This document shows positions 1-64,000 of a stretch of DNA of 64,000 nucleotides, piece by piece. Position 1 is the first letter of the stretch; each line of letters opens with the position of its first letter. The stretch spans positions 2,757,501-2,821,500 of the forward strand of contig NZ_AP025343.1 of NCBI RefSeq assembly GCF_021654775.1, written 5' to 3'. The DNA comes from Paenibacillus azoreducens (GTDB taxonomy: Bacteria; Bacillota; Bacilli; Paenibacillales; Paenibacillaceae). The position numbers were made by a program, and so were the translations under genes. The notes beneath the pieces are model-generated. The model was not told the DNA's origin, ran no database searches, and saw only the letters and a program-made list of their open reading frames with translations.

Positions 1-839
1 TTAAGTTTTTTCCTATGATTAGTGAAGCTAAATGGGGAAATAAATAACCGAATTCTATCTCTGTACTCAATCTAAATGGAACGAAGTATCTTCCATGAAG
101 CTGGAAATGACTGTTTCACCGCCAAATATGATTCTAACGGACACAGCGGACGCTATATGGGCTAATTTCGACCATTTTGATTTCTAACGGACACAGACGC
201 CGCTATTTAATCAAAAAGTTCCTTTGTGGCGGTGTTTTGGAGCAATTAAGCGCCGTGGTGTCCGTTAAAATTTAAAAATGACTGTTATTAGCCTCTTAGC
301 GGCTGTGGTGTCCGTTAGAAATCCGCATGACCTCACGGTCACCCGCCGACGATGAAAATGTGATAGTTTTTGTCTCAAAAACGGAAAAGCACATTTTCAT
401 ATGAAAATGTAAAGACCTGATTTTACTTGAATAGCGACTGTGAGTTTCGTTAGTGGCAGTCATGTTAAAGGCGGTCTTGCACTACTCATTACGTCGATGA
501 TTATTATTGATTAGATATCAGAGAGCCAAGACATCGGAGAGAAAGCACTCGGATATCGCATCAAAATTTACCGTTAAAGGCGGTCTTGTATCATTGATTT
601 ACGTCGATGATTGTTTTTGATATACTGACATCTAGAGGCGGTATCGGCATGGTGACCGAACTGCACTCTATCTGTGTCATGTAGTGTAGCATTCATAACA
701 GCAAAATGCAGCATACGTTGGATTCTGCTCTGAGCCGAAGGGACCGAGACAGAAGGGACGATCGCAAGTGACTCTTTTTTGCCCTTTCGGAACTTTTTAG
801 TGAAATGCTAAAAGGTTTTTTTGTTTTTCTTCGAGTGCA
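1..839. repeat. Intergenic repeat region before panB
   Basis: No gene is supported here. Between about 71 and 330 there are two forward copies of a TTCTAACGGACACAG core followed by two inverted copies (GTGTCCGTTAGAA type), so the stretch can fold into a long hairpin. The same core family recurs at 18270-18870. Two copies of a second dispersed element (core AAGGCGGTCTTG followed by TACGTCGATGATTG) lie near 460-500 and 570-615. The short open frames present have no ribosome site or recognisable product. Confidence 0.6.
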
Positions 840-1233
840 TGTTCAAAAAGGTCGGTTTTCAGCACCGAAGTTTATGCTTCCGATGTGCGTTTTTTCAAAA
901 CGCTTCAGTTGGATGAAGTTAGGGACTGAGGAGTGGAGCTACACGTTTTGTAGAAAACGACTTCGTAAGCATCTGCTTGTAGTGGGTACGTGAGCACCTG
1001 AAATGTTTCCGGAGGAAACATACTTCGTAAGCATTCGCGTAATGCCCGGCTGAATCCAAGATTCGATGCCGAATCTGCTTCCTGATTCACTTCGTGTTAG
1101 ATATAGAATTTATAAGTTATCAACGGAGTTGATGAATTCTATATCGCAAGAAAACCTACCTCTTCATCGCGGTCGTTCCCCTTGAAGTGGCCTCGATTAA
1201 AGGTTTTCTTATCAAAAGTGGACTTTTTGAACA
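840..1233. repeat. MITE-like element with inverted ends, copy A
   Basis: The left end TGTTCAAAAAG is the reverse complement of the right end CTTTTTGAACA. Inside are a GGTTTTCAGCACCGAAG stretch shared with copies at 20114 and 41331, and an internal inverted repeat of TATAGAATTTATAAG type near 1100-1145. The right end touches the panB leader, so an apparent 30-codon upstream extension of panB is encoded by the repeat and is probably not translated. No transposase is present; if mobile it would be non-autonomous. Confidence 0.55.
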
Positions 1234-1271
1234 ACCTCTACAAAATATTCCGAATGGAAGGGGCTGCAAAA

Positions 1272-2144
1272 ATGACAGTAAAACATCCGCTGAATATCGT
1301 TAAAATGAAAAAAATGAAACAGGAAGGCATCGCGCTCAGTATGGTTACCGCCTATGATTACCCTACGGCGCGCCTTGCGGAAGAAGCGGGCGTGGATATG
1401 ATCCTCGTTGGCGACTCGCTGGGGAATGTCGTGCTCGGTTACGATTCGACGCTCCCGGTTACGATTGAGGATATGGTGTATCATACGCGTTCCGTCGTGC
1501 GCGGGGCGGCTAATACGTTTGTAGTCGCGGACATGCCGTTCATGACATATCACGGAAGCATTGACGAAACGCTGCGCAGCGTGCGCAAGCTTATGCAGGA
1601 AGGCCATGCCCATGCCGTCAAAATGGAAGGCGGCAAGGAAATTTGCGCAGCGGTTGAAGCCATCGTTGCCGCCGGGGTTCCGGTACTTGGGCATATTGGT
1701 CTGACGCCGCAGTCGGTTAATCAAATTGGCGGCTACCGCATACAAGGCAAGGACGAGAAGGATGCCCGGCGTTTACTTGAAGATGCGAAAGCGCTGGAGC
1801 AAGCAGGCGCTTTTGGCATCGTGCTTGAGCTCGTAACCGAGCAGGTCGCGGAATATATTAGCTCCCAGCTGTCCATTCCTACGATCGGGATTGGAGCCGG
1901 ACGCGGGGTAGACGGTCAAGTGCTGGTATTCCATGATGTCTTCCAATATGCTTCCCCGTATCGCAGCAAAAAATTTGTGAAAACATTCGGCGATGCAGGA
2001 GCTTTAATTCGCGAAGGTCTGGCACAATACGTCAAAGAAGTGAAAGAACGTTCCTTTCCGGACGAGAGCCATGTCTTCACTGCTGAGGATCATGTCGTAG
2101 AAAATTTATACGGCCCGGGCCGGGAAAAGGTGGATGAAGCATGA
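1272..2144 (+). CDS. panB: 3-methyl-2-oxobutanoate hydroxymethyltransferase PanB
   Basis: PanB transfers a hydroxymethyl group from 5,10-methylenetetrahydrofolate to 2-oxoisovalerate to give ketopantoate, the first step of pantothenate synthesis in the cytoplasm. The protein is a TIM-barrel of about 290 residues, the usual family length. Visible signatures are AYDYPTA near residue 27, VGDSLGNVVLGYDSTLPVT near 46 (metal- and substrate-binding), GHIGLTPQS and IGIGAG. I choose the ATG preceded by GGAAGGGG; the open frame runs 30 codons further upstream but that part is repeat DNA. The stop overlaps the panC start by 4 bases, so the genes are translationally coupled. Confidence 0.95.
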   Translation: MTVKHPLNIVKMKKMKQEGIALSMVTAYDYPTARLAEEAGVDMILVGDSLGNVVLGYDSTLPVTIEDMVYHTRSVVRGAANTFVVADMPFMTYHGSIDETLRSVRKLMQEGHAHAVKMEGGKEICAAVEAIVAAGVPVLGHIGLTPQSVNQIGGYRIQGKDEKDARRLLEDAKALEQAGAFGIVLELVTEQVAEYISSQLSIPTIGIGAGRGVDGQVLVFHDVFQYASPYRSKKFVKTFGDAGALIREGLAQYVKEVKERSFPDESHVFTAEDHVVENLYGPGREKVDEA

Positions 2145-3022
2145 AAGCCGTCAGAACGATTGCGGAACTTAGAGAACAAATCGGCGAAATGAAAGCTGCG
2201 TCAGCCAAAGCGACAATCGGTTTGGTCCCAACGATGGGGTATCTTCATCAAGGGCATGCCAGCCTGATTCGTGCGGCTAAAGTAAAAACGGATATCGTGG
2301 TCGTCAGCATCTTCGTTAATCCGATCCAATTTGGGCCGGGAGAGGATTTTGAAACCTATCCGCGGGATGAGGCGAGAGATTTGGCTGCCGCGGAAGCGGC
2401 GGGAGCCGATCTGGTATTTCTGCCGTCGGTCGACACGATGTATCCGAAACCAACCAAAACCAAAATTGCGGTATCGGAGGTAACTTCCGGTCTTTGCGGC
2501 GCCTCGCGTCCCGGACATTTTGACGGGGTAACGACCGTTGTCGGGAAGTTATTCCATATCGTACAGCCGGATTATGCCTTTTTCGGCATGAAAGACGCGC
2601 AGCAAGTTGCCGTGATCGAGCAGATGGTCTACGACCTCAACTTTAATGTCACCATCGTTCCTTGCCCGATTATACGCGAAGAGGATGGTCTTGCACTCAG
2701 CTCCCGGAATGTGTATCTTAGTCCGGAGGAGCGTACGCAGGCGCTCGTGCTTTCACGTTCGCTGCGCGAAACGAAGGAGGCGGTAAAAACCGGCCAAATT
2801 CGTACCGCAGGCGAAGCCAAGGAGCTTTTGACCCAAATCATCGGCGAGTCTCCGCTTGCCGTGATCGATTACGTTGAAATTGCGAATTTTCCGGAGCTTT
2901 CGCCCCTTGCCGCTGAAACGGCTATTCTCGAGCAGGAAGAATCCGTTCTGATGGCACTTGCGGTTAAATTCGGAAAAACCCGTTTGATCGATAACTGTTT
3001 GATCCAACCGAAGGGGGAATAA
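2141..3022 (+). CDS. panC: Pantothenate synthetase PanC
   Basis: PanC condenses pantoate and beta-alanine using ATP, via a pantoyl-adenylate, giving pantothenate. The 293-residue length is normal. The nucleotidyl-transferase motif [13 protein letters not shown] (HIGH-type, residues 30-42) and the LSSRNVYL segment near residue 185 are intact, as is the FVNPIQF motif. It begins inside the last codons of panB (ATGA overlap) and is followed 5 bases later by panD, so the three genes form one pantothenate operon as in other Bacillales. Confidence 0.95.
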
Positions 3023-3027
3023 CGCCC

Positions 3028-3411
3028 ATGTTCAGAACGATGATGAAATCCAAAATACACCGTGCCACGGTCACCGAAGCCAACCTTAATTATGTCGGCA
3101 GCATTACGATTGACGAGGACCTGATGGAGGCGGCGGATCTGCTGGAAAATGAAAAAGTGCAGATTGTAGACAATAACAACGGTGCGCGTCTTGAAACCTA
3201 CGTGATTCCGGGCCCCCGCGGCAGCGGCGTGATCTGTCTCAACGGCGCTGCGGCACGCTTGGTACAGCCTGGAGATATCGTTATCATCATGTCTTATGCC
3301 ATGATGTCTGATGAAGAAATTAAAAACCATAAGCCTCGGGTCGTATTTGTCAATGAGTCGAACCAGCAGGTGACCACCATGGACAAGGAAGTGCACGCCA
3401 CCATTATTTGA
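3028..3411 (+). CDS. panD: Aspartate 1-decarboxylase PanD (pro-enzyme)
   Basis: PanD decarboxylates aspartate to beta-alanine, the second substrate of PanC. It is a pyruvoyl enzyme made by self-cleavage of a pro-protein. The cleavage pair Gly24-Ser25 (NYVGSIT) is present, with the conserved start [18 protein letters not shown] and the NNGARLETY and GAAARL motifs. The 127-residue length is typical. It completes the panBCD operon; the next gene starts 125 bases further on behind its own ribosome site. Confidence 0.95.
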
Positions 3412-3536
3412 CGGCAAGGCGAACGGGCGAAGACAAGGAATGGCAGGCCTTACGGGGAATGAAAACTGCTCCGTCAACAAAAAATGAATGCAGGTGACCG
3501 CACTGATTTCATTTTTGTTAAGGGTGGGATGCAGCC

Positions 3537-4172
3537 ATGTTCCAGCATGTTTTCGCGGAAATGAACCACGTGTTAGATGAAATCATGAAATATTACCCAA
3601 CGGCGCAAGAGGCCCAAAAGCACCAGATGATGCAAAAATGGAATATGCTCAAAACCATGAGCGACGCCATCATCGATGAATGGTTGACATTTGAGGAAAA
3701 AATGGGGGAGTTCCGTCAACACGTTGAGGTTCCGTCCACTTCTTCGATCGTAAATGAATCTTCGCCTGAATTGGAATTAAACGCTTTTGTCCGCGGGCAG
3801 GGGTATTTCCGGCTGCTGATGTTTGGTCAGGCTGCGCAGCAATTTTCGCAGGTGATTCGCGAATATCCGGATTCCCTCTTGGCCCGGATGTACCTTGCTA
3901 TGGCACATCTGCATTTGGAGGAAACCAAAGAGGCCCAAAGGCATTTTCAGTGGATACTGCCGCTGGCCAAAAGCCAGAAGTTGAAGGCCATGATCTACAA
4001 TGCATTAGGATGCATTGCCGTGAAGCATGGGAATGCAGGAAAAGCGCAGGAGTTTTTCGCTTTGGCGTTACAATGCGATCCTACGCTGCCCGATCCTTTG
4101 ATTAATTTGAAGGTATGCCAGCAAAATTGCGGTCAGCTGCAGTATGGAAGCCAATTGATTTCCCTGATGTGA
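3537..4172 (+). CDS. TPR-repeat protein
   Basis: A 211-residue soluble protein without signal peptide. The C-terminal half (about 90-200) holds two or three tetratricopeptide-type helical pairs, for example FGQAAQQFSQVIREYPDSLLARMYLAMAH (residues about 100-128) and a second pair with GNAGKAQEFFALALQCDP, followed by a conserved PLINL turn. The N-terminal half is helical and unassigned. TPR proteins act as scaffolds, and no enzymatic motif is visible, so the partner is unknown. It sits between panD and dinG, where several Bacillales carry extra genes. The start is the ATG after AAGGGTGGGATGC. Confidence 0.75.
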   Translation: MFQHVFAEMNHVLDEIMKYYPTAQEAQKHQMMQKWNMLKTMSDAIIDEWLTFEEKMGEFRQHVEVPSTSSIVNESSPELELNAFVRGQGYFRLLMFGQAAQQFSQVIREYPDSLLARMYLAMAHLHLEETKEAQRHFQWILPLAKSQKLKAMIYNALGCIAVKHGNAGKAQEFFALALQCDPTLPDPLINLKVCQQNCGQLQYGSQLISLM

Positions 4173-4249
4173 AGAAACGCGAAAAGGACGATGTATCATG
4201 CGCGAATAAGCGTTTGTGCATCGCCCTTTTTCAATCTGTCAAAAAGCAT

Positions 4250-4390
4250 AAAATTCGGGGACCCCGAAAGTTACCGGTATATGCTGCAAAGGCCCGCACG
4301 TCACTCAGTACTTTTGCTTTGCAAAAGCGCCCCTCTGTGAGAGGGCGTCGAACTTCTTTCCGGTACCCTCCGCAGGGTTTTTCTTGGCTC
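4250..4390 (+). repeat. Dispersed 3'-side repeat (family GGGGTCCCCGCAAAG), divergent copy
   Basis: This copy of a roughly 130-base element contains the shared segments CGTCACTCAGTACTTTTGC, GCAAAAGCGCCCCTCT and CTTTCCGGTACCCTCCGC. Sister copies lie at 7300-7435, 10127-10200, 18105-18175 and 21748-21892. Each lies just downstream of a + strand gene and in the same orientation, so it may act in 3' ends of transcripts. Confidence 0.6.
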
Positions 4391-4460
4391 CGAATTTTCA
4401 AATGTTAAATCTTCTGTTATGCTGGTAAGGAGACTGGAATGAAAGGATTAATCGTAAATC

Positions 4461-7328
4461 ATGAAATTTGCCGTACTGGATTTTGAAACGACAGGCAACC
4501 AGTCCGCAGATGAAATTATTCAAGTTGGACTTGCCATTATAGAAGAAGATTTGACCATTTCCCGTGTTTACGGCTCTTATGTCAAGCCTAGCGTGGAGAT
4601 TCCACCCTTTATTACCCAGCTGACAGGCATCTCGGAGGAAAATGTGGCCGCTGCTCCTTCGTTGGAAGAGATGCTGATGGAGCTCGTGCCTATGCTGGAT
4701 GATGTGGTTTTGGTTGGACATAACGTTGCATTCGACTTTAATTTTTTGCAAAATGCGCTCGATAGCTGTGGATATCTTCCGTTTTCCGGACGAATTCTCG
4801 ACACGCTGGATTTTCTCAAAATATGCTTCCCATCCTTGACTTCCTATCAGCTTGGTCAGGTGACGTCCCATTTCGGTTTGCAGCATGACCGTCCGCACCA
4901 GGCGGACAGCGATGCCTTGGCAACGGCTTATGTGCTCTTAAAATGTCTGGACGAGCTTGATCATTTGCCTCTTATTGCCCTCCAGCGCCTCCGTGAGCTG
5001 TTTGCGGAGGAGGATAGCGATCTTGGTTGGTTTTTTGACGGCTTATGCCAGGAAAAGGAGCAGCAGCCTATTCAGGATCTGAACAGTCATACTTTCTATC
5101 GTCAGCTGGCGTTAAAAGTCGATGACTGGACCGAGATGAAACCTCCCCGGGATGAATCCGCCGATAATCCTCTTGAAGGCATGGATTTTAAGGAATATTT
5201 GAGCGAGATCCGTAAGCGCCTCAAAAGCATATTGCCTCAATACGAGGAACGCGAGCCGCAATCGATTATGTTCGACGAAGTGATGAATGCGCTGGAACAG
5301 GACAAACATCTTTTGATCGAAGCGGGTACGGGGACAGGGAAATCTTTGGGTTACCTCATCCCTTCTATATATCAGAGCGTCAAGCAGCAGCAAAAAGTGA
5401 TGGTCAGCACGCATACCATCAATCTTCAGGAGCAGCTAAGGGAGCGGGATGTTCCGCTTTTGACGCAGGTTATTCCATTTCCATTCAAAGCTGCGGTATT
5501 TAAGGGTAGACAACATTATTTGTGTTTGAGAAAATTTGAACATAAAATAAACAGAAGAGACTTTTTTAATCCCAAGGAAGATACGATCACGGCCGCCCAG
5601 ATGATCGTTTGGCTCGCGCAAACCGAACATGGGGATGATGAGGAACTGAACCTTGGCGGACGCGGCGGCGACTTCTGGGAAACGGTAAGCAGCGATTCGG
5701 ACTCCTGTCTGGGCCGCAGCTGCCCATGGTTCCGCAAATGTTATTATCATCGCGCCAAACATGAAGCCGGAATTGCGGATGTCGTCATTACCAACCACTC
5801 CAAGCTGTTTACCGATGTAAAAGCTGGCCATCAATTGCTTCCGTCGTATGAGCGTTTGGTGATTGACGAAGCCCATCATTTGGAGGATGTTGCCGGTAAA
5901 CATTTGGGACTTCATATGAAATACTTCAGTGTTGTCCATACGCTTACCCGGCTTTACAAGGATGGAAAGAACGGGCAGCTTTCTGCGCTGAGACAGCAGC
6001 TGCAGTCCTCCGGCCAAGAACGGGCCAGCGACTGGATTGCGGCAATCGATCGCATTAGCGAAGATTTGGTGGACGTGAAGGAAGATTGGGATAAGCTGAA
6101 TGAACTTTTATTCGCTTTGCTTCCGGAGCGTAATGACGTTTCGCCAGGGGATGTAGGACAATACGTACTTCGCCTTCAACCTGCAAACAAACCGAAGGAA
6201 TGGGATACGCTCAAAGCGCTCGAAAATCAGATTCATGTGAAAATCAGCGAAGCGGTGCGGCGCGGGGAGAAAATGCTGGCGGAATACAAAGAGGATGAAA
6301 GTGATTACAGCGCGGACAGCCTGATTACGGATTTAAGCGGCCTGTTCAAGGATTTGGCAGCGGCGCGCGACGACCTTCGCATCTTCATGAACTTGAATGA
6401 CGAGACTGTCGTGTACTGGATGGAGGCAAGCAGCCATTTCCGGAGCAAATCGCTCCAGATGTATGCTGTACCGGTCGATGTCAGCAAACAGCTCAAGGAA
6501 TTGTTTTTCGACAAGAAAAAAAGCATAGTTCTGACGTCTGCCACATTGTCTGTGGATAAATCTTTTCAGTACATGATTGATAACTTGGGGCTTCAAGAGG
6601 ATCAGGAAAACGGAAGACTGGCTACCGTGATGCTTCCATCGCCATTCAATTACCGCGATCAGGCGCTCCTTGTGATCCCGCGCGATTTCCCAAGCGTTAA
6701 GGGGAGCGTAGGCGATGCGGTATTTGTAGATACTTTGGTGCAATCCCTTGCCGACGCCGCGCTGGCGACTCATGGACGAATGTTGGTGTTGTTTACTTCT
6801 TACAGGATGTTGCGTCAGGTGCACGAGCCTTTAAAAAATGCTTTGGCGAACAGTGACATTGCAGTGCTGGGCCAAGGCGTTGACAGCGGCAGCCGCACCA
6901 AGCTTATCCGCAGATTTCAAGACAGCAGCGCTTCGGTGCTGCTCGGAACGAGCAGTTTTTGGGAAGGGGTGGATATTCCCGGCGATGCTCTGACATGTCT
7001 GGCGATTGTAAGACTGCCGTTTCAGCCGCCAAACCATCCGCTCGTCGAAGCGAAAAGCGAGCTTCTGCAGCGTCAGAAAAAAAATCCGTTCATGAAGCTT
7101 TCCGTGCCGCAGGCAGTAATCCGCTTTAAACAAGGCTTTGGCCGACTCGTTCGCACGGCGAATGACCGCGGCATCGTCATTGTATACGATACGCGCGTTA
7201 TCGAATCCTACTACGGGAAGTATTTTCTTTATTCCTTGCCTGGACCCAAAATGGAGCATATGAATACGGAAAAAATGGTTCCTCGTATATCCGAATGGCT
7301 TAAAAGTTCCGGAGTCCCCGCAAAGTAA
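4461..7328 (+). CDS. dinG: DinG-family helicase with N-terminal DEDD exonuclease
   Basis: A 955-residue fusion of a DnaQ-type 3'-5' exonuclease and an XPD/DinG superfamily 2 helicase, expected to act in DNA repair or replication-conflict resolution. The exonuclease has DFETTG at residues 7-12, then GHNVAFD and the late H..DS.A motif. The helicase has Walker A EAGTGTGKS near 290, DEAHH near 473 and a C-terminal half with GTSSFWEGVDIPG and QGFGRLVRT. Four cysteines at about 355, 416, 421 and 427 keep the Cx4C and Cx5C spacing of iron-sulphur DinG/XPD proteins, so a 4Fe-4S cluster is plausible. The last residues (SSGVPAK) are encoded by the start of a dispersed repeat, so the natural C-terminus may have been replaced. 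Confidence 0.9.
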   Translation: MKFAVLDFETTGNQSADEIIQVGLAIIEEDLTISRVYGSYVKPSVEIPPFITQLTGISEENVAAAPSLEEMLMELVPMLDDVVLVGHNVAFDFNFLQNALDSCGYLPFSGRILDTLDFLKICFPSLTSYQLGQVTSHFGLQHDRPHQADSDALATAYVLLKCLDELDHLPLIALQRLRELFAEEDSDLGWFFDGLCQEKEQQPIQDLNSHTFYRQLALKVDDWTEMKPPRDESADNPLEGMDFKEYLSEIRKRLKSILPQYEEREPQSIMFDEVMNALEQDKHLLIEAGTGTGKSLGYLIPSIYQSVKQQQKVMVSTHTINLQEQLRERDVPLLTQVIPFPFKAAVFKGRQHYLCLRKFEHKINRRDFFNPKEDTITAAQMIVWLAQTEHGDDEELNLGGRGGDFWETVSSDSDSCLGRSCPWFRKCYYHRAKHEAGIADVVITNHSKLFTDVKAGHQLLPSYERLVIDEAHHLEDVAGKHLGLHMKYFSVVHTLTRLYKDGKNGQLSALRQQLQSSGQERASDWIAAIDRISEDLVDVKEDWDKLNELLFALLPERNDVSPGDVGQYVLRLQPANKPKEWDTLKALENQIHVKISEAVRRGEKMLAEYKEDESDYSADSLITDLSGLFKDLAAARDDLRIFMNLNDETVVYWMEASSHFRSKSLQMYAVPVDVSKQLKELFFDKKKSIVLTSATLSVDKSFQYMIDNLGLQEDQENGRLATVMLPSPFNYRDQALLVIPRDFPSVKGSVGDAVFVDTLVQSLADAALATHGRMLVLFTSYRMLRQVHEPLKNALANSDIAVLGQGVDSGSRTKLIRRFQDSSASVLLGTSSFWEGVDIPGDALTCLAIVRLPFQPPNHPLVEAKSELLQRQKKNPFMKLSVPQAVIRFKQGFGRLVRTANDRGIVIVYDTRVIESYYGKYFLYSLPGPKMEHMNTEKMVPRISEWLKSSGVPAK

Positions 7329-7440
7329 TCGAATAAGCTTCGAAGCCACACGTCACTCAGTACTTTTGCTCCGCAAAAGCGCCCCTCTTTGAGAGGCGTC
7401 GGACTTCTTTCCGATACTCTTTGTGAGGTTGTTTTAAGAT
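7300..7440 (+). repeat. Dispersed 3'-side repeat, copy overlapping dinG stop
   Basis: The shared segment starts with TTCCGGAGTCCCCGCAAAG, which encodes the last dinG codons, and continues through CACGTCACTCAGTACTTTTG and CTTTCCGATACTCTTTGTG. It closely matches the copy at 21748-21892. Confidence 0.7.
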
Positions 7441-7479
7441 AGTAGAAGTAAAACTCCGGGGGAAACGCATCCTAATATC

Positions 7480-7546
7480 GCAAGAAAAACATCCGCTAAA
7501 AGCGGTCTGTCTTCTTAGAAAGTACGACGATAGACGTTTTTCTAAG
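7480..7546 (+). repeat. Dispersed leader element (GCGGTCTG ... CGATAGACG)
   Basis: Shared pattern: AACATCCGCTAAAAGCGG, then GTCTG, a variable stretch, then TACGACGATAGACG and TTTTTCT. Related copies are found near 460, 570, 17065, 18945, 21672 and 41526, most of them 30-100 bases upstream of a gene (here rex). CCGCTAAAAGCGG is itself a short hairpin. Function unknown. Confidence 0.6.
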
Positions 7547-7589
7547 CATTGATAGATTAATTAAGCTGCTAAAAATAGGGGGAACAAGC

Positions 7590-8246
7590 ATGAAATCGGA
7601 GAAAATATCCGAAGCAGTTGTTCGCAGATTGCCTGTATATTTAAGATATTTGAGCGACTTGCATAAACGGGAGGTCGCTACGGTTTCCTCCCAGGAACTT
7701 GGTCAGAGACTCGACCTCAATCCGGCGCAGATCCGTAAGGATCTGGCTTATTTCGGCGATTTTGGCCGGAAAGGCATCGGATATGATGTTTCGTATCTGA
7801 TCGAAAAAATCCGCCACATCCTGAACCTGGATCAGCAGATCAACGCGGTGTTGGTCGGGGCAGGTAATTTGGGTCAAGCGCTTTCAAACTATAACTTTTA
7901 CCTGAAGGAAAACATTAAAATTATTGCCGTATTTGATGAAAATCCGAAGAAGATCGGCAAACAAATCAATACGCTGACCGTTCAGCCGATGGAGGAGCTC
8001 CGCGAAACGATCAAAGCCCGCAATATCCGTATCGGGATCATTACGGTACCGGATGTCGAAGCGCAAAATGTGGCCGATATCCTGATCGAAGCCGGCATCG
8101 AAGCGATCCTGAACTTCGCGCCGGTCATCTTGAAAGCACCTGCGAACATTCGGATTCATCCGGCGGATTTCACTACGGATCTGCTCAGTTTGGCTTATTA
8201 TTTGGATAACGGAAAGGACGATTCTGCTGATGACGGCGACAAATAG
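7590..8246 (+). CDS. rex: Redox-sensing transcriptional repressor Rex
   Basis: Rex binds operator DNA when NADH is low and releases it when NADH rises, controlling fermentation and respiration genes. The 218-residue protein has the N-terminal winged helix (about 1-80, with LGQRLDLNPAQIRKDLAYFG) and the C-terminal Rossmann domain with VGAGNLGQAL at about 89-98. A GGGGGAA ribosome site precedes the ATG. Its end overlaps the next gene by 17 bases. I saw no convincing Rex operator immediately upstream, so autoregulation is not supported from the sequence. Confidence 0.93.
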   Translation: MKSEKISEAVVRRLPVYLRYLSDLHKREVATVSSQELGQRLDLNPAQIRKDLAYFGDFGRKGIGYDVSYLIEKIRHILNLDQQINAVLVGAGNLGQALSNYNFYLKENIKIIAVFDENPKKIGKQINTLTVQPMEELRETIKARNIRIGIITVPDVEAQNVADILIEAGIEAILNFAPVILKAPANIRIHPADFTTDLLSLAYYLDNGKDDSADDGDK

Positions 8247-9534
8247 ATGGATGATTAAAAACGGCAGCTTTGCGGTTGCGGATGGAGATAAGCCGGTTAT
8301 TCAAGGCTGCATGGTCATTGAAGACGACCTTATCGTTTATGTGGGCGAGGAGACGCCTGAACTGGATGGCGATATACCCGTTATGGACGGGACCCATCTG
8401 TTTTTTATGCCGGGTATGATCAATACGCATGGGCATGCCGCAATGTCGCTGCTTCGCGGATATGGTGACGATCTGGCTTTGCAAATCTGGCTGCAGGAGA
8501 AAATGTGGCCGATGGAAGCCAAATTCACCTCATCGGACGTATATTGGGGCACCTCGCTGTCGGTGCTTGAAATGCTGAAAGGCGGCACGACAACCTTCCT
8601 GGATATGTACGACCATATGGATCAAGTAGCGAAGGTAACGGAAGAATCGGGAATCCGTGCATCCTTGATGCGCGGCGTTATCGGGCTCTGCCCGGAAGAG
8701 GTTCAGCGCCATAAGCTGAATGAAGCCATCCGATTTGCCCGCGACTGGCACGGTAAAGCAGGCGGACGGATTACGACGATGATTTCACCGCATGCGCCAT
8801 ATACTTGTCCTCCGGACTTTATTGAAAAATTCGTTCAGGCCGCTCATGACATGGATTTGCCGATGCATACCCATATGTCTGAAACCAAAGCCGAAGTCGA
8901 GCAAAATGTAACTGAATACGGTCTGCGTCCAGTTGCCCATCTGGAGAAACTCGGAGTGTTTTCCCGGCCATCGCTTGTTGCTCATGCCGTTCATTTGACG
9001 GATGAAGAAATCGAAATTTTGGCAAAAAACAAGGTAGCCGTATCCCATAACCCGGGCAGCAACCTGAAACTGGCAAGCGGCGTGGCACGCGTAACGGACA
9101 TGCTGAAGGCTGGCGTGACTGTGTCGCTTGGAACAGACGGGGCGGCGAGCAATAATAACCTCGATATGTTCGAGGAAATGCGTCTCGCGGCATTGATCCA
9201 TAAAGGAGTCTCCGGCGACCCGACGGCGATCCCGGCAGGGGAAGCATTGAAAATGGGAACGGTTTATGGGGCACAGTCGCTTTTCTTGAACAATGTGGGT
9301 ACTTTGGCTCCAGGTATGAAAGCTGATTTTATCGCGCTGAATACCGATCAGGCGCATTTTCTGCCGCATACCGACTTGATCTCTCATGCCGTTTATTCGG
9401 CCTGCGGCAAGGACGTTGAGCATGTGTGGGTTGATGGCAAACAAGTTGTCAAGCATGGCGCCTGCCTGACACTGGATGAAGAGCGGATCCGCCGGGAAGC
9501 GCAGGCCGCTTTTGAGAGCCTATTATCTCGTTAA
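8230..9534 (+). CDS. mtaD: MtaD/SsnA-type amidohydrolase (probable 5'-methylthioadenosine/S-adenosylhomocysteine deaminase)
   Basis: A metal-dependent cytoplasmic deaminase of the amidohydrolase superfamily; members with this architecture deaminate methylthioadenosine, S-adenosylhomocysteine or adenosine. The 434 residues carry the first metal site NTHGHAA (H67, H69), HMSE near 215, HAVHLTDEE near 253 and GTDGAASNNNLDMFEEM near 305, where the catalytic Asp lies. The start overlaps rex, so it is likely co-transcribed with it. Substrate assignment comes from family resemblance only; guanine or other aminohydrolases have similar motifs. Confidence 0.85.
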   Translation: MTATNRWMIKNGSFAVADGDKPVIQGCMVIEDDLIVYVGEETPELDGDIPVMDGTHLFFMPGMINTHGHAAMSLLRGYGDDLALQIWLQEKMWPMEAKFTSSDVYWGTSLSVLEMLKGGTTTFLDMYDHMDQVAKVTEESGIRASLMRGVIGLCPEEVQRHKLNEAIRFARDWHGKAGGRITTMISPHAPYTCPPDFIEKFVQAAHDMDLPMHTHMSETKAEVEQNVTEYGLRPVAHLEKLGVFSRPSLVAHAVHLTDEEIEILAKNKVAVSHNPGSNLKLASGVARVTDMLKAGVTVSLGTDGAASNNNLDMFEEMRLAALIHKGVSGDPTAIPAGEALKMGTVYGAQSLFLNNVGTLAPGMKADFIALNTDQAHFLPHTDLISHAVYSACGKDVEHVWVDGKQVVKHGACLTLDEERIRREAQAAFESLLSR

Positions 9535-9554
9535 GAAAGGCTTAGAGGTAGCTT

Positions 9555-10097
9555 ATGCTTAGAATTAGAACAAGAAGAAATGTTTGGAAAAATAAAAAGA
9601 AATGGATTTTCCTTGCTATCGCAGTTTTTCTGCTGATCCTATTCGGACTTTACCGCTATTATATCTATGTAACGCAGGACATACGCGCAGAAGAAACCAC
9701 AGCCATTTTGAAAGCAAAGCAGGAGAGCGGGCTTGTCAAGGTAACCGAGTCATACAAGTCCGTCTGGGATAGCGTTTGCTGGGTGATCGAAGGTTTGGAT
9801 AAAGAGAATCGCCCTGTTATGGTTTGGGTTCGGATGGAAGGTGGAGGCAAGGTTAAAGCAGGCGAAGGAGCGGTTCATCAGGAATTGCTTGCCGATGGCA
9901 TGTCGGAAACGCAGATCAAGCAGAAGATTCAACAAGAAATGCCTGATGCGGACAAGATGAAGCTGACGCCGGGAATGTATAACGGGGAATATGTTTGGCA
10001 GCTGTTTTACCGCAGCAAAGATCATTATTACTATCAATTTTATCGTTTCCGCGACGGCAAAAGCATCGGAGGGCCATTTACGCTTCCAAACAGGTAA
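9555..10097 (+). CDS. ypmB: YpmB-like membrane-anchored protein (DUF5590)
   Basis: A 180-residue protein with a basic N-terminus (RIRTRRNVWKNKKKW), one transmembrane helix at about 17-35 and an extracytoplasmic domain. It resembles B. subtilis YpmB, which lies in the same dinG-asnS neighbourhood. The domain is of the DUF5590/PepSY-like type, with TPGMYNGEYVWQLFY near the end. Molecular role unknown. A good ribosome site (AGAGGTAG) precedes the ATG, 20 bases after the deaminase stop, consistent with a rex-mtaD-ypmB transcript. Confidence 0.75.
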   Translation: MLRIRTRRNVWKNKKKWIFLAIAVFLLILFGLYRYYIYVTQDIRAEETTAILKAKQESGLVKVTESYKSVWDSVCWVIEGLDKENRPVMVWVRMEGGGKVKAGEGAVHQELLADGMSETQIKQKIQQEMPDADKMKLTPGMYNGEYVWQLFYRSKDHYYYQFYRFRDGKSIGGPFTLPNR

Positions 10098-10619
10098 TCC
10101 GTTTTTCAACATCTCAGAAAGTATAAACTTCCGGGGTCCCCGCAAAGTAATCGGAATAAGCTTCAAAGGCTACACGTCACTTTGTGGGATTATTTTAGAT
10201 CAATGGATGTCTTCTCTTTTGCTAAAAACGTCCTAAAAAATGGAAGAACCTCATTGGAAAATGGGGTTCTTTGGCGTACACAGAATATAGTTTAATAATT
10301 TCATAACATTACCTTCGATATCGTATATACGATATGATATACTTCTTTATGTATTCAGTAGATATCATGGTTTTTGCGGCCAAAAGCTGCATTCACGTCA
10401 TTTCATGCAGATCATCAGGAGTTTCCAGTGATTTGTGCAGAGGGATTTGATCTTATATCTGCATGGGAGAAAACCGTTCACAAGCCTTGGCAACCATGTG
10501 CGGCAGCTGCTCTTTAAAAAGCTCTTTTTGCCGGAGTTGCCGTAAGAATAGATATAGAGACTCGAAGTTTTTAGAGTTGTTATAATATAGATTTTTCCAT
10601 TTGAGAGGAGGACATACAG
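10098..10619. other. Gap with repeat, hairpin and an orphan palindrome
   Basis: No gene is supported. 10127-10200 is a shortened copy of the GGGGTCCCCGCAAAG repeat. A hairpin with arms AAGAACC and GGTTCTT (10244-10271) may end the upstream transcript, although the T-run is weak. A perfect 18-bp palindrome ATATCGTATATACGATAT lies at 10318-10335 and looks like an operator, although no gene starts near it. TATAATATAG at 10581-10590 is a possible -10 for the next operon. Confidence 0.5.
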
Positions 10620-11144
10620 TTGAAACTGCGTCCAATACCAATTGTCATAACGGTTGTTGTATCGGCTGCGCTTCTGTTTGGCGGCTGGTTCTTTTATCGT
10701 CAGACCACCATGCAGGGGCCGCTTCAAAAGATCATCCAAAATTATAAAGGCGTAAACAGCGCTCAATTTGATATAAAACGCAATGAAATTGATTTGAAAC
10801 TCGACTTAAAACCGGATACGAATGTATCCGGGCTTGTTAACCGGATTACGACCGAAGGAAAATCCGTGATCGGCAGTCGCACATTAAAATTCGATTTCGT
10901 CGACCATTCCTCGGACAAGCTAAACCGCTATTGGGATTCCGCCATGTTCACAGTAGCTGAAGCCATGGACAATAAAAAATATACGGAAATAACGTCCAAG
11001 CTGCAGGAACTGGCCAAAGATACAGGCATCAAAATCCAAACGGAGATGGATACGAAAAACGTGTATATCAGCCTTAGCGAAGGCGACAACAGCAAGTTTA
11101 TCGTATTGCCCCGGGACCCCGGCAAGATTGGGGTGTGGGAATAA
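10620..11144 (+). CDS. Membrane-anchored protein of unknown function
   Basis: 174 residues, read from a TTG after GAGGAGG. One N-terminal transmembrane helix (about 6-24) is followed by an extracytoplasmic domain rich in charged beta-type segments, with no motif I recognise. The stop codon overlaps the start of the FtsH-like protease gene (TAATG), which suggests coupled translation and a shared membrane role, perhaps as an adaptor or substrate-gating partner. That role is inferred from position only. Confidence 0.7.
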   Translation: MKLRPIPIVITVVVSAALLFGGWFFYRQTTMQGPLQKIIQNYKGVNSAQFDIKRNEIDLKLDLKPDTNVSGLVNRITTEGKSVIGSRTLKFDFVDHSSDKLNRYWDSAMFTVAEAMDNKKYTEITSKLQELAKDTGIKIQTEMDTKNVYISLSEGDNSKFIVLPRDPGKIGVWE

Positions 11145-12646
11145 TGCCGAGATTGCTTAAAGAAATTTTGATTGGTTTTATTCCGGTACTCTTTATTTTT
11201 CTCGGATTTATTGGCATAAATGTCGTTCCGCTTGTTCTCATTGGGCTATTGGTCGGAGGGCTGCTGTTTTTGACCAATCTTCGCGGCGGCCTGGCGGTCG
11301 GCGCAGGTGCGGAGCGTAAACGGAAGAAAAAAGGGCTGAAAAAGCTGACTTTTGAACAGATCGGCGGGCAGGACAATGCGAAGCAAGAGCTGAGGGAGGC
11401 GCTGGATTTCCTGATCAAACATGAGGAGATCCGCCAGCTCGGCATTCGCCCGATTAAAGGGATCCTGCTGACCGGTCCTCCGGGTACAGGTAAAACGCTG
11501 ATGGCAAAAGCCGCGGCGCATTATACGGATTCCGTGTTTGTTGCTTCGTCGGGCAGCGAGTTTGTTGAAATGTACGTCGGCGTCGGCGCGGGACGCGTGC
11601 GCGAGTTATTTCGCGATGCACGCAACCGGGCGGCGAAGGAAAACAAACAAAGCGCGATTATTTTCATCGATGAAATCGATGTGATCGGCGGCAAGCGCGA
11701 AGGCGGGCAGCAGCGGGAGTATGACCAAACTTTGAATCAGCTGCTAACCGAGATGGACGGGATTTATTCTTCCGACAGCCCGCGGATTTTACTGATTGCG
11801 GCGACCAACCGGAAGGAAATGCTGGATAGCGCGCTGCTGCGTCCGGGACGTTTTGACCGTCATATTCAAGTGGATTTGCCTGACAAAAAAGGGCGCAAGC
11901 ATATTCTTGAGCTGCATGCCCAAAATAAGCCGCTTCATGCCGAAGCGAACCTAGAGAAAATCGCCGAGGAATCTTTCGGTTTCTCTGGGGCCCAACTGGA
12001 AAGCGTGATGAATGAGGCAGCCATTTATGCCATGCGCGAAGGTTTACAAGAAATAGAACAAAGACATTTGTCCATGTCTATAGACAAGGTAATGATGGGT
12101 GAGCGGACCGACCGCGAGTCTACGCTTGAAGAGAAAAAACGCGTGGCCATTCACGAACTGGGTCATGCGATCATGGCGGAACTTGTCCGTCCCGGCAGTG
12201 TAAGCCAGGTTGCGCTCAGCCCCCGCGGCAAAGCGCTTGGATATGTGCGCCATAACCCGCAACAGGAGCAATATTTATACACGAAAACATTCCTGGAAGA
12301 GCAAATTATGATCGCGCTCGGCGGAGCAGCCGCGGAGGAAATATTCTACGGCGGACGGAGCACCGGTTCAAGCAACGACTTTGAACAGGCGCTGAACATT
12401 GTGCAGACCATGATGAAATCCGGACTTACCTCCCTCGGTATTATGGATATGGACATGGTAACAAAAGAAGAGCTGATGAAAGAAAATCATGCGATTCTGG
12501 AAACCCTGATGAAACGAACGCGAACCATGCTTGAGGAGCGCCGGGTCATTTTTGAGCAATCCTTGGATATTCTACTGAAGGAAGAAACGTTGTCCGGAGA
12601 GCAATTTCGTTGTCTATTTCGTGAACATTCCCTTTTGCCAGCATAA
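11144..12646 (+). CDS. Short FtsH-like membrane AAA+ zinc metalloprotease
   Basis: 500 residues with two closely spaced N-terminal transmembrane helices (about 6-26 and 28-45) and almost no external loop, then a basic linker (RKRKKKGLKK). The AAA domain has Walker A GPPGTGKT near 112, Walker B IIFIDEID near 173 and the arginine-finger region RPGRFDRH. The M41 peptidase motif HELGH (about 337-341) and the downstream STGSSNDFEQA metal-ligand region are present. Canonical FtsH is longer (about 640 residues) with a large extracytoplasmic domain, so this is a compact paralogue rather than the housekeeping FtsH. The start is the ATG overlapping the previous stop. Confidence 0.85.
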   Translation: MPRLLKEILIGFIPVLFIFLGFIGINVVPLVLIGLLVGGLLFLTNLRGGLAVGAGAERKRKKKGLKKLTFEQIGGQDNAKQELREALDFLIKHEEIRQLGIRPIKGILLTGPPGTGKTLMAKAAAHYTDSVFVASSGSEFVEMYVGVGAGRVRELFRDARNRAAKENKQSAIIFIDEIDVIGGKREGGQQREYDQTLNQLLTEMDGIYSSDSPRILLIAATNRKEMLDSALLRPGRFDRHIQVDLPDKKGRKHILELHAQNKPLHAEANLEKIAEESFGFSGAQLESVMNEAAIYAMREGLQEIEQRHLSMSIDKVMMGERTDRESTLEEKKRVAIHELGHAIMAELVRPGSVSQVALSPRGKALGYVRHNPQQEQYLYTKTFLEEQIMIALGGAAAEEIFYGGRSTGSSNDFEQALNIVQTMMKSGLTSLGIMDMDMVTKEELMKENHAILETLMKRTRTMLEERRVIFEQSLDILLKEETLSGEQFRCLFREHSLLPA

Positions 12647-12670
12647 ATTGTGATGCTGGTTCTTTTTTTT
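12638..12670 (+). terminator. Rho-independent terminator of the FtsH-like operon
   Basis: Arms CCAGCAT and ATGCTGG around an 8-base loop, followed by TTCTTTTTTTT. The stop codon of the protease gene lies inside the hairpin. Confidence 0.9.
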
Positions 12671-12791
12671 TACTTTTTTGCTGTGCTAAGTTATTATTAT
12701 AGATTGGGTCACTATGTACTCACTTGCAGGACAGGCGATAAATGAGTACAGCACAGAATACAGATGGTGGCTATAGGAAGGTGGCAGAGAC

Positions 12792-13664
12792 ATGTACTTT
12801 AAAAAGATTGGCGTAATTGGCGGCGGAACGATGGGCCAAGGAATCGCTGAGATGTTGGCGACACGTGGGCTTGATGTTCTTCTGGTTGAGAAAACGCCGG
12901 AAAAACTTGATTACTCTTATTCCATGATCGAGCTTAGTCTGGATAAGCAGCTTGAAAAATGGGCGATTACCCAGGCGGAAAAAAAATTGATTTTGGGCAG
13001 AATCCAAAAAGTGGTGCATCTTGCGGAGCTTGGCGCCTGCGATATGGTCATTGAAACCATTTCCGAGGATCTTGAAGCGAAGAAGCAAGTATTCTCGCAG
13101 TTGGACCAGGTATGCCCTAACCATATTATTCTTGCCAGCAATACATCTTCACTCAGCTTGACCGAACTGGCCAGCTCGACAATGTATCCAGAACGCGTGA
13201 TCGGCATGCACTTTATCCATCCGGTAAGCAAAGTCGATCTGGTTGAAATCATCCGCGGCCTCAAAACATCCGAGACCACTTTTACGGAAACGAAACGTTT
13301 CGTTGAGGAAGTGGTGGATAAAAAAGGCGTCATGGTATATGAATCGCCCGGATTTGTATCGAGCCGGATGATTTGCTTAATGATTAACGAAGCGCTGCAT
13401 ATCCTTCAAGAGGGAGTGGCATCTGCGGAAGATATCGATGATGCCATGCGTATTGGATACCAGTTCCAGCATGGTCCGCTTGAGATGGCCGACCGCTTCG
13501 GACTGGATTCCGTACTTGCGGCTTTGGAGCGGATGTTCCGTGAATTTGGCGAATTGAAATACCGTCCGTCGACCGTGCTTAAGAAAATGGTACGAGCAGG
13601 GCATTTGGGCGTCAAAACGGGAGAAGGCTTCTTTAAGTATGACAAGGATGGTGACCGGATATGA
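12792..13664 (+). CDS. hbd: 3-hydroxybutyryl-CoA dehydrogenase
   Basis: An NAD(P)-dependent oxidoreductase of fatty-acid or butanoate metabolism that interconverts 3-hydroxyacyl-CoA and 3-oxoacyl-CoA. The 290 residues include the Rossmann motif GVIGGGTMGQGIAEM (about 7-21), the ASNTSSLS segment near 117 and the catalytic MHFIHPV near 140. The length matches single-domain Hbd enzymes. Its stop overlaps the acetate kinase start (ATGA), so the two are coupled, a pairing that suggests a role in acyl-CoA to acid conversion. Confidence 0.88.
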   Translation: MYFKKIGVIGGGTMGQGIAEMLATRGLDVLLVEKTPEKLDYSYSMIELSLDKQLEKWAITQAEKKLILGRIQKVVHLAELGACDMVIETISEDLEAKKQVFSQLDQVCPNHIILASNTSSLSLTELASSTMYPERVIGMHFIHPVSKVDLVEIIRGLKTSETTFTETKRFVEEVVDKKGVMVYESPGFVSSRMICLMINEALHILQEGVASAEDIDDAMRIGYQFQHGPLEMADRFGLDSVLAALERMFREFGELKYRPSTVLKKMVRAGHLGVKTGEGFFKYDKDGDRI

Positions 13665-14869
13665 AAATTCTAGTTATTAATGCTGGCAGTTCCTCATTGA
13701 AATACCAGCTTTACGATATGACAGACGAATCCGTATTGGCCAAAGGTTTGGTGGAGCGGATCGGAATGGATTCCTCTATTTTGACCCATAAACCGACCGG
13801 ACGCTCGGAAGTAACCGAAGTAAGCGAGATCCTGGAACATACAACCGCGATCCGTAAAGTATTGGCACTGCTTACGGACCCGGACCATGGCGTGATTGGG
13901 TCTGTTGACGAAATCGAAGCCGTTGGCCACCGCGTCGTTCATGGCGGCGAATTCTTCAGCGAGTCCGCGCTTGTGGACGGCGACGTGAAAAGCAAAATCC
14001 GTCAATTGTTCGACCTTGCTCCTCTTCACAACCCGGCATCGATGATGGGCATCAAGGCATCCGAAGCCAATATGCCAAACGTACCGCAGGTTGTCGTATT
14101 CGATACCGCATTCCACCAAACGATGCCGGAACATGCGTATTTGTATGCCATTCCGCGGGTACTCTACAAAAAGCACAAAGTAAGACGTTACGGTGCGCAC
14201 GGCACTTCGCATGATTTCGTCAGCAAGACAGCGGCGGAATTCCTGGACCGTCCGCTCGAAGACCTGAAAATCATCGTCTGCCATATCGGCAACGGCGCCA
14301 GCATCACGGCCGTAAAAGGCGGAGAATCGGTCGATACATCCATGGGCATGACTCCGCTCGAGGGCCTCATGATGGGAACGCGCAGCGGCGATTTGGACCC
14401 TGCCATCGTACCTTATGTCATGAACAAGGAAGAGCTGACCGTAAGCGAAGTAAACTCCATGTTGAACAAGCACAGCGGCCTGCTCGCGATTTCGGGCATC
14501 AGCAGCGATATGCGCGAAATTACGGAAGGCATGCAAAACGGCGATGCCAACTCGAAACTGGCGTTTGATATGTATGAATACCGTCTCCGCAAATACATCG
14601 GTTCCTATGCAGCGGCGATGAATGGCGTAGATGTGATTGCATTCACAGCAGGCGTAGGCGAGAATTCGGTTGTTTTACGGCAAAAAGTATGCGAAAATTT
14701 GACTTATCTGGGCGTTGAACTGGACGAGAAGCTTAATGAAGTTCGTTCAGGCGAACCGCGCCGTATTTCTTCGGCTAATTCCAAGGTTCAGGTACTGGTG
14801 ATTCCGACGAATGAAGAGCTTGTCATCGCGCGGGATACGCACCGTATCGTTCAGGGGTCGAAGTCGTAG
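13661..14869 (+). CDS. ackA: Acetate kinase
   Basis: AckA converts acetyl phosphate and ADP to acetate and ATP, or the reverse. The 402-residue length is standard. Signatures are VINAGSSSLKYQLYD at the N-terminus, GHRVVHGG near 89, HNPASMMGI near 120, GAHGTSHDFV near 180, HIGNGAS near 208 and TAGVGENS near 330. It is coupled to hbd by a 4-base overlap. No phosphotransacetylase gene is adjacent. Confidence 0.95.
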   Translation: MKILVINAGSSSLKYQLYDMTDESVLAKGLVERIGMDSSILTHKPTGRSEVTEVSEILEHTTAIRKVLALLTDPDHGVIGSVDEIEAVGHRVVHGGEFFSESALVDGDVKSKIRQLFDLAPLHNPASMMGIKASEANMPNVPQVVVFDTAFHQTMPEHAYLYAIPRVLYKKHKVRRYGAHGTSHDFVSKTAAEFLDRPLEDLKIIVCHIGNGASITAVKGGESVDTSMGMTPLEGLMMGTRSGDLDPAIVPYVMNKEELTVSEVNSMLNKHSGLLAISGISSDMREITEGMQNGDANSKLAFDMYEYRLRKYIGSYAAAMNGVDVIAFTAGVGENSVVLRQKVCENLTYLGVELDEKLNEVRSGEPRRISSANSKVQVLVIPTNEELVIARDTHRIVQGSKS

Positions 14870-14912
14870 ACTCTGAATTCAAAGCAAGTATTGCAAAGGG
14901 AGAGATTTAGGC

Positions 14913-16208
14913 ATGGCCACCAAAAGTGTGATTCGTGACGTGAATCAACATGTAGGAGAAACCGTAACGATCGGCAGCTGGATCCATAACAAGCGTTCCA
15001 GCGGAAAGATTCAGTTTTTGCAGCTGCGTGACGGAACCGGATATATTCAAGGCGTTGTTGTAAAAAACGAGGTTTCTGAACAATTGTGGGAAGACGCGAA
15101 AAGTTTGACTCAAGAAAGCTCGGTGTACGTTACGGGCGTCATTCGCGAAGAGCCGCGCAGCCAATCCGGTTACGAGATGACGGTAACGGGTATCGAGATC
15201 ATCCATTTGACCGAAAATTACCCGATTACACCGAAAGAGCATGGAGTCGACTTCCTGATGGATCATCGTCACTTGTGGCTTCGTGCGCCGAAGCAGCGCG
15301 CCATTCTGGTGATCCGCGGCGAAATCATCCGTGCCGTTCAGGAGTTTTTCGATCAAAACGGGTTCACACTGGTCGATCCGCCGATTTTGACGCCAACTTC
15401 CGCTGAAGGAACAACGAACTTGTTCCACACCAAATATTTTGATGAGGATGCTTATTTGACGCAAAGCGGCCAGCTTTATATGGAAGCGGCAGCGATGGCG
15501 CTCGGAAAAGTATATTCCTTCGGGCCGACGTTCCGCGCCGAAAAATCCAAAACGCGCCGCCACCTCATCGAATTTTGGATGATCGAGCCGGAAATGGCAT
15601 TTACCGATCATGAGGAAAGCCTTCAGATTCAAGAGCAGTTCGTTACCTATGTGGTTCAATCCGTCGTTAAGAAATGCAGAGCGGAACTGGAAACGCTCGG
15701 ACGCGATATTTCCAAGCTGGAAAATATCAAAGCTCCATTCCCGCGCATTACTTATGACGATGCCATCAAGTTCCTGCAAGAAGAAGGTTTCGACATTCCA
15801 TGGGGAGAAGACTTCGGCGCTCCGCATGAAACGGCCATTGCCGAAAAATACGATAAACCTGTATTTATCACGCATTATCCGGCCGCAATCAAAGCATTCT
15901 ACATGAAACCTCATCCGGACCGTCCGGAAGTTGTGCTGTGTGCGGATATGATCGCTCCGGAAGGTTATGGGGAAATCATCGGAGGCTCGCAACGTATCGA
16001 TGATCCGGCCCTGCTTGAGGAACGCTTCAAGGAACATAACTTGTCGATGGACACGTATCAGTGGTATATGGATCTGCGTACTTACGGCACCGTTCCGCAT
16101 TCCGGCTTTGGACTAGGCCTGGAACGTACGGTAGCCTGGATTTGCGGATTGGACCATGTCCGCGAAACGATTCCGTTCCCTCGTACTTTGTATCGTCTCT
16201 ACCCATAA
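14913..16208 (+). CDS. asnS: Asparaginyl-tRNA synthetase
   Basis: AsnRS charges tRNA-Asn in the cytoplasm. The 431-residue class IIb synthetase has the N-terminal OB-fold (about 1-110), [19 protein letters not shown] and [19 protein letters not shown] (motif 2), and motif 3 [15 protein letters not shown] near the C-terminus. A clear GGGAGAG ribosome site precedes the ATG. asnS-dnaD adjacency is conserved in Bacillales. Confidence 0.95.
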
Positions 16209-16228
16209 TATAAGGAGAGGTGAAGCTC

Positions 16229-16921
16229 ATGGACAGCGCAGGATGGAAGACATGGGCCGAGGGAGCTTCATCCGGTTTGGGAGCCGGCATGGCGGTTATT
16301 CCGTATGTGCTGCTTCGACATTACCGCAAGCTGAAGCTTAGCGATCAGGAGACGCTTTTATTGATCCATCTCATTTCCTTCAAGCAGGTGGAGCAAAAGG
16401 ATTTTCCGACGCTGGAAGAGTTGCAGGAGGTTACGGGAGCGTCAGCCCAGTCGATAGCGCAAAGCTTGCAGAAACTGCTGAAAGCAGGCTTGATCAGCAT
16501 CGACGAAGAGCTTGACGAACTGCGGAACATTCAGTATGAACGTTATAACCTGTCGGGTCTTTACGATAAACTGGGACGGTTGTTAGCGGCCCAGGAGAAG
16601 AACAGACCTTCCAGCCAATCACGGGACAAGCAGCAGCAAATGGATGGGCAGGAGGAAGGACATAATCTGTTCGTCGTGTTCGAGAAGGAATTCGGCCGGC
16701 CGCTGTCTCCGATGGAATGCGAGACGATTTCCGGCTGGATCGATCAGGACCGGTATCCGGAGGAACTGATCCGGATGGCGCTAAAGGAAGCCGTATTTGC
16801 CGGAAAGGTCCATTTCAGGTATATCGACCGGATACTGCTTGAATGGAGCCGGAACCGCGTCAAAACGGCCAACGATGCCAAAGCTTATACGCAACGATTC
16901 CGCTCAGGCGGACGAGCATAA
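16229..16921 (+). CDS. dnaD: Primosomal protein DnaD
   Basis: DnaD helps load the replicative helicase at oriC and at restarting forks in Firmicutes. The 230-residue protein has an N-terminal winged-helix domain (about 1-110, with LEELQEVTGASAQSIAQSLQKL) and a C-terminal DnaD/DnaB2 domain (about 145-220, starting FEKEFGRPLSPMECETISGW and ending near IDRILLEW). The ATG has good spacing from AAGGAGAGG; a GTG three codons upstream lies inside that site. Confidence 0.92.
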   Translation: MDSAGWKTWAEGASSGLGAGMAVIPYVLLRHYRKLKLSDQETLLLIHLISFKQVEQKDFPTLEELQEVTGASAQSIAQSLQKLLKAGLISIDEELDELRNIQYERYNLSGLYDKLGRLLAAQEKNRPSSQSRDKQQQMDGQEEGHNLFVVFEKEFGRPLSPMECETISGWIDQDRYPEELIRMALKEAVFAGKVHFRYIDRILLEWSRNRVKTANDAKAYTQRFRSGGRA

Positions 16922-16929
16922 ATTACACC

Positions 16930-16974
16930 AAAGCGTGTCTTTCCGGGGAGGTAGCCGGAGGACACGCTTTTTGT
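16930..16974 (+). terminator. Terminator after dnaD
   Basis: Arms AAGCGTGTC and GACACGCTT with a smaller CCGG-type inner stem, followed by TTTTT. Confidence 0.85.
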
Positions 16975-17062
16975 GGTAAAATACGAAGTGGGTTTAAACC
17001 ACAGATAGTTCAAAAATGAGTTCTGGAACACCATAGGGAGATTCCGCCGCCCGGCGGAATTA

Positions 17063-17126
17063 GGCAGATGTTACGCTAAATGCGGTCTGGCTCCATAGAA
17101 ATACATCGAAAGACGTTATTCTTTTA
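17063..17126 (+). repeat. Dispersed leader element, copy before epimerase
   Basis: Contains TTACGCTAAATGCGGTCTGG and ACATCGAAAGACGTTATTC, matching the pattern of the elements at 7480 and 21672. It ends 18 bases before the epimerase start codon, so it forms the leader of that gene. Confidence 0.5.
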
Positions 17127-17144
17127 GCGATGAGGGAGGATCAT

Positions 17145-18023
17145 ATGAAAAAGATATTGATTTTAGGCGGAACGCGCTTTTTCGGCAAAAGGCTTGCTGA
17201 ACTGCTTCTAGAGGAAGGACATCAAGTGACGATTGCGACCCGCGGCAATACTGCGGATGGTTTTGGCGATCGGGTGGGGCGGATTCAGCTTGACCGCGAA
17301 AACAAGGAATCGCTTGCTAAGGCTGTGGAAGGAGGCCGGGAATGGGATACGGTGTTTGATAACATCTGTTATTCTCCGCAAGCTGCTCAGGATGCCTGTG
17401 ACGTATTTCAAGGAAAAGTAAAAAGGTACATATTGACCTCAACCCTCTCCGTGTATGATCCGTCTTCCCGTTTACATCAAGAAAAAGACGTCAATCCATA
17501 CATTTATCCCGTTTCGATGGGAGGGCGGAGTGACTTTTCTTATGGGGAAGCCAAACGGCTGGCCGAAGCCGTATTATTCCAAAATGCCGATTTTCCGGTT
17601 GCGGCAGTACGCTTCCCGATTGTGCTTGGGGAAGACGATTATACGGGAAGGCTTGAATTCCATATTGATCATGTGAAGCAGGGGCGTCCGATCGGCATTC
17701 CGAATCTTCAGGCGAAAATGTGTTTCATATCTTCAAGCGAAGCTGCATCCTTCCTCAGCTGGATGAAGAACCAGCGGGTGGAAGGTCCGATTAATGCCCG
17801 TTCCAAAGGCGAAGTGAAATTATCCGAGCTGATGGGGTGGATCGAGAAGGAAACCGGCAAAAAAGCCATTATATCCAAACAGGTCAGCGATAAAGACAAA
17901 TCTCCGTTTGGAGTTCCCGATTCTTGGCTCATGGATACAAACAAAGCGGAACGCCTCGGCTACCAATTCCAGCCGCTTCAGGCTTGGCTGCCGGCGCTGA
18001 TACGCCAACTTGCCGCGAAATAA
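17145..18023 (+). CDS. NAD-dependent epimerase/dehydratase (extended SDR)
   Basis: A 292-residue Rossmann-fold protein starting KKILILGGTRFFGKRLAELL, with the glycine motif GGTRFFG. DNICYSP near 75 and the SFSYGEAKR-type YxxxK segment near 130 fit the extended short-chain dehydrogenase family. Such proteins modify nucleotide sugars or act as reductases; the substrate cannot be told from sequence. The start is the ATG after GGGAGGATC. A terminator follows, so it is probably monocistronic. Confidence 0.8.
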   Translation: MKKILILGGTRFFGKRLAELLLEEGHQVTIATRGNTADGFGDRVGRIQLDRENKESLAKAVEGGREWDTVFDNICYSPQAAQDACDVFQGKVKRYILTSTLSVYDPSSRLHQEKDVNPYIYPVSMGGRSDFSYGEAKRLAEAVLFQNADFPVAAVRFPIVLGEDDYTGRLEFHIDHVKQGRPIGIPNLQAKMCFISSSEAASFLSWMKNQRVEGPINARSKGEVKLSELMGWIEKETGKKAIISKQVSDKDKSPFGVPDSWLMDTNKAERLGYQFQPLQAWLPALIRQLAAK

Positions 18024-18051
18024 GAATCATGAACTTCAGATGATGTAAGGT

Positions 18052-18086
18052 GCAGCCCATCCCTCTGGGGATCGGCTGTTTTTTTG
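18052..18086 (+). terminator. Terminator after epimerase gene
   Basis: Arms CAGCCCATCCC and GGGGATCGGCTG with a short loop, followed by TTTTTTT. Confidence 0.85.
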
Positions 18087-18099
18087 AAACTATAGAATG

Positions 18100-18176
18100 A
18101 TAAGTTTTTTGGGGTCCCCGCAAAGTATTTGGAATAAGCATCAAAGCAATGGCTCCACTTGGTGGGGTTATTTTGC
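18100..18176 (+). repeat. Dispersed 3'-side repeat, short copy
   Basis: Contains GGGGTCCCCGCAAAGTA, GGAATAAGC and TGGTGGGGTTATTTTG, the ends of the family with the middle deleted, as in the copy at 10127. Confidence 0.6.
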
Positions 18177-18271
18177 GTGACCATATGCTTACAACAGCCT
18201 CTGTCGCATGAATGGATCACAACATAACCTGCAGGACATAGCGGTCACTAAAGAGGGAAATTTCGAATGAT

Positions 18272-18665
18272 GATTCTAACGGACTAAGTGTCGCTACAGT
18301 GGAAGGTTTCGAACGATGATTCTAACGGACTAAGTGTCGCTACAGTGGAAGGTTTCGAATGATGATTCTAACGGACTAAGTGTCGCTACAGCGGAAAGGT
18401 TTCGAATGATGGATTCTAACGGACTAAGTGTCGCTACAGTGGAAGGTTTCGAATGATAGATTCTAAAGGGCTAAGTGTCACTACAGTGGAAGGCTTCGAA
18501 TGATGGATTTTAACGGACTAAGTGTCGCTACAGTGGAAGGTTTCGAATGATGGATTCTAATGGACTTAGTGTCGCTACAGTGGAAAGGTTTCGAATGATG
18601 GATTCTAACGGACTAAGTGTCGCTACAGTGGAAAGATTTCGAATGATGTTCTAACGGACACAGCA
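18272..18665 (+). repeat. Tandem repeat of about 45 bp, eight units
   Basis: Eight near-identical head-to-tail units, each starting TTCTAACGGACTAAGTGTCG and continuing CTACAGTGGAAGGTTTCG then AATGATGGA. Differences between units are single substitutions or one-base indels. The array has expanded from the same core as the dispersed TTCTAACGGACACAG hairpin, whose unexpanded forward and inverted halves follow it. The 45-bp units do not make a long open frame on either strand that I could see. Confidence 0.9.
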
Positions 18666-18870
18666 GCCGCTATAAGGGGGAATTTCAGCCATTGTGATTT
18701 CTAACGGACACAGATGCAGTTATTTAGTGTAAAATGATCTTTTTGACGACGAATTGCAGCTAATAAGAGCTGTGGTGTCCTTTAGAATTTGAAAACGGCT
18801 GTTTTGGAACAATTAGTGTCCGTGGTGTCCGTTAGGATTTAAAAGCAACCATGGAGTCCGTTAGGTGAAC
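18650..18870. repeat. TTCTAACGGACACAG hairpin element
   Basis: Two forward cores (about 18653 and 18702) are followed by inverted cores (GTGGTGTCC near 18772, GTGTCCGTTAGG near 18823 and GAGTCCGTTAGG near 18855). The layout is the same as at 71-330. Between 18870 and 19083 lies a divergent leader element (GGCTAAACGCGGCCC at about 18953) and no gene. Confidence 0.65.
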
Positions 18871-19083
18871 ATAATAGAGTTGAACTCCTCGTTTGTTCAT
18901 TGCCAACGGTTCACCCAGCAGAGTTTAGCATCTATACTCGTAAAAACTTACCGGCTAAACGCGGCCCTTGCTTCTTTGAGAGCACGCCGTTAGACTTTTT
19001 TGGCCGAATAAAATTTTTTTGAAAAAGATGCAGGGTTCGCAAAATAGCTGTCGTCTATTGATACGGGGAAGGGGGAGAGAAAA

Positions 19084-19635
19084 ATTGACGAAGAACGTTT
19101 GATCGATCAAATCAGGCGGGGCGATCAGGCTGCATTTCGGATGCTTGTGGAGCATTTCGGGCAGCATGTGTTTCAAACCGCATATTCTGTGCTCAGAAAT
19201 GTCAAAGAAGCGGAAGACGCGGCACAGGAAGTTTTTTTGCAGGTCTATAAATCTCTCCCGGATTACCGATCCCAAGGTTTCAAGACATGGATTACCCGCA
19301 TCGCGGTTAATAAAGCGATTGATATCAAACGCAAGCTCGGCAGGCGGCGGGAAGACCAGATGGCTGACGGCGAAATCATTGAGCAGATGCCTTCAGCAGA
19401 AGAGGATGTGCTCGGACAGCTGGTGCGCAAAGAGAAAAAAATGCTGCTCGAAAGGAAACTGGCACTTTTGCCCGTCCAGCACAAAGATATTTTGATTCAA
19501 TTTTATATAAATGAAAAAAGCTACGAACAGATTGCCAAGGAACAGAATATTGCGGTGAAAACGGTGGAGTCAAGGCTGTACCGGGCGCGGGGCTGGATTC
19601 GTAACCACTGGAAGGAGGAAGAATGGAATGAGTGA
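19084..19635 (+). CDS. ECF-type RNA polymerase sigma factor
   Basis: About 183 residues with sigma region 2 (AAFRMLVEHFGQHVFQTAYS ... EDAAQEVFLQVY, about 18-60) and region 4 (LPVQHKDILIQFYINEKSYE, about 125-170, then IAKEQNIAVKTVESRLYRAR). I place the start at an ATT codon 6-7 bases after GGGGGAG, because the family usually begins just there (IDEERLIDQIRRGDQ). The next possible start is a TTG five codons later with no ribosome site. The gene overlaps the downstream putative anti-sigma gene by 8 bases, a typical sigma/anti-sigma operon. Confidence 0.85.
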   Translation: MDEERLIDQIRRGDQAAFRMLVEHFGQHVFQTAYSVLRNVKEAEDAAQEVFLQVYKSLPDYRSQGFKTWITRIAVNKAIDIKRKLGRRREDQMADGEIIEQMPSAEEDVLGQLVRKEKKMLLERKLALLPVQHKDILIQFYINEKSYEQIAKEQNIAVKTVESRLYRARGWIRNHWKEEEWNE

Positions 19636-20083
19636 CAACAGGCAGGCATGGCCGGAAGCAGGGGAATGGGCCGCTTATGTTCGCGGAGAGCTGCTCCCTG
19701 AGCGCGCAGAATGGCTGGAATCGCTTTTGCTGGAGGATGATCGGGCGCTTGAGCTGTATTTGCAGGCTTTGGCCGTCGAAGAGGCAAGTCTTCCTGTTTT
19801 GGAATCGCCGGAGCTTTTCGCCCAGCATGTCATGAACCGCATTGAGACTTCGGAGACCAAAGTAGTTAACATGGAGAAAAAAGAGAACAGGCGCCGCTTT
19901 TATGAACACCGTCTTTTCCATTATGTCATCGCTGCGAGCCTGACTTTAATCTTCCTTTCGGCCGGTTGGTTCGACAGGCTGACGCCTGGACCGGCTCAGG
20001 CGGCTAAACTGGCGGAGAAAACATCCATTAGCGAGGAGCTTGTAAAAGTGACGACAGATTGGCTTGACCGGTTAAAGCCTTAG
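19628..20083 (+). CDS. Putative membrane anti-sigma factor
   Basis: A 151-residue protein with a cytoplasmic N-terminal part (about 1-95), one transmembrane helix (about 97-114, YVIAASLTLIFLSAGWF) and a short outer tail. The N-terminal W..Y..GEL..E....E..L.....L segment is like a degenerate zinc-less anti-sigma domain; no HxxxCxxC motif is visible. Overlap with the ECF sigma gene argues that it sequesters that sigma factor until a surface signal arrives. The assignment rests mainly on context. Confidence 0.7.
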   Translation: MSDNRQAWPEAGEWAAYVRGELLPERAEWLESLLLEDDRALELYLQALAVEEASLPVLESPELFAQHVMNRIETSETKVVNMEKKENRRRFYEHRLFHYVIAASLTLIFLSAGWFDRLTPGPAQAAKLAEKTSISEELVKVTTDWLDRLKP

Positions 20084-20113
20084 ACTAAAATTTGCAGGCA
20101 TACTTAAAGTACG

Positions 20114-20220
20114 TGTTCACAAAGACCGGTTTTCAGCGCCGAAGCATATACGATCAAAACGCTTCAGTTGGATGATGATAGGGACTGACGAACGGAGCGT
20201 AAAAGCGGACCTTTTGAACT
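20114..20220. repeat. MITE-like element, short copy B
   Basis: Ends TGTTCACAAAG and CCTTTTGAACT are imperfect inverted copies matching elements A and C. The interior keeps GGTTTTCAGCGCCGAAG and GCTTCAGTTGGATGATG but lacks the inner half found in A and C. Confidence 0.5.
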
Positions 20221-20250
20221 AACTTTTAATCGATATTTATAGAAAGGAAG

Positions 20251-21489
20251 ATGAATTTGGAACCATACCGCAATAAATTGACAGCCTTTTTAATTAATTT
20301 CATCCCGGGGCTGGGGCATTATTATATGGGGAGAAAAGGAAGAGGGGTCATATATCCGCTGTTTTTCTTTGGCGGGATACTGTTCGGATTTATGCTCATG
20401 ATCTCAACCGGACATGATGCGGGATTTTTCTTTTTTGTGACAGCGGTTTGCGCCGCTCTGTTATGGATCATCAGCATGCTGGATTTGCTCGTGTTTTTGC
20501 TGCGAATGCCGCCGATGCCGACTCACCAGCATCAGTATCAGCCAAACGGTTACCAGCCAAACGGTTATCATCCAGGCGGATATTATACGAATGTACATCA
20601 GTCCTATGGCGATGCGGGCAGTGCGCCAGCCGGAATGGGGCCGGAGCAGGATCCCATGGGCATGCACTCTTTTCAGCCAGATCCGCGGATGTACGCTACG
20701 CCTCATAGTTTGGAGAGAGAACGGTTTTATACGATTTTGTTGTCCTTTATACCAGGATTGGGCCATTTGCATATGGGACTGATGCAGCGCGGACTATCTT
20801 TTCTAATTGCTTTTTTTGGCTTTGGCACGATCATGTTTTTCCTGACCGGTTTGACGAGCCATACGATTTTCCTGTTGTTTCTGGGTGTGCTGCCAATTAT
20901 TTGGTTGTATTGCATGTTTGATGCTTCCCAACTGATCCACCGCAAACAGGTGGGAGAGACGGTTCGCGACCATTCGTTGTTCGACGATATGGAAGCGGGA
21001 CGCGCGGAAGGCAAACGAAGCAAAGTTGTTGCTACGCTGCTATCCGCTTTTCCGGGCGCAGGTCATATGTATCTGGGCTTGCAAAAAAGAGGCATGCAGC
21101 TCATGGTCTTTTTCCTTGGAAGCGTGTATGTGCTGGATATGCTGAGGTTGTCTTTGTTTCTGTTTGTAATCCCGCTGATCTGGTTTTTCTCCTTTTTTGA
21201 CGGGCTGCAGTATACGAGCCGCTACGGACGGGAGCCCTTGCTTGACCGCCCGATTGTCGAAGGCATTTCGAACCAACAGCGCTGGTTGGGTGCCGGGCTT
21301 ACGCTGCTTGGAATTTATTATGTGGGATCAAGCATTTTGGTACCGTTTCTCAGCAGCTGGTTCCCGAATTTGGACATCGATTACAAAATCAGGCATTACC
21401 TACAGCCGGCCATCGTTTCGATCATTCTGATCGGGGCGGGAATCAAGCTGTTGATCGGAACGGACAAAAGGGATTCAGGCAAAAGATGA
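20251..21489 (+). CDS. Polytopic membrane protein with three TM2-like repeats
   Basis: 412 residues. Three homologous modules each start with a PGxGHxYxGxxxRG motif and then two hydrophobic helices: FIPGLGHYYMGRKGRG near 14, FIPGLGHLHMGLMQRG near 164 and AFPGAGHMYLGLQKRG near 268. A Gln/Asn/Pro/Gly/Tyr-rich hydrophilic linker (about 88-145, repeating YQPNGY) separates modules one and two. Two further helices lie at the C-terminus. The module resembles the TM2 domain; function is unknown. The ATG directly follows AAAGGAAG, so a TTG two codons later could be the real start. It lies downstream of the sigma/anti-sigma pair and may belong to that regulon. Confidence 0.75.
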   Translation: MNLEPYRNKLTAFLINFIPGLGHYYMGRKGRGVIYPLFFFGGILFGFMLMISTGHDAGFFFFVTAVCAALLWIISMLDLLVFLLRMPPMPTHQHQYQPNGYQPNGYHPGGYYTNVHQSYGDAGSAPAGMGPEQDPMGMHSFQPDPRMYATPHSLERERFYTILLSFIPGLGHLHMGLMQRGLSFLIAFFGFGTIMFFLTGLTSHTIFLLFLGVLPIIWLYCMFDASQLIHRKQVGETVRDHSLFDDMEAGRAEGKRSKVVATLLSAFPGAGHMYLGLQKRGMQLMVFFLGSVYVLDMLRLSLFLFVIPLIWFFSFFDGLQYTSRYGREPLLDRPIVEGISNQQRWLGAGLTLLGIYYVGSSILVPFLSSWFPNLDIDYKIRHYLQPAIVSIILIGAGIKLLIGTDKRDSGKR

Positions 21490-21599
21490 AACTTTTATGT
21501 TAAATGAGAACGTTGAAGCAGGGGCCCGGATCGAAAGTGATGATTTGAAGAAGGATGAAATTCACATTACAAGAGGCCGACATATATATAAGTTGTCCT

Positions 21600-21628
21600 A
21601 AAGGAGTCTAACTAGGCTCCTTTTTTTG
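21600..21628 (+). terminator. Terminator after TM2-like gene
   Basis: AAGGAGTC and GGCTCCTT arms with a 6-base loop, followed by TTTTTTT. Confidence 0.85.
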
Positions 21629-21667
21629 AAGATATAAGAAAGTATAAGTTTCGGAGCCTCAGCTTCC

Positions 21668-21895
21668 TTATATCGCAAGAAAAACATCCGCTAAAAGCGG
21701 TCTGTGTTCTTAGAGAGTACGTCGATAGACGTTTTTCTTACATACCAGAGAGCATTAACTTCCGGGGTCCCCGCAAAGTAATCGGAATTAGCTTCAAAGG
21801 TTACACGTCACTCAGTACTTTTGCTCCGCAAAAGCGCCCCTCTTCGAGAGTCGTCGGAATTCTTTCCGATACTCTTTGTGGGGTTATTTTGTTTG
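21668..21895 (+). repeat. Leader element plus 3'-side repeat in tandem
   Basis: 21672-21740 is a copy of the GCGGTCTG / CGATAGACG element, almost identical to the one before rex. 21748-21892 is the most complete copy of the GGGGTCCCCGCAAAG repeat. The remaining gap to csaA (21896-22058) holds no gene. Confidence 0.7.
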
Positions 21896-22058
21896 TCGCG
21901 CCGCGTTAGTTTCGGCGTGCGATGCAGCGTTTATGATGGAGTTCCACCACATTTGGTACAGTTTTTTTAAAATACTGATTTCGTTTGTCTCCTTTTCGGC
22001 GGTCTGGTAATATGAACAATAAAATTCCTAATTCTTTAGATAGCGAGTGTGAGCTGCA

Positions 22059-22388
22059 ATGGCAAGTATAGAAGATTTGATGAAGCTGGATATTCGAATC
22101 GGCACCATTTTAAAAGCAGAGGTTTTCGAGAAAGCCCGGAAGCCGGCGATCAAGCTGGAAATCGATTTTGGGGAACTTGGCATGAAACGATCATCGGCAC
22201 AAATTACCCGAAGATATGCACCTGGACAGCTTGTGGGTAGACAGGTGGTTGCGGTCGTGAATTTCCCGCCCCGGAGAATTGCGGGATTCGACTCGGAAGT
22301 GCTGGTGCTCGGCGGTGTGCCAGGGGAAGGTGACGTGGTGCTTTTAAAACCGGATCTGGTCGTGCCGAACGGAACGCCGATTGCGTGA
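22059..22388 (+). CDS. csaA: CsaA-type tRNA-binding-domain protein
   Basis: 109 residues forming a single EMAP/tRNA-binding OB-fold, with DIRIGTI near 10, KLEIDFG, SSAQI and the C-terminal VVLLKPD. B. subtilis CsaA is reported as an export-related chaperone; the fold itself binds nucleic acid. Length and motifs fit full-length CsaA. The ribosome site is weak (GTGAG). Confidence 0.88.
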
Positions 22389-22459
22389 TCCGAGTGCTTT
22401 GGGAAAGAAGCTCCGCTGTGGTATAGTGTAAGAATGAACTTTTCGAATGAAACGGAGCG

Positions 22460-24040
22460 ATGATCAGGATGGCTGAGAAAGTACATAACCAGGGAAAGGG
22501 GCATAAGCCGAAAGCCGCTGCGGACAAGAGCGGACGCAAACCGGCCGGTGCTCTTTCAACCCGTTTGCATGCTGCCCATCCGAAACAACAGCAGCAGGGA
22601 AAGCTGCAGAAGGCGCAGGGGAAAGAGCGGAAGGCAGGCCGACAGCAGCGCTTTACGGAGAAGTCCGCAGCTTCGGCGGAAACGGTGAAAACCGGAGACC
22701 GCATCGTCGTCACGATCAAGCGGATCGGCATTAATGGCGAAGGGGTCGGATATTACCGCCGCAAAGCCGTATTTATAGAAGGGGCGCTGCCGAATGAGGT
22801 CGTCAAGGCCAAAGTGGTCAAGGTGGAACCAGGTTATCTGAACGCGGAGATAACCGAAATCGAAAAACGGTCGCCGCAGCGCCAGGACCCGCCTTGTCCT
22901 GTATACGGAATCTGCGGAGGCTGCCAGCTGCAGCATATGACCTACGAGTCGCAGTTGCAGGCCAAGGAAGAGATCATACGGGAATCCTTCCAGCGGTATG
23001 CCAAGCTGCAGGAACTTCCGCTGCGCCCGATTCTTGGGATGGATAACCCATGGGGATACCGGAACAAAGCGCAGCTGCAGGCTGGATATGACGGCGAAGA
23101 TATCGTTGCCGGCCTGTATGCGGCAGGTTCGCACCGCCTGATCGATATTAGCGGCTGCCCGATTCAGCATCCGGTGGTGAATCATGCGATCGAGCAGGTG
23201 AAGGAAGCGTTGGAGGAGCTCCGGATCCCCGTTTACAATGAACGGACCCGTGAAGGAGCGATCAGGACGATCGTGGCCCGTGTCGGGCAAGCAACCGGAC
23301 ATGTGCAGTTGACGCTGATCACGGCAACGGACCGTTTGCCTGATTCAAGACGGCTGGTTGAAGAAATTCGCAAAAGATTGCCGAAAGTCATTACGATTGC
23401 GCATAACATCCATAAGGGCAAATCACCGCTCGTTTTCGGCAATAAAACGGTTGTTTTGTGGGGGGAAGAGCGGCTTGAGGAGTCGCTTGGCGATGTCCGT
23501 TTTGCCTTGTCCCCACGGGCATTCTTCCAGTTAAATCCCGAGCAGACGGTGAAGCTGTACAATGCCGTGCAGGAAGCCGCCGGACTTAGCGGGTCGGAGC
23601 TTGTGGTCGATGCGTATTGCGGGACAGGCACGATCGGGTTATGGCTTGCTCCGTTCGCGCATGAGGTGCGTGGGATCGAACTGATTCCCGAGGCGGTGCT
23701 TGACGCACGCGATAATGCCAAATCGACGGGCGTAGACAACGCCCGTTTCTATGAAGGCCGCGCCGAGCAGCTGCTGCCTGAATGGGTCGGCCGCGGCATC
23801 CGCCCCGACGTCGTGGTCGTCGATCCGCCGCGGACCGGCTGCGAGCGTCCACTGCTGGACGCCATTATAAAGGCCAAGCCGCAGCGGCTGGTGTACGTGT
23901 CCTGCAATCCGGCGACTCTGGCGAAGGACTGTCAGGTGTTGCTTGGCGGCGGCTACCGGATCGAGTGGGTGCAGCCGGTGGATATGTTTCCGCAAACGGC
24001 GCATGTGGAGTGCTGCTCACTGTTGGTCAGGAAAGACTAA
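22460..24040 (+). CDS. rlmD: 23S rRNA (uracil-C5)-methyltransferase RlmD/RlmCD type
   Basis: An S-adenosylmethionine-dependent RNA methyltransferase that makes 5-methyluridine in 23S rRNA. Residues 1-75 are a Lys/Gln/Ala-rich low-complexity extension. A TRAM domain follows (about 75-135), then an iron-sulphur cluster motif with CPVYGICGGC, and the catalytic Rossmann domain with VDAYCGTGTIGLWL. The VVVDPPRTGCE motif and the VYVSCNP segment carrying the nucleophilic Cys complete the active site. 526 residues is longer than usual (about 460) because of the extension. ATG 22460 is only 2 bases from GGAG, so the ATG at 22469 is an alternative. Confidence 0.9.
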   Translation: MIRMAEKVHNQGKGHKPKAAADKSGRKPAGALSTRLHAAHPKQQQQGKLQKAQGKERKAGRQQRFTEKSAASAETVKTGDRIVVTIKRIGINGEGVGYYRRKAVFIEGALPNEVVKAKVVKVEPGYLNAEITEIEKRSPQRQDPPCPVYGICGGCQLQHMTYESQLQAKEEIIRESFQRYAKLQELPLRPILGMDNPWGYRNKAQLQAGYDGEDIVAGLYAAGSHRLIDISGCPIQHPVVNHAIEQVKEALEELRIPVYNERTREGAIRTIVARVGQATGHVQLTLITATDRLPDSRRLVEEIRKRLPKVITIAHNIHKGKSPLVFGNKTVVLWGEERLEESLGDVRFALSPRAFFQLNPEQTVKLYNAVQEAAGLSGSELVVDAYCGTGTIGLWLAPFAHEVRGIELIPEAVLDARDNAKSTGVDNARFYEGRAEQLLPEWVGRGIRPDVVVVDPPRTGCERPLLDAIIKAKPQRLVYVSCNPATLAKDCQVLLGGGYRIEWVQPVDMFPQTAHVECCSLLVRKD

Positions 24041-24492
24041 TTGTTGAGGTGTATTGGCGTATACAGCAACGGAGCGGCTACAGTCCCGCTTCTTTTTTTT
24101 GACCATAAGTTTAGCTAGGAGCGGCTATTGATAGTCGTCCTTTGTTGTACCCCCACCCAGTGCCTGATGAACTTGTTATTACATCTGAGCCGAAGTTAAG
24201 GCATTTCATACCCGCCTGGAAATTTTACAAATATCCTTCTGTACGCACAAAGAAGCCCCTACCATATCGGCGGAGCAAAGAATTTGGGAGCGTATACTTT
24301 TAGTATTTCGATTGTTAGTATTCTAAGGGTGTTCGTTAAAGGAACGCCCTTTTTCTCTTTATAAAAGGCTCGGTTAACGCATAGTGTTGATTTAAGCTAA
24401 CGGGTAGGATTGTCAAAGATGAAAATATTTACAAAAGAACAAATGTTCTGTATTATAAAAGGGAAACATATCATAACAAAGGTGGTTTCCCA
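24041..24492. other. Gap with two terminators and a LexA-like box
   Basis: 24073-24100 is a terminator for rlmD (AGCGG / CCGCT arms, then TCTTTTTTTT). 24325-24356 is a second terminator (AAGGGTGTTC / GAACGCCCTT, then TTTTCT) with no intact gene in front of it, perhaps left over from a lost gene. 24437-24448 is GAACAAATGTTC in the promoter of the next gene. Confidence 0.65.
24428..24456 (+). promoter_or_regulatory. Promoter with LexA/SOS-like box for the VOC gene
   Basis: TTTACA, 17 bases, TATTAT gives a plausible sigma-A promoter. GAACAAATGTTC sits inside the spacer and fits the Bacillales LexA consensus GAAC-RNRY-GTTC exactly. Confidence 0.6.
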
Positions 24493-24855
24493 ATGAGTGA
24501 ACAAGTTGTTGAACGTTTTGTTGATCGGATTGATGCAGTTTTTCTACCTGTAAGAAATCTTCAGGAGTCATTGGAATGGTATCAAAAAGTGTTTAGTTTT
24601 GGTCTTCGCTGGAGCAATGAAAGAATGGCTGGACTAGCAATTTCACCAAATTGCGGGTTTCATTTAGTGCAAATCCCGGATTTTGAACCTATCAATAAGT
24701 ACACCCCTTTCAATTTTGTTGTGAAGAATGCAGATGAAGTTAGGGCGAGACTGGGGCAACTCGGAGTAGAAGTGTCCGAGATAAGAAATGGAGAACCTAG
24801 GCGATTTGATCTTACCGATAATAACGGGAATATGATCAGTGTGATTCAAATATAG
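24493..24855 (+). CDS. VOC-family (glyoxalase/bleomycin-resistance-like) protein
   Basis: A 120-residue single-domain vicinal-oxygen-chelate protein: the start DAVFLPVRNLQESLEWYQKVF and the end FDLTDNNGNMISVIQI are the classical beta-alpha-beta-beta-beta halves. Members bind antibiotics, open epoxides or isomerise thiol adducts; the substrate is unknown. The gene is A+T richer than rlmD and lies between rlmD and a copied piece of the rlmD 3' end, suggesting insertion. The LexA-like box suggests DNA-damage induction. Confidence 0.8.
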   Translation: MSEQVVERFVDRIDAVFLPVRNLQESLEWYQKVFSFGLRWSNERMAGLAISPNCGFHLVQIPDFEPINKYTPFNFVVKNADEVRARLGQLGVEVSEIRNGEPRRFDLTDNNGNMISVIQI

Positions 24856-25042
24856 ATTTTGCTATTGAACTAACGGGAAACGATAGTTCAACATATAATC
24901 TTGTGATGAAAAGTTAAATTGTGTAACGTACACAAAATATTCCGCACATAAGCGGGAGGTTATCCATAACTAGCACGAAACGTTTATTAGAGCAAACACC
25001 AATCTGTGGACACAAATTTTTATTTGTTTTCACTGTCTACTC

Positions 25043-25139
25043 GTCACATGTGGAGTGCTGCTCACTATTGGTCAGGAACGACTAATAGTTGAGATATATT
25101 GGTGGATATAGTAAAGAGGGGAAGCTCCCCCTCTTTTTC
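25043..25139 (+). repeat. Duplicated 3' end of rlmD plus terminator
   Basis: The sequence from CATGTGGAGTGCTGCTCACT through GACTAATAGTTGAG repeats the last 40 or so bases of rlmD and its downstream region (24001-24065) with scattered changes. It ends in its own terminator (AGAGGGG / CCCCTCT, then TTTTC). The rest of the gap 24856-25436 shows no gene. Confidence 0.75.
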
Positions 25140-25436
25140 ATCTGCCCGATGGACTATCGTTTTCCGCAACAACAAGTGCTTGATCTGCTAATAGTCGTTC
25201 TATATAATTAGCGACCATTTTCCCATCTTCAAACGCTCAATTAAACGTTGCTCCAATTATCCTCGTCCCCGACCCACCAAAAACACCCCCAACCTAAAGT
25301 AAGGCAAGGTGCAGCATACATTTTATAAACCGCACAAAATATCACTCATCATCATTGGCGGCACACTATAATTCATACATAGAAGGAATACAAGAAACGA
25401 TAGGATATTTAATCGATGATTGGAGTGAGGATTGTA

Positions 25437-26303
25437 ATGAAAGATACCCTTAAGTTTTATCAAGAGCATGATATGATGACAGAAATTAAAACAATGAAAC
25501 ACATGGTTACAGGTATACCCAAGGACATCAAAACTATTGTTACCTATGTACAAAATATCCTATTGCATCAGCATTGGAGTGAAGTTTATGGATTGGAACT
25601 CAGCGATGAAAGAAAGAAGGAACCATTCATACGGAGCTTTGAAGATAAACTTATTTTCTTAAATAAGCTGGGTTTCACTCACGTATCCGAGCAAAGAACA
25701 AATGATCATAAAATGATATCCATATGCCGTGACTTTTCCGTAGTTGCTGCAGCCCTTTGTCGTGAAGCCGGTATACCTGCCAGAGCAAGATGTGGTTTTG
25801 CAAGCTACTTTGAAAAAGACAAGTATATTGACCACTGGGTACTTGAATACTGGAATGAAGAGAAGAAAAAGTGGGTAATGGTGGATGCACAACTGGATGT
25901 TCTGCAGCAAAGAGCACTTAAACTGCCTTTTGATCCTTTGGATGTAAGTGAGAATTATTTTATAACAGGGCCAAGAGCCTGGTTGTTGTGCAGAGAAGGA
26001 AAGCTTAATCCTGAGTTGTTCGGCATTTTCAAATGGTGGGGGTATGATTATTTAAGATGTAATCTAATTTTTGATGCTAATTCATTACTAAAGATGCCCA
26101 TGCAGCCTTGGGATATGTGGGAAGGGTATAAGAGTCTTCCGATTGAGGAATGGACAGAAGAAGATTATAAGGTTATGGATGACCTCTCCATACATGATAT
26201 AAATGGAGATCATCATTTTGAGGCTTTTTACCAATATGTTCAAACGAATGATAAAATAAAAGTACCCGAGGATTTAAGTAAAGTTATCAATAGTCTGGAA
26301 TAA
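25437..26303 (+). CDS. Transglutaminase-like domain protein
   Basis: 288 residues. The central part has the transglutaminase/protease-like Cys-His-Asp pattern: ISICRDFSVVAAALCREAGIPAR with the putative catalytic Cys (near residue 97), DHWVLEYWNEEKKKWVMVDAQ with the His and Asp. No signal peptide, so cytoplasmic. The substrate is unknown; some members are deglycases or peptidases of modified peptides. It is followed 8 bases later by an AraC regulator, so the two form an operon. The start is the ATG after GGAGTGAGG, not the in-frame ATG seven codons earlier. Confidence 0.8.
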   Translation: MKDTLKFYQEHDMMTEIKTMKHMVTGIPKDIKTIVTYVQNILLHQHWSEVYGLELSDERKKEPFIRSFEDKLIFLNKLGFTHVSEQRTNDHKMISICRDFSVVAAALCREAGIPARARCGFASYFEKDKYIDHWVLEYWNEEKKKWVMVDAQLDVLQQRALKLPFDPLDVSENYFITGPRAWLLCREGKLNPELFGIFKWWGYDYLRCNLIFDANSLLKMPMQPWDMWEGYKSLPIEEWTEEDYKVMDDLSIHDINGDHHFEAFYQYVQTNDKIKVPEDLSKVINSLE

Positions 26304-26311
26304 GGTGATGA

Positions 26312-27184
26312 TTGAATATATCCTATGTATATTCTCTAGAAAAAGCAATCAATTATATAGAGAGTCATTTATATGATGACATTAATTTATCTTCTATCGC
26401 AAAGGAAGCGGGCTACTCTCTTTATCATTTCCATCGCATTTTTAAAAGTGCAGTAGGAGATTCACTCAAAGACTACATCAGGAAAAGAAGAATGACGGAA
26501 GCGGCAAAGGAATTAGTGTATACGGACTTGCCTATTGTGGACATAGGTATAAAATATGGCTATGAATCAAGGGATGCCTTCAGCAGAGCCTTTCAAAAAG
26601 TTTATGGAAGAAATCCCTCTGAAGTACGAAACAGTAAATTGCTCTATTTTATAAGGGAACCCATGAGTTCTGATTATTTGCTGTATAAGTATAAACTAAT
26701 GAAAGAAGGATTAACTCCTTTATACAGGAAACTTCCGGAAAGATATGTAGTAGGCAAAAAGACGAAGGTGAAGGCAGATGGGAGCAACCTTCAGGATATA
26801 CCGCTGCTATGGCATAAGTGGAATAGTGAAAAGGAAGGCGAAAAAATAATAGAGCGGAAGTATGCAGATGAATGTATGGGTATTTGCATATTTTCTGATG
26901 AAGATGATTTTGAGTACATGATAGGTCATGAAGTTAATTCCACGAATGATGTTCCTGATAAAATGGAGATATATAGACTGGAATCTTCGCTTTATGCAAT
27001 TTTTAGAACGCTTGGCCCTATAACCGAAAGTGTGCAAAAAACATGGGATTATATATATTCGGTATGGTTAATGGAATCGGAATATGAGCATGCGGGTATT
27101 CACGATATTGAATATTACTATTTTAATCAGGGAGAACTCAATGCAGACCTTTATGTGCCAATAGTCTCTAAAAATATAAAATAA
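26312..27184 (+). CDS. AraC-family regulator with GyrI-like ligand domain
   Basis: 290 residues read from a TTG after AAGGTGATG. The N-terminal AraC DNA-binding domain (about 6-105) has two helix-turn-helix units, including IAKEAGYSLYHFHRIFKSAV (about 25-44) and the GYESRDAFSRAFQKVYG element. The C-terminal part (about 130-290) is of the GyrI/BmrR effector-binding type, which binds small aromatic or cationic ligands. It probably controls itself and the transglutaminase-like gene upstream. Confidence 0.87.
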   Translation: MNISYVYSLEKAINYIESHLYDDINLSSIAKEAGYSLYHFHRIFKSAVGDSLKDYIRKRRMTEAAKELVYTDLPIVDIGIKYGYESRDAFSRAFQKVYGRNPSEVRNSKLLYFIREPMSSDYLLYKYKLMKEGLTPLYRKLPERYVVGKKTKVKADGSNLQDIPLLWHKWNSEKEGEKIIERKYADECMGICIFSDEDDFEYMIGHEVNSTNDVPDKMEIYRLESSLYAIFRTLGPITESVQKTWDYIYSVWLMESEYEHAGIHDIEYYYFNQGELNADLYVPIVSKNIK

Positions 27185-27194
27185 TTTAACTGCG

Positions 27195-27234
27195 AAGGGA
27201 ATCTGGTTTACTGCCGGATTCCCTTCTTTATTAT
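27195..27234 (+). terminator. Terminator after araC gene (twin of 28875)
   Basis: AAGGGAATC and GGATTCCCTT arms, loop TGGTTTACTGCC, then CTTTATTA. Nearly identical to the hairpin at 28875-28913, including the flanking TGCGAAGGG and TCTCACTAAT. The gap 27235-27537 holds no gene. Confidence 0.8.
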
Positions 27235-27537
27235 ATCTCACTAATCCCCGACACCCTTTGAAGAGGTACGGCATAAAGAAAGTCCGACGCACTTGCCAAG
27301 CTCCATCATGGAAATTCGCGCTTGATGCTGAAGGTTGTTCAAAATATTTTGGTCAATTTCATCCTCGGATAAGACCTCCTTTGAATTATAAGTGTATTCA
27401 TTAAAATAACTAATTATCATTTGTTATTTTATCTGTTTTAAAGGAATTATCTATGTAAATCAGGCGTATTTACGATTAAAATAAAATCACTCCGTAAGCA
27501 ATCAATAATTTTAACTTTTTAGAGAGGGTGACTGTCC

Positions 27538-28716
27538 TTGAGTAAAAACGTTTCAAACATAATGAAATCACATCCATTGCAAACATGTATTGATGAAGTA
27601 ATCGAACGTACGATTTCCGATAAAAGGTTGGTCGGGGCTGTCATTAAAGTGGCGATTCATGGGAAAGAGTATTATAGCCGCGCTGTAGGTTATGCAGACC
27701 GCGAGAAAAACCGCCCAATGCAAGAGAATACTTTGTTCCGGCTTGCTTCCGTATCCAAACCGATTGTATCGACGGCAGCGCTTGTACTCGTGTCGCAAGG
27801 CCGACTTCATCTGGATGATCCCGTGGATAAATGGCTGCCTGATTTTCGTCCCCGTTTGCAGAGTGGTGAGCCCGCAACCGTGACCATTAAAAATTTGTTG
27901 ACCCACACGGCTGGGTTGACCTACCGTTTCTTCCAGAAGGAACAAGACTCGTATGAGCGGGCCGGCGTATCGGATGGAATGGACCAAACCGATATCACCC
28001 TGGAAGAAAATCTGCGTCGGATTGCTTCCGTACCGCTTCTTTACACGCCGGGCACGGAGTGGAAATACTCCATTGCTACAGATGTGTTGGGTGCAGTGAT
28101 CGCCAAGGCTGCAGGAACAACATTAAGCGAAGCTGTACGTTCTTTAGTGACCGAACCGCTTGGCATGCAGGATACGGGTTTTAAAACCGTTGATCCGGAG
28201 CGGCTGTCCGCGGCTTATACAAATGATACGCCTGAGCCGCGTCGCTTGCGGGATGATTTTGATACGATTCCGTTTGTGGAAGGTACGGCCGGCTTCCGGC
28301 TTTCTCCTGCACGGGCACTTGATGATCAGGCTTATCAGTCGGGTGGTGCAGGTATGGTTGGGAGTGCAGGAGACTTTCTGCAACTGCTTGAAACGCTGCG
28401 GAAGGGTGGGTTGCCGCTGCTGCCGGAAAGCTGGGTTCATGAAATGACGACCAATCAGATCGGTGATCTTCCTATGGCTTATTGGCCGGGACGAGGGTTC
28501 GGCCTCGGCTTTACGCTGCTAAAGGATCCGGTTGCAGCAGCAACGTCCGAATCGCCGGGTACCTGGCGCATGGGGGGGACCTATGGTCATTCGTGGTTCG
28601 TCGATCCAGCAAAGCAGATCAGCGTGGTGGCATTTACCAATACTGCCCTGGAAGGGATGTCAGGTCAATTCACGGTAGACCTATGTGAAGCCATTTACGA
28701 AGGGATCAGGAACTGA
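27538..28716 (+). CDS. Serine hydrolase, class C beta-lactamase/PBP4* family
   Basis: 392 residues, TTG start after AGAGAGGGTG. The active-site SVSK motif is at about 71-74 (FRLASVSKP), the Tyr motif in WKYSIATDVLG near 182, and a late GHSWF/HTG-like segment near 351. There is no signal peptide, so it is probably a cytoplasmic esterase or peptidase rather than a true beta-lactamase. It is flanked by two copies of the same terminator-containing sequence, which suggests it was inserted as a unit by recombination. Confidence 0.82.
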   Translation: MSKNVSNIMKSHPLQTCIDEVIERTISDKRLVGAVIKVAIHGKEYYSRAVGYADREKNRPMQENTLFRLASVSKPIVSTAALVLVSQGRLHLDDPVDKWLPDFRPRLQSGEPATVTIKNLLTHTAGLTYRFFQKEQDSYERAGVSDGMDQTDITLEENLRRIASVPLLYTPGTEWKYSIATDVLGAVIAKAAGTTLSEAVRSLVTEPLGMQDTGFKTVDPERLSAAYTNDTPEPRRLRDDFDTIPFVEGTAGFRLSPARALDDQAYQSGGAGMVGSAGDFLQLLETLRKGGLPLLPESWVHEMTTNQIGDLPMAYWPGRGFGLGFTLLKDPVAAATSESPGTWRMGGTYGHSWFVDPAKQISVVAFTNTALEGMSGQFTVDLCEAIYEGIRN

Positions 28717-29123
28717 AAGCAAGAGGGTTCATCTGAAAAACCAAGCCTTGAGGTTCTTTCGAGTTTGGATATTGTGCTTACCGAAGCTTATTGCGTTCGC
28801 CGCAGCCTGGGTGAGCAGGAGAGCATGATTTCCCTTCCAAGAAGCGATAAACCAATACGGACATAGGGGCTGCGAAGGGAATCCGGTTTACTGCCGGATT
28901 CCCTTCTTTTTTATTTCTCACTAATACCGGTTGGCAATACTTGCGTATCTTCAGGGCTGGACATGAGAAATTGATGATCGATTGGGGATGACATCACAAA
29001 GCTCGCCAAGCTGTTCGATGATCTGGCATGTTATAATGAGCTAAAAGACAAGCTTTTAAAAGCGAGATCGAGTTGGCGAAGCTGTCAGGAAAAAGATCGG
29101 ATGATAAGAAAGGAGGGGATGTT
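28717..29123. other. Gap with duplicated terminator
   Basis: 28875-28913 repeats the terminator region of 27190-27250. No complete gene is present. The stretch 28960-29110 has coding-like composition but no frame that I could identify with confidence; it may be a remnant. Confidence 0.5.
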
Positions 29124-30086
29124 ATGTCAAAAAATGATAATATGCTGGCAATTCTTTGGATGCTGAATTCAGGAGCCAAGATAACCGCGAAACAAATAGC
29201 GGAAAGGTTAGAGATAAACGTACGAACTGTTTACCGTTATATCGATTCGCTTTGCGCCAGCGGAGTACCTATCGTATCCGATGCAGGTCAGAATGGCGGG
29301 TACAGTTTGCTAGACAATTTCATCAGTGCGCCTTTATTTTTCAATATTGAAGAACAAAAAGCGCTACTTCATGCTGCCGTATTTGCAAAAGAAGCAGGGT
29401 ATCCTTTTAGTGAAGCTTTAAGCAGAGCAACTGAAAAATTGAAAATGTATTCCAATCGGGAGCAGGAGGATATTCTCAATCGCCATTTAGCCGGCTTCGA
29501 AGTGATAAACCGAGATATTTCCCCTTCTGTGAAGACGATATTGGAAGAATTGGAGCTGGCTGTAGCAAATGAATACTCGGTAGAAATTGAATACCGCACA
29601 AAGCATGAAGAACAACCCAGGCCAAGGGTGATTGACCCTTATGGAATGTTTTATTGGAACAATAAATGGTATGCGATTGGATTTTGCCATCTGCGGAATG
29701 AGCTCCGCAGCTTCCGGGCTGAACGGATTTTACATATAAAGCAAACGCAATGGATGTTTAAACGACCTGAAGCCTTTTCTGCCAAAGCATTTTTTTTGCA
29801 AAATCTTTTGCCTGACCTGGCGGGTAACGATGAGTTGATTTCATTAATTATCCAGGGCAGGTCAGAGGCTTTGGATGACTTGTGCATTCATTGGTTTTTA
29901 GGTCATCATCTGCAAGAGAGGACTTCAAATCAAGCTGTCTTTTTACTTGATGAAAGAGTAATTCATGCATATGTACCCAATTTTCTCTTATCTTACGGAA
30001 AAGCCATTCAAGTAATCGAACCGCAGAGCTTGAAGGCAAAACTTGTCGATGTTGCATCAGAGTTAACGGAATATTATAAAATGTAA
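29124..30086 (+). CDS. WYL-domain transcriptional regulator
   Basis: 320 residues. The N-terminal winged helix (about 5-60) has ILWMLNSGAKITAKQIAERL followed by INVRTVYRYIDSLCASGVP, the DeoR/YafY type. The WYL domain (about 140-225) has NEYSVEIEYR, the DPYGMFYWNNKWYAIGFC segment and FRAERI. A C-terminal WCX-like extension follows. WYL proteins often sense nucleic-acid or nucleotide ligands. The start is the ATG after GGAGGGG; the frame extends 17 codons upstream without support. It probably regulates the PfpI-like gene downstream. Confidence 0.87.
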   Translation: MSKNDNMLAILWMLNSGAKITAKQIAERLEINVRTVYRYIDSLCASGVPIVSDAGQNGGYSLLDNFISAPLFFNIEEQKALLHAAVFAKEAGYPFSEALSRATEKLKMYSNREQEDILNRHLAGFEVINRDISPSVKTILEELELAVANEYSVEIEYRTKHEEQPRPRVIDPYGMFYWNNKWYAIGFCHLRNELRSFRAERILHIKQTQWMFKRPEAFSAKAFFLQNLLPDLAGNDELISLIIQGRSEALDDLCIHWFLGHHLQERTSNQAVFLLDERVIHAYVPNFLLSYGKAIQVIEPQSLKAKLVDVASELTEYYKM

Positions 30087-30124
30087 CAGCTTCACTGACA
30101 GCGGTTGTCAGTGAAGCTGTTTTA
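30085..30124 (+). terminator. Terminator after WYL regulator
   Basis: A very stable hairpin: ACAGCTTCACTGACA and TGTCAGTGAAGCTGT arms around GCGGT, then TTTA. Confidence 0.85.
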
Positions 30125-30193
30125 TAATGGGGGAAATCATCGATCCCAATGAATGATGAAAGATTGATTACTAAAAAGTTGGAGGACATGCAA

Positions 30194-30820
30194 ATGAATA
30201 ATACGGTGTATCTCTATGTATTTGATACGATGGCAGATTGGGAAATAGGTTACTTAACTGCCGAACTGAATTCGGGAAGGTATTATAAGAAAGGGCTGGC
30301 ACCATCCAAAATAGTTACGGTGGGAAATGAAAAGACTCCTGTTACTACAAAGGGAGGCTTGAAAATTTTGCCTGATACGAGACTGGATGAGTGCAGCATG
30401 AATAACGCAGATGCACTGATTCTACCGGGTGGAGATACGTGGACAGAAACAATTCATGAGCCTATATTAAAAATTGCAGAGCAGTGTTTAAAAGGAAATA
30501 TTCCCGTTGCGGCAATTTGTGGGGCTACCATAGGGCTTGCTCAGAAAGGATTGCTGGATACGCGTTGGCATACGAGCAACGACTTGGAATACCTTAAAAT
30601 GATATGTCCTGCCTATACCGGAGAAAAGTATTACCAGAAGGAGTCTGCCGTAACTGCCGGAAAACTGATAACGGCTTCCGGAGTCGCTCCATTGGAATTT
30701 GCTTTACATGTCTTGAAGACCCTAGACGTATTTGCACCACAAACATTAAACGCCTGGTACAATCTTAATAAAACTCATGAGCCTAAATATTTCTACGAGT
30801 TGATGAATGCAATCCAATGA
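30194..30820 (+). CDS. DJ-1/PfpI-family type 1 glutamine amidotransferase-like protein
   Basis: 208 residues with the flavodoxin-like fold of the DJ-1/PfpI superfamily. The nucleophile elbow is AAICGAT (Cys near 109), with ADALILPGGDTW near 74 upstream and the helper His in the THEPKYF/ASGVAPLEF region uncertain. Homologues annotated as glutamine amidotransferases or protease-like proteins have unknown substrates. I pick the second ATG, 8 bases after TTGGAGG. Confidence 0.8.
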   Translation: MNNTVYLYVFDTMADWEIGYLTAELNSGRYYKKGLAPSKIVTVGNEKTPVTTKGGLKILPDTRLDECSMNNADALILPGGDTWTETIHEPILKIAEQCLKGNIPVAAICGATIGLAQKGLLDTRWHTSNDLEYLKMICPAYTGEKYYQKESAVTAGKLITASGVAPLEFALHVLKTLDVFAPQTLNAWYNLNKTHEPKYFYELMNAIQ

Positions 30821-30924
30821 AGGCATGCTTCATAATGCCGCCAATTTATCCTCTCCGCTGAAATAAAGGACAGAATTGTTTCAGCTTGAACCACATGGTA
30901 AAATGTAGCGCAAGGAGGGACTTT

Positions 30925-31196
30925 ATGGGTTCTCGGTCACGTTTTTGTTTTGTACCTGGGACGATCCTATTGCCGGAAGCCCGTTATTAACCGGTGTTCA
31001 CTTAAAGAACAAAGAAACCAATGATGTTGTAAATTATAATTTACATTATCCAAAAACGATTAGGAATTTCATTTTGTATGGTTTGAATAATGGATGGACA
31101 GGACATAACATTATAGAATTTCAAGACGGACTCGAAATCATGAGTAAGATAGGATACGACGTGTCACGGATTAAATATTCAGAGTGTTCGAATTAA
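30925..31196 (+). pseudogene. Small ORF with a probable one-base frameshift
   Basis: AAGGAGGG followed by ATG at 30925 opens a frame that stops after 21 codons. Adding one T to the TTTTT run near 30942 would join it to an 83-codon frame ending at 31196 (VHLKNKETNDVVNYNLHYP, then KTIRNFILYGLNNGWTG). I do not recognise the product. Either a decayed gene or a homopolymer sequencing error. Confidence 0.4.
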
Positions 31197-31216
31197 TGAG
31201 AAAGGAGCATTTCCCA

Positions 31217-31672
31217 ATGAACATACGCAAAGCCAAAATCGATGAAGCCGGTTATTTAAGCGACCTTTCATTCCGATCAAAAGCCTATTGGGGTTATAGC
31301 GATGACTTTATGGAAGCCTGCCGGGAGGTTTTGACGGTTTCGCCTGATGATATTTCGTCTTCTTTGGTGTTTGTGATAGAGGATGGCGGTACCATCAAAG
31401 GTTTTATAGGGCTGGAACTTGAGAATGACTTCTGTTTGGTTAGTAATCTCTTTATTGATCCTGATGGAATTGGCAAAGGGTACGGAAGAGCGTTATGGCA
31501 GCATATGCTTGAGGTTGTGAAGGGTCTGAACGTTCGCACTGTTCAAATCCATAGTGATCCGCATGCGGAAAAATTTTACTTGGCGATGGGAGCGAAACGG
31601 ATCGGGGAAGTAGAATCGAATGTTTTTGAGGACAGGAAGCTGCCTTTGATGGAGGTTGAGCTTATTCGATAA
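31217..31672 (+). CDS. GNAT-family N-acetyltransferase
   Basis: 151 residues, starting MNIRKAKIDEAGYLSDLSFRS. The acetyl-CoA-binding segment is LFIDPDGIGKGYGRALWQHM (an R/QxxGxG/A-type loop), followed by the VRTVQIHSDPHAEKFYLAMGAKR element typical of GNAT C-termini. Substrate unknown. The ATG follows AAAGGAGC with good spacing. Confidence 0.85.
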   Translation: MNIRKAKIDEAGYLSDLSFRSKAYWGYSDDFMEACREVLTVSPDDISSSLVFVIEDGGTIKGFIGLELENDFCLVSNLFIDPDGIGKGYGRALWQHMLEVVKGLNVRTVQIHSDPHAEKFYLAMGAKRIGEVESNVFEDRKLPLMEVELIR

Positions 31673-32005
31673 ATTCAAAAGCTTCGGCTAATATTTAGAT
31701 CATAGTCAATTAAATTCATTGGGGCAGTTTTGGACATGGGTTCCAACGGTTATTTGTACGCTTTCCATGAGATAGTTTCAGAAAGTTCACCCAATTTTGA
31801 TTTTTATTAAAAAGGTTATAAAGAGTGACGTTCGGATGAGGTTATCCGGGCGTTTTTTGTCGTTATGTAAGCTAAAATATGAGTATTTTCCTGCTAATTC
31901 GAGCGCATTCTCTTTTTCTAGTGCCATTTCCCTATATCCAGTACTTTACAAATAGTAGAATATATATAATAATTAACATTAATATCATATCTTGCGAGGT
32001 GCTGT
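31673..32005. other. Gap with terminator 31828-31858
   Basis: CGTTCGGAT and ATCCGGGCG arms (with G-T pairs) around GAGGTT, then TTTTTT, form a terminator for the acetyltransferase gene. An A+T-rich stretch (31960-31990, ATATATAATAATTAAC) is a likely promoter for the ketosynthase gene. No gene is present. Confidence 0.6.
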
Positions 32006-33127
32006 ATGAATACGGTCTATATTACGAGTATAGGTAAATTCCTCCCTGGCAGTCCTGTTGGTAATGATGAAATGGAAGATTATCTCGGCAAAGTTGGAGG
32101 CAAATCTTCCAAAAGCAAGCGAATCATTCTTGAGAAGAATCAAATTCGGAATCGCTATTATGCCATGGATAAAGAGCAGAAGAGTTTATACAGCAACGCA
32201 GAGATGGCTGCTTTAGCAATACGCGACGCCTTGGACCGAAACGGGGATGTAGCGGCCGAAGATATTGGGTTTCTTGCGACGGGGTCAATGAGTCCTGATT
32301 TGCTTTTGCCTGGCTTTGCCAGTATGGTGCATGCGGAGACGGGTCTGCCTGTCATGGAAATTTCATCGCATGCTGGGTTATGCGCAAGCGGAATGCATGC
32401 ATTTAAAAATGCTTTTTTACATATCAAAACCGGTGAGCATAAAGCAGCGATCGCTTGCGCTAGCGAGTTTGTAAGCCGCGAATTCAAACACACGAAATAC
32501 GAAGCGCAGGGTATTGAGCGGGTCCCTTTTGAAACGGATTTTTTGCGATTTATGCTTTCGGATGGAGCGGGTGCGGCCATTTTGCAAAATACTCCTTCCC
32601 GCGAGGGACAATCTTTACGTATTGAATGGATCGATAACAAGTCGTATGCGAATGAATACGATACTTGCATGTATACGGGAATGAGCAAAGAAGACGGGAT
32701 TCCTTCCTGGCTTGATTATCCATCCATTCATGAAGCGGCGGATCATGGTGCCCTTAATCTTAAACAGGACGTTAGGCTGGTTAATGAAATAGCAAAGCTA
32801 GGAGTAAGGCGTTTTCTGGAGCTTGCAGATGAAGGCCGGATCAATCCCGATGCGATCGATTGGATGGTTTGCCATTATTCATCGCATTATTTCAAGGATG
32901 AAATATTCCGGTTATTGAGATTAAGCAATGTAACAATCCAGGAAGAGAAATGGTTTACGAATTTATATACGAAGGGTAATACGGCAGCGGCATCGATTTT
33001 TATTATGATGGAAGAATTACTGAATACGGGACAGCTTTTCGAAGGTCAGCAGGTATTGTGCATCGTTCCCGAAAGCGGTAGATTCCAAACCTCTTTTATG
33101 CTGCTGACAGTCGTGGGTCCTTCTTAA
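32006..33127 (+). CDS. DarB/StlD-like 3-oxoacyl-ACP synthase III family protein
   Basis: 373 residues of the thiolase superfamily. The active-site Cys is in SSHAGLCASGMHA (C126), with His in MVCHYSSHYF and Asn in YTKGNTAAAS. The N-terminus (FLPGSPVGNDEMEDYLGKV, then KSSKSKRIILEKNQIRNRYY) matches the DarB/StlD subgroup, which couples a beta-ketoacyl chain with a second acyl chain to build dialkylresorcinols or cyclohexanediones, better than it matches FabH. No DarA, carrier protein or reductase gene is nearby, so it is orphaned or borrows partners from elsewhere. Confidence 0.8.
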   Translation: MNTVYITSIGKFLPGSPVGNDEMEDYLGKVGGKSSKSKRIILEKNQIRNRYYAMDKEQKSLYSNAEMAALAIRDALDRNGDVAAEDIGFLATGSMSPDLLLPGFASMVHAETGLPVMEISSHAGLCASGMHAFKNAFLHIKTGEHKAAIACASEFVSREFKHTKYEAQGIERVPFETDFLRFMLSDGAGAAILQNTPSREGQSLRIEWIDNKSYANEYDTCMYTGMSKEDGIPSWLDYPSIHEAADHGALNLKQDVRLVNEIAKLGVRRFLELADEGRINPDAIDWMVCHYSSHYFKDEIFRLLRLSNVTIQEEKWFTNLYTKGNTAAASIFIMMEELLNTGQLFEGQQVLCIVPESGRFQTSFMLLTVVGPS

Positions 33128-33178
33128 GAAGTGCATGAATAAGCTGTATTTATCTTGCTAACAAAGGCGCGGATTTGA

Positions 33179-33754
33179 ATGTTCGCGTCTTTTTCGTTTT
33201 TTTATCGGGGGAAAGACAAAGGAGGTAAAGTGAGGGGAGTGAGCGAAGATATTACCCTTAGATCCTGCAGATATGAAACGAAAGGAGTATGGGATTGCAA
33301 ATACCAACGGATATATAACTCGGTACCCGCAATTAGGCCTGTTCCCGCCAAGATGCCGATGATCGATCAAAACTGCTATATCATGAATGAAAATCCCCAT
33401 GGTCTCCAAAAAGCAATCTTCCATCTGAAAGAAAAGCAATTGGATCTTCAAGTTATATATGGGGATGACCGGGATAACAATTTGCCGTTCGATTTTACAA
33501 GACCAATGCATGCCCAAGACGTCTTCAATAAGGATATATCCTTGCATCTGCAGGAGGTCGTTACTTATGCAGCTTGGCAGGATGAAAATACGTTACGACT
33601 GACTTTGTTCTATATCGAAACGCCATACACAGTTACATATACGATTATTTTCAAAAACGAGCTTATAGATTTTCAATTCAATATCAATGTATCTCTGAAC
33701 ATACCGGAGTATACAGCCATTGGAGAATTAATGAATGTTCAATCTAGATCGTAG
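33179..33754 (+). pseudogene. C-terminal remnant of a serine hydrolase-like protein
   Basis: The open frame begins inside a terminator-like hairpin (arms near 33165 and 33185) and has no good start. The encoded 150 residues at the end (for example VTYAAWQDENTLRLTLFYIE, then TPYTVTYTIIF) resemble the beta-rich C-terminal domain often attached to class C beta-lactamase-like hydrolases. The catalytic part is missing. It could instead be a stand-alone small protein from an internal ATG at 33358 or 33384. Confidence 0.45.
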
Positions 33755-33853
33755 TGCGTCTCATTCAATGAAATATGTGGTAATTTTTGATTATAATAAT
33801 ATCCCATTTCATGCCGCTATGGTATTTTTTTATATGAAAAGGGGGAGAAAAAG

Positions 33854-34396
33854 ATGAATATTTGGGAAGGCGATAAAGTCCGGTTGCGGCCGATTGCGGC
33901 CGATGATTGGAAGTTGTTCCATGAAAATGATCAGGATTCGGAGGGAGCGAGATTATCCGACGCCATATTCTTTCCGAGATCGGAAGATGGAACGAAGTCA
34001 TGGGCCGAAGAACAAGCTTCCAAGGGAGCGGACAGAGACAATATCATGCTGGCGATCGAGACCCTTGATGGCGAGCTCGTAGGCTGCATGAATTCACATG
34101 GTTGCGATCCCCGCAATGGAACATTTAAATATGGAGTGGCCGTTTTTCGCCAATATTGGCGGCATGGGTATGCATCGGATGCGGTGCGGATTTTGCTGCG
34201 ATACTTTTTTCATGAATTGAGGTATGAGAAAGCGAATGCGCATGTTTACGCTTTTAATGAAGGCTCGATCAAATTTCATGAGCGTCTTGGTTTTAAGCTG
34301 GAAGGAAAGCTGAGACATATGATTTATACCAATGGGCAGCATTATGACGAATACGTGTTTGGGTTATTAAAAAGCGAATTTGACGCATTCAAATAA
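33854..34396 (+). CDS. GNAT acetyltransferase, RimJ/RimL-like
   Basis: 180 residues beginning MNIWEGDKVRLRPIAADDW, the usual opening of RimJ/RimL-type enzymes. KYGVAVFRQYWRHGYASDAV carries the acetyl-CoA loop, and ANAHVYAFNEGSIKFHERLG the second signature. It probably acetylates a protein N-terminus or small amine; substrate unknown. A GGGGGAG ribosome site precedes it. Confidence 0.88.
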   Translation: MNIWEGDKVRLRPIAADDWKLFHENDQDSEGARLSDAIFFPRSEDGTKSWAEEQASKGADRDNIMLAIETLDGELVGCMNSHGCDPRNGTFKYGVAVFRQYWRHGYASDAVRILLRYFFHELRYEKANAHVYAFNEGSIKFHERLGFKLEGKLRHMIYTNGQHYDEYVFGLLKSEFDAFK

Positions 34397-34494
34397 TAAA
34401 TGTTCAAGGGGCAGCCGATTGCTGTCCTTTGCGCCAATTCTGGATGAGAAGATGTCTTAAAGTGGAGTTCATAACAAAGGCGGTGAGGTGGAAA

Positions 34495-35505
34495 GTGTCG
34501 ACAGAGATCTTTTTTTCCTCCAACAAATTAGGAACAATAACGGATAAGCAATTGCAGCTCGTGCTTGATCGGTTTCATTTAGGGGAACTGATAACTTCGG
34601 AAAAGACTGCAAACGGTGTAGGAAACCAGACATTGTTTATTTCTTCTACCGCTGGTGAGTATGTACTGAAAGGAAACCCGCTTTTTGCAGGACAGTTTAT
34701 TGAAGAGAAATTTTATGTTGACAATCTGCTTGAAATAACCAACCTTCCTGTGCCTTCCCCTTACCTCGTGGATGAATCCAAAGATATATTTGGTTGGAGT
34801 TATGCGATTATGCCCCGGCTTCAAGGCAGGCATTTGAACGAATCCGGATTTGCCGCAGCGCTTGGCAGGAAAGATCAAGAGCAAATTGCCGAATTGCTTG
34901 CCGTTACTATAAGTAAACTGCATCGTTGGAAAGTCGCCCAATATGGAGAATTTGACCCCGTAACGCAAAAGATCTGCCCATTTAAAGGTTCTTATAAAAC
35001 ATGGCTTTATAACAGAATCAGATTTTGGCTGAAGGATGCCAAGCAATATTCCGTTATCACTTCCACAGATATAGGGTGGGTAGAGCAGTTATTAACAGCT
35101 TCGGAACATGTCTTTCATTCCTTATCTTCGCCAACCTTTGTCATGGGGGATTTTAAACCAGATAATCTTTTGGTTCAGCAAGGCGGTGAAGGGTGGGAAA
35201 TTAGCGGTATTTTCGACTTTACAACCGGTTATTTTGGAGATGGAATAGCTGATCTGCCGAGATTTGTTGCCATGTATTTGGATGATGGAAAAGAAGCGCT
35301 GGCCAAGCTGTTTATTCGGACCTATTTACACTGTATGGAAGCAAAGGACGGCTTCGTGGAAAGATTCAGAGTTCATATGCTTCACCAGCGGGTGTTAGAT
35401 TGGGGATGCGCGAAAGCGACAAATGATGTCACGTGGGATCAGGACATGCCGTTTTCAACTTGGGCAGAGCGGTTTACAGATTTTACGGCGGAGTGGTTAA
35501 GCTAG
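34495..35505 (+). CDS. APH-type phosphotransferase, kinase fold
   Basis: 336 residues, read from a GTG after GGCGGTGAGG. The nucleotide lobe includes NGVGNQTLFISSTAGEYVLK, the catalytic loop is FVMGDFKPDNLLV and the metal site is ISGIFDFTTGYFGDG. The catalytic loop has GDFKPDN instead of the usual HGDxxxxN, so the His is replaced by Met (VMGD). This is common in the broader kinase-like family. Substrate unknown; antibiotic resistance should not be assumed. Confidence 0.8.
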   Translation: MSTEIFFSSNKLGTITDKQLQLVLDRFHLGELITSEKTANGVGNQTLFISSTAGEYVLKGNPLFAGQFIEEKFYVDNLLEITNLPVPSPYLVDESKDIFGWSYAIMPRLQGRHLNESGFAAALGRKDQEQIAELLAVTISKLHRWKVAQYGEFDPVTQKICPFKGSYKTWLYNRIRFWLKDAKQYSVITSTDIGWVEQLLTASEHVFHSLSSPTFVMGDFKPDNLLVQQGGEGWEISGIFDFTTGYFGDGIADLPRFVAMYLDDGKEALAKLFIRTYLHCMEAKDGFVERFRVHMLHQRVLDWGCAKATNDVTWDQDMPFSTWAERFTDFTAEWLS

Positions 35506-35621
35506 AGATGAGGCGGATAGTCAAAAATAAAATACATAATGCAGCCTTGAGCTGTTCGCTAGACATCCCTTAGCTTTTCTAGAATAATGGAATATACACT
35601 GCAAAAGTAGGAGGCCTATAC

Positions 35622-36533
35622 ATGATAAATTTGAACGAGCTGGAGCCTGGCATCCGAACTTTGGTAGCTCAATTTATCGAAGCGGGAAGACCCTCGGCCA
35701 GACAGAAAAGCTTTGAACAACGTCGCGAGGAGTATTTGAACTCGATTGATCTTGCCGGAGAAACTGTGCCTGTATGGAATATTAGCGATCGCGTGATAGA
35801 TGGTCTTACGTTTCGCATATATAAGTCGTCGGACCAAGTGAATCTTCCCATTCTGATTTTTTATCATGGTGGTTGTTTTGTTAGCGGCGATTTGGAAACT
35901 CATGACCGGCAATTACGTCAGATCGCCAACGAGAGTCAATCCCTTGTGATTGCAGTTGATTACCGTCTGGCTCCTGAGCATGTTTATCCCGCTGCCCACG
36001 ACGATGCGTTTAAGGCTGCTCAGATTGTGCATGCAAATGCCTCAGCATGGGGCGGGGATCCGGATAATATTACAATTGCGGGTGACAGTGCGGGCGGACA
36101 TCTTGCCCTTATTACTTGCCTTCGACTTAAAGCGCAAGGACAGTGGCTGCCCCGGCGGCAAATTCTTGTTTATCCGATGCTGGACGCTAACGGCTCAAGC
36201 GATAGTTATCAGAAAAATGGCGATGATTATGTGATTACCCGGGACATGCTGCTCAGCGGCTTTGAAGCCTATTTATCTAAGCTATCTTTTGATCATCCGG
36301 AAGCCAGTCCATTGTATCGGGATGATTTCGCGGGACTTCCTGAAACGCATATTTTGACTGCGGAATTTGATCCTCTCGTTGATGAAGGCGAAGTTTTGTA
36401 CCGCCGCTTGCTGGAAGCAGGCGTGGACGCACAATGCCGGCGCTACCTTGGGGTAAACCACGGTTTCATCCAATTGGGCGGCATCAGTCCAGCTGGTAGG
36501 AAAGCTATTACGGATATCGCATCTATTTTATAA
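35622..36533 (+). CDS. Alpha/beta hydrolase, HSL-family esterase/lipase
   Basis: 303 residues with the hormone-sensitive-lipase oxyanion motif FYHGGCFVSGD near 81, the nucleophile elbow GDSAGGH near 152, Asp in EFDPLVDEG near 248 and His in NHGFIQ near 280. All catalytic elements are intact. It probably hydrolyses short-chain esters in the cytoplasm. AGGAGG precedes the ATG; a terminator follows. Confidence 0.9.
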   Translation: MINLNELEPGIRTLVAQFIEAGRPSARQKSFEQRREEYLNSIDLAGETVPVWNISDRVIDGLTFRIYKSSDQVNLPILIFYHGGCFVSGDLETHDRQLRQIANESQSLVIAVDYRLAPEHVYPAAHDDAFKAAQIVHANASAWGGDPDNITIAGDSAGGHLALITCLRLKAQGQWLPRRQILVYPMLDANGSSDSYQKNGDDYVITRDMLLSGFEAYLSKLSFDHPEASPLYRDDFAGLPETHILTAEFDPLVDEGEVLYRRLLEAGVDAQCRRYLGVNHGFIQLGGISPAGRKAITDIASIL

Positions 36534-37005
36534 TAGTGACGAGCACATATACAGCAACCAAAGTCCGCGAAAAACGCGGGCTTTTTTTTGATATCGGCAA
36601 GTCTTTCGGGTAACGACCCATTATTCAATCCTTTTGTTGACAATTCATGACTGCTCCAGTAATATCTAATTTAACGAACATCTAATTTGATGAATATCTA
36701 ATTTAATAAAGGTTCAACATAAAATTAGTACTTGGCAAGAAGCAAAGGTAGCGGAGGGGACGGAATCGATTCTTACGAAGCGGCAGCGTTCGCCTAAAAG
36801 CTTTCCGCAGGAAAGCTAGCTTCGAAAGCATCCGCTTTGTCTCCGTATTTCTACCTTTTTGAAAATATAATCATAGAAATTTGGAGACAACAGCGATCGG
36901 AAGAACGATCCGGAGCCGCAGCGGTCAATTTGCTTCATATCAAGAACTAATTCCGGTTTTGAGCCTAGATAAAATCTGAATTTATTTAGAGAAGGAGATT
37001 TTGAG
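36534..37005. other. Gap with terminator and inverted-repeat segments
   Basis: 36561-36589 is a terminator (AAGTCCGCG / CGCGGGCTT, then T8). 36740-36920 contains hairpin-forming pieces such as AAAGCTTTCCGCAGGAAAGC and GCGATCGGAAGAACGATCCG, typical of a dispersed intergenic repeat, but no second copy occurs in this window. TCTAATTTAACGAACATCTA and ATCTAATTTGATGAATATC near 36663-36705 are short direct repeats. No gene. Confidence 0.55.
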
Positions 37006-37605
37006 ATGCAGTTGGATAAGGTTGTCAATTACCACAAGGCACTTGCGGATCCGACGCGCTTAAAAATGCTTATGCTGCTTGCGGAAGGAGAATTAAACGG
37101 TCAGTTGCTTGCGGAAAAGCTTAGCGTAACGCCGGCAACGATAACCCATCATGCAGCAAAACTGCGTGAAGCAAGCTTAATCAACGAGCGGAGGGATAAA
37201 AACACGATTTACTTTTCGTTAAATCACTATTTCATCAAAAATAATGCCAATGCCGTGGTCCATCTCATTTACCGGACAGTCGAAGGAGGAACAAAAGTGT
37301 TAAATGATAACGATCAGCGATACCGGGAATCCATTATCAAAAACTTTTTTACCGCCGACGGGCGCTTAAAAAGCATTCCCGCACAGCTCAAGAAGAAGCT
37401 TATTGTATTGGAATATCTGGTGTCGAAGCTGGAAAAAGGGCGGAAGTACAGCGAAAAGGAAATCAATGAATTCATCAAAGGTTACCACGAGGATTTTGCC
37501 ACCATTCGCCGGGAGTTTATCATGCATCACTTCATGTTTAGGGAGAACCAGGTTTACGAATTGAACCCGCAAGAAATGTGGGCCAAATGGGAAATACTCG
37601 CATGA
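37006..37605 (+). CDS. ArsR-type regulator with DUF2087 domain
   Basis: 199 residues. The N-terminal ArsR winged helix (about 1-85) has ALADPTRLKMLMLL and a recognition helix in LSVTPATITHHAAKLREA. The C-terminal DUF2087 domain (about 105-199) includes RLKSIPAQLKKKLIVLEYLV and FATIRREFIMHHFM. No Cys pair for metal sensing is seen. Family members are often cryptic antibiotic- or nucleotide-linked regulators. GAGAAGGAG precedes the ATG. Confidence 0.85.
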   Translation: MQLDKVVNYHKALADPTRLKMLMLLAEGELNGQLLAEKLSVTPATITHHAAKLREASLINERRDKNTIYFSLNHYFIKNNANAVVHLIYRTVEGGTKVLNDNDQRYRESIIKNFFTADGRLKSIPAQLKKKLIVLEYLVSKLEKGRKYSEKEINEFIKGYHEDFATIRREFIMHHFMFRENQVYELNPQEMWAKWEILA

Positions 37606-37656
37606 GTGCTTGTCCATGTTTTCAACTTTAAATAAAACGAAAATAACAGTTCCGAG

Positions 37657-37683
37657 CCGTAGCATCCAGCTGCGGTTTTTTTG
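37657..37683 (+). terminator. Terminator after ArsR/DUF2087 gene
   Basis: CCGTAGC and GCTGCGG arms with a 5-base loop, then TTTTTTT. Confidence 0.8.
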
Positions 37684-37779
37684 TAATTCAGGATTTTGCA
37701 AAATTTGTGGGGTTATTTAGTTTGGGGCGAAGGCCTCACCTTCGGTGTAACCGCATCTGCTCTCTACATACCGCCCTTT

Positions 37780-37878
37780 ATGTTATATAACAATAAAAAA
37801 ATACAAAAACAGTATTGAACAGTTCTTTTTATTGTTATATAATGACATCACCAAATAAAATATTGTTATATAACAATA
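37780..37878 (+). promoter_or_regulatory. Three palindromic operators before the glyoxylate operon
   Basis: TGTTATATAACA at 37781-37792, ATTGTTATATAATGAC at 37831-37846 and the perfect 16-bp palindrome ATTGTTATATAACAAT at 37862-37877. The regular spacing (about 50 and 31 bases) suggests cooperative binding or looping. Related sequences (GCTATATAATAG, GTTGTATAACA) sit in the promoter of the DRTGG/CBS regulator gene at 41644-41676. Confidence 0.75.
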
Positions 37879-37896
37879 AAAAAGGGGGTGCACGGC

Positions 37897-38052
37897 ATGG
37901 ATTGTCCTGTATGCGGCGGCAATGGCGAGTTGGAATGCTTGACCCCACTGGCTGAAAACCAGGAACAATACGATAGCCCGTTATGCGAGGGCAAAAAAAT
38001 TATCCCTTGCAGCCGTTGTTCCGGCAGCGGTTATCTGGAGCAGGAAGCATGA
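37897..38052 (+). CDS. Small zinc-knuckle protein (DnaJ-like CxxCxGxG)
   Basis: 51 residues starting MDCPVCGGNGELECL and ending PCSRCSGSGYLEQEA: two CxxCxGxG motifs, as in the DnaJ zinc finger, with a third Cys region between. It probably binds one zinc. It has GGGGGTG at the right distance from ATG, lies directly behind the palindromic operators, and ends 37 bases before isocitrate lyase, so it is the first gene of the glyoxylate operon. Role unknown; a chaperone or translation-linked function is only a guess. Confidence 0.7.
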   Translation: MDCPVCGGNGELECLTPLAENQEQYDSPLCEGKKIIPCSRCSGSGYLEQEA

Positions 38053-38089
38053 ATCGAACGAGTTTTAAATCGATAGAGGAGGATGGATG

Positions 38090-39373
38090 ATGAGCGGTAC
38101 AGGGAAAACGGAAAACGAGCAAATGAAGGAACACTGGTCTGGAACCCGTTATGAGGGCATTCAGCGTCCTTATTCGACGGAAGACGTGCTGAGATTGCGG
38201 GGATCTTTGAAAATTGAATATACATTGGCCCAGCGGGGTTCCGCGAAATTATGGGATTTGCTTCATTCGGAAGATTATGTCCACGCGCTGGGGGCATTGA
38301 CTGGCAACCAAGCCGTTCAGCAGATCAAAGCGGGACTGAAGGCCATTTATCTTAGCGGATGGCAGGTAGCGGCGGACGCGAACTTGTCCGGACAGATGTA
38401 TCCCGATCAGAGCCTCTATCCGGCGAACAGCGTTCCACATGTGGTGAAGAGAATCAATCAGGCGCTGCAGCGCGCCGACCATATCCAGCATTCCGAAGGC
38501 AAAAATGACGTCGATTTCTTCGCGCCCATCATCGCAGATGCTGAGGCCGGCTTCGGAGGGCCGTTAAATGTATTCGAACTCGTAAAGTCCATGATCGAGT
38601 CGGGAGCGGCCGCGGTCCATTTGGAAGATCAGCTCGCCTCAGAGAAGAAATGCGGTCATATGGGCGGCAAGGTGCTGCTGCCGACGGGGCAGGCAATTCG
38701 CCATCTGATCGCGGCGAGGTTGGCGGCGGACGTGATGGGAGTGGATACGGTCCTGATTGCCCGCACGGATGCGAACGCGGCGCAGCTTCTCACCAGTGAC
38801 ATCGACGACAACGATCGGCCTTTCTTGACCGGACAGCGATCGGCGGAAGGATTCCATTATGTAAGGACGGGACTGGATCAAGCGATTTCGCGGGGGCTCG
38901 CGTATGCCCCTTATGCCGACATGGTCTGGTGCGAGACAGCCGAACCGAATCTGGAGGAGGCAGAACGATTCGCACGAGCCATTCATGCGCGTTATCCCGG
39001 CAAGTTGCTTGCGTATAACTGTTCGCCTTCCTTCAACTGGAAACTGAAGCTGAGCGATAAGGAGATCGCCACCTTCCAACAAAAGCTTGGCGCGATGGGC
39101 TACAAGTTCCAATTTGTCACCTTGGCCGGTTTCCACGCATTGAACCATAGTATGTTCCGGCTGGCGAAAGGGTACAAGGAACGGGGAATGGAAGCCTATG
39201 CCGAGCTGCAGCAAGCGGAATTCGCCAGCGAGGCGGAAGGATATGAGGCGGTCCGGCACCAACGGGAAGTGGGAACCAGTTATTTTGACGAAGTGACCCA
39301 GGTTATTGCCGGTGGTCTGTCCAGCACGACGGCGTTGGCAGGTTCGACGGAACAGGAGCAATTCGCCCGCTAA
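38090..39373 (+). CDS. aceA: Isocitrate lyase
   Basis: Isocitrate lyase splits isocitrate to glyoxylate and succinate, the first step of the glyoxylate shunt used on acetate or fatty acids. The 427 residues include the catalytic [14 protein letters not shown] near 184, [16 protein letters not shown] near 146 and [10 protein letters not shown] near 310. Length is that of the bacterial enzyme. Two adjacent ATGs follow AGGAGG; the second has the better spacing. Malate synthase follows. Confidence 0.94.
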
Positions 39374-39430
39374 TGATCAATGAACCCTAATCAGCATTTC
39401 AAAGCCATTTTAAAAAGGGAGGTTCGACCT

Positions 39431-41029
39431 ATGAACCGTGTGAGCCGGGCAGACCGTGAATTGAAAGGGGATTGCAGCTCCGAAGCGCATCGCATTATTT
39501 TGACGCCTGAAGCGCTGGACTTCGTGGCATCGCTCGAAAGGCGATACGGGAAGCGGCGCAAGGAGCTGCTCCAAATGAGAGAAGAGCGCCAGCAAAGACT
39601 CGACGCAGGCGAATGGCCGGACTTTTTGGCAGAGACGGCACATGTCCGGGAAGGGGATTGGACCGTTGGTTCCATTCCGGCCGACCTGCAGGATCGCAGG
39701 GTAGAAATTACAGGTCCCTCCGGGGATCGTAAAATGGTTATCAATGCGTTAAACTCGGGCGCCAAAGTATTTATGGCGGATTTCGAAGACGCCAATTCCC
39801 CAACATGGTCCAACACGCTGGAAGGTCAGGTTAATCTAAGGGATGCGGTCAACCGGACGATACGGTTCGCTAACGAAGCGGGCAAAACCTATGAACTGGT
39901 TGAAAAACCAGCCGTGCTCGTCGTGCGGCCGCGGGGCTGGCATATGGAAGAAAAGCATCTGTTGGTCGACGGGGAGCCTGTCTCGGCATCGCTATTCGAT
40001 TTCGGCCTGTACTTTTTCCATAATGCGGAGGCGTTGATCCGGCAGGGAAGCGGTCCTTACTTCTATCTTCCGAAAATGGAAAGCCATCTTGAAGCAAGAC
40101 TGTGGAATGAAGTGTTCGAATTCGCGCAGCAGGAGCTCGGGATTCCGCGCGGCACGATCAAGGCAACCGTCTTGATCGAAACGATCCTGGCCGCCTTCGA
40201 GATGGATGAGATTCTGTTCGAGCTGCGTGATCATGCGGCCGGGTTGAACTGCGGGCGTTGGGACTATATTTTCAGCTATATCAAGAAACTCCGGAGCAAG
40301 CCGGACGTCATTTTGCCCGACAGGGCCATCGTGACGATGGAATCGCCATTTATGACGGCCTATTCGCTGCTAGCCATTCAAGCCTGCCATCGGCGTCAAG
40401 CCTACTGCATCGGAGGCATGGCTGCCCAGATTCCGATCAAACACAATCCGGCCGCTAATGAAGCGGCGCTGGAGAAAGTGCGGAAAGATAAGCTGCGGGA
40501 AGCCCAGAACGGCCATGATGGCACATGGGTGGCGCATCCCGGTCTCGTGCCGATCGCCATGGAGGCGTTTGATGCCCATATGCCGGGAACGAACCAGCTC
40601 GGGAAGCTGCCGGAGCGCGAAATCACGGCGGCGGATTTGCTGGAGGTTCCGGAGGGGCCAATTACCGAGGAAGGCGTGAGATTGAATGTGTCGGTCGGCA
40701 TTCAATATTTGGAGGCATGGCTTCGAGGAATGGGCGCGGTGCCGATCAACCATCTGATGGAGGATGTTGCGACCGCTGAAATTTCGCGAGCCCAGCTCTG
40801 GCAGTGGATTCATCATCCGCGCGGCGTGCTTGACGATGGACGCAAGGTTACGATTGAGCTCTTCGATCGAATCTTTCAGGAAGAGCTGGAGAAAATCCGC
40901 CTTCGTATCGGCGAAGGGCAAGCCCCCGGCTCTCGGCTGGCGTCGGCTGCCTCTCTGTTCCGTGATATGACGGTTGCCGATACGTTTGAGCCGTTTTTAA
41001 CCGGGCCGGGTTATATGCATTTATCCTAA
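39431..41029 (+). CDS. aceB: Malate synthase A
   Basis: Malate synthase joins glyoxylate and acetyl-CoA to malate. With the ATG preceded by AAGGGAGG the protein has 532 residues, the usual length for form A; the frame extends 17 codons upstream but without a ribosome site. The signature [14 protein letters not shown] near 114, [11 protein letters not shown] near 162, and the late [20 protein letters not shown] with the catalytic Asp region are intact. Confidence 0.95.
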
Positions 41030-41061
41030 TTTACTCATTTTTCAAAAGGAGGTTCACGCAC

Positions 41062-41244
41062 ATGGCGATGAACAAGGTCAACAGCGCTACAAAAGAAGAG
41101 ACGGTGGAGTGCACATCGTTTTACCCGCTGTCATCTGAACTTTTGGATTCGCAATATCATTCGAGCAGCGAGGAAGTCCAGCAATCCTCCTTGCCGCTGT
41201 CGCATTATTTCATTTCTAATTATTATTTCTACCGCAATGATTGA
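41062..41244 (+). CDS. 60-residue protein at the end of the glyoxylate operon
   Basis: A strong AAAAGGAGG stands 9 bases before the ATG, 32 bases after malate synthase and before a strong terminator, so it is likely a real gene. The protein is rich in Ser, Tyr and Glu (ECTSFYPLSSELLDSQYHSS and LSHYFISNYYFYRND). No domain, membrane segment or Cys pair is visible beyond one Cys. Function unknown. Confidence 0.6.
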   Translation: MAMNKVNSATKEETVECTSFYPLSSELLDSQYHSSSEEVQQSSLPLSHYFISNYYFYRND

Positions 41245-41261
41245 TGAATGACTTGCAAGAC

Positions 41262-41315
41262 AAATTCCAAGGGGCCCGATTCTCCCCGAACGGGCCTTCT
41301 TGGAATTTTCTTTTT
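41262..41315 (+). terminator. Terminator of the glyoxylate operon
   Basis: AAATTCCAAG and CTTGGAATTT arms with an inner GGCCCG / CGGGCC stem, then TCTTTTT. Confidence 0.9.
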
Positions 41316-41330
41316 CCGCATATAAGTACG

Positions 41331-41616
41331 TGTTCAAAAAGTCAGGTTTTCAGCACCGAGAAGGTTGGATGAAGCCAGGGACTGAGGAGCGGAGCGTAGG
41401 CAAAACCTACGTGAGCACCGGAAGGCCCGGCTGAATTCAAGATTTGATGTCGAAGTTACTTCTTGATTCACTTCGTGTTAGATATAGAATTTATAAGTTA
41501 TCTAGCTATGCTGATAAAATTCTATATCGCAAGAAAAACTACAGCTAAAGGTGGTCTGTCTGCAGTGATAGTACGTCAATAGACGTTTTTCTTATCAAAA
41601 GCGGACTTTTTGAACA
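41331..41616. repeat. MITE-like element, copy C
   Basis: Ends TGTTCAAAAAG and CTTTTTGAACA are perfect inverted repeats, identical to copy A. Inside are GGTTTTCAGCACCGAG, the internal inverted repeat around TATAGAATTTATAAG, and a copy of the GGTGGTCTG / AATAGACG leader element (41526-41593). The element lies between the operon terminator and the regulator promoter. Confidence 0.6.
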
Positions 41617-41689
41617 ACCTCTATAGTTTCATTATTTTCCCCATGCTATATAATAGAGATATTCCGTTGTATAACAGAGGGGATAGCTA

Positions 41690-43015
41690 ATGAATTCTTA
41701 TGAAATGACAACGAAGCACGAACAAATTATACAATACATCGAAGAGCTTGACATAGGGACGCGCATTTCCGTGCGCAAAATCGCCCAGGCCTTGAACGTA
41801 AGCGAGGGAACGGCTTACCGCGCCATCAAGGAAGCGGAGGGCCGGGGCATTGTCAGCACGAGAGGGCGTACAGGGACGGTACGAATCGAGAAGAAGGAAC
41901 CGCAGCATATCGACAAACTGACCTTCGAAGAAATACGAAGCCTGGTGGATGGAGAAGTGCTGGGCGGCAAAGGAGGCCTTGACAAGACGCTGAACAAGTT
42001 CGTGATCGGAGCCATGCAGCTCGAAGCGATGATCCGCTACATTGAACCGGGGAATTTGCTGATTGTAGGGAACCGGAACAAAGCCCATCACAGCGCTCTG
42101 ACCTTGGGTGCAGGGGTGTTGATCACGGGAGGCTTCGATACTCCGGCGGAGGTTCGCGAGCTGGCGGACGAGCTTGCGCTTCCGGTCATCAGCTGCAAAT
42201 ACGACACCTATACGGTGGCGGCGCTCTTGAACCGTGCTTTATCCGAACGGATGATCAAGAAGCAGATTATCTTGGTCGGCGATATCATTCGGAAAGACAT
42301 TCCGCTCACCTCGATTCATCAGTCCAGCACGGTTGGGCATTTGAAAAAGCTGATCGAGGCAACCGATCACAACCGCTTTCCCGTGGTGGATGATGCGAAC
42401 AAGCCGGTGGGCATGATTATCGCCAAGGACATTATTGGCGCTTCCGACAGTGAATCGATCAAGAATTTAATGAGCGTAAGTCCAATTACGGTCATGCCCC
42501 ATACCTCGATTGCGACCGCAGGACATATGATGGTATGGGAAGGCATTGAGCTGATTCCGGTCGTTGACGGGCAGGAAAAACTGATCGGGGTGATCAGCCG
42601 CAAGGATATATTAAAAGCGATGCAATCGGTTCATTCCCAGCCTCAACAGGGAGAGACTCTGGAAGATCAGATCTGGTCGGCATTCGAGGAGATTCGAGAC
42701 GATGATGGCAGGCTTTATTTCCGCGGTCCCGTTCATACCTCGATGATCAACCAGATGGGGTATATTTCCGAGGGCATTCTGGGCAGCATGATCACCCTTG
42801 CCGTCACCAGCACGATTAAGCAGCATAAGAAAAAGGATCTGCTTATTGACCACACATCCGTTTATTATTTGGCGCCGATCGAAATCGAGAACATCGTGGA
42901 AATGATCCCGACGGTGATCGAGCTAAGCCGCAGGTTCTGCAAAATCGAAGTGGAAATGTTCGTGCAAGGGCAGCGAGTCATTAAGGCAATGGTGACCGCC
43001 CGATTTTTGGATTAA
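41690..43015 (+). CDS. HTH-DRTGG-CBS regulator (YtoI-like)
   Basis: 441 residues: N-terminal GntR-like winged helix (about 5-65, RKIAQALNVSEGTAYRAIKE), DRTGG domain (about 75-185, ending near DTYTVAALLNRAL), two CBS repeats (about 190-310, ending VISRKDILKAM) and a C-terminal hotdog-like region (about 330-441). CBS pairs bind adenine nucleotides. B. subtilis YtoI has this architecture. Its promoter has sequences like the palindromes before the glyoxylate operon, so it may regulate both itself and the operon; this is inference. Confidence 0.85.
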   Translation: MNSYEMTTKHEQIIQYIEELDIGTRISVRKIAQALNVSEGTAYRAIKEAEGRGIVSTRGRTGTVRIEKKEPQHIDKLTFEEIRSLVDGEVLGGKGGLDKTLNKFVIGAMQLEAMIRYIEPGNLLIVGNRNKAHHSALTLGAGVLITGGFDTPAEVRELADELALPVISCKYDTYTVAALLNRALSERMIKKQIILVGDIIRKDIPLTSIHQSSTVGHLKKLIEATDHNRFPVVDDANKPVGMIIAKDIIGASDSESIKNLMSVSPITVMPHTSIATAGHMMVWEGIELIPVVDGQEKLIGVISRKDILKAMQSVHSQPQQGETLEDQIWSAFEEIRDDDGRLYFRGPVHTSMINQMGYISEGILGSMITLAVTSTIKQHKKKDLLIDHTSVYYLAPIEIENIVEMIPTVIELSRRFCKIEVEMFVQGQRVIKAMVTARFLD

Positions 43016-43043
43016 CAAAATCATCGTGGATGTTGTATATGGG

Positions 43044-43075
43044 GGACCTGCTGAAAAGAATTCAGCAGGTCCTTA
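43044..43075. terminator. Bidirectional terminator between convergent genes
   Basis: GGACCTGCTGAA and TTCAGCAGGTCC arms, loop AAGA. It serves the regulator gene (+) and the Spo0E-like gene (-). Confidence 0.85.
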
Positions 43076-43081
43076 TACTTG

Positions 43082-43240
43082 TTATTTCTTTTCTTTCAAC
43101 AACTTCTGGTAATCATTTAATGCACGGTCCAAGTTTTGGCTGGCATTAATGAGCTCCGGATCGGTCAGACGTTTGTGTAAGGAAAGTTTATTCAATTCCA
43201 ACCGAAGCTCTTCAATTTTCAGATCCATCTTGTTCACCAT
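43082..43240 (-). CDS. Spo0E-like aspartyl-phosphate phosphatase
   Basis: 52 residues: MVNKMDLKIEELRLELNKLS, then an LTDPELINASQNLDRALNDY segment. The SxxxD motif (S-Q-N-L-D, about residues 34-38) is the hallmark of Spo0E-family phosphatases, which dephosphorylate Spo0A and delay sporulation. The size and two-helix layout fit. AGGGGC lies before the ATG on the reverse strand. It supports a spore-forming host. Confidence 0.85.
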   Translation of the reverse strand: MVNKMDLKIEELRLELNKLSLHKRLTDPELINASQNLDRALNDYQKLLKEKK

Positions 43241-43468
43241 TGAACAGCCCCTAGTAAGATTTGTATCTATATTAGACGTTCGCTGTGCGCACCCGCGACC
43301 GTGATGCGGAATCCCATCCTCGCCCCGTTCCGCACCGGGTAGAAGTGGTAGTACAATTTTCTATAATTTGAATCTATGTTCCTTCTTGAAATGATCAAAT
43401 GTTGTCGACAAAAGTGTAAAAAACGGAATAAAAGTATGAATTTGCCTAACAATAGAGATATCTCATGT

Positions 43469-43512
43469 TTGACACAGGAACCTATGTTCGTGTAAAATAG
43501 GAACAAACGTTC
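43469..43512 (+). promoter_or_regulatory. Promoter with two LexA/SOS-like boxes
   Basis: TTGACA (43469-43474), 18 bases, TAAAAT (43493-43498). GAACCTATGTTC (43478-43489) lies in the spacer and GAACAAACGTTC (43501-43512) directly after the -10. Both have the GAAC-N4-GTTC form; the second also fits RNRY in the centre. Confidence 0.75.
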
Positions 43513-43543
43513 TTGTCATAAATCATTTCGGGAGGTGCATTTC

Positions 43544-43825
43544 ATGCTTGCAGATATTGATCGCAAGATACTCCGGATTCTTTACAACTATTCGAGCGGG
43601 CGCCATCGTTTGCCCACCATGGAAGAATTGACGATTAAAACGGGCAAGGCTGCAAAAGACATTACCCGTTCGCTGATCAGACTGGAGGATCAGTTGTACA
43701 TTATTTGGGACAACAAACCTTTTGTCGAGTCGATACGAATTTTACAGAGCAGGGAGCAGCATGGGGAACGGGGGCAATCTGTAACGGCCGGCCACAATAA
43801 TACGGATTATTGGACTGAGTATTAA
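43544..43825 (+). CDS. Small LexA-N-terminal-like winged-helix protein
   Basis: 93 residues from the ATG 7 bases after GGAGGTG. Residues 1-60 (LADIDRKILRILYNYSSGRH, then RLPTMEELTIKTGKAAKDIT) look like the LexA DNA-binding domain, with PTMEEL in place of PTxxEI, but there is no Ser-Lys autopeptidase domain. The tail is polar. Two SOS-like boxes in its promoter suggest DNA-damage induction. It could be a regulator or an antagonist of LexA binding; both are inference. Confidence 0.7.
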   Translation: MLADIDRKILRILYNYSSGRHRLPTMEELTIKTGKAAKDITRSLIRLEDQLYIIWDNKPFVESIRILQSREQHGERGQSVTAGHNNTDYWTEY

Positions 43826-44073
43826 ATTGAGAATTATGGGTACGATTTTAATTTCTATTCATCTATTGTGAAGATCATTCAATACGAAGCTGACGTTCGG
43901 TTAAACGCTCCGGGCGTTTTTTTGTTTTGAGCTTACCATCAGCCCGGAAATAAATTAAAACGCAAAAGTGTTGAGATTTTTACAACAAACTTGATGTAGT
44001 CATGCACATTTCTCAACACCCGGAAATAAAATGTGGATGTAACCAAAACATATTACAGGCATGTGAGTCTTAA
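43826..44073. other. Gap with terminator and a long-loop inverted repeat
   Basis: 43905-43926 is a terminator (AACGC / GCGTT, then T7). GTGTTGAGA at 43968-43976 is repeated inverted as TCTCAACAC at 44011-44019, and the pair is bordered by direct copies of CCCGGAAATAAA. The function of the inverted repeat is unknown. Confidence 0.55.
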
Positions 44074-44175
44074 ATGGAGGATGGAATATTTTACATTATC
44101 GATTGCGTATTGTTGGGGATCGTTGCTTGCTTTTTCGGAATACGTGTCTTGAATCACTTTCATAAGAAGAGGTGA
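44074..44175 (+). CDS. Possible 33-residue membrane protein
   Basis: MEDGIFYIIDCVLLGIVACF then FGIRVLNHFHKKR: one hydrophobic helix followed by a basic tail, the usual look of a small inner-membrane protein. Its stop lies inside the ribosome site of the next gene (AAGAGGTGAAGG), hinting at coupling. No strong ribosome site of its own is visible, so confidence is limited. Confidence 0.35.
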   Translation: MEDGIFYIIDCVLLGIVACFFGIRVLNHFHKKR

Positions 44176-44179
44176 AGGA

Positions 44180-44530
44180 ATGATGTATTATTATTGCATC
44201 GTTTGCCAAGGTTTACATGAGGAAAAACACACTCCTGGGAAGGTTTTTGAAAAGGGATTTTATATCGACGAGACGGGGACTGGAGCGAAGTTCCATCTGG
44301 GCATGTGTGATCTGTGCGTCAAAGAGAAAAAATTGCATGTCAGAAAGGATTATACATTCGACATGATCGACAACTGGCTGCCCGCCTATGAATTGATCGA
44401 ACCGGAGGAGACTGTGAGCGCGAAAATAAGCGCGATAAAAGATCCGGTCCCAGGGCTGCGAAAAATCGACCAAAACAAGGGGCGGAAGTGGTCCGTTAAA
44501 ATCAAAGTAGTCCGGAACACGCCATCTTAA
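44180..44530 (+). CDS. Hypothetical protein with CxxC pairs
   Basis: 116 residues starting MMYYYCIVCQGLHEEKHTPG. A CIVC pair near 6-9 and a CDLC pair near 43-46 probably bind one zinc ion. The C-terminal half has no recognisable domain. AGAGGTGAAGG precedes the start. No function can be proposed. Confidence 0.65.
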   Translation: MMYYYCIVCQGLHEEKHTPGKVFEKGFYIDETGTGAKFHLGMCDLCVKEKKLHVRKDYTFDMIDNWLPAYELIEPEETVSAKISAIKDPVPGLRKIDQNKGRKWSVKIKVVRNTPS

Positions 44531-44733
44531 TGAAAGTTCCCTGTTTCCACAGCATGGCAATTTGACTTTCGACCTTCCATATTTTATGGTATATACAATG
44601 ATTAAATAGGGGGATATTTGAAACAATGAAGCTTATACATTAACGTGATGCCACTATTACCGCCCATGCCCGAGCACCTCCGTAGATTGTTTGAATCAGC
44701 ATTCAAATGAACAATATTATGGAGGGATAAGAT

Positions 44734-45285
44734 ATGAGCAAAACGGTAATGAATGTTGCATTGGTAGTCGGCCCGGACACGGATATGGATTCGCAAGCTA
44801 TACGTATGACGCTTGAATATCTTGGAGCGCGGGTTTTTACGTATTGGGTCGGGAGGCCAAGTGATTTGATGTCCGTTCTTTCCGGCGAGGATCTTTATGC
44901 CGATACGGAAATGATCATCCTTAATTTCCATGGAGATGAAGGGAAATTGATCATGCCGGAGTTGGGCGAGGACGTTTACGATGATGAAGAACCACGTGGA
45001 GATTTCGGCCCGGATGAAATTAAGCGTGTTACGAAGCTGGACGGAAAAATAGTCTTTGGCAACGGATGTTCGTTAGGGGAGCCTGCATTAGCGCAAGCGT
45101 TTTTGGACGGAGGCTGCCAAATGTATATCGGTCCGGACGATTATCCAGACGGTAACGATGCACTGATGTTCATTTTACGCGTATTTTATGAAATGATCCA
45201 AAATGAAAAGGACATACGTGAAGCTTATCAGCTCGCCAGATCGATGAACGAAGAAATGTCCATGTTCCAACTTTATGAAAAATAA
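44734..45285 (+). CDS. Compact caspase-fold-like protein, conserved in Bacillales
   Basis: 183 residues. IILNFHGDEG (H66) and IVFGNGCSLGEP (C112) are placed as the His-Cys dyad of the caspase/CHAT clan, and LAQAFLDGGCQMYIGPDDYP followed by GNDALMFILRVFYEMI matches the helix after the catalytic Cys in CHAT-like domains. No effector or sensor domain is attached. Whether it is an active protease is unknown; close homologues are usually left as hypothetical. A GGAGG ribosome site precedes the ATG and a terminator follows, so it stands alone. Confidence 0.6.
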   Translation: MSKTVMNVALVVGPDTDMDSQAIRMTLEYLGARVFTYWVGRPSDLMSVLSGEDLYADTEMIILNFHGDEGKLIMPELGEDVYDDEEPRGDFGPDEIKRVTKLDGKIVFGNGCSLGEPALAQAFLDGGCQMYIGPDDYPDGNDALMFILRVFYEMIQNEKDIREAYQLARSMNEEMSMFQLYEK

Positions 45286-45300
45286 CGTCAATGATTCGAA

Positions 45301-45332
45301 GAAACCATCCTTTAGCGGATGGTTTCTTTTTG
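45301..45332 (+). terminator. Terminator after caspase-like gene
   Basis: GAAACCATCC and GGATGGTTTC arms with a 6-base loop, then TTTTT. Confidence 0.9.
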
Positions 45333-45432
45333 TGATATTTTATTGAGAAAGAACTTGTCAAACAAGCTTTGCAAGGTCAAGTCTTAGCTCGTAAACATGA
45401 ATAATGGATTTTCTACCTCAAACGAGAAATTG

Positions 45433-45458
45433 AAAAAGGGCCTTTGATCGGCCCTTTT
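45433..45458 (-). terminator. Terminator of the HTH-methyltransferase gene
   Basis: AAAAGGGCC and GGCCCTTTTT arms read on the reverse strand just after the gene's stop. Confidence 0.8.
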
Positions 45459-45461
45459 CCA

Positions 45462-46295
45462 TCACACCCGGATATCCGATATTTTTTGCGCAATCATTTT
45501 GGACATCGCATGTTGATGGGGAATGCCTGACGAATTGCAATCGAATACAATCTCTGCGCTGTCCCGAATATACCAGTCGCGGTAGTGCGCAAGCAGCTCG
45601 CCGGAATACCAGTTAAAAGCATAAGGTTCATTTTCCGGGGGCGGAGCAATAAACGGCTTGCCCACAAACGCGTTAAAAACATGCATTCCGCCTGGGTTCG
45701 TGAATTGCTTATAATTTTCGAATATTTCTTGCCGGAAGTCCGGTTTGATATAATGCAAAACCCCGCTGGAAAACAAAATGTCGAAATGGGTGTCCAAACG
45801 GTAGTCCACAATATCCGCTTTAAAAACATGAACATGCACGCCTGTTTGGGCAGCAAGTTTTTTCGTTTTCTCTACGCCCGCGTCCGTCACGTCAAATGCG
45901 GTAACATCATACCCGTTCCTGGCGAAAAAGACCGCGTCTTTTCCTTCGCCGCATCCGATGTCCAATAATTTTACATGTTTGGTCGGCGGCATGAGCTGCA
46001 GCACCTGATAACATACCTCATTCGGCACGGTTCCCCAATAATATTCTTGCGTTTTATACGTTTCTTCATAAACCGTAACCGGTTTGTCCTGCGAAACATA
46101 TCCAAGGAGTTTATCAACGCTCACCTGCAAGGTTCGGGATAACGCCGGCAGCAGTGATATATCCGGCATCGTCTGGGCATTTTCCCACTTGGATACTGCT
46201 TGAAAAGAAAGTCCGAGTGTTTGCGCAAGCTCCTCTTGCGTCAGTCCCCGTTCTTTACGGTAAGTGCTGATGTTCCTTGCCAATTGCTCTTTCAT
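45462..46295 (-). CDS. XRE-type HTH fused to class I methyltransferase
   Basis: 277 residues. The N-terminal helix-turn-helix (about 8-60, RGLTQEELAQTLGLSFQAVS) is followed by a SAM-dependent methyltransferase domain (about 105-265). LLDIGCGEGKDAVFFARNGY is motif I, with VTAFDVT, then DILFSSGVLHYIKP. The class resembles TehB-like small-molecule methyltransferases. The fusion may let the enzyme regulate its own gene. Substrate unknown. Confidence 0.82.
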   Translation of the reverse strand: MKEQLARNISTYRKERGLTQEELAQTLGLSFQAVSKWENAQTMPDISLLPALSRTLQVSVDKLLGYVSQDKPVTVYEETYKTQEYYWGTVPNEVCYQVLQLMPPTKHVKLLDIGCGEGKDAVFFARNGYDVTAFDVTDAGVEKTKKLAAQTGVHVHVFKADIVDYRLDTHFDILFSSGVLHYIKPDFRQEIFENYKQFTNPGGMHVFNAFVGKPFIAPPPENEPYAFNWYSGELLAHYRDWYIRDSAEIVFDCNSSGIPHQHAMSKMIAQKISDIRV

Positions 46296-46532
46296 ATTTT
46301 GCTCTCGCTCCTTTCGCTCACCCCCATTTTATTGGAATTGCCATCCGACGGACAATAACTTCATATTTGATTTTTGGGCGTGATTCAACCATGGGTTGAG
46401 TCCGCGAATATGCATTGCTTTTGTCTCCAAATGACCCGCAGGTTTCCGCCTTTTGAACATAGGGAGATTCATCAGGTACTCTGGAAATAAATTCGAAACT
46501 GTATTATTATACTTGTCATAGCGCAACTGGAA

Positions 46533-46664
46533 ATGAATCTGCATAGGGTATCACTGCGCGTCTTTTCGTTTAAGGAAAAGGCGATTCACTTGTATAAAAA
46601 GCTGGGATTCGAGCAGGAAGGGACTTCGCGCCAAGCGATTTTTCAGGGAAGGAAAGTGGCATGA
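46533..46664 (+). pseudogene. C-terminal remnant of a GNAT acetyltransferase
   Basis: A 43-codon frame (MNLHRVSLRVFSFKEKAIHL, then YKKLGFEQEGTSRQAIFQGR) that matches the last part of a GNAT domain (AxxLYxKLGFxxEGxxRxA). An in-frame TAG lies just upstream and there is no ribosome site. The catalytic core is missing, so it is a relic. The surrounding gap 46296-46769 has no other gene. Confidence 0.6.
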
Positions 46665-46769
46665 TATCATTCACGTGGGGATCCTTCAGCACCAATACAT
46701 AAAATAAACACAGCGGCACCGCTAGAAGCCGCCTACCTCTGCGGGATCCACTGAAAGGAGAGTGCGGAT

Positions 46770-47297
46770 ATGAATTTTAAGTTGGAAGAGGCAATTGAGG
46801 TTTTGGAGCGCACGCCGCAAACATTGGCGATTTTTTGTTCCGGTTTATCGGAGGGATGGCTGCAATGCAATGAAGGCGAAGGAACCTGGAACGTCTCCGA
46901 GGTGATTGACCATCTCATTGAAGGGGAGAAAAACAATTGGATGCCGCGGCTTAAGTTTATTCTTCAGGAAGGCGAAAGCCAGCCGTTTCCCGCATTTGAC
47001 CGTTTCTCCCATTTGCAAGACAAGCCCGTAACAACGATTGAACAGAAATTGCTCGAATTCAAAAACATCAGGATGCAGAATGTTGCCGAACTCCGTAAAC
47101 TTTTGGACTCTGAGACGAAGCTTGAGTTAACGGGATATCATCCGGCTTTTGGCGTCGTGAAGTTAAGGGAATTGATCGCGACATGGACGGTCCATGATAT
47201 GACGCATATGTCCCAAATCGTTCGGGTGATGGCGCAAAGATACAAAACCGATGTCGGGCCTTGGATAGAATATTTGGGGATATTAAAAAAGGGATAA
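46770..47297 (+). CDS. DinB-family putative metal-dependent protein
   Basis: 175 residues of the DinB/YfiT four-helix bundle type. [20 protein letters not shown] carries the first metal-ligand His, and [20 protein letters not shown] the two others (HDMTH), so the usual His triad is present. Members bind zinc or nickel and some use bacillithiol as co-substrate. GAAAGGAGAG precedes the ATG. Confidence 0.85.
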
Positions 47298-47306
47298 GTA
47301 AAAATG

Positions 47307-47350
47307 CAAGCCGACATTGCCCGGATACGGGTGGTTGTCGGCTTGTTTTG
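47307..47350 (+). terminator. Terminator after DinB-family gene
   Basis: CAAGCCGACA and TGTCGGCTTG arms with an inner CCCG / CGGG stem, then TTTTG. Confidence 0.8.
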
Positions 47351-47412
47351 GGATCAGTTTTGCTGCGTTCTTATGGTGGCTGATCCCTCTATGTAAGTAT
47401 TAGGACCAGATC

Positions 47413-49080
47413 TTATTTAATGCTGCTGACAATGCGGTTGCGTCCTTCTCTTTTGGCTTTATACAAGACTTGGTCCACAGCTTGCAGGAGATCGGTAATG
47501 ATGCTTCCGGAATCCGAAGCAAGCTTGATCGGGAATTGATGGATGGACAAGAGCCCGATGCTGACCGTAATGGATATAGCCCTAATCGGATGAGTGACGG
47601 TTATGGCATTGCCTTCAATAGCGGAGCGGATTTGCTCTGCCAGATGATATGCTTCCGCCGCATCGGTGCCCGGTAAATAGATAATAAATTCCTCTCCGCC
47701 AAAACGCGCCAATATGTCGGCTTTCCGCAGCCTTTGTTTGATCAGCTCAACCGTGCCGCATATCACCTCATCTCCGGTTAAATGACCGTAATTGTCGTTA
47801 ATTAATTTGAAAAAGTCGATATCCAGCAGCAGTATGGAAAAGGGCGTTTGATCCTCCATATTTTTTTTGACTTCGAACCCCAGCTGCTGCGTCAAATAAT
47901 TCCGGTTGTAACAGCCTGTCAGGCTATCGGTGAGTGCGAGCAGCCGGAGCTTTTGATTGGTAAGAAACAGCTCCTCTTGAATCGAGATAAGTGATTGGTT
48001 GCGCTCTTGCAGCGCTTCGTTTTGCGATGTTGTTTCGTCAATGAGACGGTGCAATTCGCTCATATCCTGGAAAGTGATAATTCGTCCTACACGGGAATTC
48101 CCGACCATGATCGGAGAGACGTGAATGTGTACATAACGCGGATCGCTTTCCCCGTAGGATACATCGATTTCCGCACTTTCCAGCGGGCGCTCCCTGTAAC
48201 CTTTTATAAACGAAGCGATGCTGTTTGCCGTTTCCTGGTTCGGGAAGATCGAATGGATGTCAAAGCGGTCTCCTATGCGCAAATGAAGATCAGGGGGCAG
48301 CGATTGATTGATTTCCATGATCATTTCATTATCGTCGAGCACAACAATCCCAAGCGTAATCGTATTGATGATGTCCCGATGAGCAATCGAAATCAGATTA
48401 AAAACTTTATCGCGATGAATGGCAACGACAAAAAAGACGGCTGACAACAAAATGCCAAGCGAAGTCAGTCCCGGAATGACGACTTTAGGGAAAGGATAAA
48501 TCACGTTTACCAGTATATCCGTCCAGATTAATGCGACCACGACCAAAATCCCTTTAAGCACTTGTTTCACTTGTTTTTTGATACGGGGTGAATGATCCGA
48601 TACCAGCGTCCGATAAATCATATAGAGAGAAAGTATGCCGTACCCGATAAGGACCACCGCCGTAATCCAAAAAAGCGGCCCGTAGGTTCTTTGTACGTAA
48701 CCACCGCTCAAGGGACGGACAAACAAGCCGTTCGGGTTCAGCATAACGCCCAGCGCTACGATGACAGCAGGCACCGGGATGGCGAAATAGAGCTTTTTTC
48801 GAGATATCAAAGAATGACCTGTTAAAAGAAGCGTAAAGAAAAACCACCCGACAGCTAGCAGAGCCATGTCCAGAAAAGCAAGTTTTACATACAATAATTG
48901 CAGTTCCGGATCTTCCGTCGTTTTAATCGCAAACTGGCAAAAAGGCCATAACATCATAAAAAAATGAAAACCCAAATACACCTTATGCAAAGTAGTAATG
49001 GAAACCGACACAAACATATAAACCCATAGAATAAACAAAAGGAGTAGAATTGCTAGATCGATCCATGCCATAACACCCAA
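47413..49080 (-). CDS. Membrane diguanylate cyclase (7TM-PAS-GGDEF)
   Basis: 555 residues. Residues 1-225 hold about seven transmembrane helices of the histidine-kinase 7TM type. A PAS domain (about 235-345) and a short coiled coil (about 345-385) lead into a GGDEF domain (about 390-555). The active site reads RFGGEEF and is intact; five residues before it is RKAD, an RxxD inhibitory site, so product inhibition is expected. It makes cyclic di-GMP in response to a membrane or PAS signal. TTG 49080 lies 6 bases after AGAGGTG; ATG 49071 is the alternative. Confidence 0.9.
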   Translation of the reverse strand: MGVMAWIDLAILLLLFILWVYMFVSVSITTLHKVYLGFHFFMMLWPFCQFAIKTTEDPELQLLYVKLAFLDMALLAVGWFFFTLLLTGHSLISRKKLYFAIPVPAVIVALGVMLNPNGLFVRPLSGGYVQRTYGPLFWITAVVLIGYGILSLYMIYRTLVSDHSPRIKKQVKQVLKGILVVVALIWTDILVNVIYPFPKVVIPGLTSLGILLSAVFFVVAIHRDKVFNLISIAHRDIINTITLGIVVLDDNEMIMEINQSLPPDLHLRIGDRFDIHSIFPNQETANSIASFIKGYRERPLESAEIDVSYGESDPRYVHIHVSPIMVGNSRVGRIITFQDMSELHRLIDETTSQNEALQERNQSLISIQEELFLTNQKLRLLALTDSLTGCYNRNYLTQQLGFEVKKNMEDQTPFSILLLDIDFFKLINDNYGHLTGDEVICGTVELIKQRLRKADILARFGGEEFIIYLPGTDAAEAYHLAEQIRSAIEGNAITVTHPIRAISITVSIGLLSIHQFPIKLASDSGSIITDLLQAVDQVLYKAKREGRNRIVSSIK

Positions 49081-49341
49081 ATGTACACCTCTTAAGCGAA
49101 AGTGGAATCTACTTATTTTAACATGAAAAGCGGAAGGTCGTATTTCTTTAAATTAAGAATTAATAAGTACTCGGTGTTACAAAAATTGATTCTTCAAGCA
49201 AAAAAGTCAAATGAAGAATGGGGGCTGTTTTCCGTCTGCAAAAAATATGAAGGCCGGGGTAGGCTATCCTTGGGCAATGGAGATATTTTATAATAGAAAG
49301 GAAGGTTGTGACAACAAATTTCCTCGCTTAAGGAGATAACA

Positions 49342-50256
49342 ATGGCAAATTCGAATGTATGGGATGCTGAATGGGAAGTTTCGGAAGAAATAGCATCCCA
49401 ATTGATTTATGGCCAGTTTCCGCAGCTGTCCTCCAAACCGATCCGGAGCTTGGGACACGGCTGGGATAATACCGTTTATCTTGTCGGCGGCGAATATGTT
49501 TTTCGTTTTCCCAGACGTAAAGTGGCCGCCTTGCTGCTCAATATGGAAGGAGGAATTTTGCCCAAGCTGGCGGAATTATTACCCCTCCCTTGTTCCAAAC
49601 CGCTGTTTTATGGCGAAGGCAGCAGTGAATATCCATCGCCGTTTCTGGGTTATACCTATATGCCTGGAACATTTCCAATCGGGTTGACCGATACGGAGAG
49701 ATCGTTATCTGCTGCCAAGCTTGGTGAGTTTTTAAAAAAGCTTCATACTTTCCCGCTGGAAGTGGCACGTGAACACGGAGCGCCGAAGGATCACCGAAAT
49801 CTTAACGATATTGCTGCACGCAAAGAAAAAATGCTGCGTTTCCTGTCTGATCTTAAGAAATATGTCAGCAAAGAAGAATATACGGAGATCGAAGACTATT
49901 TGCAGCAGTTGGACCTGGAGCGGGTGCAGCCCAAAGAAGTATTTCTGCATGGCGATTTGCATTTCAAAAATATGCTCGTAGACGAAACCGGGAAAATATC
50001 AGGGATTATTGACTGGGGAGATATGAACATCGGTCATCCCGCTTGCGACTTGAATATCGCATATAGCTTTTTACCGCCCGCCGCACGGTCATCCTTTTTT
50101 GCAGTTTATGGAGATGTGGATGAGGAAACGAAAATTTTGGCCCGTTTGATTGCTGTATATATCCCGATGCTGATTTTGCTGCAAGCCGCTTCCGATGGGG
50201 ATACGAACATTGTGGATGAAGCCAAAGCCAATATAAAACGCGCATTAGCGGATTAG
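49342..50256 (+). CDS. Aminoglycoside phosphotransferase-family protein
   Basis: 304 residues with the protein-kinase-like APH fold: VFRFPRRK near 55, the catalytic loop FLHGDLHFKNMLV near 201 and the metal site ISGIIDWGDMNIGHPACDLN near 219. The intact HGDLHxxN and IDWGD motifs indicate an active kinase, close to the macrolide/aminoglycoside kinase group. Substrate cannot be told; such genes in soil Paenibacillus may or may not confer resistance. Confidence 0.85.
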   Translation: MANSNVWDAEWEVSEEIASQLIYGQFPQLSSKPIRSLGHGWDNTVYLVGGEYVFRFPRRKVAALLLNMEGGILPKLAELLPLPCSKPLFYGEGSSEYPSPFLGYTYMPGTFPIGLTDTERSLSAAKLGEFLKKLHTFPLEVAREHGAPKDHRNLNDIAARKEKMLRFLSDLKKYVSKEEYTEIEDYLQQLDLERVQPKEVFLHGDLHFKNMLVDETGKISGIIDWGDMNIGHPACDLNIAYSFLPPAARSSFFAVYGDVDEETKILARLIAVYIPMLILLQAASDGDTNIVDEAKANIKRALAD

Positions 50257-50851
50257 AAGTGAACAAGAAATGAATATGAGTTTTTAGTACTGAGTCAGAT
50301 ACACTGTTTTAATGAGGCTGAAAATAAAGTGTGAATAGGTTTTTAGAACTATTTTCAAATCCCTTCCCGGCGCATATGTGTATGTTATTTTGAGTGATAT
50401 ATTTGAAACATCGCCGAAAATCAAGGGGTATGAACGTGTGAGTTCGGCAGATTGGAAAACACGGAATTCGTCTGGCAGCAATGTGGCTTGGCAGAGTCGC
50501 TTGAGGCCTAAGGGACGAATTCTTTTTTTTGCGGGAAAAAGTCTTCTCTGTCGGACGATCCCGGGCGTTAGAAGGTTCATGTCATTATTAGGGAAAAACG
50601 AATTTCCGTCTGCCTAAGAAATGCTCTATTAATCTGGAATAGAATGATGTCCTTCACCATAGATTGAAAAAAGAGGAGGTCAAATTTTTAATTTAATTGA
50701 ACACCGTTCATTTCGGACAATATGCAAGCGCAGACCAATGTGAAAGTTGTAAACCACGGCACTATGATAGCGCTTACTTAAAATCTTGCATTTTTTCCTG
50801 CATTGGACCAAGGCAGAAGAAAACTTGATGATTAGAGGAGGCTGTTCTTAT
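50257..50851. other. Gene-free gap before aldehyde dehydrogenase
   Basis: Nearly 600 bases with no supported gene. A short frame at 50378-50617 has no ribosome site and no recognisable product. I see no clear promoter box, palindrome or terminator. Confidence 0.5.
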
Positions 50852-52372
50852 ATGGTATTTGCTGGGCCGGGACAGAATGGATCTAAGGTTAATTTTAAGA
50901 AGCGTTATGAAAATTATATCGGCGGCAAATGGGTTGCTCCCGTGCAAGGACAATATTTTGAAAATGTTTCGCCTGTGAACAACCTGGCGTTTTGCGAGGT
51001 GCCAAGGTCGACCGCGGAAGATATCGAGCTGGCGCTGGATGCGGCGCATGAGGCCAAAGATGCCTGGGGACGCACATCGGCGGGGGAGCGCGCGCTGATT
51101 CTGAATCGGATCGCGGATCGGATCGAAGCCAATCTGGAGATGCTCGCTGTGGCCGAAACTTGGGATAACGGCAAACCGATCCGTGAAACGATGGCGGCCG
51201 ATCTGCCGCTTGCGATCGATCATTTTAGGTATTTTGCCGGCTGCATCCGTGCGCAAGAAGGATCGTTAAGCCAAATCGACGACGATACGGTTGCTTATCA
51301 CTTCCATGAGCCGCTTGGGGTTGTGGGCCAGATCATTCCATGGAATTTTCCGCTTTTGATGGCTACATGGAAACTGGCGCCGGCGCTTGCGGCAGGCAAC
51401 TGCGTCGTGCTGAAGCCTGCAGAGCAGACACCCGCATCGATCATGGTTTTGATGGAGTTAATTGAGGATCTGCTGCCGCCAGGCGTGGTGAACATTGTTA
51501 ACGGCTTTGGCCTGGAGGCAGGCAAGCCGCTTGCTTCAAACAGCAGAATCGCTAAAGTAGCGTTTACGGGGGAAACGACGACCGGGCGCCTGATCATGCA
51601 GTATGCCTCTCAGAATCTCATTCCGGTCACGCTGGAACTGGGCGGCAAATCCCCGAATATTTTCTTTGAAGATATCATGGCCAAAGATGATGCTTTCTTT
51701 GATAAAGCACTGGAAGGCTTTACGTTATTTGCGCTGAACCAGGGAGAGGTCTGCACCTGTCCTTCCCGGGCGCTCATTCAGGAATCCATTTATGATGAAT
51801 TTATGGAACGGGCATTGAAACGGGTCGCTGCCATCAAGCAGGGCAATCCGCTCGATCCGGCCACGATGATTGGCGCTCAAGTATCTACCGAGCAGATGGA
51901 GAAAATCCTCAGCTATATCGACATCGGCAAACAGGAAGGAGCGGAATGCCTGATTGGCGGAGGTCGCGCTTCGCTTGAAGGGGAACTGGCTGACGGTTAT
52001 TATATCCAGCCTACCGTGCTTCAAGGGAATAATAGCATGCGCATTTTCCAGGAAGAGATTTTTGGTCCTGTCGTGGCTGTGACGACCTTCAAGGATCAGG
52101 AAGAAGCGCTGGCGATTGCAAATGATACGCTTTACGGCCTTGGCGCCGGGGTTTGGACGCGTGACGTGAACACCGCCTACCGGGTCGGACGCCAGATTCA
52201 GGCAGGGCGCGTCTGGACCAATTGCTATCATGCGTATCCGGCTCATGCAGCCTTTGGCGGCTACAAGTCCTCCGGTATCGGCCGTGAAAATCATCGGATG
52301 ATGTTATCCCATTACCAGCAAACGAAAAATCTGTTGATCAGCTATAGTCAGAGCGCGCTGGGCTTCTTCTGA
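50852..52372 (+). CDS. NAD(P)-dependent aldehyde dehydrogenase (AldB-like)
   Basis: 506 residues from the ATG after GAGGAGG; the frame extends 22 codons upstream without support. Signatures: [20 protein letters not shown] near 153, the glutamate motif [14 protein letters not shown] near 260, and the nucleophile in [13 protein letters not shown] near 300. The N-terminal [20 protein letters not shown] is the AldB/acetaldehyde-dehydrogenase II type. It oxidises short aldehydes to acids. A DUF779 gene follows, a conserved pairing. Confidence 0.92.
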
Positions 52373-52387
52373 AAAGGGGAAAAACGC

Positions 52388-52765
52388 ATGAATCCGCAAG
52401 ATGGCGGTGTTCGTAAGGTCATCGCAACAGATGCCGCGCTGGAGTTGATTGAACTGTTAAAAAAGAAACACGGCCCGCTCATGTTCCATCAATCGGGTGG
52501 CTGCTGCGACGGCAGCTCGCCGATGTGTTTCCCGGCAGGCGAATTCCTCGTTGGGGAGAGCGACGTACGGATGGGGGAGATCGGCGGAGCTCCATTTTAC
52601 ATGAGCAAAGCCCAATATGAGTATTGGAAATATACCCAGTTGATCATCGACGTGGTTCCCGGCCGGGGCGGGATGTTTTCGCTAGAAGGTCCCGAAGGGA
52701 AAAGATTTCTGACCCGTTCCCGGCTCTTTAGTGAAGAAGAGCAGCGAATATTGAAGCTATTGTGA
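52388..52765 (+). CDS. DUF779 protein
   Basis: 125 residues, with FHQSGGCCDGSSPMCFPAGE near 36 as the conserved Cys-rich motif of DUF779. The family is nearly always next to an aldehyde or alcohol dehydrogenase, as here 15 bases downstream. It may act as an accessory or maturation factor; the biochemical role is unknown. Confidence 0.88.
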   Translation: MNPQDGGVRKVIATDAALELIELLKKKHGPLMFHQSGGCCDGSSPMCFPAGEFLVGESDVRMGEIGGAPFYMSKAQYEYWKYTQLIIDVVPGRGGMFSLEGPEGKRFLTRSRLFSEEEQRILKLL

Positions 52766-52806
52766 GGCGAGGGCGTCGGTGTTGACGAGACTCCTGCCGT
52801 TTGCCG

Positions 52807-52842
52807 CATAGAAAAAGCGGTCGACAGATGGCTTTTTCTATG
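52807..52842 (+). terminator. Terminator of the aldehyde dehydrogenase operon
   Basis: CATAGAAAAAGC and GCTTTTTCTATG arms around a 12-base loop; the A/T runs inside the stem would serve either strand. Confidence 0.7.
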
Positions 52843-52859
52843 ATATGGTACCAATAACT

Positions 52860-52891
52860 AAGGCATTTCGTTCCATGGAACGAAATGCCTT
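52860..52891. repeat. Perfect 32-bp palindrome
   Basis: Half-site AAGGCATTTCGTTCCA is followed immediately by its reverse complement, with no loop bases. No T-run follows. It may be an unusual terminator, a recombination footprint or an operator. Confidence 0.8.
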
Positions 52892-53047
52892 GTCCCATAT
52901 TTAGATGAATATTACATTAAATGTATAAAGGGCGGTGATGTTATGGTGCTCATGCTTCCCCTGCTACGGGGGGCGAAATCCGTAGTCGTAAAGACGATTG
53001 ATTTTGAAGAAGCATAGAATACCAATGATAAGAGGAGTGTTGTTATA

Positions 53048-53356
53048 ATGAGTACATGTTTTCAAGCTCTGCAGCGTATGCCAATGAATCGGGCTGGTTT
53101 GAAGCGTCTTCGGAATTCGGGACGGCTTCCTGCAATCGTTTTTGGTTCGGAAACGGAAAATGTGCAAATTCACCTTTGCGCTAAGGAATTTGGAAGATGG
53201 ATGAGAACCGGCGAAGGCGGCATGATCCGGCTGAATCTTGAAAATCATGGTCCAATGGTGGTATCTCTGGAAGCGGTGCAGCGTGATCCGGTAACACAGG
53301 ATTACCTTCACGCTGATTTTATCCGCGTCAAAGAAGAGGAAATTGCGCAGGCATAA
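53048..53356 (+). CDS. Short ribosomal protein L25/Ctc-like protein
   Basis: 102 residues resembling the N-terminal 5S-rRNA-binding domain of L25/Ctc: AGLKRLRNSGRLPAIVFGSE (the KLRxxGxxPAVxYG motif), then KEFGRWMRTGEGGMIRLNLE and VQRDPVTQDYLHADFIRV. The C-terminal TL5 domain found in full-length Ctc (about 200 residues) is absent. Probably a stress-induced or accessory L25 form. A terminator follows. Confidence 0.8.
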   Translation: MSTCFQALQRMPMNRAGLKRLRNSGRLPAIVFGSETENVQIHLCAKEFGRWMRTGEGGMIRLNLENHGPMVVSLEAVQRDPVTQDYLHADFIRVKEEEIAQA

Positions 53357-53363
53357 AGTCTAT

Positions 53364-53454
53364 ACCGGGGCAATGAGGTTTTATGACCTTATCCCGGTGA
53401 TGAATTTTTACTATATAAGTTCAAGGCCCCCTGATTTAAAAGGGGGCTTTTGAA
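53364..53454 (+). terminator. Two consecutive hairpins after L25-like gene
   Basis: First hairpin: ACCGGG ... CCCGGT with inner AAGGTC-type pairing. Second: AAGGCCCCCT and AGGGGGCTTTT (53423-53452), a good terminator. Confidence 0.8.
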
Positions 53455-53461
53455 CATTTCG

Positions 53462-54090
53462 AGCGTGAGGGTTTATGGACATTCCCAATATGAGCGCTTC
53501 TGAACAACTCAACAATGAGTGCTTCTGAACAACTCAACCCGTAGAGCTTCTGAAAATTCCAACCAACTTAGCCTTTGAAAAGCCGAACCGTGGTGGCATC
53601 TGGACATCTTAATCGACAATCGAAGGGGTTTCTGGATGCCCTAACCGATGGAGCCTTTGAAAATCCCAACCAACTGAGCCTTTGGAAATTCGAACTGTAT
53701 GGCCTCTGAACATTTCAACCGACAATCGAAGGAGTTGCTGGCCCCCCCAACCGAAAGAGCCTCTGAAAGCAGAACCATGATGCCATCTGGACCTCCCAAC
53801 TGACAGTCGAAGGGGCTTTTAAAAATTCCCAATCGATAGAGCCTTTGAAAAGCCGAACTGTATGGCCTCTGAACCTCTCAACCGACAATCAAGGGAGTTT
53901 CTGGACACTCTAACCGATAGCCTCTGAAAGCAGAACCATGATGCCATCTGAACCTCTCAACCGACAATCGAAGGGGTTTCTAAAAATTCCCAATCGATAG
54001 AGCCTTTGAAAAGTCGAACTGTATGGCATCTGAACCTCTCAACTGACAATCGAGGGAGTTTCTGGACACTCTAACCGATAGAGCACACAA
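53462..54090. repeat. Degenerate minisatellite, about 23 units of 24-31 bp
   Basis: Units follow the pattern TCTGAA, six variable bases, AACCGA, then a short tail such as TAGAGCC or CAATCGAAGGGGT. They are also arranged in a higher-order cycle of several units (tail order CAATCGAAGGGGT, TAGAGCC, GTATGGCC), seen about four times from 53640 to 54090. No long open frame runs through it, and it lacks the identical repeats and unique spacers of CRISPR. Confidence 0.8.
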
Positions 54091-54513
54091 ACATCTCCAA
54101 AGACCTGAAAAAGATGCGAAAGTGCAGTTATTTTCGGTTGAAAAGGCGTTTATCCAGCAAAAGCTTGCTAAAGTGCAACTTTTTCATTGTTATCTGAAGT
54201 GCAGGCCACGAAATGAGAGGAATTGTTGTACTTTTGCAGGAATCTATCAAGAACTCGGAAAAAGTAGGTGTAAAGCATGCACTTTTGCATCTTTTTTGCA
54301 TACCTGCGGCCTTCGCCGAAAAGCATACTTTACAAAAAACGACGATTCATCAAAAAAACAACGCAACTCACTAATAAAACAAAAAAGATTCATCAAAAAA
54401 ACAACGCGTGACAATAGATCAGTATGTATATGCGTCTTATGGAGCATGGAATAAATCCCTCGTGAACGATAGAACATTCGTGGAAATCGCCATGCCCCCG
54501 TTACACCATATCA
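54091..54513. other. Gap after minisatellite
   Basis: No gene is supported. Short direct repeats are visible: AAAGTGCA occurs near 54120 and 54171, and a CATCAAAAAAACAACGC segment occurs twice (about 54348 and 54391). Confidence 0.4.
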
Positions 54514-55098
54514 TTATTCCGCCGAAAAAATCACTTTGTCGATCAGCCCGTATTCCTCTGCCTCAAAGGCATTCATGAAATAGTCCCTGTCGGTATCCCG
54601 TTCTATTTGTTCAAGTGATTGGCCTGATTGCTGCGTGAGTATCCGGTTGATCTTATTGCGAAGCCGGATTATTCTTTGCGCGCTAATTTCGATATCTGCT
54701 GCTTGCCCTTGGGCACCACCGAGCGGCTGATGGATCATCACCTCGCTGTTAGGTAGGGCGAGACGTTTTCCTTTTGCTCCGTTAGCTAGCAGAAAAGCGC
54801 CCATAGAAGCCGCGATGCCTACGCATAGGGTGGATACATCGGCTTTTACCAACTGCATGGCATCATAAATTCCCATCCCAGCCGTTATTGAACCACCGGG
54901 GGAATGAATGTACATGTGGATGTCTTTTTCGGAATCGGCGGCATCCAAATATAACAGCTGCGCAATCACCCGGCTCGCCAGCTCATCCGTAATTTCGCCG
55001 GAAACGAATAGGATGCGGTCCTGCATGAGTCGGGAATAAATATCGTAAGCCCGTTCTCCTCTGGATGTTTGTTCAATGACATATGGAGTTAAATTCAT
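54514..55098 (-). CDS. clpP: ClpP-type ATP-dependent protease subunit
   Basis: 194 residues with the ClpP catalytic triad: Ser98 in [12 protein letters not shown], His123 in [11 protein letters not shown] and Asp in the [10 protein letters not shown] region. [16 protein letters not shown] is the conserved handle. Numbering matches standard ClpP. The start is the ATG after GAGAGGGGTG, not the GTG three codons upstream. It stands behind a merR gene and a hypothetical gene, unlike housekeeping clpP, so it is probably a paralogue used under a MerR-sensed stress. Confidence 0.9.
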
Positions 55099-55113
55099 CA
55101 AAAACACCCCTCT

Positions 55114-55626
55114 CTACACATTACCGTAATCAACCCGGTATCTCTTTTCCAATTCAGACAGCTCATGGCTTTGGATGATCCGAACCTTGGGAAGCCAGTT
55201 TTTATCGCAGGAATTGCAAGTGTCGCTGTTCGTCTCCAATGTTTTAACACGTTCGACAACTTGTTCGTCAATTTGAACCTGGTCCATTTCCTCTTCAGTT
55301 ACAAGTTGTAAGGAAATATCTTGTGTGATCACTTTTTCGCCGGAAAATACGGTTACCTGAATAGCAGCTTCCCCGCATTTAATGGCTTCCTCCGTATAAA
55401 TTTCGAACAGCACTTCAGTGTCAAGTGGACCAAGCATAACCCGTTTTTGCTCGTTTTCCGCATAGCCGTTCAGGTTGACAGAACGATAGATTCCATCCGG
55501 GAGCTGTATCTGCAGTTCCAATGGTTTGGCGGCGGCGTTTTCGTCCCGGCTGATTTGGATCCACAAGTGATTCATGCCTTCTTCATGCTCCATCATCGAC
55601 TTGGCCAGCCTGATATCAAACTTCAT
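55114..55626 (-). CDS. Hypothetical protein between merR and clpP
   Basis: 170 residues, probably beta-rich in the first 120 (LELQIQLPDGIYRSVNLNGY), with a SDTCNSCDK Cys pair near 137 that may bind metal, and a charged helical end. No family recognised. Its start overlaps the merR stop by 11 bases and clpP follows 15 bases later, so all three are co-transcribed; it may be a ClpP partner or a sensed substrate. Confidence 0.65.
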   Translation of the reverse strand: MKFDIRLAKSMMEHEEGMNHLWIQISRDENAAAKPLELQIQLPDGIYRSVNLNGYAENEQKRVMLGPLDTEVLFEIYTEEAIKCGEAAIQVTVFSGEKVITQDISLQLVTEEEMDQVQIDEQVVERVKTLETNSDTCNSCDKNWLPKVRIIQSHELSELEKRYRVDYGNV

Positions 55627-56038
55627 GGTCGGTCCCCCTCAAAACTTGGCTTACCGAATCAATCACTTTTTGTCTTAATTCCGCAGAGATCCGGGGGCTC
55701 ACCGTGATGATGACATCATCCGTTATTTTCAGCGTTTCATTTTCCAAAATCCGGCTTGGATCAACTAATGCCATTTGCTCGCTGATTTTTTCCACATCCT
55801 TCAGTTCCATGTTTTGTAATGTTTCTTGAATGGATGCCAGCGTTTGCCCGGTTCTTGACAAGGTCATGATCGCGCGGAAATAGTAAAGATGTTTGTCCGT
55901 ATATACTCTTTTATTGCCGACCAGCTCCAATGGGGGTATGATGCCGATTTGCGTGTAATACCTCACCGTTCGCAAATTCATGCGCGGGTCGTCCTCTTGC
56001 AAAATTTCGGAAACCTGTTTGGCGGTATAGCTGTTCAT
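55616..56038 (-). CDS. MerR-family transcriptional regulator
   Basis: 140 residues. The N-terminal winged helix (about 4-72) has YTAKQVSEILQ, LRTVRYYTQIGIIPPLE and NKRVYTDKHLYYFRAIMTLS, and a dimerisation helix follows. No Cys pattern for metal sensing is present. It heads a three-gene operon with a hypothetical gene and clpP. A TTGACA box and a TTACAGT / ACTGTAA dyad upstream suggest autoregulation. Confidence 0.85.
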   Translation of the reverse strand: MNSYTAKQVSEILQEDDPRMNLRTVRYYTQIGIIPPLELVGNKRVYTDKHLYYFRAIMTLSRTGQTLASIQETLQNMELKDVEKISEQMALVDPSRILENETLKITDDVIITVSPRISAELRQKVIDSVSQVLRGTDHEV

Positions 56039-56136
56039 TTCCTGTCACCTCCGATGGTTACATCAACTTTTTTTGGGGCTACATCATTGTTATGTTAGTT
56101 ACATTTTACTGTATATGTTACATCAAAGTGATTCAT

Positions 56137-56169
56137 TTACAGTTTACTGTAACGTTATTCAATTGTCAA
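56137..56169 (-). promoter_or_regulatory. Promoter and dyad operator of the merR operon
   Basis: On the reverse strand TTGACA (56169-56164) is followed by TAAACT, 17 bases on, within the dyad TTACAGT-AA-ACTGTAA (56152-56137). A further related half-site (GTTACATTTTACTGT) lies at 56098-56112. Dyads overlapping the core promoter are usual for MerR-type control. Confidence 0.6.
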
Positions 56170-56590
56170 TTTGTGGTTCTGCTGTAGTGGTATTTTTGAT
56201 CCAATGTTCTCGAAATGCCCCTGGCATTTTTCTTCTTAAATCATTTTCTGCCGCCTTAACTAAACAGCCATATGATCATTGAACCTGTCCACCTGGAAAA
56301 CGCTTTAATAGTTGAGCATTAGTCTAGGAGGAGCTAAAATTAAAATTGCTATCGAAAATACCTAAATATTTTTTTGCAGTAGCCATTCGACATTGATTAT
56401 GTCTGAAACTATTTAATAGCTACAACAGTTTAAAGCTCGGAAAACGTAATATTATTGAATTAATTGCGGTTAGATCATAAAGGATGAACAGCACCGAAAG
56501 TATCGGGAGCTTGCAACGTCGAGTACGACGATTGTGAGCTCTTTTTGTTTTCCAATAATTAGGCTGCTGATATAATGAGAGGGTGGGAAC

Positions 56591-57701
56591 GTGAGTATAT
56601 GGGTATTTCGGAATGATGAGAGTTCCTTGTATGTTCGTTTTAAATATGATGAACAAATGGTGATGAAGATTCGAGAAATCCCAGGAAGGAAATGGGTCAG
56701 TGATAAAAAGATCTGGTTGATTCCATTTACAGCTGAGTCCATTCAACTGTTGCAAACTCTTTTTGAAGGAACGAAGATTTATGTTGATGCCGTGTTGATG
56801 GAGGAATGCGGCTTGTTTAATAATGAAGTTCACACGCAGGATCACATTCCAAGCTATTTATGAAATGAGTCGATAAAAAGTTCCTTGGTTCGTGCACTGC
56901 AGTTTCGAGGTTATAGTAAAAAAACGATAAAAGCTTATTGTAGTCAAGTCCATCGATTTCATACTTTTGTTCAGCAGCAAGATACTTGGATGGATCACGA
57001 AAAAATGATTCAGAGTTATTCATTACACTTGCTTCAGCGGAATTGTTCCCATTCCTATGTTAATCAAGCGATCAGCGCGATTAAATTCTATGCTCAGAAA
57101 GTACTATTGCAAGAGGGAACAGCATCTTATATACGCCCTAAGAAAGAAAAGAGGCTCCCGAACGTATTATCGATGAACGAAGTGATGATGATCTTAAGGG
57201 CGCTCAATAATATAAAACATCGTGCGATCCTATACCTTACATATTCATCAGGTTTACGGGTAGGGGAAGTCGTCCGATTAAAAATTCAAGACATTGATTT
57301 CGAGCGGAAAACGCTTCGAATTCATCAAGGTAAGGGGCGAAAGGATCGTATTACGTTATTATCCGATACAGCCATGGATATTGTTCAACCATATTTGCAA
57401 CAAGAAAAGCCTGAGAAATGGATGTTCCCAGGTCAACACCCAGATCGTCATATAACTGAAAGAACTGTTCAAAAAGTGTTTGAACAAGCACGTATTGCCT
57501 CTGGAATCCAGAAAAAGTTAGTATTCACGCCTTGCGACATTCATTTGCTACACATCTTTTGGAAGGAGGAATCGACATTCGCTTCATTCAAGAGTTGCTT
57601 GGTCATCAAAGTGTGCGCACCACTGAAAAATATACACATGTAAGTGTGAAGGACATAAGAAGAATTAAAGTCCGTTAGATCAGTTAGAAGGGGGAGATTG
57701 A
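56591..57701 (+). pseudogene. Tyrosine recombinase heading the cassette array (interrupted)
   Basis: A GTG-started reading of about 370 residues, broken in three places. Residues 1-90 (YVRFKYDEQMVMKIREIPGR, then KWVSDKKIWLIPF) look like the HARP-type K-x-W-x(5-7)-W-x-I-P domain fused to some recombinases. An in-frame TGA (56861) follows. Next comes a SAM-like core-binding domain and the catalytic domain: SSGLRVGEV (Arg), GKGRKDR (Lys), [15 protein letters not shown] (HxxR), [16 protein letters not shown] (His, Tyr). Reaching HALRH needs a -1 shift at AAAAAG (57511), and the typical end [10 protein letters not shown] needs one more base at 57667. The IntI-specific insertion before HxxR is absent. 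It reads toward the cassettes. Confidence 0.8.
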
Positions 57702-57727
57702 GCGGGAGGAGTCGTAAACATGGTTGG

Positions 57728-57804
57728 TGAAGGAGTATTCACGAAGTTCGTAAACACCTCTGGATGTGATATATTTCAGTAGTTCGTGAATAAGACGTTA
57801 GATG
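57728..57804 (+). other. attI-like recombination site
   Basis: Between recombinase and first cassette. It ends in CGTGAATAAGACGTTAGAT, the same right half (L' plus R' = GTTAGAT) as every attC here. On the left are GTATTCACGAA, an inverted copy of TTCGTGAATA, and a direct copy AAGTTCGTAAAC. The R'' box (TAAC) of attC is absent. A simple site with extra direct repeats and only one full core is what attI sites look like. The cut would be G57797^T57798. Confidence 0.7.
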
Positions 57805-57841
57805 AAATCGCACAAGTTCAAAGCCAAAAGGAGATACTTAA

Positions 57842-58525
57842 TTGATGGCAAACCCTCGTATTAATTCATTTATTACTGAATTCGATGATTATATTAAGAA
57901 TAAGTGTATTACTTGTGGGGAGATTGTAGATTTAAAGAATATGTTTTATTCAAGATATAAGAAAGAGCCACGAGTTGCTGAAGCAATTATCTATAGATGG
58001 TTCGCTCACTATTTGGGGATTGACGAACCTATCAAAAATGAACATAGGATAAAAGCTTTAACTTTAAGGCCCGAAAAAAAGTATGTTGGTAAAATTGGTA
58101 AACAGAACATTGATATATCAGTTCTTGAACAGGGACAGATCAAGTTAGGTATTTCAATAAAGATGCAAGGGACTACTCCAGCTTATCTAGATGGAGCTGA
58201 TTTTTATAATCCTATACTTATGAAAGAATATCGTGATTACATTGAAGTTAATGATAAAATACTGCAGCAAGCGCACGAAAATAAGACTAGAGTAAAAGTT
58301 CCAACTCTTCTTCAGGATTTTGCTAGGATCGATAATTTGCAATTGGACCCAAACAATAGATTTCAATCAGCCACTTTTATTTTTGATGCCATGAAAGATA
58401 AAGAAATATTCTGGGTTAGGGAATTTGAATCTAAGTACAACCACAAATACTTATTTCTTCTTAATAAGCCTAAAATGATATTTAAGGAATGGGTAGATAA
58501 TAATCTCGATTCAATAAGATATTAA
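57842..58525 (+). CDS. Cassette 1 protein, unknown
   Basis: 227 residues, from a TTG 8 bases after AAAGGAG (ATG is the next codon). A+T-rich. The middle (KIGKQNIDISVLEQGQIKLG, then ISIKMQGTTPAYLDGADFYN) has a beta-hairpin with Asp and Lys placed somewhat like a PD-(D/E)xK nuclease core, but the acidic residue before xK is replaced by Ser, so I do not assign nuclease activity. The cassette spans 57798-58719. Confidence 0.65.
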   Translation: MMANPRINSFITEFDDYIKNKCITCGEIVDLKNMFYSRYKKEPRVAEAIIYRWFAHYLGIDEPIKNEHRIKALTLRPEKKYVGKIGKQNIDISVLEQGQIKLGISIKMQGTTPAYLDGADFYNPILMKEYRDYIEVNDKILQQAHENKTRVKVPTLLQDFARIDNLQLDPNNRFQSATFIFDAMKDKEIFWVREFESKYNHKYLFLLNKPKMIFKEWVDNNLDSIRY

Positions 58526-58556
58526 TTTGTGGGCGTTTCAAGGAAGGTGCGACTAC

Positions 58557-58725
58557 AACTAACATTATATTCACGCTGCGGGCCGACTGTCGCCGTCCCT
58601 TGGTCCGCCAGGGGAGATTGGCAGGGAAGTGGAGTCAGGCGGACAACCCTGCAAACCTAACCGCCGTCGCGGCCGCCCCGTTGGGGCTTAAGGTTCTCGG
58701 GTTCGTGAATACGGGAACGTTATAT
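58557..58725 (+). other. attC-like site 1
   Basis: R'' AACTAAC, then L'' TATTCACG; right side L' CGTGAATA, CGGGAAC, R' GTTATAT. Inner stems: GGTCCGC / GCGGAC and AACCTAA / TTAAGGTT. 169 bases; cut G58719^T. Confidence 0.85.
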
Positions 58726-58773
58726 GAAATCCTCTAAAAGATTATACTAAACCAAAAGTTAAAGGAGAAATAA

Positions 58774-59394
58774 TTGTTGCCATCTTATTTTTCTATAGAG
58801 TTCTCGTTTCCCTATCACGCCTTAAATAATACATTTGTAAGAGACTTTTATTCATCATTATTTAGTAAATATCCTTATAAGTCAGGCTATTGGAATAGCG
58901 AAAGTAACACCTTAGATGAAATTATTACATGGAATCAAAAACATCTCGAGAACAAGTTTATTCTTGGCTATAATGAGCATGTCAGTAACAACTATAAGCA
59001 AATACTATTAACGAGTTACACATTTAGTGAGATACGACATTATTGGAACTATAGAAGGAACGAAATAAGTTGTTCACTTATTATTCCAGAATTTGATGTA
59101 TTAGCGGAAGTAGATACATGGAAGTTTAAAGCTAGTATGTTTCAGCAAATTGAAGACTTATGTAGACACTTATGGGAAGTAAGTCCGATATACATTTTAC
59201 AGTCATGTTTGGAAATGGATGGTGGACCGATAAGCACAAATAAATTAAAGGCTGGGGCACAACCTTCTATAAATCCTATTAGTATTCTTAAACAGGATAC
59301 GTTTGAGAAAATAAAAGGGTTAAAAAAATCGCTTGAAGTAACTAAGATAACAAGACAAGGAATAATGATAGTAGATAAAGAATTAATTGAATAA
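58774..59394 (+). CDS. Cassette 2 protein, unknown
   Basis: 206 residues from a TTG 9 bases after AAAGGAG. The protein is rich in aromatic residues (FSIEFSFPYHALNNTFVRDF; IRHYWNYRRNEISCSLIIPE) with a helical middle and a C-terminal KKSLEVTKITRQGIMIVDKE. No motif recognised. Cassette 58720-59579. Confidence 0.6.
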   Translation: MLPSYFSIEFSFPYHALNNTFVRDFYSSLFSKYPYKSGYWNSESNTLDEIITWNQKHLENKFILGYNEHVSNNYKQILLTSYTFSEIRHYWNYRRNEISCSLIIPEFDVLAEVDTWKFKASMFQQIEDLCRHLWEVSPIYILQSCLEMDGGPISTNKLKAGAQPSINPISILKQDTFEKIKGLKKSLEVTKITRQGIMIVDKELIE

Positions 59395-59424
59395 TTTGAT
59401 GCTACTCGATGAAGAGATGACTTC

Positions 59425-59585
59425 ACATAACAAAGTATTCAAGCTGCGGGCTTAACAGCCCTTGGTCTGCAGAGGATTTTCGAAGAAGAGGATTCAGCAG
59501 ACAACCCTGCACTGGCTAAGTCCATCGGACCCGGGGCTTACGCCTCTTAAGCCAGTGAGGGTTCGTGAATACGGGAACGTTAGAC
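59425..59585 (+). other. attC-like site 2
   Basis: R'' ACATAAC, L'' TATTCAAG; right side CGTGAATA, CGGGAAC, R' GTTAGAC. Inner stems: GGGC / GCCC, GGTCTGC / GCAGAC, CACTGGCTAAG / CTTAAGCCAGTG. 161 bases; cut G59579^T. Confidence 0.88.
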
Positions 59586-59595
59586 GAAATACCTA

Positions 59596-60042
59596 ATGGA
59601 GGAGGTGAAAATCATTGAAATCCAAATCATAAACACAAATCAATCAAACACTAAGATCCTACATATTAATGGTACCCTTGGATATTGGGTTGACTTTCGA
59701 CACTCTTTGGTTGAGGGAAGTTGTTATTTTATTCCGTATAATGACCAAAAAATAGAGTTATTGAAGAATTATTCAGTAGAGACATCTCAAGAAGAAGTAA
59801 TTAATATTACAAATTCAGATGCTATGGAATACTTAATCCAATACAATGCAGAGTTGGATTTATATAAAGCAATTGGTAATGTTAGTTTTATTAGTGATGA
59901 TGGAGAGTTAATAATAATTTCAGTTGAAGACATGCATTTCAGTTTTAGTAACGAGGACTATGATATTAGAAATATAAGAATAAATGATTGGATAAAGATC
60001 GAAATTAAGGGATTAACATTATGGGATGAGGGTATTTTCTAG
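59596..60042 (+). CDS. Cassette 3 protein, unknown
   Basis: 148 residues if the ATG is used. GGAGGAGG lies just inside this start, so a later ATT or GTG (59605-59614) may be the real one. Beta-rich and acidic (VSFISDDGELIIISVEDMHF; IRNIRINDWIKIEIKGLTLW); the fold might be OB- or Ig-like, but no family is recognised. Cassette 59580-60213. Confidence 0.55.
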   Translation: MEEVKIIEIQIINTNQSNTKILHINGTLGYWVDFRHSLVEGSCYFIPYNDQKIELLKNYSVETSQEEVINITNSDAMEYLIQYNAELDLYKAIGNVSFISDDGELIIISVEDMHFSFSNEDYDIRNIRINDWIKIEIKGLTLWDEGIF

Positions 60043-60057
60043 GGAGTCAGGTACTCC

Positions 60058-60219
60058 ATCTAACACCATATCACGCTGCGGAGCCTGGCGCTACTTGGTC
60101 TGCCGAGGCATTTCGGAGAAGTGGGTTCAGCAGACAAGCCCTGCGAGTCCAAGTCCGTCGGACCCGCCAGCTGAAGCTGGCTTAGGACTCTCGGCTTCGT
60201 GAATATACGAACGTTATAC
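60058..60219 (+). other. attC-like site 3
   Basis: R'' ATCTAAC, L'' TATCACG; right side CGTGAATA, TACGAAC, R' GTTATAC. Inner stems: AGC / GCT, GGTCTGC / GCAGAC, GAGTCC / GGACTC, plus CCAGC / GCTGG. 162 bases; cut G60213^T. Confidence 0.85.
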
Positions 60220-60257
60220 GAAAGATCACAAATGCTGATATTTTGAGAGGTGACTCA

Positions 60258-60737
60258 ATGAAGTTAGAGGCAGTTTTTGATGAGTCCGGTAGCTACAGAT
60301 ATTTGCTATCTCGTGTTTGGAATCCAACTTTGCCAAAGTTATTATATGTAATGTTGAATCCTAGTACAGCTGATAAGACAACTGAAGATCAAACTTCAAG
60401 ACAATGTATTTACTTTGCTAAGAAGTTCGGATTCGGATCATTTGAAGTTGTAAATCTTTACAGTTTAATATCGACAAATCCGAAAGGGCTTAGGACTTCT
60501 TCCATTGATCCTATAGGAAATGATAATGACTTATATATAACAGAAGCTGCTGCAAGGGCGGATCTAATAATTGTAGCTTGGGGAACTGACCATTTTTTTA
60601 ACAAAAGAAATGAAATCATAAGAAATAAATTAAAGGCAGATGGATATAAGCTCTTTTGCTTAAAGAAGACGAAATATGGACACCCTGGACATCCATCAAG
60701 ATTGAAACATGATATAGATCAACTAATAGAATTTTGA
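60258..60737 (+). CDS. Cassette 4 protein, DUF1643 family
   Basis: 159 residues from the ATG after GAGAGGTGA. DUF1643 signatures: RYLLSRVWNPTLPKLLYVML near 13, NPSTADKTTEDQTSRQC, VNLYSLISTNPKGL, IIVAWGTDH and GHPGHPSRL near the end. The family is common in phage and accessory DNA and its function is unknown. Cassette 60214-60942. The neighbouring cassette 5 encodes a distant paralogue. Confidence 0.85.
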   Translation: MKLEAVFDESGSYRYLLSRVWNPTLPKLLYVMLNPSTADKTTEDQTSRQCIYFAKKFGFGSFEVVNLYSLISTNPKGLRTSSIDPIGNDNDLYITEAAARADLIIVAWGTDHFFNKRNEIIRNKLKADGYKLFCLKKTKYGHPGHPSRLKHDIDQLIEF

Positions 60738-60764
60738 GAGTCATTTCAAGATGTGTGTTCCTTC

Positions 60765-60948
60765 GTATAACACCATATTCACGCATCGGGCATTCGCCCT
60801 CGGTCTGGCAGAAGTTAGAAGTGATTCGAAGAGGAATTTCAGTAGCAGGGTAGTAGAATCAGCCGGATACACCCGCACCACCTAACCGCATTGCGGCCGT
60901 CCTTCGGACTTAAGGTGGTGGGGCGTCGTGAATACAAGAACGTTATAT
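60765..60948 (+). other. attC-like site 4
   Basis: R'' GTATAAC, L'' TATTCACG; right side CGTGAATA, CAAGAAC, R' GTTATAT. Inner stems: GGGC / GCCC and CACCACCTAA / TTAAGGTGGTG. 184 bases, the longest; cut G60942^T. Confidence 0.87.
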
Positions 60949-61501
60949 GAAATGGCATAAAAAATATGATTATGGAGAGGTTACATTGGAAGCTGTAGGA
61001 ACGGTTGAGACCAAAGCTATATTTTCAGATAAAAATAGATATTATAGATATTACCTTGAGAGAAATTGGAAAACACCTAATTTAAAAACAGCAGCAATTA
61101 TTATGTTAAATCCAAGCTATGCAGATGAATTTAAACTAGATCTTTCAATTATGAAAGTTTCAAACATGCTTATTGATATGAATTATTGTTCTTTACGAGT
61201 AGTTAATTTGTTTGCATTCGTAGCAACAGAGCACTCTGCTCTTGTAAGTACAATAGGTAATACTGGAAAAACAAATGATGAATGGATAATCAAAGCCATT
61301 AAAAATGTTGATTTATTGATTATTGCATGGGGATCAGATGACAATAAATACAAAAATAGAAAACGTGAAGTTAAAGAAATTATAATGAAATTGCCATTAA
61401 AAGATAAACCTAAAAAGATTCAATGCTTTATTGATGAAGAAAATCGAAAAGGAAGACATCCAAGTAGATTAGGAGAGTTAAAACTCGTAGATTATTCGTA
61501 G
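60947..61501 (+). CDS. Cassette 5 protein, DUF1643 family
   Basis: 184 residues. It shares with cassette 4 the pattern YYLERNWKTPNLKTAAIIML, NPSYADEF, VVNLFAFVATE, LIIAWGSDDN and GRHPSRLGEL. The ATG lies inside the right attC core (GTTATATG), so translation starts at the recombination site itself and there is no conventional ribosome site. Expression would then depend on what is fused upstream. Alternatively a later start (for example GTG or TTG after GGAGAGG at 60973) is used. Cassette 60943-61676. Confidence 0.8.
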   Translation: MKWHKKYDYGEVTLEAVGTVETKAIFSDKNRYYRYYLERNWKTPNLKTAAIIMLNPSYADEFKLDLSIMKVSNMLIDMNYCSLRVVNLFAFVATEHSALVSTIGNTGKTNDEWIIKAIKNVDLLIIAWGSDDNKYKNRKREVKEIIMKLPLKDKPKKIQCFIDEENRKGRHPSRLGELKLVDYS

Positions 61502-61515
61502 AGGTATGTCACATC

Positions 61516-61682
61516 ACATAACATCATATCCACGCATCAGAGCCTGAAGGCTCCTCGGTCCGCCCGAGGATAATAGCAGGGAAGCGGGATCAGGCGGACA
61601 CATCCGCACCGACTAACCGCATCGCGGCCGCCCCTGACGGAGCTTAAGTCGGTGGGACGTCGTGGATACACGAACGTTATGT
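61516..61682 (+). other. attC-like site 5
   Basis: R'' ACATAAC, L'' TATCCACG paired with the altered L' CGTGGATA (a compensatory change), spacer CACGAAC, R' GTTATGT. Inner stems: GAGCC / GGCTC, GGTCCGC / GCGGAC, CACCGACTAA / TTAAGTCGGTG. 167 bases; cut G61676^T. Confidence 0.9.
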
Positions 61683-61726
61683 GACATTACAAAAGACTTA
61701 AAGAAAAGGATTTAGGAGGAAGAAAA

Positions 61727-62927
61727 ATGAAAGTTTTTTTTATGGATGAGAGCTTTAATACAGGGAACGATTGTAAAGAAGCATCTCAACCGTATTTTAC
61801 ATACGGTGGATGGTTAGTAGACGAAGAGAAATTACAAGATACTAGAAGCAGAGTTTTAGAATTTGCAAATAATCACCAAGGAGAGTTGAAATCCAAAAGC
61901 TTCGTTTCTTATAAAGGAATGAAAAAAAGTGATTAGTTTATCGGATAATTTAATAGAAAAAGAAGGAGCCATTCCTTTCTTTATTTGTTATGAAAAGAAA
62001 TACATGTTAGCTTGTGCAATCGTAGAGATATTTTTTGATCATAAAACAAATAAAAGGGTGAATGGTTATCTCACATTTCCAAATGAGCATGAGTACTTAC
62101 GTATAACGATACAGAAAGGCAATTTTACAACTTTGGAAATACATTCAGTACTGGCTTCTGATTATAAAACACCGCCAATAAAAGCTACTAAAAAGGGACT
62201 AGCTGAGATAATAAGTCAGGATGTTGATTTTTGTAATTATGTGGGGGATGTGATTAACGGAAAAATTCAAGATATACAGTGCGTTGATATTATAATTGAA
62301 AAGCTTCGAAATATATTTTTAACGTCAAATTTAAAAAATATAGCCAATATATTTGTGGCAAAAAATTTCGATAAAAAGACAATATACAAAGAATTAATGG
62401 GAACAGAGTTGGAAAATCAGAAAAAAAGAGTGAAAAAGTCTCTTTTAGTACAGCCATCAATTTTTGAAATTGTCCAAAACTTAAAAAATAAATATCCAAA
62501 TCTAAAAGTTGTAGTAGACACTTTAGGAGATCAAAATAACCAATTTTTAGAAATAGAATCATTATTAAAGGTTGATATACAAATTCAACATGACTCAAAA
62601 GCCGAGCCAATGATTATGGCTTCGGATCTTTTAATAGGTTATATAGCAAGAAATATTAGAGGGATATTAGAAGATAAAACAGAAGTTGAAACGAGTTTAC
62701 TAGCAAAGCTCCTTAAAAAGGATAGAAGTTTGTTTGAGGGAAGTGAATCATGGTGGTATTTAAAGTTCTCAGAAGGGAGTGGAGAAAACCTTATGAGAAA
62801 ATTGGAGATTCCCTTTGAAAAGACTGACTATTTACAAGTACTAACAACAAATTTTCATGAGTTTATAAAAAATTCTTCTGTTAAAAATAATTTCAGAAAG
62901 AAAAAAAAGAGAAAACGAAAAAATTAG
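61727..62927 (+). pseudogene. Cassette 6 gene, DUF3800-like, frameshifted at an A-run
   Basis: Two overlapping frames. The first (69 residues, MKVFFMDESFNTGNDCKEAS ... YFTYGGWLVDEE) has the xDES start of DUF3800 proteins. The second (332 residues) has VVVDTLGDQN, IQHDSKAEPMIMASDLLIGY and a Lys-rich tail, the C-terminal DUF3800 pattern. They join if the 7-A run at 61922 is read as 6 (a +1 shift). DUF3800 proteins are RNase H-like and often found near defence genes. It may be a real mutation, recoding by slippage, or a sequencing error. GGAGGAAG precedes the first ATG. Cassette 61677-63035. Confidence 0.75.
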
Positions 62928-62963
62928 ATTGAAAGAATTAATGACTAAAAAATAAGTAACGTC

Positions 62964-63041
62964 ACATAACATAATATTCACGCTGCGGGCATACGCCCTT
63001 GGCCCGACATGCGTCGGGTCGTGAATACGGGAACGTTAGGT
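62964..63041 (+). other. attC-like site 6 (short form)
   Basis: R'' ACATAAC, L'' TATTCACG; right side CGTGAATA, CGGGAAC, R' GTTAGGT. Only two small inner hairpins remain: GGGC-ATAC-GCCC and CCCGAC-ATGC-GTCGGG. 78 bases; cut G63035^T. It shows the minimal layout. Confidence 0.9.
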
Positions 63042-63071
63042 GAAATCTGTGTAAGGAGGGGAGGATTATTA

Positions 63072-63737
63072 ATGACATATAGCTATTTTGACACTTTTGA
63101 TGAAAAACTTAAAAACATAATCGAAATTGGATCAAAACATTATGATGAAGCCTGTATACTAATATTTGTTTATCTTGATTTCTTAAGTAATTTCGTGGAA
63201 AAACCACACTCTTCAAACAATGCAAGATTCAATGGATCAAACTTTAGATACTTTTTGCTACACTATTCACATTTTCAAGACACATTAAAATATATTCAAG
63301 TTGACAAATTCATTAATGATTTCTCAAAAGGTAGAATAAGTAAGGATGAATACCAAAAATATTATGACAAGATAGAGAGAAAACTCGAAAGAGTTAAGAA
63401 TGGAGTAGAGCTTCCGATATCATCGTTTATCAGTTTGGATAATGTTGATTCAGAACACAAAGAATATTTTCAGAAGATTACATTGTTTAACTTGATTTAT
63501 AGTTTAAGAAACTCGGCAGTGCATGGTTATAATAACCTAATAGAAGCAGGAAGTGAACTTTCAGAGCCTTTTCTCTCGTATACCTGGAATATAGAAGAAG
63601 GAAATGAAGGATGGTTCACTACATATATACCTTTTGATTTCATGTATAGGATGGTTGATAATTGTTATTCAAAAGTTAGAGAGGAATACGGTAGTTTAGT
63701 TGAAAGATTTTTCGAGGAAGACACAGACATCACCTAA
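63072..63737 (+). CDS. Cassette 7 protein, HEPN-like
   Basis: 221 residues, all-helical, from the ATG after GGAGGGGAGG. LIYSLRNSAVHGYNNL near 141-156 contains the Rx4-6H motif (R146, H151) of HEPN domains, in the typical RN...AVHG form. HEPN proteins are ribonucleases in toxin-antitoxin, abortive-infection and CRISPR systems. No partner antitoxin is in the cassette. The stop codon TAA lies inside the R'' box of attC 7. Cassette 63036-63847. Confidence 0.7.
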   Translation: MTYSYFDTFDEKLKNIIEIGSKHYDEACILIFVYLDFLSNFVEKPHSSNNARFNGSNFRYFLLHYSHFQDTLKYIQVDKFINDFSKGRISKDEYQKYYDKIERKLERVKNGVELPISSFISLDNVDSEHKEYFQKITLFNLIYSLRNSAVHGYNNLIEAGSELSEPFLSYTWNIEEGNEGWFTTYIPFDFMYRMVDNCYSKVREEYGSLVERFFEEDTDIT

Positions 63738-63853
63738 CATAGTATTCTAGCTGCGGCTCCTTTGGAGACTTGGTCTGCGGGAAGGGTTTCGAAGAGGCAT
63801 TTCAGCAGACACATCCGACTTCGTCGGACGTCGTGAATACGGAAACGTTAGGT
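63732..63853 (+). other. attC-like site 7
   Basis: R'' ACCTAAC, L'' TATTCTAG; right side CGTGAATA, CGGAAAC, R' GTTAGGT. Inner stems: CTCC / GGAG, GGTCTGC / GCAGAC, CCGAC / GTCGG. 122 bases; cut G63847^T. Confidence 0.88.
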
Positions 63854-63858
63854 GAAAT

Positions 63859-63996
63859 ATGGACATGAAAATCACAACTATAAGTTCTAGAATACGGATA
63901 AAACAATACAAGACTCTCAACAGGATAAAGCCAAAGATGGAATTTATTGAAGGGAAAGTGAGGGCTTATGTCGAAATGTATCGGATATTAGAATAG
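63859..63996 (+). CDS. Cassette 8, small ORF (cassette incomplete)
   Basis: A 45-codon frame, MDMKITTISSRIRIKQYKTL then NRIKPKMEFIEGKVRAYVEM, starting 11 bases after the attC 7 cut. Basic and without recognisable motif. No ribosome site. The cassette runs past the window, so its main gene may lie further right. Confidence 0.3.
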   Translation: MDMKITTISSRIRIKQYKTLNRIKPKMEFIEGKVRAYVEMYRILE

Positions 63997-64000
63997 AGTT

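Follow-up and report, generated by a model that had tools for sequence, protein, structure and literature searches.

The right-hand end of the window (the whole stretch of 64,000 nucleotides from Paenibacillus azoreducens analysed here) is occupied by a tyrosine recombinase gene and an attI-like site, behind which lies a 22.5-kb array of 23 attC-like sites. The window holds only the first seven cassettes; the array extends to G000:C1:2837757 and terminates, beyond the 23 attC-like sites, in a lone right half-site without a left half, the sites having been pinned by motif and by eye. The recombinase, the attI-like site, seven complete cassettes and the start of an eighth are located where a sequence-only reading of this DNA had placed them (Table 1), and its description of the cassettes as single-gene units is valid in general, except for cassette 6 with its two overlapping ORFs. 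It had also noted that the cassette genes are richer in A+T than the chromosome, which is borne out by G+C contents of 0.29-0.34 for the cassette ORFs against 0.469 for positions 1-56000 of the window. Of the RYYYAAC and GTTRRRY boxes that bound integron attC, the AAC and GTT are kept, but the GTTRRRY form that the sequence-only reading had assigned to the sites occurs strictly in only four of the eight starts in the window, the usual cassette start being GTTA-N3-G. With up to three mismatches allowed, the pattern CGTGAATACGGGAACGTTA matches the genome 27 times and its backward reading once, and the sites thus occur beyond chance. Repeats outside any cassette context, an outcome that would have spoken against an array, were looked for; nearly all close matches in this genome fall into three clusters.

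Table 1. Features of the recombinase locus and the cassette array, in window positions; each cassette begins at its first G
Feature	Position	Strand	Remarks
N-terminal domain of array recombinase, 90-aa frame to in-frame TGA	56591..56863	+	weakly HARP-like; fused to recombinase in relatives
Catalytic part of tyrosine recombinase, 252-aa frame	56885..57643	+	SAM-like and Phage_integrase domains; homologues in 69/197 family genomes
Inverted arm-like repeat upstream of attI core, possible accessory sites	57735..57758	.	several relatives have similar elements ahead of attI
attI-like core, 4-nt arm spacer, then cassette 1	57782..57800	+	identical core at G000:C1:1189287-1189305
Cassette 1 with its attC; ORF 57842-58525	57797..58718	+	no Pfam match
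attC-like site 1	58557..58725	+	
Cassette 2 with its attC; ORF 58774-59394	58719..59578	+	no Pfam match
attC-like site 2	59425..59585	+	
Cassette 3 with its attC; ORF 59596-60042	59579..60212	+	no Pfam match above cut-off
attC-like site 3	60058..60219	+	
Cassette 4 with its attC; ORF 60243-60737	60213..60941	+	DUF1643; both cassette ends pair
attC-like site 4	60765..60948	+	
Cassette 5 with its attC; ORF 60947-61501	60942..61675	+	DUF1643
attC-like site 5	61516..61682	+	
Cassette 6 with its attC; overlapping ORFs 61727-61936 and 61929-62927	61676..63034	+	weak DUF3800 match for 61727-61936, short of cut-off
attC-like site 6, short form, 78 nt	62964..63041	+	
Cassette 7 with its attC; ORF within 63009-63737	63035..63846	+	no Pfam match; ends pair over 18 nt except 2-nt internal loop
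attC-like site 7	63732..63853	+	
Cassette 8 start	63847..64000	+	continues past window to about G000:C1:2823473

The tyrosine recombinase gene is present as first recognised but is broken in the window by an in-frame TGA (56861-56863) and a frameshift near 57510, beyond which the coding sequence for the C terminus resumes in another frame to about 57678. With its recombinase disrupted, the array in the window probably either stays fixed for the present or depends on a recombinase supplied in trans. The close relatives L022 (P. dokdonensis) and G094 also have incomplete copies; intact relatives exist, and the long open frames are unbroken in many genomes. The extra N-terminal domain fused to the recombinase in relatives gave PF07443 (HARP) matches at E<=0.01 in 8 of 66 full-length relatives, the best score being 24.9 bits against a cut-off of 25. 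The domain may thus be weakly HARP-like, a kinship that rests on weak profile matches, and the full-model fold search hardly covers it. The catalytic interval spans 61-63 aa in these recombinases against 102-103 in IntI (62 aa in XerA), the IntI-specific insertion of about 40 residues is absent and the TIGR02249 match is below cut-off. In the trees, one of which has a single XerA segment as outgroup, the recombinases group separately from IntI in a clade of their own, and the putative Xer-type proteins of the window genome itself stand apart from them. The trees give no firm placement of this clade relative to the Bacteroidota, TnpF and IS91-linked integrases, and its grouping with other families of the Bacilli has a support of 88/81 only. 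The recombinase is thereby placed, as judged from its sequence, outside the IntI family, with a Xer/IntI-type catalytic core and an additional N-terminal domain.

A first cassette start with at least 9 of 11 end positions paired was found 68-254 nt behind the recombinase stop codon in 24 of 27 loci. Of 54 shuffled or reversed controls, 4 gave such a start, and of 28 other anchors none did; G177, G060 and G078 score 7-8, below this threshold. The pairing-based search was used in place of an earlier attI motif, which fitted only 6 of the 27 loci since attI differs between genera. Near-identical attI sequences in related genomes are followed by different first cassettes, and the second attI of the window genome, with its identical core (Table 1), belongs to a cluster without a neighbouring recombinase.

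The attC-like sites are about 65-250 nt long and fold into a cloverleaf that comprises an R stem, an asymmetric 4/7-nt bulge, an L stem paired throughout and two or three hairpins. Among 47 sites of 98 nt, 95.2% of the cells are paired in five helices, compared with 27-37% in slid controls, and 12 of 30 pairs carry changes on both sides (covariation). The L stem in these sites is 96% paired and bulge-free, the asymmetry residing in the 4- versus 7-nt spacer, and the textbook pattern of extrahelical bases was not seen in this 98-nt type. The difference from textbook attC that had been noted from the sequence is one of architecture. Searches of Rfam gave no match in window positions 56500-64000 at E<=1 and none in three 20-kb loci at gathering scores. 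Predicted stability is greater for the bottom strand, the one on which integron attC recombines, in 225 of 325 sites and for the top strand in 97; mismatches of the end stem favour neither (122 bottom-wobble, 105 top-wobble), so that wobble asymmetry gave no answer as a strand test and either strand may be the one used. The motif-based site finding misses lone half-sites and diverged sites, and at least one mis-called start in the genome's own array was left in.

Within each cassette, one end is complementary to the other, and the pairing comprises two stems, of about 9 bp and of 6-7 bp, separated by a 2-nt internal loop. Since the outer stem of 6-7 bp is cassette-specific and joins both ends, the folded site is complete only in the excised circle. 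For 314 cassettes from 30 loci, the ends of which were detected without using the tested positions, positions 4-6, 8 and 11-16 match within the cassette at 72-90%, against 31-79% when ends are shuffled within the genome (z 9-20). The circle form of attC is predicted to be more stable in 235 of 263 cases (5 equal, 23 less), the mean predicted gain being 7.07 kcal/mol and that of a random-start control -0.3. A strict scan (11 of 12) is passed by two of the seven window cassettes, with none in window positions 1-56000 and none in 10 block shuffles of the 40-kb array. In G857, a genome of the Bacillota that carries canonical IntI, the sites were too few to serve as a control for the outer stem.

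Homologous cassettes were found in differing surroundings, the upstream neighbour being homologous in 0 of 37 cross-genome pairs and the downstream neighbour in 1 of 27 (G147/G099, members of the same genus). The gene order is thus not fixed among relatives, as it would have been in a static block of genes and sites, and the sequence-only proposal of an integron-like cassette array gains from the anatomy, from the near-identical attI sites with different first cassettes and from single cassettes common to otherwise different arrays. Identity between homologous cassettes starts and stops inside AACGTTA, which is the exchange geometry of integrons. In 21 start-anchored pairs it rises from 0.48 upstream of the arm to 0.86 at +4..+19; in 9 end-anchored pairs it is 0.94 up to +3 and falls to 0.48 beyond, the selection of pairs demanding identity on one side of each edge. 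The pair G086/G120 provides an example of such edges. Cassettes 96.8-98.2% identical are present in the window genome, G032 and G182, which belong to three genera. From these comparisons, each cassette (gene plus attC) appears to be a single mobile unit that is exchanged at GTT. Most cassette genes are unknown; Pfam Cass2 'integron-associated' proteins occur in 2 of 132 scanned cassettes, and defence-like genes include DRT, TIR, AbiH and HEPN.

The supposed rarity of such arrays in Firmicutes does not extend to the Paenibacillaceae, where the cassette system is common, with recombinase homologues (E<=1e-40) in 69 of the 197 sampled genomes. All 69 of these have site matches, two of them only one each; of the 128 genomes without a homologue at that threshold, 70 have site matches (Fisher p 5e-14). 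Thus, 139 of 197 genomes have at least one site match; 17 of the 139 have a single match only, which is about the level of the backward control (18 matches in 17 genomes). Every one of the 27 recombinase loci scanned is accompanied by sites, which in 26 loci follow downstream on the recombinase strand and in one lie on the opposite strand. Among 11 loci outside the Paenibacillaceae, five (one only 3 kb long) have no cassette-end pairs and one is doubtful, and no sites were found at the distant homologue loci L024 and L025 or at the short-flanked L021. Clusters with no recombinase homologue nearby occur at 1.19 and 6.0 Mb of the window genome, and the Cohnella herbarum plasmid NZ_CP051681.1 carries 14 right-half sites with no neighbouring recombinase. 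CGTGAATACRRGAACGTTA has no exact match in viral contigs; one site searched gave nothing in phages and one plasmid match (Cohnella), and another gave nothing in plasmids. Related systems may extend to other families of the Bacilli and to plasmids of Bacteroidota.

The anatomy, the pairing with its covariation, the unit edges, the differing surroundings and the linkage to the recombinase family come directly from comparison. They very probably reflect a chromosomal cassette-capture system, integron-like in its use of folded single strands and run by a recombinase lineage outside the IntI family; a single strand as substrate, use of the bottom strand, a role for the N-terminal domain and activity are what we infer. 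The recombinase would recognise a folded single strand of the attC-like site, and strand exchange inside AAC-GTTA would lead to integration with the attI-like site beside the recombinase gene as partner, or to excision as a circle with another attC, the unit of capture being a gene plus the attC behind it. After insertion, the outer arms would come from different cassettes and would not match; with the full fold available only in the circle, we propose that integration would be favoured over re-excision. The chances appear evenly balanced that the integron function evolved here a second time, in a HARP-Xer lineage that arose independently of IntI, does not have the IntI domain for single-strand processing and relies on a cloverleaf attC of its own together with a 'lock' of self-complementary cassette ends by which circles integrate readily and inserted cassettes are hard to excise.

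The recombinase could instead act on double-stranded sites in the manner of Xer/dif modules, the hairpins being incidental or functioning at the RNA level. Such a mode would suit the lack of the IntI insertion, the XerA-like catalytic interval, mismatches without strand bias and a constant L'-R' arm able to serve as a double-strand site; yet a double-strand reaction would have no obvious need for the covariation in the site helices or for the cassette-specific end complementarity, only the circle contains the entire end stem, and pairing in RNA would need to bridge a median of about 650 nt of transcript, which makes this reading improbable. That the system is a canonical integron whose diverged IntI entered the Bacillota from elsewhere is quite improbable. 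The broken recombinase of the window and some relatives, along with the clusters at 1.19 and 6.0 Mb, would fit a degenerate relic of dispersed repeats with genes between them and capture lost. This is very improbable in view of the nearly identical cassettes in three genera, the many intact recombinase frames and the maintained end pairing.

Xer acts on dif, and Xer/dif modules have short dif-type sites served by a housekeeping Xer pair with no dedicated recombinase alongside. The present system differs in having a dedicated recombinase linked to its sites, which are long and folded, and it is set apart from archaeal XerA and Xer recombinases by the separate position of the window genome's putative Xer-type proteins in the tree. 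Integration of CTXphi, in the portion of PMC4792948 that treats it, proceeds via a folded phage site. The likeness, on that account, is that Xer-type recombinases without an IntI-type domain use a folded single strand, and the difference is that CTXphi has no cassettes, attI or recombinase of its own.

With canonical integrons the Paenibacillaceae system shares a tyrosine recombinase beside attI, an array of gene-plus-attC cassettes with mostly unknown genes, AAC/GTT end boxes, exchange inside AAC-GTT and a folded site with unequal arms. IntI integrases reportedly possess a unique additional domain (Messier and Roy 2001, as cited in PMC4792948); the Paenibacillaceae recombinase is outside the IntI clade, lacks the IntI-specific insertion and has an added N-terminal domain, and in 26 of 27 loci its gene runs the same way as the cassettes. 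Canonical folded attC carries extrahelical bases on one side, according to the relevant passage of PMC3053210, whereas attC here is a cloverleaf with an L stem paired throughout, 4/7-nt spacers and, possibly as a further difference, an extra cassette-specific outer stem. The chromosomal integrons of Treponema, described in extracts of PMC3607928 as intI integrons with the integrase transcribed toward attI, resemble the Paenibacillaceae loci in the direction of the integrase and differ in having intI. CALIN, which are attC clusters without an integrase, have a few reported members in Firmicutes (PMC9024848, in part); the second attI cluster of the window genome and the sites of the Cohnella herbarum plasmid are similar in having no neighbouring recombinase but use a new site type, and some published Firmicutes CALIN could belong to the Paenibacillaceae-type system.

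No report of this cassette-capture lineage was found in searches of the open literature. Integrons are described as extremely rare in Firmicutes in the section concerned of PMC9024848, with one complete integron and a few CALIN from IntegronFinder 2.0, in contrast to the frequencies of recombinase and sites given above. Standard integron searches may miss these arrays, given a recombinase other than IntI and sites of a different kind. They may represent a separate Gram-positive version of integron-style gene collecting, a store of unknown and defence-like genes that offers a natural test of the need for the IntI-specific domain and extrahelical bases and a candidate answer to how arrays retain their cassettes.

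In comparative tests of cassette behaviour, the cassette system of Paenibacillus azoreducens and its relatives behaves like an integron, as judged from the sequences compared. The window (G000:C1:2757501-2821500, contig C1 of the window genome G000) is part of a 7.3-Mb genome in one contig, and its right end carries seven cassettes behind an attI-like site and a tyrosine recombinase whose reading frames are broken; past the window the array extends as far as G000:C1:2837757, with 23 attC-like sites in all. The site motif proposed by the sequence-only reading, searched genome-wide with up to 3 mismatches, gave 27 matches as against 1 for a backward control, with additional clusters at 1.19-1.20 Mb and 6.00 Mb. 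The 1.19-Mb cluster (locus L011, from G000:C1:1189287) opens with an attI core identical to that of the window and carries its own cassettes; no recombinase homologue was found in the vicinity searched. Intact relatives of the window recombinase are known (proteins P0018 and P0038). The gene of cassette 6 (window 61727-62927) consists of two overlapping frames, the start being weakly DUF3800-like, and is perhaps frameshifted.

Disruptions of the recombinase reading frame, in window coordinates
Feature	Position	Strand	Basis
In-frame stop in window recombinase	56861-56863	+	reading-frame check
Frameshift in window recombinase	near 57510	+	reading-frame check

Recombinase homologues (E<=1e-40) were identified in 69 of the 197 Paenibacillaceae genomes and the site pattern (at most 1 mismatch) in 139, 17 of which have one match only, about the level of the backward pattern (18 matches in 17 genomes). 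All 69 homologue-positive genomes have a site match (two with one match only), as against 70 of the 128 others. Three genomes, G110, G185 and G196, have 37 to 68 site matches each, yet no recombinase homologue at this threshold. Named homologues (best 120 of 7998) belong to Paenibacillus polymyxa, Saccharibacillus, Cohnella and Gorillibacterium, among others. From the homologue list 28 loci, mostly on long contigs, were taken and, one 3-kb locus being left out, 27 were scanned; every one has attC-like sites, downstream on the recombinase strand in 26 and on the opposite strand in one, genome G182, with a relative at 37% identity. Sites are also present at two loci found by name, L022 (P. dokdonensis) and L023 (Paenibacillus sp. 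EZ-K15), and were not found at L021, where 0.6 kb of downstream DNA was covered, nor at the distant loci L024 and L025. Matches at E<=1e-60 occur in 29 of 398 Bacilli genomes, 10 of them outside the Paenibacillaceae; cassette-end pairs were observed at 6 of the 11 loci from these 10 genomes (that of G277 being doubtful) and in none of the reversed controls, the other 5 loci having no such pairs.

Homologous cassettes are found in different surroundings. Across genomes there are 37 such pairs, at least 65% identical in nucleotides along half or more of their length and reaching 99.8%. Direct comparison of the flanking DNA found a homologous upstream neighbour in none of the 37; of the 27 pairs testable on the downstream side, one, G147/G099 from a single genus, has a homologous neighbour there. 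One cassette is common to the window genome, G032 and G182, representing three genera, at 96.8-98.2% identity. Twenty-one pairs were chosen because they match immediately inside the start; their identity is 0.48 on the upstream side of the conserved arm, 1.0 across AACGTTA and 0.86 at +4 to +19. Among 9 pairs chosen because they share an attC type, identity at the end is 0.94 through +3 and 0.48 thereafter. A looser selection comprised 25 start and 9 end pairs, and both edges are exact in the pair G086/G120. In genus g7 the attI sequences are near-identical and the cassette starts behind them differ. Pairing with cassette ends (at least 9 of 11) located the first cassette start at 24 of 27 loci. 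The same search produced a start in 4 of 54 controls (shuffled or reversed) and at none of 28 anchors taken from other parts of the window.

The left arm of the site reads TAAC-N4-TATTCACG, the spacer being 4 nt long in 184 of the 212 exact arm pairs, and the right arm CGTGAATA-N7-GTTA, with a spacer of 7 nt in 163 of 192 and of 8 nt in 24; two or more hairpins separate them. Covariation was examined in 47 sites of exactly 98 nt, drawn from 73 distinct short sites, with five helices (the arm stems R and L and three hairpins) assigned from the consensus. These are 95.2% paired, with changes on both sides in 12 of 30 pairs, and pairing drops to 27-37% when partners are slid by 1-3 columns. An independent consensus folding gave 23 pairs, 11 changed on both sides, the R stem being missing from that fold. 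Folding with DNA parameters predicts greater stability for the bottom strand at 225 of the 325 sites (mean 1.05 kcal/mol) and for the top strand at 97.

Cassette starts (from GTT) were also compared with the reverse complement of the ends (to AAC) in 314 cassettes from 30 loci, a set that includes some mis-called ends. Agreement within cassettes is 72-90% at positions 4-6, 8 and 11-16, as against 31-79% with ends shuffled per genome (z 9 to 20), and 49% against 27% at position 17; position 10 is almost always mismatched (3% agreement), and agreement stops at position 18. In the window array, with the ends of 23 cassettes pinned by eye, 3.17 of 4 positions matched as against 2.10 (0 of 20000 permutations). 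Each cassette therefore has a private outer stem, pairing its own two ends. The two arms meet only once the cassette is circular, and the site in its circle form is accordingly predicted to be more stable than the array form, by a mean of 7.07 kcal/mol (235 of 263; 5 equal, 23 less), the random-start control giving -0.3. Mismatches in the end stem favour neither strand.

The longest cassette ORF lies on the array strand in 272 of 306 cases (median 175 aa), and 8 of 314 cassettes have no ORF of 50 aa. The cassette proteins scanned were 132 of 278 taken out, most opposite-strand ORFs being left out. Among the 25 of 70 Pfam families listed are GNAT (7), NUDIX (4), DUF1643 (4), TIR (2), Cthe_2314-like HEPN (2), Cass2 (2) and AbiH (1); with PADLOC most types, those of DRT and TIR for example, were hit once (among 25 of 198 listed).

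Related elements occur elsewhere. A Chryseobacterium plasmid (locus L086, NZ_CP041688.1, 7980-16870) encodes a recombinase relative (41% over nearly full length), followed by four near-invariant elements of about 190 nt whose similarity ends directly behind GTTA or ATTA; the genes in between differ, and the whole is possibly an integron-like array in Bacteroidota. A 174-kb plasmid of Cohnella herbarum (L120, NZ_CP051681.1, about 2757-17050) has 14 right-half sites of the type described here, among genes that include RelE/ParE family toxins and NUDIX; no annotated recombinase was found in the 28 kb examined, for which the gene table is incomplete. Related tyrosine recombinases at L092 (11063-11842), L093 (6067-6942) and L090 (1504-2169) adjoin IS91 family transposases or, in the case of tnpF, tet(X3), and branch near the array-recombinase group without resolution.

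Firmicutes are counted among the integron-bearing phyla in a review (PMC8618304), and a few CALIN in Firmicutes are described in PMC9024848, some of which could be of the present kind. Among the papers listed by full-text searches of the open-licence PMC literature there was no account of a system such as the present one. By the IntI family's defining test, the array recombinase falls outside that family. Canonical attC sites have extrahelical bases, according to PMC3053210, whereas the 98-nt sites described here are without them. In PMC4792948, single-strand cassette recombination is tied to an IntI-specific domain, which Xer recombinases do not have; a widespread cassette system without this domain is directly relevant to the link drawn there between the domain and single-strand recombination.
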